A DNA stretch of 49,353 nt from Desulfobacterium sp. GTDB lineage: Bacteria; Desulfobacterota; Desulfobacteria; Desulfobacterales; Desulfobacteraceae. Positions 1 through 49,353 of the stretch are shown piece after piece; the first letter of the stretch is position 1; every line of letters starts with the position of its first letter. Both the position numbers and the translations under genes were made by a program. The stretch covers positions 1 through 49,353 of the forward strand of contig JAQYWC010000040.1 of NCBI GenBank assembly GCA_030145245.1, in the 5' to 3' direction. The notes under the pieces are model-generated. The model worked only from the letters and a program-made list of their open reading frames with translations, searched no databases and was not told the DNA's origin.

Positions 1-758
1 GTCGTGATGTTAATTGTTCCGCTGTCGGCCACGTCGTAGGTGGCTGCAATATCTGTTAGCCCGTTGAGCACTGCCGCCAAACTGGCACCATCGGTTACTT
101 TCGAGAAATCCAGTCCGCTGGTCTCAACAGCGATTCCATCAATGCTGATTGTGAAGGCATCAACGTCGGTCAGCTTTGCATCCACGTCAGTAATTGCAAC
201 GTTAGCTTCTGTGGCCGCAACATGCTCGGTCAGGGTTACGTTGCTCAACACTGCGGCACCCGGTGTCGCAGTCGTGATGTTGATTGTTCCGCTGTCGGCC
301 ACATCGTAGGTGGCTGCAATATCTGTTAGCCCGTTGAGCACTGCCGCCAAACTGACACCATCGGTTACTTTCGAGAAGTCCAGTCCGCTGGTCTCAACAA
401 CCTTTCCATCAATACTGATTGTGAAGGCATCGACGTCGGTCAGCTTTGCATCCACGTCAGTAATTGCAACGCTAGCTTCTGTGGCCGCAACATGCTCGGT
501 CAGGGTTACGTTGCTCAACACTGCGGCACCCGGTGTCGCAGTCGTGATGTTAATTGTTCCGCTGTCGGCCACGTCGTAGGTGGCTGCAATATCTGTTAGC
601 CCGTTGAGCACTGCCGCCAAACTGGCACCATCGGTTACTGCCGAGAAGTTCAGCCCGCTGGTCTCGACAGCGGTTCCATCAATGCTGATTGTGAAGGCAT
701 CGACATCAGTCACATTTGCATCCACGCCAGTAATTGCAACACTAGCTTTTGTGGCCGC
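1..758 (-). repeat. 270-bp tandem repeats inside the giant surface protein
   Basis: The unit starting GTCGTGATGTTRATTGTTCC recurs at 1, 271 and 541, an exact 270-bp period that keeps the minus-strand frame (90 residues). Units 1-270 and 271-540 differ at about 10 positions. The 541-758 copy is more divergent and breaks off near 759. The array continues past the window edge, so the copy number is unknown. Such high identity suggests recent duplication or gene conversion. Confidence 0.95.
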
Positions 759-3179
759 TGCCGATCTTGCCACGACAATCGTATCCGCCCCAGTTCCTTT
801 ACCAAGCGTGATCTGATCGGCACCAGCGCCCGGAGTGATGCTGTTGGTGCCAGTCGTCTGAATATTCAGAGTTTCATCGTCTACGCTTCCAGTGACAGTA
901 GCACTGCCGGTGCCGGTGACATCGATATCGTCGGCCTGGTCGGCAGTCATTGTCAGGGTCTGACCACTTGCAACCTGGTATTCGGTAATACTGGTTAAGT
1001 TAGCGTTGCTACTGATGTCAATATTGCCTGTAACTGTAGCAACAACGGTCCCTGCACTTACTGATAGCTTTGACAGGTCGGTCTCTGCCGCCAAAGCCGT
1101 GATATTAACGTCACCACCATTAGATGATACCGGTACTCCGTTCAGTTTGGCTGCCGAGCCCTGTAGGATGGTCCCTGAACCAACAGAAAAAGCCACATTT
1201 TTTGCAATGAAGGTGGCACTATCTACATTCAGGATACCATCTCCAGTGGTGTTAATAGTAGCCGCCCCAAAATTACCTATAAAATTAACTGCTTTTCCAG
1301 TTTCCGTTGTTACCTCTGTAGTAAAAGTAGCCGGACTCATACCACCTAAATTTGCATCCGGAGTTGCTTCTAATTCGGTCACAGCTAATGTACCCAACCC
1401 AATAATTTCCAAGCCTGTAACTTCAGCGGCAGTTGCAGCCAAGGTCTGTCCACTGGCCAAGATGATCTTATTGGCCGTTCCCGAGAAATCAGGAATTGTA
1501 GTAGCAGAGATACCACCACGGGTTAATGTAGCCGCAGAACCACCAACTGTGCCATCCCAGGCAATAGAAATATTACCGGTTGCCGTACCTCCGAAGGTGA
1601 CAGCCCCATCAGTTTCAGTCACTGTAAATGTCGGTGCCGGTGGAGTTACGGAACCACCACCTGTGCTACCACCACCGGTATCTCCACCTGTATCTCCATC
1701 CTCAGCGTCGGCAGCCTCTTTATCCGCAACAGTTTTTGCAGCTGCAACATCATCTGCTGCATCTTTAACCGCATCTGCAAGGTGCTTGGCATCTGAACTT
1801 GTTGCGGCTGTTCCGGCATCACCGGTTTCAGTTCCGGCTTCTATCAAATCCTCTATATCTTCTGCAGCCACCTGTGTTTTCGCTAATTCAGTAAAGATAT
1901 CTTGTGGGGTTGTGCCTTGTTCTGCGTTTGTTGCAGCTTCTGCCATGGCATCATTCACGCCTGCTGTTGCGGTCGCAATATCAGCCACAACTGCTTTGAC
2001 TGCCTCAATCTGCTCTTCGGTTGCGTCTGCTTCAGCTGCTGCTGCCTGCAAAAAGGTCTCAACAGTGGTTGATGATGTAAGATCTATGGCTCCTGGCGTT
2101 TCAGAGCTTAATGTTTCTACGATCATATTAGCCAGTGCGGCAGCGGCGGATACTGCGCCGCCCTCTTCTGTTGTTATTCCAGCGCCATCGAGCATGGCAG
2201 CGGCCTGACCGAGCATGTTTGCTATCTGCACACTCACTGCCTGTACATCAACAGCTGCGGCCTGTTCTGCGGCTGAAGCGGTTTTGTCTGATGCTGTTGC
2301 CACTGGGTCAAAGGCTAAAAGGTCTATATCCTTACTAAGTCCCATTGATTCAGCAACCAGCGCCACGGCCTCATCTGCGGTCAAGGCGTCCCCAGTGGTT
2401 TCAGCCGAATTCATGACCTGATCAATCAATGTGGTAACGGGTGTGATCACAGTCGAACCGGCAGGGGCTGTAAATGTGCCTTCAAATGCAAGACCCGTTG
2501 AAATGTCTGTTCCGCCGATTGCTACAAGCGAACCTTTGGCATGTTCTAAGGAGAAATTACCCTGATGATCTGTGGTTGTTTTGACTTCACCAGGATTCCA
2601 TACACCATCGCCGTTGGCATCTGCAAAAACAGTGGCTCCCTTGATGAGGCCATCGCTTAAGATTCCTGTGGTAGTGATTGAAGCTTGATCAATGTCAGTT
2701 TTAGCAGTTGCAACCGTTGCTTCATCATTGGTAACACTATCAAGAAACCCTTTAAAAGTGGCAAGGTTGGTACATTTGGCAATTGTGGAAGCAGCATAGT
2801 CAGAAATTTCAACCTTGTTATTAAACAAATCTTGAGCTGGGCCTGCACATAAAGGGTCTTGAGCTGCAACAATGATAGCATGCACAACCTCACCTTGGGA
2901 TTTTCCGGCATTCAGTTCGTTTACCCAGAAATCAACACCAGCTTTATCTTGGGCATACGTCTTGTCAAAACAATTAAGATAGATATGCTCGATGAATGCT
3001 TGATTGTCATTTAAATTTGCGCCAAAATAATTTTTACCCGCAGTACAATTCAGCATGGCATTCGCCGTTGTAGTCATATCGGACTGAGCTGTCATCCAGA
3101 ATGCATTACCATTACCCTCGGATGCTCTTCCGAACAAGGTAACGTAAAGTTGAGAGACTTGAGTGCTTGTCAAAGACAT
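1..3179 (-). CDS. Giant DUF4214 / RTX-like repeat surface protein, N-terminal part
   Basis: An open reading frame runs from an ATG at 3179 (preceded by GGAG) to the window edge, at least 1059 residues, with no stop. The N-terminus (MSLTSTQVSQLYVTLFGRAS) is a DUF4214 domain, a module found at the start of secreted S-layer or RTX-type proteins. A segment with a calcium-loop-like DANGDGVWNPGE follows, then a long Ala/Glu-rich stretch, then a Gly-Asp-Thr linker near residues 495-515. Next come beta-rich repeats with a GAGADQITLGKGTGADTI stretch like RTX nonapeptides, and finally the 90-residue repeats. There is no classical signal peptide, which fits type I secretion with a C-terminal signal outside the window. 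The likely role is adhesin or S-layer-like surface protein. The family call is firm; the exact function is inferred. Confidence 0.85.
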   Translation of the reverse strand, partial: MSLTSTQVSQLYVTLFGRASEGNGNAFWMTAQSDMTTTANAMLNCTAGKNYFGANLNDNQAFIEHIYLNCFDKTYAQDKAGVDFWVNELNAGKSQGEVVHAIIVAAQDPLCAGPAQDLFNNKVEISDYAASTIAKCTNLATFKGFLDSVTNDEATVATAKTDIDQASITTTGILSDGLIKGATVFADANGDGVWNPGEVKTTTDHQGNFSLEHAKGSLVAIGGTDISTGLAFEGTFTAPAGSTVITPVTTLIDQVMNSAETTGDALTADEAVALVAESMGLSKDIDLLAFDPVATASDKTASAAEQAAAVDVQAVSVQIANMLGQAAAMLDGAGITTEEGGAVSAAAALANMIVETLSSETPGAIDLTSSTTVETFLQAAAAEADATEEQIEAVKAVVADIATATAGVNDAMAEAATNAEQGTTPQDIFTELAKTQVAAEDIEDLIEAGTETGDAGTAATSSDAKHLADAVKDAADDVAAAKTVADKEAADAEDGDTGGDTGGGSTGGGSVTPPAPTFTVTETDGAVTFGGTATGNISIAWDGTVGGSAATLTRGGISATTIPDFSGTANKIILASGQTLAATAAEVTGLEIIGLGTLAVTELEATPDANLGGMSPATFTTEVTTETGKAVNFIGNFGAATINTTGDGILNVDSATFIAKNVAFSVGSGTILQGSAAKLNGVPVSSNGGDVNITALAAETDLSKLSVSAGTVVATVTGNIDISSNANLTSITEYQVASGQTLTMTADQADDIDVTGTGSATVTGSVDDETLNIQTTGTNSITPGAGADQITLGKGTGADTIVVARSAAATKASVAITGVDANVTDVDAFTISIDGTAVETSGLNFSAVTDGASLAAVLNGLTDIAATYDVADSGTINITTATPGAAVLSNVTLTEHVAATEASVAITDVDAKLTDVDAFTISIDGKVVETSGLDFSKVTDGVSLAAVLNGLTDIAATYDVADSGTINITTATPGAAVLSNVTLTEHVAATEANVAITDVDAKLTDVDAFTISIDGIAVETSGLDFSKVTDGASLAAVLNGLTDIAATYDVADSGTINIT

Positions 3180-3731
3180 TTTTGCTTTCTCCTATTGAAC
3201 TATTAATTTAATGAGGCTTTTATCAGGTCTCCACAGCATACAAAAGTATCGCTGGCCGACCTCTTTTATCGGTAAGCTTTTTTAAATAGCCTCGTTTAAG
3301 CATGGCGAGATTAAGTTATGTTTCAATTGCCAAAAAGCTTTGCTGGAGGGAAGATACACCTATAGGATTTTTTAATTTTGAGAATTCATCGACGAATGTA
3401 GGAAATTACCAACTGAAGGAATAGCAATTCACTAATACCACACAGCACAACCACGCAACACCTGCATTATCAAACACTTACTTCACCAAAAACCTCCACA
3501 ACAAGAAACAACCACAGCCCACTTTCCTTCCACCCAACCACTATACTTATAAGCCATAACTTATAAGTATAGGCAAGTATCAAAGTAAAACTAAGTTTAC
3601 AAGAACTAAATCACATTTTTTATTTTATTTTGTTTTACTACAGAGAAAAGTGTTAGGAATCACACACTAATAGGGCAGTTATTTTGAAAAGAAAATGAAG
3701 AGATGAATCAGAGGATTGGAGTTATCTTGGT
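3180..3731. other. Intergenic region upstream of the giant surface protein gene
   Basis: This stretch has no convincing gene. It carries the upstream region of the giant protein gene and the 3' end of the minus-strand operon above it. About 3431-3545 is almost free of G on the plus strand, so a leader transcript from the minus strand would be GU-rich and poor in C. A perfect AT-rich inverted repeat sits at 3541-3572. I could not pick a confident promoter. Confidence 0.6.
3541..3572. repeat. Perfect 13-bp inverted repeat (hairpin or operator)
   Basis: CTATACTTATAAG (3541-3553), loop CCATAA, CTTATAAGTATAG (3560-3572). The stem is perfect but AT-rich and has no adjacent T-run, so an operator or an RNA hairpin in a long leader is as likely as a terminator. 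Confidence 0.75.
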
Positions 3732-4937
3732 TTAGACCACAACCACGTCTTCCCGGATGGTGGTGAGGGATTCAAGACCCGATTCGGTGACCACAAAGGT
3801 GTTCTCGATGCCCACCACCCCTTTGCCGGGCAGGATCACCTTGGGTTCAAGGGCGATGACCATGCCGGTCCCAAGGGCGAGGTTCTGGCCCTTGGCAATA
3901 AAGGGGAACTCGTCCAGTTCAAGACCGATGCCATGGCCGGTGAACCGTATCCTGCGGTCCCCTACCCCCATGAAATGGTCGGCATGGCCCCGCTCGGTGG
4001 CTGCCGCAACCATGGTTTCATAGAGGTCCCCGGCCAGGACGCCGGGGACGCCCTCTCTTTTGGCAATCTCCTGGACCTCGAGCATGGCGTCATGGGCCTT
4101 GAGGAGTTGATCCGGGAGGGGGCCGATGGAGAAGATCCTGGCATGGTCGGAGAGATAGCCCTCCAGGGCGAACACGTAATCCACGAGCACGGGCTCGTTC
4201 TTTCCTATTTTTTTATGGCCTGCCCCCTGGCCGGTTGCAGGCGAGGGTCCGGAGCCCCCGGTGGGGGAGGAGAGATAACTTGGGACGGCAGCTTCAGCCC
4301 CGCTCAAGAGATGGCCGTAGAAGAGTTCGCTGCCCCAGAGCCGCATCCTCACAATGCCCTGGTGGCCCATGCTCCTGGCATAGGCTTCGATCTCGCCGGC
4401 CAGGGTGAGCTCGGTTTTTCCCACCTCGAGCAGCTCGGGCACCTTGGCTGCCAACTTATCGGAAAAGCAGGCAGCCCTGCGGATCATCCGGACCTCGTAC
4501 GCTGATTTTACCGCTCTGAGCATCCGGATCTCCATGGAGATATCTTTGATGTCTGCGGACCCAAAGATGCTTTTGTACTGGAAATAGAGGTTTACCGGCA
4601 GCACGTCCAGCTCCATGCCGAGGGTTTGGGGCCGGGGATAGCCGAGCTTGTCCAGGATCTTGGGGATCTTCTTGATGCTGACAAGGGAGACGATCCGCTC
4701 CAGGGGAGACTCGATCTTTGCCCTGTCAAACTCCTTGAAGATCATGAGAAGGGGCTGACCCTCTTTGGGAACATAGAGCCAGCCCTGTTGGGCAGTACCG
4801 GTGAAATAGAAAAAATCGGACTTCTGGACAATGATGGCGGCATCCATACCCGCTTTCCCAAGCACAGACTGGAATGTGTCAAGCCGCTGTTTCAGCTCTT
4901 CTTCAGGAACTCCCCTTGTGTAGGATGCCATGGTCAT
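3732..4937 (-). CDS. M24-family metallopeptidase (Xaa-Pro aminopeptidase / creatinase fold)
   Basis: A 401-residue protein with a creatinase-type N-terminal domain (about 1-140) and a C-terminal pita-bread domain. All five metal ligands of the M24 family are visible: D253 and D264 (VDYVFALEGYLSDHAR), H335 (TGHGIGLE), E364 (IALEPK) and E378 (GIENTF). It should therefore bind two metal ions and cleave an N-terminal residue, typically before proline, or act as a related C-N hydrolase. The stretch SPTGGSGPSPATGQGAGHKK (about 224-243) is an insertion-like loop just before the first Asp. An AAGGGAG motif abuts the first ATG, so the ATG two codons later (4931) may be the real start. It is last in the operon with hbd, thiolase and icmF; its link to acyl-CoA metabolism is unknown. 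Confidence 0.85.
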   Translation of the reverse strand: MTMASYTRGVPEEELKQRLDTFQSVLGKAGMDAAIIVQKSDFFYFTGTAQQGWLYVPKEGQPLLMIFKEFDRAKIESPLERIVSLVSIKKIPKILDKLGYPRPQTLGMELDVLPVNLYFQYKSIFGSADIKDISMEIRMLRAVKSAYEVRMIRRAACFSDKLAAKVPELLEVGKTELTLAGEIEAYARSMGHQGIVRMRLWGSELFYGHLLSGAEAAVPSYLSSPTGGSGPSPATGQGAGHKKIGKNEPVLVDYVFALEGYLSDHARIFSIGPLPDQLLKAHDAMLEVQEIAKREGVPGVLAGDLYETMVAAATERGHADHFMGVGDRRIRFTGHGIGLELDEFPFIAKGQNLALGTGMVIALEPKVILPGKGVVGIENTFVVTESGLESLTTIREDVVVV

Positions 4938-4960
4938 CTCCCTTCTCCGAAGGTTCTATA

Positions 4961-5812
4961 TTACTGGTAGTCGTAAAACCCCTTGCCGGTCTTTCTGCCG
5001 AGCCATCCTGCCTCCACATACTTTCTCAACAGCGGGCAGGGCCTGTACTTGGAATCCTTGAACCCGTCGTACAGGGTCTCCATGATGGCAAGGCAGGTGT
5101 CCAACCCGATGAGATCGGCCAGGGCCAGGGGGCCCATGGGGTGGTTCATGCCAAGCTTCATCACCGTGTCGATATCTTCGGGTTTGCCCACGCTCTGGTA
5201 GAGGCAGAAGATCGCTTCATTGATCATGGGCATGAGGATACGGTTGGCAATGAAGCCGGGAAAATCGTTTGCCTCGGCCGGGGTCTTACCGAACTTTTTG
5301 GAAAGCTCCCAGGTGGTCTCAAAGGTCTCGTCGGATGTGGGAAGGCCCTTGATCACCTCCACAAGTTTCATCACCGGCACGGGATTCATGAAGTGCATGC
5401 CGATCACCTTGTCCGGACGGCTGGTGCGGGCCGCGATCCTGCCGATGGGGATGGAGGAGGTGTTGGTGGAGAGGATCACGTGGGGCTTGCAGAACTTGTC
5501 AAGATCCTCGAATATCTTGAACTTCAGGTCTTCCCGTTCAACAGCCGCCTCCACAACGAAATCCACGGTTTCCATCTCTGAAAGGTTGGTGGTGGTGGCG
5601 ATCCGTGAGAGGATCGCGTCCCGCTCCTCCTGGGCAAGCTTGCCCTTTGACACGCTCCGGTCAAGATTCTTTGTAATGGTTGCGACACCCTTGTCGCAGA
5701 ACTCCTGCTTGATATCGCTCATGAGGACCTGGAGCCCGCTGGTGGCGGCTACCTGTGCAATTCCATTTCCCATCTGTCCTGATCCGATCACGCCAAATCG
5801 CTCTATTTCCAT
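4961..5812 (-). CDS. hbd: 3-hydroxybutyryl-CoA dehydrogenase
   Basis: A 283-residue protein, the usual length of single-domain-pair Hbd enzymes. The N-terminal Rossmann motif is GVIGSGQMG (7-15), followed by STNTSS with S119. The catalytic pair is H140 (GMHFMNPVP) and E152 (KLVEVI), and NDFPGFIANRIL leads into the C-terminal dimerisation domain. It oxidises 3-hydroxybutyryl-CoA to acetoacetyl-CoA with NAD(P)+. It lies between the thiolase, which would split the product, and the M24 peptidase, with a 22-nt gap to the thiolase, so co-transcription is very likely. In this cluster it would process butyryl-CoA made from isobutyryl-CoA by the mutase. Confidence 0.93.
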   Translation of the reverse strand: MEIERFGVIGSGQMGNGIAQVAATSGLQVLMSDIKQEFCDKGVATITKNLDRSVSKGKLAQEERDAILSRIATTTNLSEMETVDFVVEAAVEREDLKFKIFEDLDKFCKPHVILSTNTSSIPIGRIAARTSRPDKVIGMHFMNPVPVMKLVEVIKGLPTSDETFETTWELSKKFGKTPAEANDFPGFIANRILMPMINEAIFCLYQSVGKPEDIDTVMKLGMNHPMGPLALADLIGLDTCLAIMETLYDGFKDSKYRPCPLLRKYVEAGWLGRKTGKGFYDYQ

Positions 5813-5834
5813 TGTTCCTCCTGGTGGTACTGTT

Positions 5835-7010
5835 TTATCTGTTGACTACCATTGCCACGGCCTCTCCTCCTCCCAGACAGAGGGAGGCGAGACCGGTCTT
5901 AAGATCCCTGCGCTGCATCTCATGGAGAAGGGTGATCAGCACCCTTGCCCCACTGGCGCCAATGGGATGGCCCAGGGCCACGCTGCCGCCGTTGACGTTG
6001 ACCCGGCCGGGATCCAGCTCAAGCACCTTGTTGATGCCCACCGAGCTGCCGCTGAATGCTTCATTGATCTCGAACAGGTCCACATCGCTGAGGGTCAATC
6101 CCTGTTTTTTTATCACCTTGGGAATGGCATAAATGGGAGCCATGAGCACATACTTCATGTCAATGCCAAAGGAGGCCTGGGCCCCGATCTCCGCCATTAT
6201 GGTGCAGCCAAGCTCCTTTGCCCGCTCCTCGCTCATCACCACAAGGGCGGATGCCCCGTCGCTGATGATGGAAGCGTTGCCTGCGGTTCCCCTGCCGTCC
6301 TTTTTAAAGGCGGGCTTCATTTTGGAGAGGAGCTCAAAGCTTGTCTCCTGGGGGCATTCGTCCGTGTCAAATATCTTTGGATCGCCTTTTCGCTGGGGGA
6401 TCGGAACCGGCGCGATCTCGTCCACGAACCTGCCCGCCTTCACAGCCTCGCAGGCTTTGCGATAGGACTCTGCGGCAAACCGGTCCTGGTCTTCCCGGGA
6501 GATCTCCCACCTGTCGCAGCAAAGCTCGTTGGACATGCCCATGTGGAAATCGTTCACCGCGTCCCACAGCCCGTCATGGACCATGTGGTCCTCGATCTTC
6601 CCCGGTCCCATGCGGTGTCCCCACCTGGCCTTTTCCATATAATAGGGTGCCATGCTCATGGTCTCCATGCCCCCGGCAATCACCACGTCCGCGTCATTGC
6701 ACTGGATGGCCTGGGCTGCCAGCATCACAGCCTTGAGCGATGACCCGCACACCTTGTTCACGGTGATGGACTCCACTTCCCAGGGAAGGCCTGCCTTGAC
6801 CGCGGCCTGCTTTGCCGGGTTCTGGCCGTAGCCGCAGGGCAGTACCATACCCATGATGCACTCGTCGATCACCTTTGGGTCAATACCGGCGCGTTGGATG
6901 GCCGCGTTCATGGCATGGGCACCCAGGTCGGTGGCGCCGATCTTGCTCAACGATCCGCCAAAGCTCCCAAGTGGGGTCCTTGCCGCACTTACTATTACCG
7001 CCTTTTTCAT
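5835..7010 (-). CDS. Acetyl-CoA acetyltransferase (thiolase)
   Basis: A degradative or biosynthetic thiolase of about 391 residues. From the start chosen here, the acyl-carrying Cys is C88 (NKVCGSSLKA), the active-site His is in GHPIGASGAR (H348), and the second Cys is in CLGGGEA (C378). It condenses two acetyl-CoA or cleaves acetoacetyl-CoA; with Hbd next door, thiolysis to acetyl-CoA is the likely direction. An ATG five codons upstream (7025) is also open, but the GGAGAG that would serve as ribosome site lies inside those codons, so the MKKAVIV start at 7010 is preferred. Two hairpins lie between it and icmF upstream. Confidence 0.93.
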   Translation of the reverse strand: MKKAVIVSAARTPLGSFGGSLSKIGATDLGAHAMNAAIQRAGIDPKVIDECIMGMVLPCGYGQNPAKQAAVKAGLPWEVESITVNKVCGSSLKAVMLAAQAIQCNDADVVIAGGMETMSMAPYYMEKARWGHRMGPGKIEDHMVHDGLWDAVNDFHMGMSNELCCDRWEISREDQDRFAAESYRKACEAVKAGRFVDEIAPVPIPQRKGDPKIFDTDECPQETSFELLSKMKPAFKKDGRGTAGNASIISDGASALVVMSEERAKELGCTIMAEIGAQASFGIDMKYVLMAPIYAIPKVIKKQGLTLSDVDLFEINEAFSGSSVGINKVLELDPGRVNVNGGSVALGHPIGASGARVLITLLHEMQRRDLKTGLASLCLGGGEAVAMVVNR

Positions 7011-7041
7011 TTGAGTTCTCTCCATAATTAGACTAGTACAT

Positions 7042-7093
7042 GGGGTCAGGAAAGCTGAACGCCTGATCCCGTCCTGGCTAAAACCGAGCCAGG
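7042..7093. repeat. Two hairpins between icmF and the thiolase gene
   Basis: GGGGTCAGG (7042-7050) pairs with CCTGATCCC (7062-7070) with one wobble position. CCTGGCT (7073-7079) pairs perfectly with AGCCAGG (7087-7093) across a 7-nt loop. There is no T-run, so processing, mRNA stability or attenuation inside the operon is more likely than full termination. Confidence 0.55.
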
Positions 7094-7143
7094 GAGGAAC
7101 AAGCCCAAAGGCCTGCCCCTCCCCGGCACTCTATCTGTTTTGT

Positions 7144-10100
7144 CTACATGTTCCGTCGATACTTGCCCCCGACATCGTAGAGGGCCTGGGTGATTGTGCC
7201 AAGGGAACAGGTTCTCACCGTCTCCATGAGCTGGGCAAAAATGTTCCCGCCGTCAAGGGCTGTCTTCTGAAGCTTGAGGATGGCCTTTAACGCCTCTTCC
7301 CCGTGCTCCTCCTTAAAGGCGGCAAGGCGTTTGAGCTGGTCGTTCTTCTGCTCGTCCGATGCCCTGGAAAGCTCCAGGCAGGACATCACCTCGTCGTAGT
7401 TGGCATCCGCATCCTGGAAGGTGTTGACCCCGACGATGGGCAGGTCGCCGGAATGCTTACGAAGCTCGTAGTACATGGACTCCTCCTGGATCTTGCCCCG
7501 CTGGTAGCCGGACTCCATGGCGCCGAGCACCCCGCCCCGCTCGGTGATCTTCTCAAATTCCACCAGCACAGCCTCCTCCACAAGGTCGGTGAGCTCGTCC
7601 ACAATAAAGCTGCCCTGGAGGGGGTTCTCGTTCTTGGCAAGGCCCCACTCCCGGTTGAGGATGAGCTGGATGGCAAGGGCCCGTCTCACCGACTCCCCGG
7701 AGGGTGTGGTGATGGCCTCGTCAAAGGCGTTGGTGTGGAGACTGTTGCAGTTGTCATACACGGCGCACAAGGCCTGGAGGGTGGTCCTGATATCGTTGAA
7801 CTGGATATCCTGGGCGTGGAGGGAACGGCCCGAGGTCTGGATATGGTACTTGAGCTTCTGGCACCCTTCGTTCCCTTTATAAAGGTGCTTCATGGCAACG
7901 GCCCAGATTCGTCTGGCCACCCTGCCGATCACCGTGTACTCAGGCTCCATGCCGTTGGAGAAGAAAAAGGAGAGGGAGGGAGCAAAGCTGTTGATGTCCA
8001 TGCCCCGGGAGAGGTAGTACTCCACATAGGTGAACCCGTTGGCCAGGGTCAGGGCCAGCTGGGTGATGGGGTTGGCACCGGCCTCTGCGATGTGGTAGCC
8101 CGAGATGCTGACAGAATAGAAGTTCCTGACACGGTTGTCGATGAAGTACTGCTGGATGTCCCCCATCATCTTCAGGGCAAACTCGATGGAGAAGATGCAG
8201 GTGTTCTGGCCCTGGTCCTCCTTGAGGATGTCGGCCTGAACCGTTCCCCGGACGCTTGAGATGGCGTGCTGGCGGATCCCGTCGACTTCGGATGGGGAGG
8301 GCTCTTTTCCTTTTTCCTCCCGGAACTTGTCCATCTGCTGGTCAATGGCCGTGTTCATGAACATGGCCAGCATCATGGGAGCAGGCCCGTTCACGGTCAT
8401 GGAGACCGAGGTGTTGGGGGCGCAGAGGTCAAACCCGCTGTAGAGCACCTTGACATCGTTCAGGGTGCAGATGCTCACCCCTGAGGTGCCGATCTTGCCG
8501 TAGATGTCGGGCCGGGTATCGGGATCCTGGCCATAGAGGGTTACGGAATCAAACGCCGTTGAGAGCCGCTTTGCTTCATAGCTGCCGGACAAAAGCCGGA
8601 ACCGCTTGTTGGTATCGGCGGGCCCGCCTTCTCCGGCAAACATCCGGGTGGGATCCTCGTCCACCCTTTTTAAGGGGAATACCCCGGCCGTAAAAGGGAA
8701 CCTGCCCGGCACGTTCTCCTTGCGCATCCACTTAAAGGACTCGCCCGGATCCGCATATTTGGGAATGCACACCTTGGGAATCCGGGAATGGCAGAGGGAG
8801 ATGGTTGAGAGGGGCAGGCGGATCTCCTTGTTTCTGACCTTGTAGACCAGCTCCTCCTTGGTGTAGGCCTTTTTCACCTCATCCCACTGGGCAAGAAGCG
8901 CGTCGGTCTCAGGATCGATCCCTTCCTGGGCGCTGACAACGGCCTTTTTAAAGGTCGCAACCATTGCTTCCACGTCGTGAGCCAGGGTTGATTCCAGCTG
9001 TTTCTCCGTCTCCGTGAGGTGCCACCGCTTTCGCAGGGCATCGGCCTGTTCATCGGTATTCTTGTGATAGGTCCTGACCGTGTCCGCGATCTCGGCAAGG
9101 TACCGGGTGCGCTCCGCCGGAATGATGATGGTCTTGGAGGTGGATGCCTTGACATTGGTCCGCTCCAGGGAGGAGTCAAAGCCCATGCCGCACTTTTCAT
9201 CCAAAAGATCCAGGATGCCGTGGTAAAATGCTGTGACCCCGTCGTCATTGAACTTGGAGGCGATGGTGCCGTAGACCGGCAGCGTCTCAATATCGGTCTC
9301 CCAGGCCTTCCGGTTCCGCTGGACCTGTTTTCTCACATCCCGGAGGGCGTCCTCGCTTCCTCTTTTCTCAAACTTATTGATCACCACGATATCGGCATAG
9401 TCCAGCATGTCGATCTTCTCCAGCTGGGACGGGGCCCCGAACTCGGCCGTCATCACGTAAACCGAAAGATCCACAAGATCGATGATCCGGGAGTCTCCCT
9501 GGCCGATGCCTGCGGTCTCTGCAATAATGATATCGTAACCTGCGGCCTTGGCCACCTCAATGGCCTCGGGAAGGGAGGCAGGCAGCTCGGACTGGGCCTC
9601 CCGGGTGGCAAGGGACCGCATGTAGACCCGGCCGGTCTCAATGGAGTTCATGCGGATCCGGTCCCCCAGGAGGGCGCCTCCGGTCTTTCGCCGTGATGGA
9701 TCACAACTCAGGATGGCGATGTTGATATCCTTCAGATCCATGAGAATCCTGAGGATCAGCTCGTCCGTGAGGGAGGACTTGCCGGCACCGCCCGTGCCCG
9801 TGAGTCCGATCACCGGAGGCCGTTTATTTCCCGCGGCCTCGGCAAGCTTTGAGAGCATACCCTGAAGGGAGGTGTCGTTTTTCTCCTTGGCGGTCTGAAC
9901 AGCTGTGATGAAATTGGCGGTCACATATTTATCATCCACCGTAAGTTTTGAGTAATCCATGGCGTCAGCGTCCACGGTGGAGAAATCCATCTTCTCCATC
10001 TGGTCGTTGATGATCCCCTGGAGGCCCATGGTGGCCCCGTCGTCAGGGGAGTAGATCCGGGTGACGCCGTAATCATGGAGCTCTTTCATCTCATCAGGGA

Positions 10101-10419
10101 CGATCACCCCGCCGCCGCCGCCAAAGATCTTGATATGGGAGGCGTTATTCTCTTTTAAAAGATCAACCATGTACTTGAAGAATTCAACATGACCACCCTG
10201 GTAGCTTGAAACTGCGATGCCCTGGGCATCCTCTTCAATGGCCGCTTCCACAACTTCCCGGGCCGAGCGGTTGTGACCGATATGAATCACCTCGGCGCCC
10301 GAGTCCTGAAGCATCCGTCGCATGATGTTGATGGATGCATCGTGACCATCAAAAAGAGAGGTGGCGGTAACGACCCGTACGGCATTCTCAGCCTTGTAAA
10401 TTTCTTCGGTGTGGTCCAT
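7144..10419 (-). CDS. icmF: Fused isobutyryl-CoA mutase (B12 domain, MeaI-type GTPase, mutase)
   Basis: A 1091-residue three-part fusion typical of IcmF. Residues about 13-140 form the cobalamin-binding domain with D24-G-H26 (His is the lower axial ligand) and GGGGG near 100-104. Residues about 200-420 form the G-protein chaperone with Walker [10 protein letters not shown] (208-216) and NKFE near 348-351. The large TIM-barrel mutase domain follows from about 525. Substrate-pocket residues are F576 (RFPFTAGVF) and Q738 (EDQGQNT), where methylmalonyl-CoA mutases carry Tyr and Arg. That points to isobutyryl-CoA / n-butyryl-CoA interconversion, possibly with isovaleryl/pivalyl-CoA as a side pair. 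AAGGAGA lies 5 nt before the ATG. It follows tetR and precedes thiolase and hbd, which can take butyryl-level intermediates onward. Confidence 0.95.
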
Positions 10420-10475
10420 GGTGTCTCCTTTTAACTTATAGTAATCTGTGGGTGGAGAGCTCCACCCACATTTTT

Positions 10476-11168
10476 TTACGTATTGTCTGTTCCTCCGGCA
10501 AAGATCTTCCCCAGGACGAAATCGGTCTGAAAGTCGATATATTCGTCAATGGTGAGGTGCTTTGCAAGATCCCACCGCCGGAAGGCCCACATGTGGCCGA
10601 GCACCGATATGTTGTGCCCCAGCAGTTTAATGGTCTTTTCATCGAGTTCCGGAAAATTTCCCCTGCCCGACAGCCGGGTCAGCACCTGGATGAAGATCTC
10701 CGTGATCCGCAGCTCATTCTCAAGGGCCCGCTTCTGCCACTTTTCCGGAAGGAACTGGGTCACCTGGTACATCAGGAGCACATGGTCGGACATCCTGTCG
10801 CACACAAGGAAATACTCCCGGATCACCTCGGCAAGGGTCTCCTTGCCCCGGCCTGTTCCGGAGAGGGCCTCTTCCACGGCTTTCTCAACCGCGGCATGGA
10901 TCGCCTCGCACACAAGATAAAGCACATCCTCCTTGGACCCCACATACTCGTAAAGGCTGCCGATGGAAAACCCCGCCGCCTTTGCAATCATCCGGGTGGT
11001 GGTCTTATGATACCCGTGCGCCACAAAAAGGTGCACCGTTGAATCCACAATCTGTCTTCTTCGTTCACGCACAAGATCCGGATTCTTTATCTGGGTCGGT
11101 ACCCCGTTATCACTGTCTCTGGATCGCGTTGACTCACTCTTTCTCAAACTAAAATTTCTCCGCTTCAA
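10476..11168 (-). CDS. TetR/AcrR-family transcriptional regulator
   Basis: A protein of about 230 residues. After a basic, charged tail of about 30 residues, the TetR helix-turn-helix reads [40 protein letters not shown] and [10 protein letters not shown], followed by a helical ligand domain. The first in-frame start is TTG at 11168; a GTG about 34 codons in (at LVRERRR) is an alternative start, and no ATG exists before the HTH. It heads the minus-strand operon and is divergent from the acyl-CoA dehydrogenase gene. The two copies of a 17-bp near-palindrome beside both promoters are its probable operators. By analogy with other acyl-CoA-responsive TetR proteins, a CoA thioester may be the inducer; this is inferred. 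Confidence 0.9.
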
Positions 11169-11194
11169 TGTTTATCTCTAGCACCCGACCTAAT

Positions 11195-11211
11195 CGAACG
11201 AGCGCTCAGTC
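11195..11211 (-). promoter_or_regulatory. Probable TetR operator, copy 1
   Basis: CGAACGAGCGCTCAGTC, a near-palindrome around GAGCGCTC. It begins about 2 nt after the expected transcription start of the tetR-icmF promoter, a position suited to blocking initiation. The identical 17-mer occurs in reverse orientation at 11410-11426. Confidence 0.8.
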
Positions 11212-11219
11212 ATAGCTTT

Positions 11220-11248
11220 TTGATACATGAGAGAACCTGTCTTGTCAA
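11220..11248 (-). promoter_or_regulatory. Predicted promoter of the tetR-icmF-thiolase-hbd operon
   Basis: On the minus strand, TTGACA (11248-11243), a 17-nt spacer and TATCAA (11225-11220) resemble a sigma-70 promoter, with a perfect -35 and 4 of 6 matches at -10. The operator-like palindrome follows directly. Confidence 0.6.
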
Positions 11249-11367
11249 GGGCTCTCCACACATTTATCCAAAGACAATCCCCCGGGATTCAAAAAACCTC
11301 GAATTTGATAAGATTTCACCATTTTTCCGGTTCGCCGGATCAGGTTCAGGATTTCTCAAAAAAACAT

Positions 11368-11395
11368 TTGACAAATTCCAATCAACAAATATAGT
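11368..11395 (+). promoter_or_regulatory. Predicted promoter of the acyl-CoA dehydrogenase operon
   Basis: TTGACA (11368-11373), a 16-nt spacer and TATAGT (11390-11395), with a perfect -35 and 5 of 6 at -10. The second operator copy starts 15 nt after the -10 box. Confidence 0.7.
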
Positions 11396-11409
11396 ATCAT
11401 TCATACATA

Positions 11410-11426
11410 GACTGAGCGCTCGTTCG
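11410..11426 (+). promoter_or_regulatory. Probable TetR operator, copy 2
   Basis: GACTGAGCGCTCGTTCG, the exact reverse complement of the copy at 11195-11211. It sits at about +8 to +24 of the plus-strand operon. With copy 1 it makes a mirrored two-operator control region about 200 bp apart. Confidence 0.8.
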
Positions 11427-11510
11427 CCACTACAGCGGGGCTCCAGATTCTTTTCAAACCCGAGCCCGCTACGACAAAACAGTTAACCACAACTACAAGG
11501 AGGAGGCAGG

Positions 11511-12659
11511 GTGGATTTTGACCTTACCAAAGAGCAGCAAATGATACGCAAAGAGGTGCGAAAATTTGCCCAGAAAGAGATCGCCCCCATTGCCGGAGAG
11601 CTGGACGAAAATGAGGAGTTCTCACTGGAGCTGACCCGAAAGATGGGGGAAATTGGTCTTTTTGGCATGTTTGTATCGGAAGAGTACGAAGGCCAGGGCA
11701 TGGATTACCTTTCCTATATCATTGCCGTGGAAGAGATCGCCAGGATCGACGGTTCCCAGGCTGCCACCATCGCCGCCGGAAACTCGCTGGGCATCGGCCC
11801 CCTCTACTATTTCGGAACCGAAGAGCAGAAAAAGCGCTACCTTCCCGCCCTGTGCAGGGGAGAAAGGGTGTGGGGATTCGGCCTCACCGAGCCCACGGCC
11901 GGTTCCGATGCGGGCGGCTCCAAAACCACGGCGGTTCTCGACGGCAACGAATGGGTGATCAACGGATCAAAGATCTTCATCACCAACGCTGCCTGCGACA
12001 TGACCATGGGGGTCACGGTCCAGGCCAAGACCGGGGTGCGAAAAAACGGAAAACCCGAGTACACCTGCTTTATCGTGGAGGCGGACACCCCCGGATTCAA
12101 GGCGGTGCCCATGCACAAGAAGATGATGTGGCGGGCCTCCAACACGGCGGAACTCTATTTTGACGATGTCCGGGTGCCCAAGGATAACATCCTCGGCAAG
12201 CAGGGGGACGGGTTCCACCAGATGCTCAAGACCCTGGACGGCGGACGACTGTCCATCGGATCCATGGGCCTTGGCGGCGCCCAGGGGGCCTATGACCTGG
12301 CCCTTGCCTATGCAAAGGAGCGGGAGCAGTTTGGCCAGCCCATCTCAAAATTCCAGGCCATCGCCTTTAAGCTCGCCGATTGCGCAACAGAGATAGAGTG
12401 CGGCCGAAACCTGCTGTACAAGGCGTGCTGGCTCAGGAGCCACAACAGGCCCTTTGAAAGGGAGGCTGCCATGGCAAAGCTCTACTGCTCGGAGCTCATG
12501 GGCAGGGTGGCCAACCATGCGGTCCAGATCCACGGCGGTTACGGCCTGATGAAAGAGTACAATGTCGAAAGATTTTACCGGGATCAAAAACTCTTAGATA
12601 TTGGAGAAGGCACCTCTGAGGTCCAGAGGTTGGTTATTTCAAGATATATCGGGTGTTAA
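11511..12659 (+). CDS. Short-chain acyl-CoA dehydrogenase
   Basis: A 382-residue flavoprotein dehydrogenase, starting at GTG 11511 after AGGAGG. Family signatures are visible: GFGLTEPTAGSDAGG (FAD/substrate binding), the REQFGQPISKFQ helix, and C-terminal QIHGGYGLMKEYNVERFYRD. The catalytic base is E366 in DIGEGTSEVQR, the canonical site of butyryl-, medium-chain and 2-methyl-branched dehydrogenases. Isovaleryl-CoA dehydrogenase instead has Ala/Gly there and its Glu in a helix that here reads LDGGRLS. So despite the leucine-like neighbours, a straight short-chain or 2-methyl acyl-CoA is the better substrate guess. It passes electrons to an ETF, which is not encoded in the window. First gene of the plus-strand operon. 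Confidence 0.92.
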   Translation: MDFDLTKEQQMIRKEVRKFAQKEIAPIAGELDENEEFSLELTRKMGEIGLFGMFVSEEYEGQGMDYLSYIIAVEEIARIDGSQAATIAAGNSLGIGPLYYFGTEEQKKRYLPALCRGERVWGFGLTEPTAGSDAGGSKTTAVLDGNEWVINGSKIFITNAACDMTMGVTVQAKTGVRKNGKPEYTCFIVEADTPGFKAVPMHKKMMWRASNTAELYFDDVRVPKDNILGKQGDGFHQMLKTLDGGRLSIGSMGLGGAQGAYDLALAYAKEREQFGQPISKFQAIAFKLADCATEIECGRNLLYKACWLRSHNRPFEREAAMAKLYCSELMGRVANHAVQIHGGYGLMKEYNVERFYRDQKLLDIGEGTSEVQRLVISRYIGC

Positions 12660-12692
12660 CCAGTAAACTATTTTTTTGTGGAGGGGAACGCG

Positions 12693-14363
12693 ATGCACAA
12701 ACCTGAGATCAAGGTCGGCGAAACAACCATCGGTAACGTTGTGGATATCCTGGCTGATAACTTTGGCGATAACAGCGGGCTGGAGTACCATTCCCTTGGC
12801 ATCAAGCACACGTTCAGTGAATTCAGGGAGGTTTGCAACCATGTGGCAAAGGGGCTGATGGCCCTTGACATCGACCGGGGGGAAAAAATCGCCATATGGG
12901 CAAACAACCTGCCGGAATGGGTCTACACCCAGTATGGCAGCGCCCGCATGGGCGCCGTCCTTGTCACGGTGAACACAAGTTACCGGAGTGCAGAGCTGGA
13001 ATACCTCCTTGAACAGTCAGACGCCACCACCCTGATCCTGGCCGGCGGCGTTCGGGAACCCGACGAATACATTAAAGTGATCAACAAGGTCTGCCCGGAG
13101 CTGAAAGATGCCGAGCCCGGAAAACTTGTCAGTAAAAAACTACCCTTCCTCAAGAACGTCGTGTATCTCGGCAAGGAGAAAATCCCGGGAATGTTCAACT
13201 GGGACGACATGCTGGAAAATGGAAAGGCGATATCCGACCTGGACCTTGAAACCAGGCTTGCCACCCTTGAGCCCGACGATGTGATCAACATGCAGTACAC
13301 CTCCGGCACCACGGGCTTTCCAAAGGGCGTCATGCTCTCCCACACCAACCTCATCGGCAACGCCAAAAGCATGGCCGAATGCATGAACCTCACCCCGGAC
13401 GATGCCATGTGCATTCCGGTGCCCTTTTTCCACTGTTTCGGCTGTGTCATCGGCACTTTGACCTGCATGGTCGCAGGCACCACCATGGCCCCGGTGGTCT
13501 CCTTCACCCCGGTGGACACGCTGAAAACCGTCGAAGCTTCCAAATGCAACGCCCTTTTGGGGGTTCCCACCATGTTCATTGCCGAGTTTGAAGAGATGGA
13601 CAAAAACAGCTACGACACCTCCAGCCTCAGGACCGGGGTGATGGCCGGCTCCACCTGCCCAATAGAGGTGATGAAACGGGTGATCAAGGACATGGGCGCC
13701 AAGGAGATGACCATCGTATACGGCCAGACCGAGGCCTCCCCCGGCATCACCCAGACCCGGGACAACGACAGCCTTGAGCTGAAGACCTCCACCGTGGGCC
13801 GTGCCCTGCCCAACGTGGAAGTAAAGATCGTGGATCCCGGCACGGGCAGGGAGATGCCCATCGGCGAACAGGGCGAACTCTGCTCCCGGGGCTACCATGT
13901 GATGAAGGGGTATTACAAGATGGAGGAGGCCACACGATCCGCCATTGACGAAGAGGGCTGGCTCCACACCGGGGATCTGGCCGAGATGGACGAAAACGGC
14001 TACTGCAAGATCACGGGCAGAATGAAGGACATGATCATCCGGGGCGGCGAAAATGTCTATCCCAGGGAGATCGAAGAGTTCCTCTACACCCACCCCATGG
14101 TCAAGGATGTCCAGGTGGTGGGGGTCCCAAGCGAAAAGTACGGGGAAGAGGTGGCCGCCTTCATCCAGCTCAGGCCCAACGAAACCTCGACCACCCAGCA
14201 GATAAAAGAGTTCTGCCAGGATCAGATCTCCTACCACAAGATACCCAAATACATCTTTTTCGTAGACGACTACCCGACCACGGCCAGCGGAAAGATCCAG
14301 AAGTACAAGCTGAGGGACACGGCAACCCAGGAGCTTACAAAGGCCGGGGAAGTCCTCATTTAA
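12693..14363 (+). CDS. AMP-forming acyl-CoA synthetase
   Basis: An adenylate-forming ligase of 556 residues from the ATG at 12693. An earlier GTG (12678) is open, but the ribosome site GGAGGGG (12680-12686) lies within those codons, so the later ATG is preferred. Motifs are the P-loop-like YTSGTTGFPKGVMLSH, IVYGQTEASP, WLHTGDLAEMD, IIRGGENVYPREIEEFLY and the C-terminal lysine in TASGKIQKYKLR. It activates a free carboxylic acid to its CoA thioester with ATP. In this operon it probably activates the starting branched or short-chain acid before dehydrogenation. Sequence alone does not fix the chain length. Confidence 0.9.
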   Translation: MHKPEIKVGETTIGNVVDILADNFGDNSGLEYHSLGIKHTFSEFREVCNHVAKGLMALDIDRGEKIAIWANNLPEWVYTQYGSARMGAVLVTVNTSYRSAELEYLLEQSDATTLILAGGVREPDEYIKVINKVCPELKDAEPGKLVSKKLPFLKNVVYLGKEKIPGMFNWDDMLENGKAISDLDLETRLATLEPDDVINMQYTSGTTGFPKGVMLSHTNLIGNAKSMAECMNLTPDDAMCIPVPFFHCFGCVIGTLTCMVAGTTMAPVVSFTPVDTLKTVEASKCNALLGVPTMFIAEFEEMDKNSYDTSSLRTGVMAGSTCPIEVMKRVIKDMGAKEMTIVYGQTEASPGITQTRDNDSLELKTSTVGRALPNVEVKIVDPGTGREMPIGEQGELCSRGYHVMKGYYKMEEATRSAIDEEGWLHTGDLAEMDENGYCKITGRMKDMIIRGGENVYPREIEEFLYTHPMVKDVQVVGVPSEKYGEEVAAFIQLRPNETSTTQQIKEFCQDQISYHKIPKYIFFVDDYPTTASGKIQKYKLRDTATQELTKAGEVLI

Positions 14364-14389
14364 CCGACACGGAGTAGAAAAACACGCTT

Positions 14390-15175
14390 ATGACTACCAA
14401 CGACCTATTATTGACAGAAGAGAAACCCGGTGTTGCGATCCTGACCCTGAACCGGCCCAAGGCCATGAACTCGCTCAACTTCGGTCTGCTGCACGCCATC
14501 CGGGACGCCATTGACGATCTGCGGTACCGGGACGACATCCGGTGCGTCATCATCACCGGCAAAGGCGAAAAGGCCTTTTGCGCAGGCGCGGACTTAAAGG
14601 AGCGGGCCACCCTGCCCCAGGACCAGGTGAAGCGTTTCATCTTCACCATCCGGAACCTGCTGACCGCCATACAGAACCTGGAGAAACCGGTGATCTGCGC
14701 CATCAACGGTATTGCTTTAGGCGGGGGCACGGAACTTGCCCTTGCCTCGGATATCAGGATCGCAGCAACCACGGCCGTCATGGGACTCACTGAAACAAGG
14801 CTTGCCATCATCCCGGGCGGGGGCGGTACCCAGCGACTGCCCAGGATCATCGGCGTTGCCAAGGCAAAGGAGCTGATCTTCACAGGCCGCAGGGTCGATG
14901 CCGAAGAAGCCCTTGATATCGGCCTTGTCAACCGCACCTGTACCCCGGGAAATCTCCTGGACGAGTGCATGTCCATGGCCGAGATGATCCGGGAGACCGG
15001 TCCCATTGCCGTGGAGATGGCCAAGTACGCCATCAACCAGGGTATTGAAACGGACCTTGCAACAGGTCTTGCCATTGAATCCAACGCCTACCGGGTGACC
15101 ATTCCCACCGAGGACAGGGTCGAAGGCCTGACCGCGTTCAGGGAAAAACGCAAGCCGGTATATAAAGGGAGGTAG
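14390..15175 (+). CDS. Enoyl-CoA hydratase, methylglutaconyl-CoA hydratase type
   Basis: A 261-residue crotonase. Both catalytic glutamates are present: E115 (GGGTELALASD) and E135 (GLTETRLAIIPGGGG). The motif CAGADLKER (64-72) and the tail from INQGIETDLATGLAIE to EKRKPVYKGR closely follow AUH-type methylglutaconyl-CoA hydratases, as I recall those sequences. That enzyme converts 3-methylglutaconyl-CoA to HMG-CoA in leucine breakdown, and the carboxyltransferase two bases downstream would make its substrate. A general crotonyl-CoA hydratase role for the butyryl branch is also possible. Confidence 0.88.
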   Translation: MTTNDLLLTEEKPGVAILTLNRPKAMNSLNFGLLHAIRDAIDDLRYRDDIRCVIITGKGEKAFCAGADLKERATLPQDQVKRFIFTIRNLLTAIQNLEKPVICAINGIALGGGTELALASDIRIAATTAVMGLTETRLAIIPGGGGTQRLPRIIGVAKAKELIFTGRRVDAEEALDIGLVNRTCTPGNLLDECMSMAEMIRETGPIAVEMAKYAINQGIETDLATGLAIESNAYRVTIPTEDRVEGLTAFREKRKPVYKGR

Positions 15176-15177
15176 TC

Positions 15178-16767
15178 ATGGGCGAAAACAGATCATTCTG
15201 GGAAAACGAAGAGCTCAAGCTTGAAGAGAGACAATACGAAGCCACCTGGCCCGGCGGTCAGAAAGCCGTTGACCGCCTGGCCAAAAAGGACAAACGACCG
15301 GTCCGGGATCTCATCCAGGAGCTCATCGATCCCGGTACCCAGTATTTCGAACTCTCCATGCTGGCGGGATTCGGCATGGACTATCCCGGGGTGCCCGATG
15401 TGCCCTGCGGCGGTATCGTCACCGGCATCGGAAAGATCCACGGCAACTGGACCATGATCCTTGGCAACGACTCCAGGGTCAAGGCCGGCACCTACTTTCC
15501 CATCACCCTTAAGAAACACATGCGGGCCCAGGCCATTGCCGACCAGTGCGGGCTCAACTGCGTGTACATCGCGGATTCAGGGGGGGCCTTCCTGCCCATG
15601 CAGATCGATGTCTTCCCCGACGACCAGCACTTTGGCTCCCTGTTCTACAACATGGCCAAGATGTCGGCCAAGGGCCTCAAGCAGGTCACCCTGAGCACCG
15701 GGGGCAACACAGCCGGCGGTGCCTACATCGTGTTCATGGCCTGCGAATCCATCATGATCGACAAACAGAGCTTCTCCTTTCTGGGAGGCCCGCCCCTGGT
15801 CAAGATGGCCCTTGGCGAAGAGATCTCGGCCGAGGACCTGGGCGGCGCAAAGGTTCACACCGAAGTTTCAGGCGGGGCAGACCACCTCTGCCAGGACCAG
15901 TCCGAGGCCGTGGCAAGGGTGAGGGACATCCTCTCCCTTGAGCGTCCCCAGACCCTCAACCTCCACCAGTACCAGGAGCAGGAGCCCGTGGTGGAAAAGG
16001 ATGCCATCTACGACCATATGCCGATGTCGGTCAGCCAGATGATCGACGCCCGGAGCATCATCCAGTGCATTGCCGACGGCAGCGTGTTCCAGGAATACAA
16101 GGCCAACTACGCCCCGGGCCGGGGGGACAACATCCTCACGGGCAAGATCCGGATCAAGGGGCTTCCCGTGGGCGTGATAGCCTCCAATAAGGTGGGGATC
16201 ATCTTTTACGAGGCCGCCCGCAAGGCCACCGAGTTTATCGTCCGGTGCAGCCAGGAGAAGATTCCCCTCCTCTTTCTCCAGAACGCACCCGGCTTCATGG
16301 TGGGGTCTGATTCCGAGCACATGGGCATCGGCAAATACGGCTCCGACATGGTAAGGGCAGTGTCCTGCGCCCAGGTGCCCAAGATCCAGATGGTGATCGG
16401 GGCGGACAACGGCGCTGCCAACTACGGCATGTGCGGCAGGGCCTACAAGCCCCACTTCCTGTTCTCAACCATGCGGGCCCGGACCTCGGTGATGAGCGGC
16501 AAGAGTGCCGGTGGCGTGCTCCTCTCCATTGAGGAGGGTAAGCGAAAACGCACCGGAACCCCCATGGCCGAAGAGGAGAAGGAGGCGTTCCGCCAGAAAA
16601 TGATAGACAAGTACGACGGTGAGGCCCACCCCTTTTACTGCGGAGCACGGCTTCTGACCGACAGGGTCCTGAAGTTCTCCGAGATCCGGGACTGGCTTGC
16701 CATGGGATTTGAGGTGAGCATGCTCAAGCCCGTAGGAGACCCCTCATTTGGCAATTTCAGGTTTTAA
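15178..16767 (+). CDS. Acyl-CoA carboxyltransferase (methylcrotonyl-CoA carboxylase beta type)
   Basis: A 529-residue carboxyltransferase with N and C crotonase-like halves, the size of MccB/LiuB. N-half features are YIADSGGAFLPMQIDVFPDD, GGNTAGGAYIVFM (oxyanion hole) and SFLGGPPLVKMALGEEISAE. C-half features are NAPGFMVGSDSE and GAANYGMCGRAYKPHFLF. These match methylcrotonyl/geranyl-CoA carboxylase beta subunits better than propionyl- or acetyl-CoA ones. It would move CO2 from carboxybiotin to an enoyl-CoA. No biotin carboxylase or biotin carrier subunit is found in the window, so the partner must be elsewhere, or the protein works as a decarboxylase component. It starts 2 nt after the hydratase stop. 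Confidence 0.9.
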   Translation: MGENRSFWENEELKLEERQYEATWPGGQKAVDRLAKKDKRPVRDLIQELIDPGTQYFELSMLAGFGMDYPGVPDVPCGGIVTGIGKIHGNWTMILGNDSRVKAGTYFPITLKKHMRAQAIADQCGLNCVYIADSGGAFLPMQIDVFPDDQHFGSLFYNMAKMSAKGLKQVTLSTGGNTAGGAYIVFMACESIMIDKQSFSFLGGPPLVKMALGEEISAEDLGGAKVHTEVSGGADHLCQDQSEAVARVRDILSLERPQTLNLHQYQEQEPVVEKDAIYDHMPMSVSQMIDARSIIQCIADGSVFQEYKANYAPGRGDNILTGKIRIKGLPVGVIASNKVGIIFYEAARKATEFIVRCSQEKIPLLFLQNAPGFMVGSDSEHMGIGKYGSDMVRAVSCAQVPKIQMVIGADNGAANYGMCGRAYKPHFLFSTMRARTSVMSGKSAGGVLLSIEEGKRKRTGTPMAEEEKEAFRQKMIDKYDGEAHPFYCGARLLTDRVLKFSEIRDWLAMGFEVSMLKPVGDPSFGNFRF

Positions 16768-16919
16768 CAACCCTTACCTTGACCTCGTTAGGCCGTTTTA
16801 GCCGAACCCGGACAAGCCGGAACCAAAGCGTTTTTATGATTATTTTGCCACAACGACACGAAAGTCAGAGATAAAAACTTAGCGGCTGAACAATAACCGA
16901 CAATTGGGAGACAGCAACC

Positions 16920-18053
16920 ATGACAGAATATGATTACTGGAAAATCTTTCCAAAAATGCCGAAAAAAGTGACCATCGGGGATATCACCGTCAGAGACGGA
17001 TTCCAGCACGAGGAGAAGTTCATCTCCACCGCAGCAAAGAAGTTCTACCTGGAGGAACTCGTCTTTGCAGGCTGCCGATATATTGAGGTGACCAACCTTG
17101 GCAACCCCTACCTCATGCCCCAGTTCAGCGATGCCGAGGAGCTGTTCCGCTACCTTCGGGGGGATCTGTTCAAGAAAAAGTGCGCCAAACGGGGCATCGA
17201 CATCAACGACATCTGCTTCACGGCCATCACCATCCGGGAGCCCTCCGTGGACAGGGCCATTGAGCTCAAGAAACAGGGCGTCGGACCGGACCGCATCCTT
17301 ATGATGGTCTCCACCGAAGAGGAGCACCACTTTGCCAACTCCGGCACCACCCTTCCCAACTACTGGAAGGAGGCGGAGCGGAGCATCAAGAAATGCAATG
17401 ATGCCGGCATCAAGATGTGCGGCACCGTGAGCACCATCTGGGGCAGCCCCATCGGCGGGGCCACCGACATGAAGGACGCCGTGAAGTTCGCCCAACGGTG
17501 GCTGGAGATCGGTGCCCACGACGTGGAGCATGCCGACCACGACGGCAGCGCATCTGCGGCCGAGGTCTACCGCTACTTCTCCATGGTGCTGGACGCAATG
17601 CCCGACCCCAGGCTCCACATCGCCCACTTCCATGAGACCAAGCGCATGGCATCGGCCTCTGTTCTTGCCGCCCTCCAGGCCGGGATCATCAACTTCGAGG
17701 CCACCCTGGGCGGCCTTGGCGGACAACCGGCCAACTTCCTGGACGACTGTCCCATCAAGGGCACCGGAGACTACTACTACGACGATCCAAGATATGTGGG
17801 CCTGGTCTGCCTGGAAGACACCCTGGTCCAGCTGGACGAGATGGGCATGGACCACGGCTGGGACGTGGACCGGGTGCTCTGGCTCGGCAGGCAGCTGGAG
17901 AAAACCATCGGCCGCAGGCTCAGGAGCGAAGCGGTCCTGAACGGCAGAACCCTGAAGGAGGGCCACATGCAGTATGCACGGCCCGGCCTTGCAAAGCTCA
18001 AGGAGAAGCTTGACGAAGCGCCCGGCCAGTTGCTTCCCAAAGGGTGGGGTTAA
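16920..18053 (+). CDS. HMG-CoA-lyase-like TIM-barrel protein lacking the catalytic Cys
   Basis: A 377-residue DRE-TIM metallolyase relative. It keeps the metal/catalytic RD pair (VRDGFQHEE, R25-D26), the IEVTNLGNP segment and an H-x-H motif (HIAHFHETK, H236/H238). The HMG-CoA lyase signature GLGGCPYA reads GLGGQPANF here, with Q269 replacing the catalytic Cys, although C277 is nearby. The ISLGDT-type segment is also altered (VEHADHDGS). It is longer than ordinary HMG-CoA lyases (about 300 residues). Position after hydratase and carboxyltransferase suggests a step on HMG-CoA or a similar carboxylated acyl-CoA, but the altered signature argues for a different lyase/aldolase reaction. A 152-nt gap precedes it. 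Confidence 0.8.
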   Translation: MTEYDYWKIFPKMPKKVTIGDITVRDGFQHEEKFISTAAKKFYLEELVFAGCRYIEVTNLGNPYLMPQFSDAEELFRYLRGDLFKKKCAKRGIDINDICFTAITIREPSVDRAIELKKQGVGPDRILMMVSTEEEHHFANSGTTLPNYWKEAERSIKKCNDAGIKMCGTVSTIWGSPIGGATDMKDAVKFAQRWLEIGAHDVEHADHDGSASAAEVYRYFSMVLDAMPDPRLHIAHFHETKRMASASVLAALQAGIINFEATLGGLGGQPANFLDDCPIKGTGDYYYDDPRYVGLVCLEDTLVQLDEMGMDHGWDVDRVLWLGRQLEKTIGRRLRSEAVLNGRTLKEGHMQYARPGLAKLKEKLDEAPGQLLPKGWG

Positions 18054-18143
18054 AACAGTTGACTTGGGATCGCGAAATTTGTAACCATTAAACCTGCAAT
18101 GGACGGATAAATCTTCAACTCAACAAGAGGACCAGGAGAGACA

Positions 18144-18779
18144 ATGGAAAAAGATAAAATTCTGCCCCACATCAATGTAGACTATTTCGAAGATCTCACA
18201 GGCGAAATTCACTCAAAGGAGGCAGGTGAGGTGGACGAGGTTGGGATTCGCATAAAAAAGCTGAGGGAAAAGAAAGGACTCTCCATCGACGAAGTTTCCA
18301 ATTTGACCGGATTTGACAAACAACGGCTCCAGGATATCGAGGATGGCGTGATCCAGCCCCAGCTCGGCACGGTGATGAAACTCTCCAGGGCCCTTGACAG
18401 CGCCCTGGGCCGGCTGGTCTCAGGCGTCGGCAACCGGCTCTACTCCATCACCCGGCGAAACGAGAGAAAAAAGATCGCCCGCTCCACCTCCCCCAAGGAG
18501 AAGCAGAACCTCTACTCTTACATGAGCCTGGCCCCCGAGGTCCAGGGCCGCCACATGGAGGCCCTCATCGTCCAGCTGGAGGAGAACCCGGAAAAAGAGA
18601 TCTCCGTGCACAACGGAGAGGAGTTCATCTTTGTCCTGGAGGGGGTGGCCGAACTGTCCATCGCCGACGAAACCTATGATCTCGAACCCGGTGACTCGGT
18701 CTATTACCTGTCGACCACCCCCCATGTGATCACCGCCAAGAGCGGCAGGGCCACCATCCTCGCCGTGCTCTATGAATAA
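18144..18779 (+). CDS. XRE-family HTH regulator with C-terminal cupin domain
   Basis: A 211-residue protein. Residues about 31-86 form an XRE helix-turn-helix (GIRIKKLREKKGLSIDEVSN, TGFDKQRLQDIEDG, LGTVMKLSRAL). After a basic linker, residues about 130-207 form a cupin barrel (HNGEEFIFVLEGVAELSIAD, LEPGDSVYYLSTTPHVI). This family often binds small carboxylates or CoA-related ligands and regulates neighbouring catabolic genes. It lies inside the operon between the lyase-like protein and acetoacetyl-CoA synthetase, so a second control layer besides TetR is likely. Its target site was not identified. Confidence 0.9.
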   Translation: MEKDKILPHINVDYFEDLTGEIHSKEAGEVDEVGIRIKKLREKKGLSIDEVSNLTGFDKQRLQDIEDGVIQPQLGTVMKLSRALDSALGRLVSGVGNRLYSITRRNERKKIARSTSPKEKQNLYSYMSLAPEVQGRHMEALIVQLEENPEKEISVHNGEEFIFVLEGVAELSIADETYDLEPGDSVYYLSTTPHVITAKSGRATILAVLYE

Positions 18780-18812
18780 TATAAAGATATTAACCAAATA
18801 AAGGAGCAGGCA

Positions 18813-20762
18813 ATGGCAAAGCTTTTGTGGCAGCCGTCAAAAGACCGAATCGAAAACACCAACATGTACAGGTTCATGCAGGAGGTCAACACCACCCAGG
18901 AGACAAGTTTTACGACCTACGACGATCTTTATGCATGGTCCGTGGACAACCTTGTGCCCTTCTGGGAAAAGGCATGGGAGTTCCTGGACATCAAGGCGTC
19001 AAAGCCCTATGACCGGGTGATAGACGATCCGGAAAAGATGCCCGGGGCCGACTGGTTTTCCGGGGCACGCCTCAACTTTGCCGAAAACCTGCTCCGTCAC
19101 AGAAACGACGACACGGCCCTGGTCTTCAGGGGTGAGGACCGGGTCCGCCGCACCATCACTTACAACGGCCTCTACCTTGAGACCGCATCGGTTGCGGCGG
19201 CCCTGAGAAAGGCCGGGGTCAAGCCCGGCGACCGGGTGGTGGGATTCATCCCCAACATGCCCGAAGCCATCGTTGCCATGCTGGCTGCCACCAGCATCGG
19301 CGCCACCTGGTCCTCCTGCTCCCCGGATTTCGGCATCAAAGGGGTGCTGGACCGGTTCGGCCAGACCCGGCCAAAGGTGCTGTTCACGGCCGACGGCTAC
19401 GTGTTCAAGGGAAAACCCCAGGACAGCCTGGATAAAATCGCAGGCATCCTCAAGGAGATCCCCTCCATCGAGACCGTGGTGGTGGTTCCCTACATCAATG
19501 AATCCCCGGTTATCACAGGAGTTGCCAACGGAATTCATTACAAGGACTTTCAAGACAGGGATGTCACCGAGATCGAGTTTGAGCAGCTCCCCTTTGACCA
19601 CCCCCTGTACATCATGTACTCATCGGGCACCACGGGCCTTCCCAAATGCATGGTCCAGAGTGCCGGCGGGGTGCTTCTCCACCAGCTCAAGGAACTTGTC
19701 CTGCACACGGATCTCAAACCCGAAGACACCATCTTCTACTTCACCACCTGCGGATGGATGATGTGGAACTGGCTCACCACCTCCCTTGCCACCGGCGCCA
19801 CCCTGGTGCTCTTTGACGGCAACCCCTTTCACCCGGGCCCGGACGCCCTGTGGCAGATGGCCCAGGATGAAAAAGTAACCGTGTTCGGCACAAGCGCGGG
19901 CTACATCGCCGCCCTCAAGAACGCCGGCGTCAAACCCGGCAAGAGCTTTGACCTCTCTGCCATGAAAGCCCTCCTTTCCACGGGATCGCCCCTGTCCACG
20001 GAAGACTTTCAGTTCATCTACGACGAGGTGAAATCAGACCTTCAGCTCGCCTCCATCTCCGGCGGCTCAGACCTCAACGGCTGCTTTGCCCTGGGCAACC
20101 CCATGGGACCGGTCTATGCGGGAGAGCTCCAGTGCAGGGGCCTTGCCATGAAGGTGTTTGCCTATGACAGCGACGGCAAACCCGTGGTGGGCCAGCAGGG
20201 CGAACTTGTCTGCACCGCGCCCTTCCCCTCCATGCCCATCGCCTTCTGGAACGACGGGGACGGCGCAAGATACCAATCCGCCTACTTTGATCAATACCCG
20301 GACATCTGGGCCCACGGCGACTTCATCGAAGTCACGGAACGGGGCGGGGTGATCATGTACGGACGCTCCGACGCCACCCTCAACCCCGGCGGGGTCCGCA
20401 TCGGCACGGCCGAGATCTACCGCCGCCTGGAGCAGATGGAGGAGCTGGAAGACAGCGTCGTGGTCGGGCAGAACTGGCAGAACGACGTAAGAGTAATCCT
20501 GTTCGTCAAGCTTGCCAACGGGGTGGAGCTGTCCGATGACCTGATCAAAAAGATCCGGACCGATATCAGGACCAATGCCTCCCCCCGCCATGTCCCGGCC
20601 AAGATCATTGCCGTGCCCGACGTGCCCTACACCCTGAACATGAAAAAAGTTGAGCTTGCCGTCAGAAAGGTGATCCACGGCCAGGAAGTAAAAAACAAGG
20701 ACGCCCTGAAAAACCCGGAAGCCCTGGATTTCTTTGCCAACCTGAAAGAACTGAACAGCTAA
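18813..20762 (+). CDS. Acetoacetyl-CoA synthetase (AMP-forming)
   Basis: A 649-residue adenylate-forming enzyme, the normal length for acetoacetyl-CoA synthetase. It has the ACS-type N-terminus, YSSGTTGLPKCMVQSAGG, TTCGWMMWNW, SISGGSDLNGCFALGNP, the family signature NPGGVRIGTAEIYR and the C-terminal KKVELAVRKV. It activates acetoacetate with ATP and CoA. This would recover the acetoacetate released by HMG-CoA lysis, and the thiolase of the opposite operon would then cleave it to two acetyl-CoA. AAAGGAG lies upstream of the ATG. Confidence 0.92.
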   Translation: MAKLLWQPSKDRIENTNMYRFMQEVNTTQETSFTTYDDLYAWSVDNLVPFWEKAWEFLDIKASKPYDRVIDDPEKMPGADWFSGARLNFAENLLRHRNDDTALVFRGEDRVRRTITYNGLYLETASVAAALRKAGVKPGDRVVGFIPNMPEAIVAMLAATSIGATWSSCSPDFGIKGVLDRFGQTRPKVLFTADGYVFKGKPQDSLDKIAGILKEIPSIETVVVVPYINESPVITGVANGIHYKDFQDRDVTEIEFEQLPFDHPLYIMYSSGTTGLPKCMVQSAGGVLLHQLKELVLHTDLKPEDTIFYFTTCGWMMWNWLTTSLATGATLVLFDGNPFHPGPDALWQMAQDEKVTVFGTSAGYIAALKNAGVKPGKSFDLSAMKALLSTGSPLSTEDFQFIYDEVKSDLQLASISGGSDLNGCFALGNPMGPVYAGELQCRGLAMKVFAYDSDGKPVVGQQGELVCTAPFPSMPIAFWNDGDGARYQSAYFDQYPDIWAHGDFIEVTERGGVIMYGRSDATLNPGGVRIGTAEIYRRLEQMEELEDSVVVGQNWQNDVRVILFVKLANGVELSDDLIKKIRTDIRTNASPRHVPAKIIAVPDVPYTLNMKKVELAVRKVIHGQEVKNKDALKNPEALDFFANLKELNS

Positions 20763-20773
20763 AAGGAGACACC

Positions 20774-21553
20774 ATGCCTGACCAGCCATCGATTCTCATG
20801 GAAAAAGAGAACGGAATCGGCATCCTCACCCTCAACCGGGAGGCCGAACGAAACACCTTTACACTGGGGTTTGCAGCGCTCCTGAACCACCTCCTCAAGG
20901 AGCTGGACCAGGATGACGACGTGGGGGTGGTGGTGATTCAGGCCGCAGGAAAACACTTCTCCACCGGCATTGCCCTTGACGAGTTTCAGGATAAGAGTCC
21001 GTCCGAACTCAGAAAGCTGATCAAAAAAATGGACCAGCACAACCACACCATTCCACGGATGAGAAAACCAGTGATCGCCTCGGTCAGGGGCTTTGCCATT
21101 GCCAACGGCTCAGGCCTCGTGGCTGCCGCAGACCTTGCCATCGCCTCTGAAAACGCAAAGTTCGGCACCACCGCCATCAACGTTGGCCTCATCTGCCTTG
21201 GCCCCGCAGTCCCCCTCTCCCGCATCGTCTCCAGGAAAAAGCTGCTGGAGATGGTCCTGGCCGGCGACATGATCCCGGCCAGGGAGGCGGAGCGCCTCGG
21301 GATCGTCAACCAGGTGGTGCCGGACGATGAGCTTGAGACCGCCACCATGGCCCTTGCCCACAAGCTTGCCCAGAAGAGCCCCCTTGCCATGGAGTGCGGC
21401 AAGCAGGGGATCTACGGCATGTCAGATCTCCCATACCACCAGGCCGTGGACTACATGGGGGAGATGTTTGCCCAGCTCTGCGCAACAAAGGATGCAACTG
21501 AGGGCCTCCAGGCCTTTAAGGAAAAAAGGGAACCCAAATGGAACCGAGAATAG
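20774..21553 (+). CDS. Crotonase-fold protein, ECHDC3-like, lacking both catalytic glutamates
   Basis: A 259-residue crotonase family member starting after AAAAGGAGACACC. The oxyanion-hole region reads GFAIANGSGLVAAAD, where G114 replaces the first catalytic Glu. The second site reads FGTTAINVGLICLGPAV, with A134 in place of the second Glu. The pattern NVGL...PAVPLSRIVSRKKLLEM resembles the ECHDC3 subgroup, whose activity is poorly defined. It therefore probably does not hydrate enoyl-CoA in the classical way; isomerase, thioesterase-like or binding roles are possible. Its end overlaps the methyltransferase start by 16 nt. A fragment of this gene is repeated at 26470-26543. Confidence 0.88.
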   Translation: MPDQPSILMEKENGIGILTLNREAERNTFTLGFAALLNHLLKELDQDDDVGVVVIQAAGKHFSTGIALDEFQDKSPSELRKLIKKMDQHNHTIPRMRKPVIASVRGFAIANGSGLVAAADLAIASENAKFGTTAINVGLICLGPAVPLSRIVSRKKLLEMVLAGDMIPAREAERLGIVNQVVPDDELETATMALAHKLAQKSPLAMECGKQGIYGMSDLPYHQAVDYMGEMFAQLCATKDATEGLQAFKEKREPKWNRE

Positions 21554-22365
21554 AGAATCACTACGGGTCGGACGACCTGGAACAGAAAATCTGGAACGCC
21601 CTTACACTTGCAGGGAAAGACCCCAACAGCCTTGAGCTCAAGGATCTTTCCCTGATCGACCAGCTCCACACCGGCGGCCATATGGCAACCCGGCACCTTG
21701 GCGAAAAGAGCGGCCTTATGCCTGGAACCCGCATCCTGGATGCCGGCTGCGGCATCGGCGGCTCTTCACGCCTCCTTGCCAAACGGTTCAACTGCCAGGT
21801 CACCGGTCTCGACCTTGTGGAATCATTTGTACACGTTGCAAGGATGCTGACCCGGTCAACCGACCTGGAAAGCAGGGTTCGCTTCAAGCAGGGAGACGTG
21901 TGCAGGATGCCCTTTGCTGACGAACAGTTTGACGTGGTCTTTTGCCAGCACACCCTCATGAACATCCCCAATAAAGTGGCTGCGTTGATGGAGTTTGCCC
22001 GGGTGCTCAAGCCCGGCGGACGGCTGGTTCTCCATGAGATCGTCCAGGGTGAAAAAGAAAAAATCCACCTGCCCGTGCCCTGGGCCGACACCCACGGAAT
22101 CTCGTTTCTCCAGACAGCAAAGAGCCTGGGAGAGATGCTCTCCGACGCCGGCTTCACCCCCGGTTTTGTGGTGGATGCCACAGACCAGGCAAAGCAATGG
22201 TGGCAGCGGGTCAAGGCAGCCATCCCACCCCAAGGGGCTGCCCCGCGCCCACTTGGCCCCCACATCATCTTCGGCGATAACAGCCGTCACTTCGGCCGAA
22301 CCATGACCGCCAACCTTGAGGAGGACCGCATCCGTCTCGTGGAAGCGCTCATGATCAGGGATTAA
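21538..22365 (+). CDS. Class I SAM-dependent methyltransferase
   Basis: A 275-residue methyltransferase with motif I ILDAGCGIGGSSR (66-78), the acidic GLDLVESF (SAM ribose contact) and motif LKPGGRLVLHE. The N-terminal DQLHTGGHMATRHL resembles small-molecule methyltransferases such as sarcosine or dimethylglycine enzymes, but the substrate cannot be read from sequence. The start overlaps the crotonase gene by 16 nt in another frame, so translation is probably coupled. It is the last gene of the plus-strand operon; its role in an acyl-CoA pathway is unclear. Its 3' end is duplicated at 26544-26634. Confidence 0.85.
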   Translation: MEPRIENHYGSDDLEQKIWNALTLAGKDPNSLELKDLSLIDQLHTGGHMATRHLGEKSGLMPGTRILDAGCGIGGSSRLLAKRFNCQVTGLDLVESFVHVARMLTRSTDLESRVRFKQGDVCRMPFADEQFDVVFCQHTLMNIPNKVAALMEFARVLKPGGRLVLHEIVQGEKEKIHLPVPWADTHGISFLQTAKSLGEMLSDAGFTPGFVVDATDQAKQWWQRVKAAIPPQGAAPRPLGPHIIFGDNSRHFGRTMTANLEEDRIRLVEALMIRD

Positions 22366-22381
22366 AAAGAAAGACAACAAA

Positions 22382-22403
22382 GCAGGGCCATTTCTGACCC
22401 TGC
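22382..22403. terminator. Hairpin between the methyltransferase and the PEP-CTERM remnant
   Basis: GCAGGGCCA, loop TTTC, TGACCCTGC, with one mismatch. On the minus strand it is followed by a T-rich stretch (TTGTTGTCTTTCTTTTT), so it best fits termination of the minus-strand PEP-CTERM gene. It could also end the plus-strand operon. Confidence 0.6.
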
Positions 22404-22428
22404 CTTGAAATTAGTAGAAAATCGTTAC

Positions 22429-22713
22429 TTACTTTGTGAGTTTCTTTCTGCAGATTCCGGCAAGACCTACAAAACCGGAACCAAAAATAAGCAGGGTGCC
22501 AGGTTCCGGAACTGGTTGACTATTAGTTGTTAAAACCATGTCATCAAAATGACCTTCTGCTAAATTGTGGAATTGTCCAGCAACATAGAATTGTACTCTT
22601 CCAACTTCGCCGGAATCAAATCCAAAAGAATCATTTTTAATTTCAAGGTTAGGGGCACAGAAACATATAACCCCACAAATTAGCCACCAAAGCAAAGGAT
22701 GTAGACAGCCCAT
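22429..22713 (-). pseudogene. C-terminal remnant of a PEP-CTERM exported protein
   Basis: The last 26 or so residues form a clear PEP-CTERM sorting signal: VPEPGTLLIFGSGFVGLAG followed by ICRKKLTK, that is, the PEP motif, a hydrophobic segment and a basic end. This tag is normally processed by exosortase during export. Upstream of it only about 50 plausible residues (NLEIKNDSFGFDSGEVGRVQ and on) remain, and no signal peptide precedes them. The first residues of the frame look unrelated. Transposase remnants lie directly upstream, so the gene was probably truncated by insertion and decay. No exosortase gene is in the window. Confidence 0.75.
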
Positions 22714-22805
22714 TTTCTACACCAGGAATACGCACAAATATGTTTTCAAGCTTTTCCATTGCCTTTTTAGCCAAGCTTATGTCAAGAAGCTCTAAGGTTC
22801 CAAAA

Positions 22806-23429
22806 TCAACCAACCGATTCATAAACCGGCAGAAAAACACCAAAAGGCTTTAGTTCTAAATCTGGTGCAAAACCATGATCATGAGCCTGTATTACACAAC
22901 GATTATATCCTCCTCTGGAATAAGGCCCAACATTTACAGTTGCTTTCGTATCGATTGATATACGAATTACACCATCAGTATTACCTGCCAACCGGTTGAT
23001 ATTATCAATATATTCAAATATGGCGTCTGTCTCAACTTTTTTTAGGTTTACACTTTTGCACTTTTTTAAGTTTAATCCTAATTAATTCAGTTCGTTTGAG
23101 ATTGTTCTTGTTGTGAGTAGATCCTGATCGTTGTAATTCATTTAAGAAATTAACCTTCGTCTCACTTCGGCAGCGGTTATGGGAGAATAAAGATCCGTAC
23201 TTCGAAAAGTTGGATCAGTTTGACTGATAGGTGTAACATTTTTTTGTATATCATCCAGAAGGTATGGGAGGTAAGATTCTGAGGATTTGCGTCCTCGAGA
23301 AGAAAAATTGTCAATACATGTAATCCCACGTCTCAACTCCTTGGTCCCTTTGATGATCGTTTTTCGGTCCCAACATAGAAAACGCTCAGCTTTTCTGTTT
23401 AAAGTTTCTGTGCCTATTGTACCTTTCAT
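22806..23429 (-). pseudogene. Decayed ISAzo13-type transposase
   Basis: One minus-strand frame is interrupted by stops at 23144-23142 and 23084-23082. The first part carries CWDRKTIIKGTKELRRGI and SSRGRKSSE, matching the N-terminal helix region of ISAzo13-family (Rhodopirellula-type DDE) transposases. After the stops come ETDAIFEYIDNINRLAG, RISIDTKATVNVGPYSRGG and AHDHGFAPDLELKPFGVFLP, matching the start of the catalytic domain (ISIDTKA with the first Asp). The frame then ends at 22806, well short of the expected full length, so the C-terminal catalytic part is lost or frameshifted (an FMNRLVDFG segment near 22820 may be a trace). No terminal inverted repeats were identified. The homology is from memory of the family and is convincing by eye. 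Confidence 0.8.
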
Positions 23430-23823
23430 AAAAGCAAAAGCCTATAATTTATTTGAAAATCTACAGATTAAATTGAGGTATTAATTTTTTCTTCACCCCT
23501 TATCCATTTAATTAATGCTATCCGATTGCTAGCAAACCGACTTTCCTTTAGCACATGGTTTTCCGTTGCTGTTGAAACGATAAAAGAAATTGACTATTTC
23601 TAAGAATAATGCTTTAATTGCCAGCCAAATTTGTTCGGGTGTTTTATGAGTCTAGGAAACTTGGGACATACCGGATCGTTATTACTATAATGGTTTGGGG
23701 TGTTGACATTACCGTTGCTGCTTGAAAATATGACTTTGGCAACAATTATCTCTTTGATTCTCCCCATAAAACCGTCGTAGTTTTCATTTGTGTCAATTTT
23801 AAATTATTTTTAAGGAGAAAGAG
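23430..23823. other. AT-rich spacer with a possible promoter
   Basis: No gene is supported here. A perfect TTGACA at 23703-23708 with a weak -10 (AAATAT, 23726-23731) could drive the small exported protein gene starting at 23824. An AAGGAG ribosome site lies at 23812-23817. Confidence 0.4.
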
Positions 23824-24077
23824 ATGAAAAGCAAGGCCTCCGTAATTTTTCCAGGTTGGGAATTAATTCCCTTTTTGCGGCGCTGTTTCTGACAGCTTTT
23901 ATGGGAGTCAATGGGTTTGCCATGGACCTTGGCAACATTGTACAGGGTAAGATCGATCGATCCGATTGTATGGAGATTGAAGCGGGATTTAAAAACAATG
24001 ACGTCGACGATGAGCAAAGCAGTTATGTTTCCATTGCCACGGCAGAGTTGGGGCTGGAAGCAACCCCAACAGACTGA
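23824..24077 (+). pseudogene. Small exported protein with an apparent one-base frameshift
   Basis: An ATG at 23824 with a good AAGGAG site begins MKSKASVIF and then runs into a stop after about 22 codons. Adding one T to the T5 run at about 23846-23850 would join it to an open frame reading SRLGINSLFAALFLTAFMGV, then NGFAMDLGNIVQ, ending at TGA 24077. The joined product (about 84 residues) has a clear signal peptide (basic start, hydrophobic core, cleavage near NGFA) and a short acidic mature part. Either the gene is broken, the read has a homopolymer error, or the slippery run is functional. The mature part is not recognised. Confidence 0.5.
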
Positions 24078-24250
24078 TTGACGGGATTTAGCCTCTTCTC
24101 ATGGGATGATGAGGTGTAATAGGTTCACAGCGTTCCCAATTGCACCCCCACAATATGCGATGTTTTCCCTAATAGCCAGCATACATCATGCTGTATACTG
24201 AAATAGTATGAGTTTAGTCCCGGTTCTGCGAGTTAATGTTATAAAAAATC

Positions 24251-26332
24251 ATGATGGACAATATGATAACTAAAACAATTAAGATATTGAACAATTTAAA
24301 AATACGAACCCATATGATGATCTCGATCGGGACGGTTGCATTTTTGGCATTTGCCGTGACAATCGTCTTTGTTTCCGTAAGAACCGGCAGAGTGGTAAAG
24401 GGTGAATCCATGGATAAAGTCCGGGTGACGGCGTACCAATACAGTAATATTGTGACAGCGCAGTTACAAGTACCCATGGACACAGCACGGACTCTTTCCC
24501 AAACCATGGAAGGATTAATTAAACAACGGGAAGCTATAAACCGGGACGCAATTGATGAGATCCTAAAACAACTTCTGCTGTCCAATGATATGTTTAGCGG
24601 GATATGGTGTGTATTCGAACCAAACATGCTGGATGGCAAGGATAAAGAGTTTGCAAATCATAAATGGCATGATCAGACCGGCACCTATTTCCCCTATTTT
24701 TTTAAAAAAGACGGTAGAGTAAACGCATCCAATAACAGCGACTACAAAACTGCCGATTACTATCAGATTCCCAAAAAAAACGGAATTGAAACCCTTCTTG
24801 AGCCTTACATTGAAAAGGAAACGGGAAACACCCTAATGACCAGTGTATGCGTTCCTGTCAAGGAAAACGGCAGGATTATTGGAGTTGTAGGTGTGGACAT
24901 CTTTCTGAAAACGTTGCAGAAACTTGTTTCAGGGATCAAAATTTACGAAACGGGATATTTAAGCATCATTTCAAACGACAGCATATACCTGGCGCATCCA
25001 GATGCAAAAAGAATAGGCAACTCCATCCTTAAAACGGACAAATGGGCTGAGCCGTATAAAGAGGCGATTAGGTCGGGAAAAGGGTTCAATACGACAATTT
25101 TTTCAAAGACCGCAGGTGAAGCTATAGAAAGAATATGCGTCCCGATTCAGATAGGTCATGCCAAAACGCCTTGGGCGGTATTGGCAAACATCCCTACAAA
25201 CAGAGTTATGGCATCGGCAAATAGCATAATGTATACGACGGTCATGATTGGCGCATTGTCACTGCTGACACTTATGGCTGTTATTATTCTTATCACCCGC
25301 TCTATCACCACACCTTTGATAAAAGGCGTCGATTTTGCGCAAAAAATGTCAGATGGTGATTTTACGCAAAAACTGGCCATCGACCAGAAAGATGAAATCG
25401 GGAACTTGGCCAATGCCCTGAACAGCATGACATCAAATATCGGCTCCATCTTTAGAGATGTAAAGGGCGGCGTAAAAACGCTTCACTCTTCGTCATCAGA
25501 ACTATCTGCAATATCCCAACAGATGGCTGATGGATCAGAAGAGGCTTCCCGTAAATCAGACGAGGTAAACAATGCTGCCCAGGATATGAACGCAAACATG
25601 AACTCTATTGCTGCCTCATCTGAACAGGCCATGACAAATTTAAACCTGGTGGCCGCTGCAACGGAAGAGATGACCTCCACGATAAACGAGATCGCCGAAA
25701 ATACTGAAAACGCCAGAGGGATAACCGGTAATGCGGTGGAGCAGGCCAGAAATGCATCCGGGCGTGTGAATGAATTAGGCAAAGCCGCACGGCAGATCGG
25801 AAAGGTTACGGAAGTAATTACAGAAATTTCCGAGCAAACCAACCTACTGGCCCTGAATGCCACGATCGAGGCTGCAAGAGCGGGTAATGCCGGAAAAGGG
25901 TTTGCTGTTGTTGCAGGGGAGATAAAGGACTTGGCCAAACAGACGGCCGGAGCGACCAATGATATCAAGAAAGAGATAGAAAATATTCGGACAACAATTT
26001 CCGTGACGGTTGAGGAGATAAAACAGATCTCCAATGTGAATGATGAGGTTAATGAGATTGTGTCATCAATAGCGACAGCGGTTGAAGAGCAGTCCGTTAC
26101 GACAAAGGAGGTTGCGGAAAACATCGCACAGGCCTCAATGGGATTCAACGAAGTCAATGAAAATGTGGTTCAAAGCGCTGCCGCAACCCAGGGAATAACA
26201 AAAGATATTTCCGAAATCAATCTGGCTGCAGGAGAGATATCCGACAGTGGTTCTCAAGTAATGCTCAGTGCCGGACAACTTCTGCAACTGGCTCAGCAAC
26301 TAAATGAAACCGTTAACATGTTCAAGGTTTAG
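24251..26332 (+). CDS. Methyl-accepting chemotaxis protein with dCache-type sensor
   Basis: A 693-residue chemoreceptor. TM1 spans about 22-45. A large periplasmic double-Cache-like domain (about 46-325) contains [10 protein letters not shown] and [17 protein letters not shown]2 spans about 329-350 and HAMP follows. The cytoplasmic coiled coil has its signalling tip at 525 onward ([20 protein letters not shown], then [18 protein letters not shown]). There is no CheR-binding pentapeptide at the C-terminus (NMFKV). The ligand class for dCache domains is usually amino or organic acids, but cannot be named here. The start is uncertain because no strong ribosome site precedes ATG 24251; ATG 24263 is an alternative. 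It stands alone within a decayed region. Confidence 0.92.
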
Positions 26333-26340
26333 CATAATTT

Positions 26341-26375
26341 AAAAACATCCAGGTCCCCCAGGCCTGAATGTTTTT
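26341..26375 (+). terminator. Terminator of the chemoreceptor gene
   Basis: AAAAACATCCAGG (26341-26353) pairs with CCTGAATGTTTTT (26363-26375) with one mismatch, ending in a T-run, 8 nt after the chemoreceptor stop. A classic intrinsic terminator. Confidence 0.85.
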
Positions 26376-26469
26376 GTTCACTGTCCGGCTTAGAGATGTT
26401 CTAAAGAAAACTCCTTTATCGACCTTTCGGTTTCCAATCTCTGGTTATGCTGATGACAAAAAGCATGAC

Positions 26470-26634
26470 AACACCTTTACACTGGGGTTTGCAGCGCTCC
26501 TGAACCACCTCTTCAAGGAGCTGGATCAGGATGACGACGTGGGAACAGCCGTCACTTCGGCCGAACCATGACGGCCAACCTTGAGGAGGACCGCATCCGT
26601 CTCGTGGAAGCGCTGATGATCAGGGAGTAAAAAG
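26470..26634 (+). pseudogene. Scar copy: crotonase fragment joined to methyltransferase end
   Basis: 26470-26543 repeats the crotonase gene at 20852-20925 almost exactly (74 bp). 26544-26634 repeats the 3' end of the methyltransferase gene at 22279-22369 (about 91 bp, including its stop and trailing A-run). The join (GACGTGGG to AACAGCCG) deletes what would be about 1350 bp and changes frame, so no fusion protein is possible. It shows that the end of the plus-strand operon was once duplicated some 5.6 kb (5' part) and 4.3 kb (3' part) downstream and then collapsed. Confidence 0.95.
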
Positions 26635-26792
26635 GCTGTGCCTGCCATCCAGGCCCTGTTCGATCAGCCACAGTTGGTATGCCGGAACAATCAGGCGGTG
26701 GGTTCAGGCCTGGTAATGTTGTTTGTATTTGGTTGTGATAGATGATACTCACATGCCATAATGTTCGACTTACATAAAGGAAGGGTAACAAC

Positions 26793-26894
26793 ATGGCCAA
26801 ATCAGAAGACGCAAAAAAAGCAACGAAAAAAAAGCCGCTAAAAACAGCTAAGGAAAAAAAGCAGGAGAAAAAGGAAAAAAAGAGAAACAAATAA
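26793..26894 (+). CDS. 33-residue lysine-rich microprotein
   Basis: ATG 26793 is preceded by AAAGGAAGGG with about 8-nt spacing. The product begins MAKSEDAKKATKKKPLKTAK and ends KKEKKRNK, over half Lys/Glu/Arg. Similar tiny basic proteins starting MAKS/D...KKPAKT occur in many proteobacteria (from memory), usually without assigned function; nucleic-acid or ribosome binding is a guess. No signal peptide or membrane segment is present. It stands alone downstream of the scar duplication. Confidence 0.65.
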   Translation: MAKSEDAKKATKKKPLKTAKEKKQEKKEKKRNK

Positions 26895-27303
26895 CCCGGT
26901 AGCAGCTGCTCCAAGGGTTGCGGGGCGCCATACGTAAGAGATCTTGTTGATTCATATCTCCTTGACTTTCATCTATGGCGCCAACGGAATTAAGAACACA
27001 ACCATTAATCTGACGAGCCGATTGTGTAGCATGAAACAGTTGTGTGCCCATGGATTGATACATATCCTTTTTTACTCTCGACCTCCTCACTCCTTTCCGG
27101 ATAAGAAAAAAAAAAAAAAAACTCCAACAAACTGAGCACTTATAATGATCTGCCACTCTTTTTTCATCTTTGGGGCCTCTCTATATCCCCGGGTCTGATA
27201 AAACAGGACCACCTTTTGCATTGTGACAAAACAGTATTTTAAAAAAGGAAATCGGGATTTCCCTTATCAGGAGATCCCGCCTTGTGAAAAAAAGGAGAAA
27301 CCC
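26895..27303. other. Gene-poor spacer with inverted repeat and A16 run
   Basis: No gene is supported. GGCGCCATA (26924-26932) and TATGGCGCC (26974-26982) form a 9-bp inverted repeat 41 nt apart. A run of 16 A lies at 27106-27121. A minus-strand frame here (26848-27156) has no recognisable domain or ribosome site. Confidence 0.5.
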
Positions 27304-28341
27304 ATGTCCCAAGACAGAGAACACAACCGTCGCATCGTGCTGGCTGCCCGTCCCCACGGCGCTCCGGTTTCAGAGGACTTCCGCCTGGAAACCCATCCCG
27401 TACCCCAACCGGCTGAAGGTCAGGTGTTGCTGCGCACGGTCTATCTTTCGCTGGATCCCTACATGCGGGGACGGATGAGCGATAAGCCCTCCTATGCGGA
27501 CCCTGTGAAAATAGATGACGTCATGGTGGGTGCAACGGTTTGCCGGATTGAAACATCCAGGCACCCGGATTATGAAAAGGGAGAGTGGGTGCTTGCTTAT
27601 ACCGGCTGGCAGGATTATGCCCTGTCTGACGGCACCGGCCTCACCCGGTTGGGAAAAACCCCAAAACACCCATCCTATGCATTGGGGATATTGGGCATGC
27701 CGGGGTTTACGGGCTATATGGGGTTACTGGATATCGGTCAGCCAAAACAGGGAGAGACTCTGGTTGTCGCTGCGGCCACCGGGCCGGTGGGTGCCACCGT
27801 CGGCCAGATCGGCAGGCTGAAAGGATGCCATGTCGTTGGTGTTGCCGGGGGGAGTGAAAAGTGTAAATACGCAAAAGAGGTCCTTGGTTTTGATGCGTGC
27901 CTCGACCACAAGGCTTTGGATTTTGCCGAACAACTGCGCCGGGTTTGCAGCCAGGGAATTGACGTCTATTTCGAAAGCGTCGGGGGTAAGGTTTTTGACG
28001 CTGTCCTGCCGCTGCTGAATACAAAAGCCAGGATTCCGGTGTGTGGTCTCATCTCCCAGTACAACCTCACCCGGCTTCCTGACGGACCGGATCGCATCTC
28101 CCTTCTGATGGGCACCATTTTAGTCAAACGAATCAAGGTTCAGGGATTCATTATCTTTGATGATTATGGCCATCGCTATGATGAATTTGCACGGGAGATG
28201 TCCCAATGGTTGGACTCAGGACAGATAAAATACCGGGAGCATATGGTTGACGGGTTAGAGAGTGCGCCCAACGCGTTTATCGGCATGCTGGACGGCCATA
28301 ACTTCGGAAAATTAGTCATAAGAGTCAATGACGAACAATAA
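27304..28341 (+). CDS. curA: CurA-type NADPH-dependent medium-chain reductase
   Basis: A 345-residue zinc-free MDR-superfamily reductase, the same length as E. coli CurA. Signature segments are YLSLDPYMRGRM, GMPGFTGYMGLLDIG and the NADPH-binding AAATGPVGATVGQIGRLKGC. GVAGGSEKC and VYFESVGGKVFDAVLPLL follow. These enzymes reduce the double bond of enones and related electrophiles. AAAGGAG lies 6 nt before ATG 27304; an upstream GTG frame extension (27223) has no support. It is followed 20 nt later by a DJ-1/PfpI gene, so the pair may handle reactive carbonyls. Confidence 0.9.
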   Translation: MSQDREHNRRIVLAARPHGAPVSEDFRLETHPVPQPAEGQVLLRTVYLSLDPYMRGRMSDKPSYADPVKIDDVMVGATVCRIETSRHPDYEKGEWVLAYTGWQDYALSDGTGLTRLGKTPKHPSYALGILGMPGFTGYMGLLDIGQPKQGETLVVAAATGPVGATVGQIGRLKGCHVVGVAGGSEKCKYAKEVLGFDACLDHKALDFAEQLRRVCSQGIDVYFESVGGKVFDAVLPLLNTKARIPVCGLISQYNLTRLPDGPDRISLLMGTILVKRIKVQGFIIFDDYGHRYDEFAREMSQWLDSGQIKYREHMVDGLESAPNAFIGMLDGHNFGKLVIRVNDEQ

Positions 28342-28360
28342 TTAAAGAAAGGAAAATACA

Positions 28361-29041
28361 ATGAACATTCTCATGGTTCTTACATCCCACGACAAACTGG
28401 GAGATACAGGTCTTAAAACAGGGTTCTGGTTGGAAGAATTTGCTTCGCCGTATTACGTTTTTAAAGACCAGGGGTTTAAAATCACCCTGGCCTCTCCCAA
28501 AGGTGGGCTTCCACCCCTGGATCCCAAAAGTGACGCGCCTGACTTTCAAACCGCTGCAACAGAGCGCTTTCGCAATGATGATGAGGCCCAGAAGCAACTT
28601 GCCAATACGAACCGCCTGGATTCGGTGAATCCTGCTGATTTCGATGCTGTTTTTTATCCTGGCGGCCACGGCCCGCTCTGGGATCTTGCTGAAGACAAAC
28701 ATTCTATTTCGCTTCTGGAAACGTTCCATCGGGACGAAAAACCCATGGGCCTGGTCTGTCATGCGCCCGGAGTGCTACGCCATACAAAAGATGCGGATGG
28801 CGCCCCCCTGGTCAAAGGCAAAAGAGTCACCGGGTTCAGCAATACTGAAGAAGACGCTGTACAACTCACCGACGTCGTCCCTTTTTTACTTGAAGATATG
28901 CTCAAAGCCAACCAGGGCTTGTATCATAAAGGCGCAGACTGGGCCAGTTATGTTGAGATTGACGGACATCTGTTAACGGGTCAAAATCCTGCTTCCTCTG
29001 AAGCCGTTGCCACTGAAATGATAAAACTTCTCACCCAATAA
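28361..29041 (+). CDS. DJ-1/PfpI-superfamily protein (Hsp31-like)
   Basis: A 226-residue type 1 glutamine-amidotransferase-like protein. The nucleophile elbow is GLVCHAPGVL with a conserved Cys, and the upstream FYPGGHGPLWDL and LEEFASPYYVFKDQG match the Hsp31/YDR533C-like subgroup. Members act as glutathione-independent glyoxalases, chaperones or deglycases; this cannot be resolved from sequence. It is transcribed with the CurA-type reductase and ends at a strong hairpin. Confidence 0.88.
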   Translation: MNILMVLTSHDKLGDTGLKTGFWLEEFASPYYVFKDQGFKITLASPKGGLPPLDPKSDAPDFQTAATERFRNDDEAQKQLANTNRLDSVNPADFDAVFYPGGHGPLWDLAEDKHSISLLETFHRDEKPMGLVCHAPGVLRHTKDADGAPLVKGKRVTGFSNTEEDAVQLTDVVPFLLEDMLKANQGLYHKGADWASYVEIDGHLLTGQNPASSEAVATEMIKLLTQ

Positions 29042-29064
29042 CTGTGCCCCCCTCCATCTAACAC

Positions 29065-29103
29065 CCTGGGCACCGCAAACACACGTGGTTTGCGGTGCCC
29101 AGG
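29065..29103 (+). terminator. Perfect 16-bp hairpin after the DJ-1 gene
   Basis: CCTGGGCACCGCAAAC (29065-29080), loop ACACGTG, GTTTGCGGTGCCCAGG (29088-29103). The stem is perfect and GC-rich, 24 nt after the stop. There is no strong T-run, but position and strength support transcription termination. Confidence 0.8.
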
Positions 29104-29511
29104 AGAAAGAGCTTCCTACCCAAATTATTTTATCCTTGATATTTTTTCAATTTTTATATATTTTCCTTTGGGTCGAATGTATTTTTTTCATTCACAACAG
29201 ATTGCAAAACACTGAAAGTGCGTTACAAAATAATAAATTTGCTTTTTATTTGACCGTTAAATAGTTTGTACAAAATAATATGCAAACAGAATCAAATACT
29301 TTGGTATCAATACAATAAAGGATGGAATGAATAAGTTCAGAGGCGTAAATCAACAGCACCCTCCCCCTGCCTGACCCGGATAGCCATTATCCATTTTACG
29401 TACTGCCATGGTATCTTATGCAGTTATCTGCATGGGCTGAAATCCCACCTTCCAGGGCACGAACACTAATTCAATTCATCTATAAAGGCTCAGGCCGCAA
29501 AGGAATGAAAC
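29104..29511. other. Spacer upstream of the peptide ABC operon
   Basis: No gene seen. The AT-rich part contains TTGACC (29250-29255), followed by several weak -10 choices, so the promoter cannot be fixed. AAGGA lies 7 nt before the binding-protein ATG. Confidence 0.4.
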
Positions 29512-31098
29512 ATGACCGATCTGAAACAATCGACTCCCCCCCTATCCACGGATCCAATCTCCCGGCGAAAATTTCTAAAGCAGATGTCCGCACTGGGTCT
29601 GTCCATGGCAATTTTACCAGGCGTGTTCCATGGCTCAGCACAGGCTGCCGTCCCCCAAAAGGGTGGGCGGTTCAGAATGGGCATGGGAGGGGCTCATACA
29701 ACGGATTCTCTGCACACGCCGACCCTGGCCGACCAGTTTGAAATGCACACCAACTACGCCCTTCGCAACAATCTTGTGGAAGTCAATCAAAAGGGAGAGG
29801 CCATACCCGAACTTGCGGAAAGCTGGGATGTCTCCTCAGATGCCGTTAAATGGATGTTCGACCTGCGCCGGGGCGTTGAATTTCACAACGGAAAAACCCT
29901 GGATGCCGAGGATGTGATCTACTCCATCCGCCATCACATGGGCCCGGATTCAAAGTCCGGCGCCAAGGGCCTTCTGGACCAGATAGACGAGATCCGGGCC
30001 GACGGCAAAAACAGGGTGCTCTTCACCCTGAAGGGCGGTAACGCCGACTTTCCCTACATCCTGAACGATTACCACCTGACCATTGTCCCGGCCGGCACCA
30101 CCGGCAACGAGTGGGAAAAGGGGATCGGCACCGGCGGTTACACCCTGGAGGAATGGGAACCCGGGGTCAGGAGTTTTTTGAAACGCAATCCCAACTACTT
30201 TAAGCAGGGACGGGCCCACTTTGACGAGGTGGAGATCCTGGGCATCAACGATGTAAACGCCCGCACCAACGCCCTTAAAACCGGCCGGATCGATTACATG
30301 AACCGGACGGAAGTGAAAACCGCCCACCTGTTTAAACGGATGCCGGGGATCGAGATTATGCAAACCGCGGGCGGCTTGCAATTTACCCTTGCCATGCTCA
30401 CGGACATCTCCCCCTTTGACCGGAACGATGCCCGCCTGGCCCTGAAACACGCCATTGACCGGGAAGAGATCGTCAAACAGGTCCTCAGGGGATATGGAAC
30501 CGTGGGCAACGACCATCCCATCCAGAAGAACGACCGGTTCTTTGCCGCAGATATTCCCCAAAGGCAATACGATCCGGACAAGGCAAAATTTTACCTGAAA
30601 AAGGCCGGACTCACGGACCAGACCTTTCCGTTGCACACCTCGGACCTGAACACCATCTATCTCGATATGGCCACCCTGTTCAAGGAGCAGGCCCGAAAGG
30701 CCGGCCTCAAGATCCAATTGATCAAGGAACCGGCAGACGGTTACTGGAGCAATGTCTGGATCAAAAAGCCCTTTTGCAACTGCCACTGGGCAGCCCGTCC
30801 GACAGCTGACATGATGCTGTCCGTGGCCTATACAAGCCAGGCAAAATGGAACGACACCCATCTCAAGAGCCCCCGTTTGGACGAGTTGGTAAAAATCGCC
30901 CGGGCTGAGCTGGACCAAGCCAAACGCCAGGAGGCCTACGCCGAATGTCAACGGATCATCCGGGATGAGGGGGGCACCATCGTTCCCTGCTTTAAAGATT
31001 ATGTGGAGGCCGCAAGCACAAAGGTTCAGCACGGTCCCATCTCCGGTCTGCTGGAATCCGATGCCCACCGGGCTGCCGAACGGTGGTGGTTTGCCTGA
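29512..31098 (+). CDS. Tat-exported family 5 substrate-binding protein (peptide/nickel ABC)
   Basis: A 528-residue extracellular solute-binding protein of family 5. The N-terminus has a twin-arginine signal SRRKFLK (17-23), a hydrophobic segment and GSAQA before the likely cleavage near residue 45. The body shows TLADQFEMHTNYALRNNLVE, WMFDLRRGVEFHNGKTLDAE DVIYSIRHH-type and GGTIVPCFKDY segments typical of the family. It would capture oligopeptides or similar solutes in the periplasm and deliver them to the downstream permeases. Tat rather than Sec export suggests folding or cofactor binding in the cytoplasm. First gene of a four-gene operon. Confidence 0.92.
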   Translation: MTDLKQSTPPLSTDPISRRKFLKQMSALGLSMAILPGVFHGSAQAAVPQKGGRFRMGMGGAHTTDSLHTPTLADQFEMHTNYALRNNLVEVNQKGEAIPELAESWDVSSDAVKWMFDLRRGVEFHNGKTLDAEDVIYSIRHHMGPDSKSGAKGLLDQIDEIRADGKNRVLFTLKGGNADFPYILNDYHLTIVPAGTTGNEWEKGIGTGGYTLEEWEPGVRSFLKRNPNYFKQGRAHFDEVEILGINDVNARTNALKTGRIDYMNRTEVKTAHLFKRMPGIEIMQTAGGLQFTLAMLTDISPFDRNDARLALKHAIDREEIVKQVLRGYGTVGNDHPIQKNDRFFAADIPQRQYDPDKAKFYLKKAGLTDQTFPLHTSDLNTIYLDMATLFKEQARKAGLKIQLIKEPADGYWSNVWIKKPFCNCHWAARPTADMMLSVAYTSQAKWNDTHLKSPRLDELVKIARAELDQAKRQEAYAECQRIIRDEGGTIVPCFKDYVEAASTKVQHGPISGLLESDAHRAAERWWFA

Positions 31099-31099
31099 T

Positions 31100-32056
31100 A
31101 TGAAGGATATGACAGCAACAATTTTAAAGCGGATCGGGCACAGCGTGATCACCCTGTTTGTGATCTCCATCCTCATCTTTGCCGGTGTGGAAGCGCTGCC
31201 GGGCGATCTTGCAGAATCCATCCTCGGGCAGAGCGCCCTGCCCGAGACCGTGGAGGCCTTTCGCAAGGAGCTGAAGCTGGATCTGCCCCCCCATGTTCGG
31301 TATATCTCATGGCTGGGTGATTTTGTGCAGGGGGAGATGGGACGCTCCCTTTCCAACCACCGGCCCATCACCGAACTCATCGGCTGGCGCCTTTCCAACA
31401 CCCTGTTTCTGGCCGCTGCCGCGGCCGTGGTGGCGGTTCCCCTGGCAATCATTCTGGGCATCCTGGCCGCCCTTTACCGCAACACGTTCTTTGACCGGAT
31501 CGTTTCCATGGTCTCCCTGAGTGCAATTTCGTTTCCCGAATTTTTCATCGCCTACATCCTCATCGCCCTGATATCGGTCAAGCTGCCGCTCTTTCCCAGC
31601 ATCTCTACCCTGGACGACCAGATGTCCCTTGCCGACAAGCTCTACACCATCGTGCTGCCCTGCCTGACCCTGACCATGGTGGTGCTTGCCCACATGATGC
31701 GCCAGACACGGGCGGCCATCATCAACGTCCTGGCCACGCCCTATATCGAGATGGCCCGGCTGAAGGGGGTCAGCCGGCTCCGTGTCGTGGTTCTCCACGC
31801 CTTTCCCAACGCCCTCTCTCCGGTGATCAACGTGGTGGCCCTGAATATGGCCTATCTTGTGGCGGGGGTCGTGATCGTGGAGGTGGTGTTTGTTTATCCG
31901 GGGCTCGGGCAGTTGCTGGTGGACTCCGTTTCCAAAAGGGACCTTCCCGTGGTGCAGGCAAGCGGTCTGATATTTGCCTCGGTTTACATCGGGCTGAACC
32001 TGCTGGCCGACCTGTTGTCCATTGCAAGCAACCCGCGTTTGAGAAATCCCCGTTAA
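31100..32056 (+). CDS. ABC transporter permease, DppB/OppB type
   Basis: A 319-residue inner-membrane protein with six predicted helices. The N-terminal ILKRIGHSVITLFVISILIF and the coupling-helix EAA-type motif IEMARLKGVSRLRVVVLHAF followed by PNALSPVINV identify a DppB-like permease. It begins one base after the binding-protein stop. A longer upstream frame overlaps that gene and is not credible as a start. It pairs with the next permease to form the channel. Confidence 0.92.
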   Translation: MKDMTATILKRIGHSVITLFVISILIFAGVEALPGDLAESILGQSALPETVEAFRKELKLDLPPHVRYISWLGDFVQGEMGRSLSNHRPITELIGWRLSNTLFLAAAAAVVAVPLAIILGILAALYRNTFFDRIVSMVSLSAISFPEFFIAYILIALISVKLPLFPSISTLDDQMSLADKLYTIVLPCLTLTMVVLAHMMRQTRAAIINVLATPYIEMARLKGVSRLRVVVLHAFPNALSPVINVVALNMAYLVAGVVIVEVVFVYPGLGQLLVDSVSKRDLPVVQASGLIFASVYIGLNLLADLLSIASNPRLRNPR

Positions 32057-32066
32057 GGATACCCCC

Positions 32067-32894
32067 ATGAGTTCACTGATTAAATTTATTCAAAAAGCGC
32101 CCTGGAGCGCAAAAATTGGCATTATCATCCTGGTCATAAACATCGCCGTTGCAGCATTTGCCCCGGTGATAAGCCCCTATGGGGAAACGGAAATCACAGG
32201 AGATGTGTGGGAGGAGATGAGCCTGACCCATCCCCTGGGGACGGATCACCTGGGACGGGATCTTCTCTCCCGGCTGATCTACGGAGCGCGCAACACCATC
32301 GCCCTTGCGCTCATGATAACCTTTCTCTCCTTTAGCCTGGGAACCCTGGGCGGTTTTCTGGCCGCCACCCTGGGCGGATGGTGCGATACCCTGCTGAGCC
32401 GGACGGTGGATCTCGTCCTCTCTTTTCCGACCCTCATCTTTGCCCTGATGGTACTCTCGGTGGTGGGTACCTCCATCTTCTCCCTGATCTGTGTCATCGC
32501 CATCCTGGATGCCACCCGGGTCTTTCGCCTGGCAAGGGCCGTTGCCATGGACATCGCCGTGATGGATTTTGTAGAAGCGGGCCGGCTTCGTGGTGAAAAA
32601 ACAGGCTGGATCATCCTGCGGGAAATTCTCCCCAACGCCCTGCCGCCGCTGGTGGCCGAGTTCGGTCTCAGGTTCTGCTTTGTGTTCCTGTTCATCGCCG
32701 GCCTGAGCTTCCTCGGACTGGGCATTCAGCCCCCCACGGCCGACTGGGGGAGCATGGTAAAGGAAAATGCCGGAGCCATCACCTTTGGTATCTTCACCCC
32801 CCTGTGGCCGGCCGCGGCCATTGCTTTTATCACCGTGGGGGTCAACCTTATTGTGGACTGGTTTCTGAACCTGGCAAGCGGATTAAAGGAGTAA
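32067..32894 (+). CDS. ABC transporter permease, DppC/OppC type
   Basis: A 275-residue inner-membrane protein. HPLGTDHLGRDLLSRLIYGA near the first periplasmic loop is the hallmark of DppC-like permeases. The coupling motif is VEAGRLRGEKTGWIILREIL followed by PNALPPLVAE. Hydrophobic helices cover the rest. It lies 10 nt after DppB and 1 nt before the ATPase gene. Confidence 0.92.
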   Translation: MSSLIKFIQKAPWSAKIGIIILVINIAVAAFAPVISPYGETEITGDVWEEMSLTHPLGTDHLGRDLLSRLIYGARNTIALALMITFLSFSLGTLGGFLAATLGGWCDTLLSRTVDLVLSFPTLIFALMVLSVVGTSIFSLICVIAILDATRVFRLARAVAMDIAVMDFVEAGRLRGEKTGWIILREILPNALPPLVAEFGLRFCFVFLFIAGLSFLGLGIQPPTADWGSMVKENAGAITFGIFTPLWPAAAIAFITVGVNLIVDWFLNLASGLKE

Positions 32895-32895
32895 C

Positions 32896-34524
32896 ATGAA
32901 AAACATTCTGAACATCACCGGCCTCACCATTGAAGGGTTTAATGACAACCAGTGGTCGACCATCGTCGACAAGGTCGACCTGACACTTGAGCGGGGAGAA
33001 ATCCTGGGACTCATCGGCGAGTCAGGCGCAGGAAAATCCACCATCGGGCTTGCATCCATGGGCTATTCCCGCAAGGGTTGCCGCATCTCTTCGGGTTCCA
33101 TCCGCTTTGACGGCACAGAGCTTTGCCAGGCATCCGACGGAGTCAAACAAAAGATCCGGGGAACCCGCATCGCCTATGTGGCCCAAAGCGCGGCCGCCTC
33201 TTTTAACCCGTCCCACCGGTTGATCAGGCAATGCACTGAAACGCCGGTGCGCCACGGTCAGATGAGTTCTGCCCAGGCGGAAAAGGAGGCCATTGAAAAC
33301 TACAGGCGCCTTCTGCTGCCCGATCCCGAGGGCATCGGCTTTCGGTATCCCCATCAGGTGTCCGGCGGTCAGCTGCAACGGGCCATGGTGGCCATGGCCA
33401 TGGCCTGCAAACCGGACATCATCGTATTTGACGAACCCACAACCGCCCTGGACGTGACCACCCAGATCGAGGTGCTCAACGCCATCAAACAGATCACCCG
33501 CCATTTTGGTACCGCAGCGCTGTACATCACCCATGATCTGGCCGTGGTCTCCCAGCTTGCGGACCGGATCATGGTGCTTAGGAACGGACAGAAGGTTGAG
33601 GAGAACCAGACCCGGGAACTGCTGGACACCCCGGAGAAGGCCTACACCCGCAGGCTCCTTTCCGTGCGCAGCCAGCGCCCCGATAAAAAGCCGGTTAAAT
33701 TGAAACAAAAAGTGATCCTCGAGGTCAACCAGGTGTCGGCCGCCTACAAGAAAAAGGAGCTGGTTCTCGATACCATAGATCTTACCATCCGGCGGGGCCA
33801 GACCGTTGCCCTGGTCGGAGAGTCGGGAAGCGGCAAGAGCACCCTTGCCCGGGCAATCACTGGTCTTCTCCCTCCCTTAAGCGGCGAGGTGGTGTTCCAG
33901 GGTGAAACCCTTGGTGCGAGTTACAGATCCCGCAACCGGGAGAGCCTGAGAAGGATGCAGATGATCTATCAGATGCCTGAAACCGCCCTGAATCCCAAGC
34001 AGACCATTGAAACGGCCATCGGCCGTCCCCTCTCCTTCTACTTTGGCATCTCGGGCAAAGAAAGGCGCAAACAGGTGCTGGAATTCCTGGACCGCATCGA
34101 GCTGCCGGCCAGCTACATCAACCGGTACCCCGGCGAGCTGTCCGGCGGAGAAAAGCAGAGAATCTGCGTGGCCCGGGCCCTGGCCGCAAAGCCCGATCTT
34201 GTGATCTGCGACGAGGTGACCTCGGCCCTGGACAACCTGGTGGGCGAAGAGATACTGAAGCTTCTGCAGAACCTGCAAAATGACCTGGGCGTCTCCTACC
34301 TGTTCATCACCCATGACCTGGCCACTGTAAAGGCGATCGCCGATGAGGTAGTTGTCATGCTCAAGGGAAAAATCGTTGAAAAGGGACCTATAGACAAAAT
34401 TCTCAACACCCCCGGCCACGATTATACGAAACGCTTGCTCAACTCTGTTCCAAAGATGGATCCGGACTGGCTGGACGATCTTTTGGGCAAAAGGAAGACC
34501 ACCCGGTCAAAGCGAGCGGCCTGA
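32896..34524 (+). CDS. Fused double ATPase of the peptide ABC importer (DppD-DppF type)
   Basis: A 542-residue protein with two complete ABC ATPase domains. Domain 1 has Walker A GESGAGKST (41-49), signature VSGGQLQRA (155-163) and Walker B IIVFDEPTTALD. Domain 2 has Walker A GESGSGKST (308-316), signature LSGGEKQRI (415-423) and Walker B LVICDEVTSALD. In the second site the usual Pro after DE is Val. In most peptide transporters these are two proteins; here a linker of about 40 residues joins them. It powers uptake through the two permeases. Confidence 0.93.
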   Translation: MKNILNITGLTIEGFNDNQWSTIVDKVDLTLERGEILGLIGESGAGKSTIGLASMGYSRKGCRISSGSIRFDGTELCQASDGVKQKIRGTRIAYVAQSAAASFNPSHRLIRQCTETPVRHGQMSSAQAEKEAIENYRRLLLPDPEGIGFRYPHQVSGGQLQRAMVAMAMACKPDIIVFDEPTTALDVTTQIEVLNAIKQITRHFGTAALYITHDLAVVSQLADRIMVLRNGQKVEENQTRELLDTPEKAYTRRLLSVRSQRPDKKPVKLKQKVILEVNQVSAAYKKKELVLDTIDLTIRRGQTVALVGESGSGKSTLARAITGLLPPLSGEVVFQGETLGASYRSRNRESLRRMQMIYQMPETALNPKQTIETAIGRPLSFYFGISGKERRKQVLEFLDRIELPASYINRYPGELSGGEKQRICVARALAAKPDLVICDEVTSALDNLVGEEILKLLQNLQNDLGVSYLFITHDLATVKAIADEVVVMLKGKIVEKGPIDKILNTPGHDYTKRLLNSVPKMDPDWLDDLLGKRKTTRSKRAA

Positions 34525-34563
34525 CACAGATGGTTTCGTCGCTCTTTCCGAAGCTTTTTTTAT

Positions 34564-34594
34564 TGCAGCCCCCGGAGGGTCTCCTGGGGCTGCA
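34564..34594 (+). terminator. GC-rich hairpin after the ABC operon
   Basis: TGCAGCCCC (34564-34572) pairs with GGGGCTGCA (34586-34594), with an inner GGAG/CTCC stem. It begins about 40 nt after the operon stop. A T7 run precedes rather than follows it, so termination is likely but not certain. Confidence 0.55.
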
Positions 34595-34654
34595 TGCACA
34601 CATGGCCCAGCCCCAGGAAAAGGGCATTGGACGACCAGAAAAATTCCCGGACAG

Positions 34655-35398
34655 CTATTCCCAATCTGTGATTGAAATGGAATTGGTTAATATTCGTTGT
34701 TTTCCGTCCGGCAATATCTCTATCAATGCAAGATAAATTCTGTCGTTAAATGCGATTACTGAAGGGCTGATGAAATCGTTTTCATTGTTTTTTTCCGCCA
34801 GCACCTGCCATTTAAAGCCCTGATCATCAGAAAAAGAACCTGAAACAAAAACAAATCCCTTATCAGAAGTCGCTATGATTATATACTTGTCATTATAAAC
34901 AGACACATCAAACTCAAAGATATTCTTCCCATCAAACAGTGCTCCCGTATTCTGTGTCGGCTTTAGATCGGCTTTTAATCCAGCATATGTTAAATTACCG
35001 TGGGGAATATCTGGCCCCCTGACAATACCCGGCTTCCAGATTTTATAAAACATCAGATGCCCCTCCCGGCGGGGCTTGATAACAGCATGGACACCTGTCC
35101 CCAGTTCAATATATTTTTCATAATGACCGGAAGCATTGGGAGTAAAAGCAACAATACTGTCCTGTTCCGCAATGGTGACAACAGAAGGATGGATATCATC
35201 CGGGAATTTTAGAAAATAACGAGGTCCGTGAAAGCTTTCATGGGGATATTTTTGTGATACAACCAGATCATCGCCTTTCTCTTTTCTGATAAACAATTTA
35301 TTAATCGCTCCACCAAATCTTTGAAAAACCATCTCACAGGATTTATCCGGATTTACCCGGATATCCCAGTCCGGATGAGGTGGTAAAATCTGGTTCAA
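34655..35398 (-). pseudogene. Hypothetical protein, probably frameshifted near its 5' end
   Basis: An open frame of 247 residues has only a TTG start directly after an upstream stop. Inserting one A into the A5 run at 35401-35405 would link it to an upstream frame reading GSTNDYYDPSYGTG, NDQRAWEGGAIDGLIDLTHD and GAGYDNRMHGDEK, reaching back to about 35590, where no ATG is found. The product is beta-strand-rich (FISPSVIAFNDRIYLALIEI, KGFVFVSGSFSDDQGFKWQV), reminiscent of beta-propeller proteins, but I do not recognise the family. It follows the lipoxygenase gene on the same strand and may be its degraded operon partner. Confidence 0.55.
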
Positions 35399-35594
35399 TA
35401 TTTTTCATCGCCATGCATCCTGTTATCATACCCTGCTCCTGGATCATGCGTTAGATCGATAAGGCCATCGATTGCGCCGCCTTCCCATGCCCTCTGATCA
35501 TTAATCGGTCCCGTTCCATATGAAGGATCGTAATAGTCATTTGTGGAACCCAGTTTTACTATAAAATAATTTACAAACGCAGCTGGTGGAAAAG

Positions 35595-37385
35595 CTAAAT
35601 ATTAATGCTTTGGGGAATCTCCGAGGGCCGGAGATAATGATAGGGCTCCATGCCTTCACTGATTGTTTCGTTGTTCCGCTGTTTGATTTCGTTTTCGATA
35701 TCCTCCAGTTCTGCCTGGAATTCGGCCAGGAACCGAGCAACACGATTATCACTGAAGTAGCGTCTGCCATACTGTCCAAGCTGGGTGTGGAGAACACCTC
35801 CCAGCAGGTTTCCGATGCTCAGCTGAAGTTCGGCCATCTCCAGGGGGGGAAGCATTTTCAGCCAGTCCTCTGATGTTTTCACGGTACCGTCCGGAGGGGG
35901 AGCATATCCGGCCAGGGGCATGGCAGGGGTGAACGCCATGATATCCCGTTGGGGAAAATTAACGGCAGCATGTTGTGCACTTGCCGTAAAGATGATCATG
36001 GTAACGGCATCCACCAGATAGTCAAGGGTGTAGATCCGGCCATCGGACTCCTGGCCGAAATCATGCACCCGGCCGCCGTTCTCAGAAGCAATTTCCAGGG
36101 CCCATGCCTGGAGTTCCGTATCGTTCTGCACATCCGCGTTACTACCATAGTAAATCGAGAGATAATTCCTGACCCAGCCTTTGATTGCATCCCACAGATC
36201 TTCAGCATCATCACGATAGGGATACTCCAGGCGTGAGCTCAAGACCCCGCGCTTTTCCAGATCCCGGGGCAGCATCCGTTCATTGAAGGAGAGGGTTTTC
36301 AGGGTATCTGCGGCAAATTTCCGATCGGACTCAATGGTGGCCGTGAGCAATTGATCCACCGCGCCCTTTGGCGCAATCAAAAATTCCTGGGCTGCCCAGT
36401 TGATAAAAACCGTTCCTTCAAAATGGGGCAGGAGAAGAATCCTAAGGGGATGATTCTCCGCAAGCCGCCGGTGGGTGGCCGGCACAAAGGGTTCAACAAA
36501 CAGATGGGTGGCTCCCAGATGGGAGATCAGTTCATGGTAATTACCGTCAGCGATCTGGACGATGGTTTTTGCCATCAGCCACTCCCAGGGTCCGCTGTTC
36601 TGGGTCAGTATGCTGTTTTTCGCCGGGTCCTGCCCGCATTGAATCGCAATGGGTAGCAATGCCGCCCCACTGGTATCAAGGGGAATGGCAAACAGGGCCT
36701 TGGGTGCATAGACATATTTCTGTCCCTTGGGAAAGCTTCCAGGGGCCATGCCTTGGAGGGCTTTGAAGTCCACGATATAGAGCCTGTTTTCGGCTGCGGC
36801 CCGGGCCGTTGAATCATTTTCAAACCCGGTTACACCACGGAAATCATCTTCCGTCACCGGAAAACGTTCATCCAGGAAAGCGCCTCCGACCGATGGGACC
36901 TTGGTGATCATCATGGGGTTCGGTCCGGCAACCCTCATCCTGGCAAACACTTTATCCTCTTTAAAGGTATGGGCGACCCCTGGAAGTTCGATGGAGGCAA
37001 ACAAGTCATTGTAATCGTCCAGTGTACTGGCTTTGCCTGTTCTGGTGAAGTTAAACAATTTAACCACCTGTTCAAATTTCTCTTTTACCACCTCTTCGGA
37101 CCCCATGCCTGACAATGTCCTGATGATATGGACACTTGTGGAAAAGAAAGCCTGTCTGGCCGGAATCTCGTCATTCAGCGAATTATTTATCAGAATTTTA
37201 ACCAGTTCCTTTCCGACTTTGAACACCCAGTCGAGTTCCGGGAATTCTCCGGAAGGGATACCATTTACCATTGCGATGGGCTTCAGATATTCGTAATTGT
37301 ACTGGTACTGACTTCGCTCTTTCCGAAGCCTTTTTGCCCGACGGATTGATTTGGGATCATTTTGCGGAAGGGATGGATTTGTCAT
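35595..37385 (-). CDS. Lipoxygenase
   Basis: A 596-residue bacterial lipoxygenase without an N-terminal PLAT domain or visible signal peptide. All five iron ligands of the family can be placed: H284 and H289 (NYHELISHLGATH), H472 and N476 (SAQHAAVNFP) and the C-terminal I596 (IPQSINI), whose carboxylate binds iron. The enzyme would insert O2 into polyunsaturated fatty acids. GGAGAGG precedes the ATG by 4 nt. It lies 100 nt downstream of the response regulator on the same strand, so it may belong to the YfiR-kinase-regulator operon. An O2-using enzyme is unexpected if the host is a strict anaerobe. Confidence 0.93.
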   Translation of the reverse strand: MTNPSLPQNDPKSIRRAKRLRKERSQYQYNYEYLKPIAMVNGIPSGEFPELDWVFKVGKELVKILINNSLNDEIPARQAFFSTSVHIIRTLSGMGSEEVVKEKFEQVVKLFNFTRTGKASTLDDYNDLFASIELPGVAHTFKEDKVFARMRVAGPNPMMITKVPSVGGAFLDERFPVTEDDFRGVTGFENDSTARAAAENRLYIVDFKALQGMAPGSFPKGQKYVYAPKALFAIPLDTSGAALLPIAIQCGQDPAKNSILTQNSGPWEWLMAKTIVQIADGNYHELISHLGATHLFVEPFVPATHRRLAENHPLRILLLPHFEGTVFINWAAQEFLIAPKGAVDQLLTATIESDRKFAADTLKTLSFNERMLPRDLEKRGVLSSRLEYPYRDDAEDLWDAIKGWVRNYLSIYYGSNADVQNDTELQAWALEIASENGGRVHDFGQESDGRIYTLDYLVDAVTMIIFTASAQHAAVNFPQRDIMAFTPAMPLAGYAPPPDGTVKTSEDWLKMLPPLEMAELQLSIGNLLGGVLHTQLGQYGRRYFSDNRVARFLAEFQAELEDIENEIKQRNNETISEGMEPYHYLRPSEIPQSINI

Positions 37386-37485
37386 GGTGCCTCTCCGGTA
37401 TCATTAAAGTTAAAAATCAGTGAATGATTCTTCGTCATCAAAAGTAATCACCTGGTTGGGTTTTACTTCGTTTCAGGAAACCATG

Positions 37486-37863
37486 TCAGACGCCGGTCTT
37501 CCGCCTGATTGCTTCGCGGATGACATCCAGGTCGTCCAGGGGTTTATTGAAGACATCTTCCTTGCATATCCCTAGCTTTTTGAGTTGCTCCGGAAGAATA
37601 TACTCGGTCGATCCGGTATGAATAATGAACGCCATCCCGGTGTATATCCTGGATGCATTCATTACAAAGTCGTTACCATCCATCCTCGGAAGGCGAATAT
37701 CCACAATGACAACATGGAAACGTTCTTTTTCCAGTTTTTCAAGTGCTTCCTCGCCGCTGCTGACAGAAACCGTATGTAACCCTTCATCCTCCAGATAATC
37801 GCAGAGACCTAACAAAACTGACGGGTCATCATCCACAACCAAAATCCGAATTTGTTGTGTCAT
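37486..37863 (-). CDS. Single-domain response regulator
   Basis: A 125-residue receiver domain with no output domain. The acidic pocket is VVDDD (9-13), phospho-acceptor D55 (VIVDIRLPRMDG), T83 (IIHTGS) and K107 (FNKPLD). Like CheY or Spo0F it would act by protein contact or as a phosphorelay step. The ATG overlaps the kinase stop (ATGA), so the kinase is its partner. Confidence 0.93.
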   Translation of the reverse strand: MTQQIRILVVDDDPSVLLGLCDYLEDEGLHTVSVSSGEEALEKLEKERFHVVIVDIRLPRMDGNDFVMNASRIYTGMAFIIHTGSTEYILPEQLKKLGICKEDVFNKPLDDLDVIREAIRRKTGV

Positions 37864-40151
37864 GCTAAGGTACTCCTTTCCAAAGGAAGCCGGATAACGA
37901 ACTTTGTTCCGCTACCGGGCATGGACTCCAGGGTCATTGTTCCGTTATGATTTTCAGTGATAATGAAATAGGATACGGACAATCCAAGGCCGGTTCCAAA
38001 GCCGACGCCCTTGGTAGTAAAAAATGGTTCAAACACCCGTTTCCTGACGGCTTCAGGCATACCGGGTCCGTTATCTTCCACTTCGACACGAAGCATTTCC
38101 CCCTCTTGTTTTGCCCGGAGTATAATAAGGGGCCTGGCAGCCCCACCGTCTTTCATACTGTATTCCGTGCTTTCCGACATGGCCTGGGCGGCGTTCTTAA
38201 GGAGATTGAGAATAACCTGCTGTATCTTGGAGCCTTCGCAATATATCATGGGCAGCCCGGGCTGATACTCCCTCAGTATTTCTATTTTCCGAAAATCGTA
38301 ATTTTTTTTCAAATTATAATCACTGGAAGCAAGATCCAAGGTTTTATCCAGGAGATCCGGTATACTCTGCAACAAGAAATGGGACTCACTTTTGCGGCTG
38401 AAACTCAACATGTTATCAACAATTACTGCAGCCCGTTTGCCGGAGTCTCTCACTGCATCCAGCATTCTAAGGATGCCCCGTTTATCCATAAACACCTTAA
38501 TACATTCCATGGTGGTACCGCTTTCTTCTGCGACCCGGTCGTTTACCGGCGAACTTTCGGAGAGACGCCGCAACGCATTCTGGGTATTCTGAAGAACGCC
38601 GGCCAGGGGATTGTTGATTTCATGGGCCATACCGGCCGCAAGACCGCCCACGGAAAACATCTTCTCCGATTGGACCATGATCTCCTCAATGCGCACCCGT
38701 TCAGTTACATCATCGATCCGGATAACCGCACCGTCAACCCCATCGGAGATAAGCGGATAGACCGTGATATCCGAAAAACGCCTTTCTCCGTCTACTTGAC
38801 TGCCAACCTTTGCATCCCTCTGCACCTCCCGGGAGAGAATAGCCTGCCGGACCCGTTGCATATCCACTGCCAGCAGGGGAAATACTTCCGACAAAATATT
38901 CCCCTGTGCTTTTTCCTGTGCAAGTCCAGTTACACGGCTGGCTTCCCGGTTCCAATGGGTCACCCGCCCTTCCGAATCAATGCCCACAAGTACCGATGGC
39001 ATGGAATCAATCATGTTCTTCAAAACATTTCGCAAACGGTTCATCTCTTCTGCGGATTTTATGTGTGCAGTCATATCCCTGAAATTCCAAACACGGCCCG
39101 CCGCTTTTCCGCCTTTTATCAAAGGGCATGAGAATGTTTCAAAAGCGCTTCCATCCCTGAGTCGAATCATATCAAAGCTTTCGTCCGTGGTATCATACAA
39201 CTGCTTAATCTTTTTCAGGAATTCCTGGGGATCTATCAGCTTTTCCATAAAATGATCAATCAAGGCAGTGTTCTCGTCAGTTTTAAACCCCTCTTGCGGC
39301 ATCTGCCACATCTCTGTAAACCGAGCGTTGTTATGGGAGACGGCACCTTTGACATCGACCACCAGGATGCCTTCTGCAGTGGATTCAAGAATGCCCCTCA
39401 GGACCTCTTCTCTCTCCCGAAGTTCGCTCTCGGCCTTATCCCTTTCGGCCTCCCTCAAGCGAATCTGCTTCAACATATTGTTGAAGCCGTCATACAGATC
39501 TCCAATTTCATCATCCCCGATTTTTTGAACCTGGATGGAATAGTCTGCCCCTTTGGAAACTCTCCCGGTCACTTGAGCCAGTTCCAGTATGGGTTTAGAA
39601 ATCACCCTTTGGAACCGGGATGCAAGGAAATAGGACATAATGACCAGAAAAACCATCAGGCATATCATGGTGACAAGATATGCCTGGATTTTTTCATGAA
39701 GCAGTGCTGTCGAAAATCTGAGATAAAGGATACCATACCGCTTGTTTTGAAATGTGATGGGATGATACAGGTTTAGGAATTTTCCTTCAAATTCCCCTAT
39801 TATCTCGTTTGTGGCCAAGGGGGCTTCAATGGCCTTGCCGTTCCTGGCAAATGAGGCAAAAGGGAGACCTTTGTTATCATATAAAACACCATTGTCAACC
39901 GTATGCATTCCTTTTAGCCGTGCCAACATCTCTTCCGCGCCATCTTTATCTTCAAAAACCAGAGGAGAGACCAGATAATCACCAATGAGTTGGGCATTTA
40001 TTAATGCATTATCATGCATATCCTCTTTAAAGATCCGAATATCATTGGTAATAACAACGCCAAACCCAAAGAATATTGCCAGAAGGCTGCTTGAGATAAT
40101 AATTCCAATAATCTTTTTTCTGATGGATAGATTTCGGAATTTCATCATCAT
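37860..40151 (-). CDS. Membrane histidine kinase with CHASE8-like sensor, HAMP and two PAS domains
   Basis: A 763-residue sensor kinase. TM1 is about 12-34, followed by a short periplasmic segment (about 35-150, NALINAQLIGDYLVSPLVFE, TVDNGVLYDNKGLPFASFAR) resembling the CHASE8 domain of YfiN. TM2 is about 155-178, then HAMP, a coiled coil and two PAS domains (about 245-365 and 375-490). The dimerisation domain has H510 (GMAHEINNP), and the ATPase domain has N653 (LLKNAAQA), DNGPGMP and GTGLGLS. It overlaps the YfiR gene upstream and the response regulator downstream by 4 nt each. In YfiBNR systems YfiR binds a CHASE8 sensor, so YfiR probably modulates this kinase. Confidence 0.93.
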   Translation of the reverse strand: MMMKFRNLSIRKKIIGIIISSSLLAIFFGFGVVITNDIRIFKEDMHDNALINAQLIGDYLVSPLVFEDKDGAEEMLARLKGMHTVDNGVLYDNKGLPFASFARNGKAIEAPLATNEIIGEFEGKFLNLYHPITFQNKRYGILYLRFSTALLHEKIQAYLVTMICLMVFLVIMSYFLASRFQRVISKPILELAQVTGRVSKGADYSIQVQKIGDDEIGDLYDGFNNMLKQIRLREAERDKAESELREREEVLRGILESTAEGILVVDVKGAVSHNNARFTEMWQMPQEGFKTDENTALIDHFMEKLIDPQEFLKKIKQLYDTTDESFDMIRLRDGSAFETFSCPLIKGGKAAGRVWNFRDMTAHIKSAEEMNRLRNVLKNMIDSMPSVLVGIDSEGRVTHWNREASRVTGLAQEKAQGNILSEVFPLLAVDMQRVRQAILSREVQRDAKVGSQVDGERRFSDITVYPLISDGVDGAVIRIDDVTERVRIEEIMVQSEKMFSVGGLAAGMAHEINNPLAGVLQNTQNALRRLSESSPVNDRVAEESGTTMECIKVFMDKRGILRMLDAVRDSGKRAAVIVDNMLSFSRKSESHFLLQSIPDLLDKTLDLASSDYNLKKNYDFRKIEILREYQPGLPMIYCEGSKIQQVILNLLKNAAQAMSESTEYSMKDGGAARPLIILRAKQEGEMLRVEVEDNGPGMPEAVRKRVFEPFFTTKGVGFGTGLGLSVSYFIITENHNGTMTLESMPGSGTKFVIRLPLERSTLA

Positions 40152-40699
40152 TCTCCATGAACAGGTTTTACGATTTTTGCAAACTCCAGAAGGCGATAAT
40201 TCATAATCAGTCCTGACTTGCGGACGGCTGATTCATTTATTGTAAACCGAACCCTGCGTTTATCCATAAAAAAGTTAATCAGTACCCCTCGTTCGGCAAA
40301 GCCCTTTGTATCACTGACCGTAAGGATGGGTTTATCCTCGGTAAAAGAAAGGAGCTGAGCCAGACCATGCTTTTTAGATGCAGAGATAAACACCAAATGA
40401 CAGGATAATGATTCCTTAACGTCTTCAAGATAGCGAATTTCCACCTTTCGGTCTTTTATTTTTTTTTCTGAATAAATCTCTTCCAGAAGACCGCCATAGG
40501 GGTTTTCCCCGATCACACCAATCACAAAGTTTTTTAAGGAGTTTTCTGCTTGATTCATATGGGGCCATTCAACAAATCGGGTAAACCGTTCAAGAAAAAC
40601 CGCTTTAATCTCATATTCCAGCAGGTCTGCGTAGGCTGAATTCGGAACACAGATCATTATCAATAAGATAATTGTATTTTTTTTTAAACTGTTCAACAT
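40148..40699 (-). CDS. YfiR-family periplasmic protein
   Basis: A protein of about 183 residues. The start at 40699 (MLNSLKKN) is preferred because GAGGGGA lies just upstream, inside the codons that a start at 40714 would use. A Sec signal peptide (TIILLIMICVPNSAYA) precedes the YfiR/DUF4154 domain: YEIKAVFLERFTRFVEWP, FVIGVIGENPYG, CHLVFISASKK, ILTVSDTKGFAERGVLINFF and RVRFTINESAVRKSGL. In Pseudomonas YfiR represses the cyclase YfiN through its periplasmic domain. Here the adjacent partner is a histidine kinase, overlapping by ATGA. Confidence 0.9.
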   Translation of the reverse strand: MLNSLKKNTIILLIMICVPNSAYADLLEYEIKAVFLERFTRFVEWPHMNQAENSLKNFVIGVIGENPYGGLLEEIYSEKKIKDRKVEIRYLEDVKESLSCHLVFISASKKHGLAQLLSFTEDKPILTVSDTKGFAERGVLINFFMDKRRVRFTINESAVRKSGLIMNYRLLEFAKIVKPVHGE

Positions 40700-40758
40700 A
40701 CGATCCCCTCGCATTGGGAGGCGAGATCTTATAATTTTACAAACAAGGAACGGTATAA

Positions 40759-40789
40759 TATATATCTCTTTTTACAGGACTTTAGTCAA
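40759..40789 (-). promoter_or_regulatory. Possible promoter of the YfiR-kinase-regulator operon
   Basis: On the minus strand, TTGACT (40789-40784) is followed after 19 nt by TATATA (40764-40759), in an AT-rich stretch. The spacing is slightly long and the region is generally AT-rich, so confidence is low. The rest of 40715-40986 holds no gene. Confidence 0.35.
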
Positions 40790-40986
40790 TATCATTATCA
40801 GGGCGTGTCAAAACGGGTAAATCAAAACGTGGGCATGAAATGTTAACACATGACAGGTCCTTCAAGAACCTTCATATCCAGAGGTTGCCCAGCCGCAGTT
40901 GGAAGATTTTTAGGGGGTTTTAAAAGGGGAAAAAAAAGACTATATATATATTATGATTCAAGGCGATTAAATCAGGAGCGGTGAAA

Positions 40987-42939
40987 ATGGGAAAGATCCG
41001 GGATCCGTCGTTACCATTCATCACGGGAATGATACTCGTTTTCCTTATATTTGTTGCGGTGCCCTCTTTTACTTATGCCGTATCAGAGGAAAAGGAACCA
41101 AACCTCATAAAGGATTCCTTAACTGAGAAGGAGATGGCGTGGCTGGGCAGGCACCCGGTTATCAGTCTTGCCCTTGACGAGGGCAGCCCTCCCATGAATT
41201 ATCGAGACAGCCGGGGGAAGCTGGCCGGTATCAGTATCGACTACTTGAAACTGATCCAGGAGAAACTCGGCATCGAGATCAGGTTGGAGGGATCCGCGTG
41301 GAATGAGGCCCTTCAAAAAGCCCTGGACCACCAGGTGGACGGGGTTGTCAATGCCGCAGCCAAGGAGGACCGAAAGCCTTTCCTCAATTTTTCAGCCTCC
41401 TATTTCACGACACCTGTGGCGCTGATCACCCGGAAGAACACCCCGCCTCTCACCAACCTCAGCCAGTTGTCAGGCAAACCTGCCGTGATCATCAAGGGAA
41501 GCATCCGGGATGAAATCATCAAACAACACTCCCCGGAAAGTGAGATCATGGAAGTTTCAGACCTTTTGGAAGGGCTCAAGCTGGTATCGGAGGGAAAGGC
41601 CTATGCAATCCTGGATGATTTGCCGGTGATGCAGCATATGATTGAAAAGTACTTTTTTTCCAACCTGCAGGTGGCACTGATCTATTATCACCGGGTTGCT
41701 GGGCTGTCGAGGATCGGATTACGAAACGACAGCCAGGAACTGCTGTCTGTTTTTAACCATGCCATCGCCGCCATAACCCCTGAAGAACATCAAAAAATCA
41801 AGCAAAAATGGCTGAGGTTAAGCGATGATATCCATGTTCAGACAGAATCCCTTTTCACGGAAACGGAAAAGAGGTGGCTTGCAGACCATCCTGTCATCCG
41901 GGTTGCCTGCGACCGGAACTGGGCACCCATAGAGTATGCGGGGCAGGCGGGTGACTTTCACGGCATCTCCATCGATTATTTAAACTACCTTGAAAAAAAA
42001 CTGGGGGTTCACTTTGAAATAGCCGGTAATCTCAGCTGGGTGGAAATGGTTGAAAAGGTGAAGGCCGGAGAGCTGGACATGTTTTCGGCCATCTCCCGGA
42101 CGGCGGAACGAAGCAGGTTTCTGGAATTCACAGAGCCCTATCTGTCCACTCCCGTGGTCATATTTGCAAGCCGGGAGGTCACCTATATCAGAAACCTCAA
42201 AGAACTGGAGGGTAAAAAAGTCGGTATCGTTGAAGGTTTTGCCGTTCAGGAGTGGCTCTCCAACTCTAATCCCTCAATAACGCTGGTTCCCCTGCAACAT
42301 GTGCAAGAGTCCATGAAGAGGCTTCAGAAAGGGGAAATTGATGTGTTTGTCGGCGATCTTGTATCCGGAAGCTATCAGATTACAAAACTGGGATATACCA
42401 ACATCAGGGTGGCGGGAGAAACGCCTTACAGAAATCACCTATCCCTGGCCGTCAGAAAGGACTGGCCGGTTTTTGCAACGATCATCCAAAATGTGCTTCG
42501 CGACATGACGGAAAAGGAGCGTAACGATATCTATCGCAACTGGATCACCATCAAATACGAGCATGACATCGATTACAGGTTGCTCCTGGAAGTCCTGGCG
42601 GGCTTTCTTTTTATCGTGCTTCTGTTTACTTACTGGAACCGGCGTCTCAGCGATGAAATAAAAGAGCGCAGACAGGTGGAAAAATCACTGCTTCAGGAGC
42701 AACGCAAACTTCAGGAAGCGCTTCTTGAAGTCAAGGTGTTGAGCGGACTGCTCCCCATCTGTGCATCCTGCAAAAAAGTCAGGGATGACAAAGGCTACTG
42801 GAACCAGATAGAAACCTATATTGAACGCCACACCCAAGCCTTGTTCAGCCATGGCATGTGCCCCGCATGTGAGGAGAAGTTGTATGGGGATCAGGAATGG
42901 TTCAGGAAGATGCGAAAGAAACAGACCGGACAAGAATGA
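40987..42939 (+). CDS. Membrane sensor with two solute-binding domains and a C-terminal Cys4 domain
   Basis: A 650-residue protein from ATG 40987 (AGGAG 9 nt upstream; GTG 40981 is too close to it). The signal sequence/TM is about 10-30. Two tandem SBP_bac_3 domains follow: about 45-275 (MAWLGRHPVISLALDEGSPP) and about 285-515 (RWLADHPVIRVACDRNWAPI). TM2 is about 532-552, then a coiled coil. The C-terminus reads LLPICASCKKVRDDKGYWNQ with C592, C595, C625 and C628 (a zinc-ribbon-like CxxC pair set) and no kinase, GGDEF or HTH. The Cys segment recurs as a C-terminal module in other bacterial sensor proteins (from memory), with unknown output. It is transcribed away from the YfiR operon. Confidence 0.85.
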   Translation: MGKIRDPSLPFITGMILVFLIFVAVPSFTYAVSEEKEPNLIKDSLTEKEMAWLGRHPVISLALDEGSPPMNYRDSRGKLAGISIDYLKLIQEKLGIEIRLEGSAWNEALQKALDHQVDGVVNAAAKEDRKPFLNFSASYFTTPVALITRKNTPPLTNLSQLSGKPAVIIKGSIRDEIIKQHSPESEIMEVSDLLEGLKLVSEGKAYAILDDLPVMQHMIEKYFFSNLQVALIYYHRVAGLSRIGLRNDSQELLSVFNHAIAAITPEEHQKIKQKWLRLSDDIHVQTESLFTETEKRWLADHPVIRVACDRNWAPIEYAGQAGDFHGISIDYLNYLEKKLGVHFEIAGNLSWVEMVEKVKAGELDMFSAISRTAERSRFLEFTEPYLSTPVVIFASREVTYIRNLKELEGKKVGIVEGFAVQEWLSNSNPSITLVPLQHVQESMKRLQKGEIDVFVGDLVSGSYQITKLGYTNIRVAGETPYRNHLSLAVRKDWPVFATIIQNVLRDMTEKERNDIYRNWITIKYEHDIDYRLLLEVLAGFLFIVLLFTYWNRRLSDEIKERRQVEKSLLQEQRKLQEALLEVKVLSGLLPICASCKKVRDDKGYWNQIETYIERHTQALFSHGMCPACEEKLYGDQEWFRKMRKKQTGQE

Positions 42940-42963
42940 CTATAAACGCCATAAACCCATGAT

Positions 42964-43839
42964 TCATTCCATATCCGGTTTTCCCGCTTCTTCATGTACG
43001 ATTCTCTGAAATTCAGTCAACGCCCTGGTTGTGAGGGTATCTTTCCGTTTTATCAAATGGATGCTCAAATTCCCGATTTTTTTGGGCAGTTTGTAAATCC
43101 TGATCCTGTCATTATACTTTAACCGGGTAATCAAAGAGACAGGAAACAAGGTGACCCCAAGGCCGGCAGATACGCATCCCAAAATACCTTCATGGGATCC
43201 AAACTCCATGACTTTAAAACAATGAACCCCCTTTTGGGCAAACCAGTCTTTAAGGATACGCCTGTAAGTGCACCCCATGGGAAATACGATCAATGTCGGA
43301 CGCTCCATGGATTCCGGCGGATCCGCATTTTTACCGGTAACCACCACCAATTCTTCGTTGAAGACAGGGATCTGGTCAAGGGCCGTGTTTTTTGCAGACG
43401 CTTCGACAAAAGCGGCATCCAGCTGATACCCGGTAATCATGGTTTTTAGCCCGGTATCGGTTCCTGTTTGAATGGTCAAATCCACTTCAGGATATTCCTG
43501 ATGAAAACGGGTGAGTATCACCGGCAGGCGGGCTGCGGCAGTGGACTCCAGGGAACCGATGGTGAGGGGTCCTTTCAAGATTTCTGTTTCCTGAACAGCA
43601 AGCCTTGCTTCTCTAAAAAGCACCAGGGCTTTTTCAGCATACCCCATGAGAATCTTCCCTGAAGGGGTCAATTCCATTCCTCTTTTTTTCCTGTAAAATA
43701 ACTGCACATCTAATTCGTTCTCAAGTTGCTTAATCCGGGTCGTAACGTTTGACTGGACGCAATTCAATTTCAAAGACGCCTTTGAAACGCTTCCCTCGAT
43801 TCCGGTGCTATAAAAAATTCTGAGACTTCCCAGGTCCAT
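42964..43839 (-). CDS. LysR-family transcriptional regulator
   Basis: A 291-residue LysR regulator. The N-terminal winged helix-turn-helix is clear (LRIFYSTGIEGSVSKASLKL, NCVQSNVTTRIKQLENEL, LFYRKKRGMELTPSGK), followed by the effector-binding domain (LTIGSLESTAAARLPVIL, VDLTIQTGTD, GVTLFPVSLI). GAGGTGATT precedes the ATG. It is divergent from the EamA transporter gene with a 127-bp shared promoter region, so it probably controls that gene and the flavin-reductase gene. Confidence 0.92.
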   Translation of the reverse strand: MDLGSLRIFYSTGIEGSVSKASLKLNCVQSNVTTRIKQLENELDVQLFYRKKRGMELTPSGKILMGYAEKALVLFREARLAVQETEILKGPLTIGSLESTAAARLPVILTRFHQEYPEVDLTIQTGTDTGLKTMITGYQLDAAFVEASAKNTALDQIPVFNEELVVVTGKNADPPESMERPTLIVFPMGCTYRRILKDWFAQKGVHCFKVMEFGSHEGILGCVSAGLGVTLFPVSLITRLKYNDRIRIYKLPKKIGNLSIHLIKRKDTLTTRALTEFQRIVHEEAGKPDME

Positions 43840-43966
43840 CCAATCACCTCAAAGCCAATATTGTTATCACTATTTATGAACAAATTCTTCAGTTATATTC
43901 ATTTGACATGATATTACCGATCCCTCCATAATAGGTCAACAAAAACAATATCAAAGGATTTAAACC

Positions 43967-44842
43967 ATGGCTAAATTTCATATCGTATTAGTAATTATTT
44001 TCTGGGCATCCGCGTTTGTCGGAATCCGCCACGCTGTTGTTGAATATCATCCGTTTGAGCTGGCATTGTTCCGGTATATCGTTGCATCGATCACCTTATT
44101 GATTGTTGCATTTTTTAAACAGATACGATTACCGGAGATTAAGGATCTCTTCCGTTTTTCTGTCACAGGAATTATCGGAATATCTGTTTATAATATTGCC
44201 CTGAATTATGGTGAACTCACAACCACCGCCGGGGAAGCCTGTTTCATTGTAAATATGGCACCATTGTTTACCACGCTTATGGGATTCTATTTCCTTAAAG
44301 AAAGAATCAGGCTTAATTTTGCTATTGGATTGCTCATCAGTTTTTCAGGCGTATCATTAATCGCAATCTCTTTTTCAAACGGGATCGCTTTTAAAACAGG
44401 TTCCTTGTATATCCTTATTGCGGCCATGGCCCAGGCCCTGTATTTTATTTTGCAAAAGCCATTGCTGAACAGATATACGCCCATGGAAGTCACCTGCTAT
44501 TGTTTGTGGAGCGGCACCATTGCAATCTTCCCTTTTGGATTGAGCTTATTTGAAAAGATCCCATCTGTAAGTCCGGAATATACACTCACGGTTATTTATC
44601 TTGGAATTTTTCCGGCGGCCATGGCTTATCTGTGCTGGTCCACAGTATTATCAAATATGGATGCGTCAAAAGCCTCTTTATTTTTATACACTGTTCCCGT
44701 CATCGCCATCCTTATCGGATGGATCGGGTTAAATGAACTCCCATCCCCTGTTTCAATCCTTGGCGGCGCTATTGCCATTACAGGAGTTATTTATGCCAAT
44801 ATGAAAGAATCTGATAGATTAAAAAAAGGAGAAGTCATATGA
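43967..44842 (+). CDS. EamA-family (DMT) transporter
   Basis: A 291-residue inner-membrane protein with about ten helices in two EamA repeats (FHIVLVIIFWASAFVGIRHA at the start; IPSVSPEYTLTVIYLGIFPA and AYLCWSTVLSNMDASKAS in the second half). Members export amino acids, metabolites or drugs; the substrate is not predictable. AAAGGA lies 8 nt before the ATG. Its stop overlaps the start of the flavin-reductase gene (ATGA). Confidence 0.9.
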   Translation: MAKFHIVLVIIFWASAFVGIRHAVVEYHPFELALFRYIVASITLLIVAFFKQIRLPEIKDLFRFSVTGIIGISVYNIALNYGELTTTAGEACFIVNMAPLFTTLMGFYFLKERIRLNFAIGLLISFSGVSLIAISFSNGIAFKTGSLYILIAAMAQALYFILQKPLLNRYTPMEVTCYCLWSGTIAIFPFGLSLFEKIPSVSPEYTLTVIYLGIFPAAMAYLCWSTVLSNMDASKASLFLYTVPVIAILIGWIGLNELPSPVSILGGAIAITGVIYANMKESDRLKKGEVI

Positions 44843-45429
44843 AAAAACAACTGGGGCCTTCTGATGCAATTTTCCCTGTACCTGCAGCATTGATCGTAAG
44901 TGGAACAGATGAAGATGCGAATATTATTACACTGGCATGGGTCGGCATTGCAAGCTCCACTCCGCCGACCATTGGAATTTCAATCAGGCAATCCCGATAC
45001 TCCTTAGAGCTGATACGAAATACCGGTGAATTTTCAGTTAATTTCCCGGACGCATCGATATTTAAAGAGGTAGATTATTGCGGTATTACGACTGGCCGGA
45101 GGCGAAACAAATTTAAAGATACAGGCTTTACGCCATTGGCATCAAAAAAAATAAAATCGCCAATTATAAAGGAATGTCCATATAATATTGAATGCAGGGT
45201 TTCCCAGGAAATCATCATTGGTGACTACGTCCATATATTAGGTGAGATTCTTGAATCCCATGTTGACGGGGACAAGGCTGACAAATCAAAACGGGCGGGG
45301 TTTGATTTACTTAAAATCAACCCCCTTGTATACTTTGCAGAGGCTCGGGAATACTGGACGGTTGGAGAAAAACTGGGATACGGGTTCAGTGCGGGGAAAG
45401 CAATTAAGGAAAAGAGTAAAAACCGATAA
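44839..45429 (+). CDS. Flavin reductase-like FMN-binding protein (flavoredoxin type)
   Basis: A 196-residue split-barrel flavoprotein. FPVPAALIVSGTDEDANIIT, LAWVGIASSTPPTIGISIRQ, RYSLELIRNTGEFSVNFPDA, VDYCGITTGRRRNKF and GDYVHILGEILE are typical of the flavin-reductase-like family, which includes flavoredoxin of sulfate reducers. It binds FMN and transfers electrons or reduces flavin; the partner is unknown. It is translationally coupled to the EamA transporter and converges on the GGDEF gene with a 9-nt gap. Confidence 0.88.
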   Translation: MKKQLGPSDAIFPVPAALIVSGTDEDANIITLAWVGIASSTPPTIGISIRQSRYSLELIRNTGEFSVNFPDASIFKEVDYCGITTGRRRNKFKDTGFTPLASKKIKSPIIKECPYNIECRVSQEIIIGDYVHILGEILESHVDGDKADKSKRAGFDLLKINPLVYFAEAREYWTVGEKLGYGFSAGKAIKEKSKNR

Positions 45430-45438
45430 CCGGATGCT

Positions 45439-47907
45439 TTACCCATCCATCTCGGTCCGGTTGCGGCCGGCTTGCTTGGCCCGGTACAATGCCTGATCCG
45501 CAGCTTTGTACATGGACTCCATGTCGGACGGATAGGTTGAAACAACAAAGCCAAAGGAGGCGGTAAGGAAATCCGACACCGGATTGTGCTGGTGCTCCAT
45601 GGCCAGTTCCTGGACGGCGATCCTCACGCCTTCGACAAAGCCCATTGCCTGGTCCGGATCAAGGGTGGTAAACAGGATGCCAAACTCTTCGCCTCCGAGC
45701 CGGAAGGCATGGTCTGTGGCCCTCCTGCAGTAGTCAAGGAGAAGTTCTCCCAGCCGGACAAGGGCATCATCCCCCATCTGGTGACCGTAAAAATCGTTGT
45801 ACTGTTTAAAGTAATCGATATCCATGATTGCAAAGGCCAGGTATTGCCCGGAACGACGAACCCTGCGGATTTCAATGGGAAAGACCTCCTTGAATTTTCG
45901 CCGGTTAAAAAGGCCGGTCAAAGGATCCATGGCCGCAAGCAGTTTCACCTTGTCCTTTTCTTTGCGCAACTCATCTTCCACCTGGTTTCTCACCTGGATC
46001 TCCCTTCGGAGTCTCAGGTTCAGGCCGGACAGGCGCCTGATCCAGTAAGCCGAAGCCCACAGGACAGCCAGGACCGGAAGCAGCACCTTCCAGAGCAGAC
46101 CATAGTCAAACCCGTGCTCATAGCGCAGGGTGATCCACTTCTGATAGATGGTGTTCCGCTCCTTTTCAGAGATGGATGCCATTGCCTTTTCAACCAATGT
46201 CGCAAACAGGGGCCAGTCTTTGCGCACGGCCATGCAGACCTCAAGTCCATGGGGGGTTGTTCCGGAGACCTTCAGGCTGGTGATCCCCTCTTTCTTGATG
46301 GTATAATTTGCCGTGGCAAGGTTTCCCACATAGGCGTAGGCCTTTCCCGCAACCACACAGTTAAGGGCCCGGGCCGTTGTTTCTTCAGGATAGAGATCAA
46401 TGCCGGGATAGTTTTCCCTGAGGATCTCGTGTTCCGCATAATCCCTGACAACGGCAACCCGCCGTCCCTTCAAGGCCTTCATGTCCTCAACAAAATCGAC
46501 ATTTTCATTGGTTATCACCACCAGGGCAAAGCTCAGGTAGGATTGGGTAAAGGTCATGCTCTTTTGTCGCTGGTGAGTTGGGGCAATGGCGGCGATCATG
46601 TCCACCTGCCGGTTTTCCATGGCGTTCAGGGTTTGAGACCAGGACAGATCCTTTGAACAGACAAAATGGATTCCAAGACGGTCTTCAAGGATTCGGATAT
46701 AGTCGGCAGCAATGCCTTCATACTTACCGTCCGGGTCAAGGAATTCAAACGGAGGCGAGTCAGCGTCGATCCCAAGCCTGACCCTGGGATGCCCGGCCAG
46801 CCACTGGCGCTCCTGTTCGGTGAGCGTGAACGCCCCGGCACTGTGATAAAAGGTATCGAGGAGATACAGCAGATCAAAATGATACAGCAGCGATCCGTTT
46901 TGGGATTTTGATAAACGCTTGAAATCGATGCGTTCCCAGGTGTCCGACAGGAAGCCTGACACCTGGTCCACGTTGCTGCTGTCGATGGCATACATTCCGG
47001 TATTAAACACGGTATTTTCCTGGGAAAAGTCCATGGCGTTCAGATAATCGTACATCAGGATCAGGGCCCAGGCTCCTTCAAACATGTGGCCGCCCACACT
47101 CACCTTGTTTTGATTGGATCGAATGCCTCTTACGGCATCGTCGCTCCAGTCAATGCCGCCAACCACGATTCTGTCCCGGCCCATGCCCATCCCATTTACG
47201 GCATCCATCACCCCAAGAGCGATATCATCCCCGGCCGCCCACACCGTATTGAGATCAGGATGGCGGCGAAATATTGATTCAAACACCTCTTTGGCCTTCT
47301 CCCGGCTCCAGCTTTTTCCGGCATCCACGATCCCATACAGGGTCACATCCTCCCGGTTTAAAACAACCGATTTAAGCCCCCGGACACGATCAATGGATGA
47401 TTTTTCCTTAGGATTTCCCTGGATAGCCACCATGCGGATTTTGTCCCATCCGGCATCCTTGCCCATATCGATCAACCGCTCGGCAAGCAATCCCCCGGCC
47501 CTGGCATCATCCGGCGTAATGCTTCCGATCCAGTGGGAGAACTGTTTCCTTGGCACCATCATGGGATCTGCAAAACCTGTATTATAGAGCAGGGCAGGCA
47601 CCTTAAACCGCTCCGCAACCCTGAGGATCTCTTTGCCGGTATTTTCATAATTCATGAAGATGATGCCGTCCGTTCCCTGTTTACAAACGGTTTTCACCTG
47701 TTCCAACATGGTTTCGCAACGGTTGCCTGCATCATGGACCGTAAGCGTCAACTCAAGATCACTGGCTGCCGACCGGGTAAGCCTGACAAGGGTGGACCAG
47801 AAACTGGTGTCATCCCGGGGAACAAACAGGGACACCCGGAAAGCGGAAACAGGGGATGCAAACAGCAGCGATAGAATCACGATAATAATCAACCTGTTTT
47901 TCAGCAT
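45439..47907 (-). CDS. Diguanylate cyclase with type I and type II periplasmic binding domains
   Basis: An 822-residue membrane cyclase. The start at 47907 (MLKNRLIIIVILSLLFASPV) has a signal-like N-terminus and a GGGGG ribosome site; an extension to 48267 is rejected. Residues about 22-335 form a type I (sugar-type) periplasmic binding domain (VSLFVPRDDTSFWSTLVR, GTDGIIFMNYENTGKEI, VWAAGDDIALGVMDAVNGMG). Residues about 375-605 form an SBP_bac_3 domain (RQWLAGHPRVRLGIDADSPP). Then come a TM near 625-645, a coiled coil and GGDEF (MDPLTGLFNRR, active GGEEF at 738-742, RATD inhibitory I-site at 729-732). It should make c-di-GMP in response to a periplasmic solute. Confidence 0.92.
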   Translation of the reverse strand: MLKNRLIIIVILSLLFASPVSAFRVSLFVPRDDTSFWSTLVRLTRSAASDLELTLTVHDAGNRCETMLEQVKTVCKQGTDGIIFMNYENTGKEILRVAERFKVPALLYNTGFADPMMVPRKQFSHWIGSITPDDARAGGLLAERLIDMGKDAGWDKIRMVAIQGNPKEKSSIDRVRGLKSVVLNREDVTLYGIVDAGKSWSREKAKEVFESIFRRHPDLNTVWAAGDDIALGVMDAVNGMGMGRDRIVVGGIDWSDDAVRGIRSNQNKVSVGGHMFEGAWALILMYDYLNAMDFSQENTVFNTGMYAIDSSNVDQVSGFLSDTWERIDFKRLSKSQNGSLLYHFDLLYLLDTFYHSAGAFTLTEQERQWLAGHPRVRLGIDADSPPFEFLDPDGKYEGIAADYIRILEDRLGIHFVCSKDLSWSQTLNAMENRQVDMIAAIAPTHQRQKSMTFTQSYLSFALVVITNENVDFVEDMKALKGRRVAVVRDYAEHEILRENYPGIDLYPEETTARALNCVVAGKAYAYVGNLATANYTIKKEGITSLKVSGTTPHGLEVCMAVRKDWPLFATLVEKAMASISEKERNTIYQKWITLRYEHGFDYGLLWKVLLPVLAVLWASAYWIRRLSGLNLRLRREIQVRNQVEDELRKEKDKVKLLAAMDPLTGLFNRRKFKEVFPIEIRRVRRSGQYLAFAIMDIDYFKQYNDFYGHQMGDDALVRLGELLLDYCRRATDHAFRLGGEEFGILFTTLDPDQAMGFVEGVRIAVQELAMEHQHNPVSDFLTASFGFVVSTYPSDMESMYKAADQALYRAKQAGRNRTEMDG

Positions 47908-48094
47908 CAATCCCCCTTCAGAAATAACTTTTTTCACATCATACAGCCTTTCGCGACGATTGTTCAAGGGAATAAAAACCTTGATTTTTATAAAGACACC
48001 AGCTAAACATGAAGATAATAATCCAAACCAAAAGACAGTACAATATCGTAACCGCTTTATTAGCATCCATTGACACGAACAGGGAAATGGCGCT

Positions 48095-49353
48095 GTGGAA
48101 AAAGCTTTTGAGACGATCTCTTTGATTCCATACCTCGAATCCTCCGATGGTGGTTTTCGCCTGGAGATTGCCCTGGCCGAAGCAAAACACCAGGAAGAAT
48201 GCGAGTTTCCCTTCCAGCTAGCCCAGGCCCCCCGGCCCCTGTCCCGGCTGGTCAAGGCAAGGGTCATAACTGATCAGGGCACCACCATCAAACAACTCTT
48301 TCTCATGATCCAGAACCATGCCCCCGCCCCCCTTGGCGACGGCCTCACCCAGGTGACAAACACCACCATCGATACCCTGTGGCAGCAAACCCGGATGACC
48401 TACTCCGACCACCCGGATAAGTTACACGGCTTCATCCCCTTTCCAGATGAAGAGAAGCGGCCCCTTTTTACCCCCCTTTTCTTCTGCAAAGAACGGCGAA
48501 TTTTCTTCCACCCCCCCTGCCCTGAATGCGGAACCGGGCTCACCCTGTGCCGGGATGACGAACAATTGAAACAAGCGGGCCTTGCCATGTTTTCAACCGC
48601 CATGGAACGCCATCTCTATTGCCCCGGTTGCATTGCCGCAAAGGGCATCTCAATCTTTTACAAATATTCGCGACAGCCCGACGATGCCGTGTTTGTCAAG
48701 GACAGGGGCGACCTGGTCATTGACTTCAAGCGGCTGAGAAGCCCGGGGGAAGCCCAATGTGGTTTCCCCTGCACCACCTGCCCCAACCACAGCGAATGCT
48801 ATATCCTGGACCGGAAGGCAAAGGAGCGCATCGCCTTTTTCTCCTTTTACCCCTTTTACATGCTCATGTTCGAGGCCTGTTCCATGAACGCGGTTGATTT
48901 CCTGGCACTTGCCTCCGGAGCCCCGGAAAAAGAGGTCAACCAAGTTCTCCACCAGGGAAAAAAAGGAGTACCCCTTCACTTTCCCTGCCGGTTTTTCTTT
49001 GAGAATGACGAGCGACTCTTTCTGGAGATCCTGTTTATAAAGCTGTCGTTCCTGCACCAGGTGTTTAAAACCCTTGCCACACAATCAAAGCAGACAATTA
49101 TTCCCGGCACCGGGTTCACGGCCCAGAGCCTCTGGATCGAACCCATGGAAGGGACAACGCCCCTGCCCTGGCTCTGGAACTTCAGGATCACCATAATTGA
49201 TCTTTTGGAAACAGCACCCGGCCACATCGGTTCAAGGGAATTTTCAGCTCACGCTTTTTTTCGGTTTTTTTCCTCCCTCTGGTTCTACACCCTGGCCGTA
49301 AACAAAACCCAGACCTTTGAGACGGTTCTCAGAAAGCTAGACGCTGCAACAGA
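48095..49353 (+). CDS. Cysteine-rich (zinc-ribbon-like) protein of unknown function, 5' part
   Basis: An open frame of 419 codons runs from GTG 48095 to the window edge with no stop; the only upstream in-frame stop is at 48071-48073 and no ATG precedes. GGGA lies about 9 nt upstream. Two cysteine clusters are visible: C142/C145 with C176/C179 (PCPECGTGLTLC and YCPGC, zinc-ribbon-like), and C222, C226, C229, C235 (CGFPCTTCPNHSEC). Aromatic, helical segments follow (RIAFFSFYPFYMLMFEACSM, FSAHAFFRFFSSLWFYTLAV). I do not recognise the family. Codon pattern and lack of stops make it a real gene. It is divergent from the GGDEF gene. Confidence 0.8.
   Translation, partial: MEKAFETISLIPYLESSDGGFRLEIALAEAKHQEECEFPFQLAQAPRPLSRLVKARVITDQGTTIKQLFLMIQNHAPAPLGDGLTQVTNTTIDTLWQQTRMTYSDHPDKLHGFIPFPDEEKRPLFTPLFFCKERRIFFHPPCPECGTGLTLCRDDEQLKQAGLAMFSTAMERHLYCPGCIAAKGISIFYKYSRQPDDAVFVKDRGDLVIDFKRLRSPGEAQCGFPCTTCPNHSECYILDRKAKERIAFFSFYPFYMLMFEACSMNAVDFLALASGAPEKEVNQVLHQGKKGVPLHFPCRFFFENDERLFLEILFIKLSFLHQVFKTLATQSKQTIIPGTGFTAQSLWIEPMEGTTPLPWLWNFRITIIDLLETAPGHIGSREFSAHAFFRFFSSLWFYTLAVNKTQTFETVLRKLDAAT

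Follow-up and report, generated by a model that had tools for sequence, protein, structure and literature searches.

Among described signalling systems, the closest to the locus analysed here are YfiBNR of Pseudomonas aeruginosa and its distant relatives. The GGDEF output often gives way to GGDEF-EAL pairs, HPT domains or sensor histidine kinases in distant Yfi operons, and Malone et al. 2012 (PMC3375315) term the YfiR-YfiN sensor core modular. In the legend of their Fig. S5, D. autotrophicum HRM2, which belongs to the same genus as the DNA studied here, is one of five distant Yfi examples. Pairing YfiR with a sensor kinase is a Yfi variant already in the literature and modelled in NCBIfam, and the relay that the first-pass annotation described at our locus is not new in this respect. 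For P. aeruginosa YfiR, PMC4655355 describes two conserved Cys pairs, including a Cys145-Cys152 disulfide.

The window, by which we mean the whole stretch of 49,353 nucleotides of Desulfobacterium sp. that was analysed, belongs to contig C1 of a 6.4 Mb genome, and the genus is represented by three genomes in the collection. The genes considered below and the neighbours named by eye are the following:

35595 to 37385, minus strand: lipoxygenase (LOX), 596 aa; PF00305, E-value 4e-61
37386 to 37485, minus strand: gap between the receiver and LOX genes, exactly 100 nt
37486 to 37863, minus strand: lone receiver (single-domain response regulator), 125 aa; PF00072, E-value 1.3e-18
37860 to 40151, minus strand: sensor histidine kinase, 763 aa, with CHASE8, HAMP, two PAS, HisKA and HATPase domains (Pfam)
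40148 to 40714, minus strand: YfiR-like, putatively periplasmic protein (DUF4154); Pfam PF13689, E-value 4.8e-39; likely start at 40699
29512 to 34524: ABC transporter (named by eye)
43967 to 44842: EamA-like transporter (named by eye)
44839 to 45429: flavin-reductase-like protein (named by eye)

Sequence and Pfam agree with the first-pass annotation on the position and minus-strand orientation of the four genes from yfiR to LOX, and the overlaps and the gap that it described are seen in the sequence, yfiR and the kinase gene, as well as the kinase and receiver genes, overlapping by 4 nt (ATGA in each case). The further proposal, that this relay is tied to lipid oxidation, holds in one part only: the relay stands as a tight gene group, while the link to lipids is not supported, LOX and the trio of yfiR, kinase and receiver genes being found apart in two other genomes (G902 and G974, described below). 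We conclude with good confidence that the trio and LOX are two independent units lying side by side and that their adjacency does not reflect a conserved functional link. The adjacency itself has probably arisen by chance.

Several other ORFs surround the four genes. Divergent from yfiR, the gene at 40981-42939 on the plus strand encodes two SBP_bac_3 stretches and no enzymatic output domain by Pfam; from this domain content it looks like a sensor that has lost its output. A GGDEF protein with Peripla_BP_4 and SBP_bac_3 domains is encoded at 45439-48267 on the minus strand, its called start being probably too far upstream. LOX is followed at 34655-35398 (minus strand) by a 247-aa ORF that matches neither Pfam nor NCBIfam at E 0.01. 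This ORF is absent from the sister genome G001, since only about 60 nt separate the LOX stop codon from the next gene there.

The YfiR-like protein scores 134.2 bits against PF13689 (cut-off 24.9) and 127.1 bits against NCBIfam NF053591 (YfiR_like_TOL0243), passing the curated cut-off of 125. An in-frame ATG at 40714 offers an alternative start upstream of 40699, and the GAGGGG stretch seen by eye immediately before 40699 favours the latter. The N-terminus, also judged by eye, is hydrophobic and signal-peptide-like and ends in SAYA. The C-terminal region, which reads INFF...RVRF.IN...SGL...LL..AKIV in the window, is partly conserved across ten aligned YfiR proteins; a PDB sequence search with YfiR returned a chance-level match only. 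Cys residues occur only at position 22, in the signal region, and at position 105 (188-aa numbering), leaving a single Cys in the mature part, so that disulfides of the P. aeruginosa type cannot form. A redox-sensing YfiR of that type, which would carry the two Cys pairs, was accordingly rejected.

The kinase sensor, previously called similar to CHASE8, is a true CHASE8 domain (PF17152, 44.3 bits against a cut-off of 27). Directly after yfiR we find the architecture CHASE8, HAMP, HisKA and HATPase by both Pfam and sequence, with H510 read as the HisKA histidine, and Pfam detects no GGDEF domain in the kinase such as the sensor-HAMP-GGDEF partner of YfiBNR would have. Residues 9-231 of the kinase align with the sensor model NF053592 (HK_near_YfiR_like) at 167.4 bits, below the curated cut-off of 194. 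The catalytic half of the kinase is one of a large family of paralogues in the genus and stands behind different sensors at the loci of G001 and G002, the comparison of the window kinase with these two genomes being covered by DNA search; the best paralogue of this half among those compared reaches 60 % over 396 aa. In the Acidobacteriota genome with the next-closest LOX (G468, contig C170, locus L092), a YfiR-CHASE8 kinase pair is present on a different contig from LOX, and the catalytic half of its kinase is 56 % identical to that of the window kinase. The lone receiver retains D12/D13, D55 and K107, presumably the acidic pocket, the phospho-accepting Asp and the conserved Lys. Response_reg is the only Pfam domain above its cut-off in this protein, and no output domain was found.

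By analogy with YfiBNR, the first of the two units would be a YfiR-controlled two-component relay. YfiR in the periplasm would bind the CHASE8 domain of the kinase and hold the kinase in one signalling state. When YfiR is titrated away or freed by an envelope signal, the kinase would alter the phosphorylation of the receiver, which may act through protein contact, given that it lacks both DNA-binding and enzyme domains.

Of the 389 genomes of the order, 105 have a YfiR match. We opened 38 YfiR loci (18 + 18 + 2) out of many matches, mostly the best-scoring ones, including three paralogous loci of the window's own genome. A CHASE8 protein is encoded directly after YfiR, with a gap of at most 20 nt, for 33 of the 43 YfiR-like ORFs at these loci, one of the 43 being a 73-aa fragment. 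This count derives from 35 YfiR-like ORFs that have a CHASE8 ORF no more than 4 kb away; two (gaps of 2568 and 2994 nt) were dropped as non-adjacent. Two loci where YfiR overlaps the CHASE8 ORF through a long called start (L075 and L183) were left out of the 33, and at L182 the contig terminates at YfiR. At three exceptional loci (L062, L194 and L196) YfiR is followed by a TonB receptor with no kinase. The large ORFs upstream of YfiR proved to be TonB receptors in all eight cases tested, and some loci have no such ORF. A LOX match was found in none of the 38 loci. The YfiR-kinase pair is an ordinary arrangement, and it occurs without LOX.

A lone receiver adjacent to the YfiR-kinase pair and on the same strand is rarer, being found among the 38 loci at L184 alone, in a genome of another family (G974). 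The gene order there is TonB receptor, lone receiver, YfiR and CHASE8-PAS-PAS kinase, the contig stopping 213 nt past the kinase. The G974 kinase shares 42 % identity with the window kinase over 748 aa, nearly end to end, and the two receivers are 33 % identical. At one more locus (L074) a lone receiver lies about 3.6 kb off on the opposite strand. G974, which was presumably part of the searched set, is not among the three LOX-positive genomes of the 389 in the order. The receiver-YfiR-kinase group of G974 suggests that the Yfi relay with a lone receiver is a real variant.

The surroundings of the other pairs raise a different reading of the relay itself. At 8 of the 18 YfiR loci of the first set the kinase gene is directly followed by a GGDEF ORF, which at L065 encodes a REC-PAS-GGDEF-EAL protein by Pfam. 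It is possible that the relay of the window works in a c-di-GMP network, with a former REC-GGDEF partner and the lone receiver as a reduced or intermediate component, but we regard this as doubtful. Three of the eight loci (L065-L067, one per genome of the genus) seem to be orthologous to one another and are hence non-independent, and no downstream GGDEF was found at any of the 18 loci of the second set. Neither a TonB receptor nor a GGDEF gene touches the trio in the window, where the nearest GGDEF gene found (45439-48267) lies beyond four other ORFs. The presence of a lone receiver in G974 as well makes the arrangement look like a stable variant instead.

The LOX protein scores 207.8 bits against PF00305 (cut-off 23.6) and matches solved lipoxygenases (PDB 8x8f, E-value 1.1e-118), while neither a PLAT domain nor any other Pfam family was found in it at E 0.01. 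All five iron ligands reported earlier (H284, H289, H472, N476 and I596) are present. Their columns agree in an alignment with seven full-length and one partial bacterial LOX, except for the Nostoc protein, which deviates at the N476 and I596 columns. Identity to the seven full-length members is 32-47 %. At the position aligned with A420 of P. aeruginosa LoxA, which we take to be the Coffa site, the window LOX has Ala. No signal-peptide-like start is evident by eye in the window LOX, unlike in the P. aeruginosa protein with its signal-like N-terminus, and a GGAGAGG sequence resembling a ribosome site precedes the LOX ATG.

The possibility that the LOX gene is decayed was rejected. Its reading frame is unbroken, and non-synonymous differences lie far below synonymous ones in the comparison with the closest LOX outside the genus, that of G902, a genome of another family: pN is 0.17 and pS 0.74 in the C-terminal part, and pN 0.25 and pS 0.81 in the N-terminal part, with synonymous sites saturated, so that no ratio was derived. 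The second unit would be an enzyme that oxidises polyunsaturated acyl chains when O2 is present, as its conserved ligands and homology suggest, translated from its own ribosome site. It is probably cytoplasmic and patchily distributed, judging from its sequence and its relatives.

The distribution of LOX is indeed narrow. Matches were found in 2 of 78 relatives, 2 of 86 genomes of the family and 3 of 389 members of the order; each of these three sets includes the G001 fragment described below among its matches. In a phylum sample 2 of 395 genomes match, one of them above the cut-off; the sets of 78, 86, 389 and 395 genomes overlap. In the phylum of an Acidobacteriota genome 2 of 297 match, both above the cut-off. 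A scan of genome contigs with LOX gave one locus. An intact LOX in a genus of sulfate reducers (3 of 389 genomes of the order match, one of them with a fragment) is the unusual feature of this locus.

The neighbourhoods of LOX elsewhere do not include the relay. The G902 gene is split over two contig ends, with 61 % identity over residues 1-261 and 73 % over residues 215-596; the two ends overlap inexactly, possibly reflecting strain variants or two copies, in an assembly that is fragmented, 87 % complete and 6 % contaminated. Upstream of this gene lie about 1.1 kb with small ORFs (at most 78 aa) and then a divergent ORF without Pfam match, and downstream a universal stress protein and an aminotransferase. 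No match to YfiR, CHASE8 or receiver was found on the two whole LOX contigs of G902, nor is this genome, which we assume to have been in the searched set, among the 105 YfiR-positive genomes of the 389. The closest LOX found outside the order, at 46 % identity, comes from an Acidobacteriota MAG (L003:7992-12842). Next to this LOX, downstream and in the same orientation, lie a chemoreceptor-like gene and a cytochrome P450 gene, with gaps of 48 and 15 nt, possibly an oxylipin pair. Near the LOX genes of G468 and G727 no match to YfiR, CHASE8 or receiver was found.

Five of seven plasmid LOX hits were also opened, H4 and H5, both from Rhodococcus, being left out. None of the annotated genes at these five loci is a YfiR, CHASE8 or receiver gene, the plasmid gene tables being incomplete. 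One of the five, from Rhodococcus, has a LysR regulator two genes off. On a Pantoea ananatis plasmid (L098) the genes immediately after LOX are annotated as lysozyme and lysis protein.

The history of LOX within the genus can be followed in the sister genomes. G001 is collinear with the window on both sides of the locus, with the ABC transporter on one side and the EamA-like gene on the other (names by eye), and lacks the whole stretch from LOX codon 508 to the next collinear gene. Its LOX consists of codons 508-596 only. The first 75 nt of one G001 contig (L057:1-75) belong to a sequence with six identical copies, and LOX is picked up from codon 508 onwards; another contig starts with 70 nt of a second six-copy sequence and continues in the interior of the EamA-like gene (L056:1-70). 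All six copies of the 75-nt sequence are at contig ends. A mobile element has likely interrupted both LOX and the EamA-like gene and broken the assembly, a reading that we infer from these ends; no transposase was seen. The LOX fragment is still open, with a dN/dS of 0.16 over 89 codons compared to 0.17 and 0.10 for two control genes, which is consistent with a recent cut. LOX probably predates the split between the window species and G001 and was later cut in one of them. For YfiR and the receiver, identity to the window proteins in G001 reaches no more than 47 % and 45 %, so no close copy of either is assembled there. G002, of the same genus, has no LOX match.

For D. autotrophicum HRM2 we take Desulforapulum to be the present genus name. 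The genome of this marine sulfate reducer holds cydAB, catalase and rubrerythrin, according to PMC2702500, which makes contact with O2 plausible in this genus. Among the matches listed from the open-licence literature, no paper has a title on a lipoxygenase of sulfate reducers, and none joins by title lipoxygenase with gene neighbourhood or DUF4154 with TonB receptors. The term 'desulf' is absent from the main text of PMC11011848.

Although LOX and the trio are best regarded as separate units, transcription may still run from one into the other. The shared strand, the 100-nt gap and the lack of a terminator or promoter match in it make read-through across the gap plausible. The scan itself, with consensus promoters and terminators, is weak either way, since 17 promoter-like and 11 terminator-like sites came up in the region as a whole where 10.6 and 7.8 are expected. 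We hold only tentatively that LOX is passively co-transcribed in this manner without being a target of the relay, a reading compatible with two units. Two things speak against it, namely the stretch of about 1.1 kb that the G902 relative has to itself upstream and the window LOX's own ribosome-site-like sequence.

A stronger version, in which the four genes form one operon and lipid oxidation by LOX is under the control of the relay, or feeds information to it, in this species, is quite unlikely. The common strand, the short gap without consensus signals and the intactness of LOX agree with it. As a conserved operon, the four-gene order was rejected: none of the 38 YfiR loci and none of the opened LOX loci combine the trio with LOX, and the two parts occur separately in G902 and G974. 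LOX is so rare, however, that independent loci are few. There is also no direct route from a periplasmic sensor, as the receiver has no DNA-binding domain and LOX no signal-like start; regulation of LOX by the relay would need an extra step because of the former. The first-pass annotation had named two observations that would speak against its proposal, and they came out differently, with no conserved neighbourhood seen in our sample and neither a promoter nor a terminator of its own for LOX found in the gap. We consider it very unlikely that relay and LOX are a recently assembled species-level unit that would couple envelope or O2 stress at an oxic/anoxic interface to acyl-lipid oxidation. 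The probabilities attached to these alternatives are not mutually exclusive.

With the locus separated into a Yfi relay and a neighbouring LOX, an attractive connection of Yfi signalling to lipid oxidation falls away for want of support. A sharper question is left, namely why members of at least two families of the order, which includes sulfate reducers, have a conserved LOX that requires O2. In the second LOX-bearing family of the order, no regulator lies beside LOX.

As in YfiBNR of P. aeruginosa, the gene for a YfiR-family protein in the window immediately precedes that for a membrane protein carrying CHASE8 and HAMP domains. The output differs, GGDEF in P. aeruginosa corresponding to a histidine kinase and a lone receiver here, and the OmpA-like lipoprotein YfiB has no counterpart in the eight scanned ORFs of the window (the four genes and four neighbours), none of which has an OmpA-like domain. 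The Cys145-Cys152 disulfide described for P. aeruginosa YfiR in PMC4655355 contrasts with the single Cys of the mature window protein. In terms of the NCBIfam pair NF053591/NF053592, the window YfiR lies above its cut-off and the kinase below. The groups of TonB receptor, YfiR and CHASE8 kinase found elsewhere in the same taxonomic order share the YfiR-kinase core of the window, and G974 adds the lone receiver to it; these groups have the TonB receptor upstream of YfiR, where the window has instead the divergent substrate-binding-domain gene at 40981-42939. On the side of the enzyme, the closest comparison is with bacterial LOX proteins without PLAT domain (PF00305; P. aeruginosa LoxA and those of cyanobacteria and Acidobacteriota), which have the five ligands, the C-terminal Ile and the Ala at the A420 column in common with the window LOX. 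The P. aeruginosa protein differs in its signal-like start, none being seen by eye in the window LOX, which comes from a genus of sulfate reducers.
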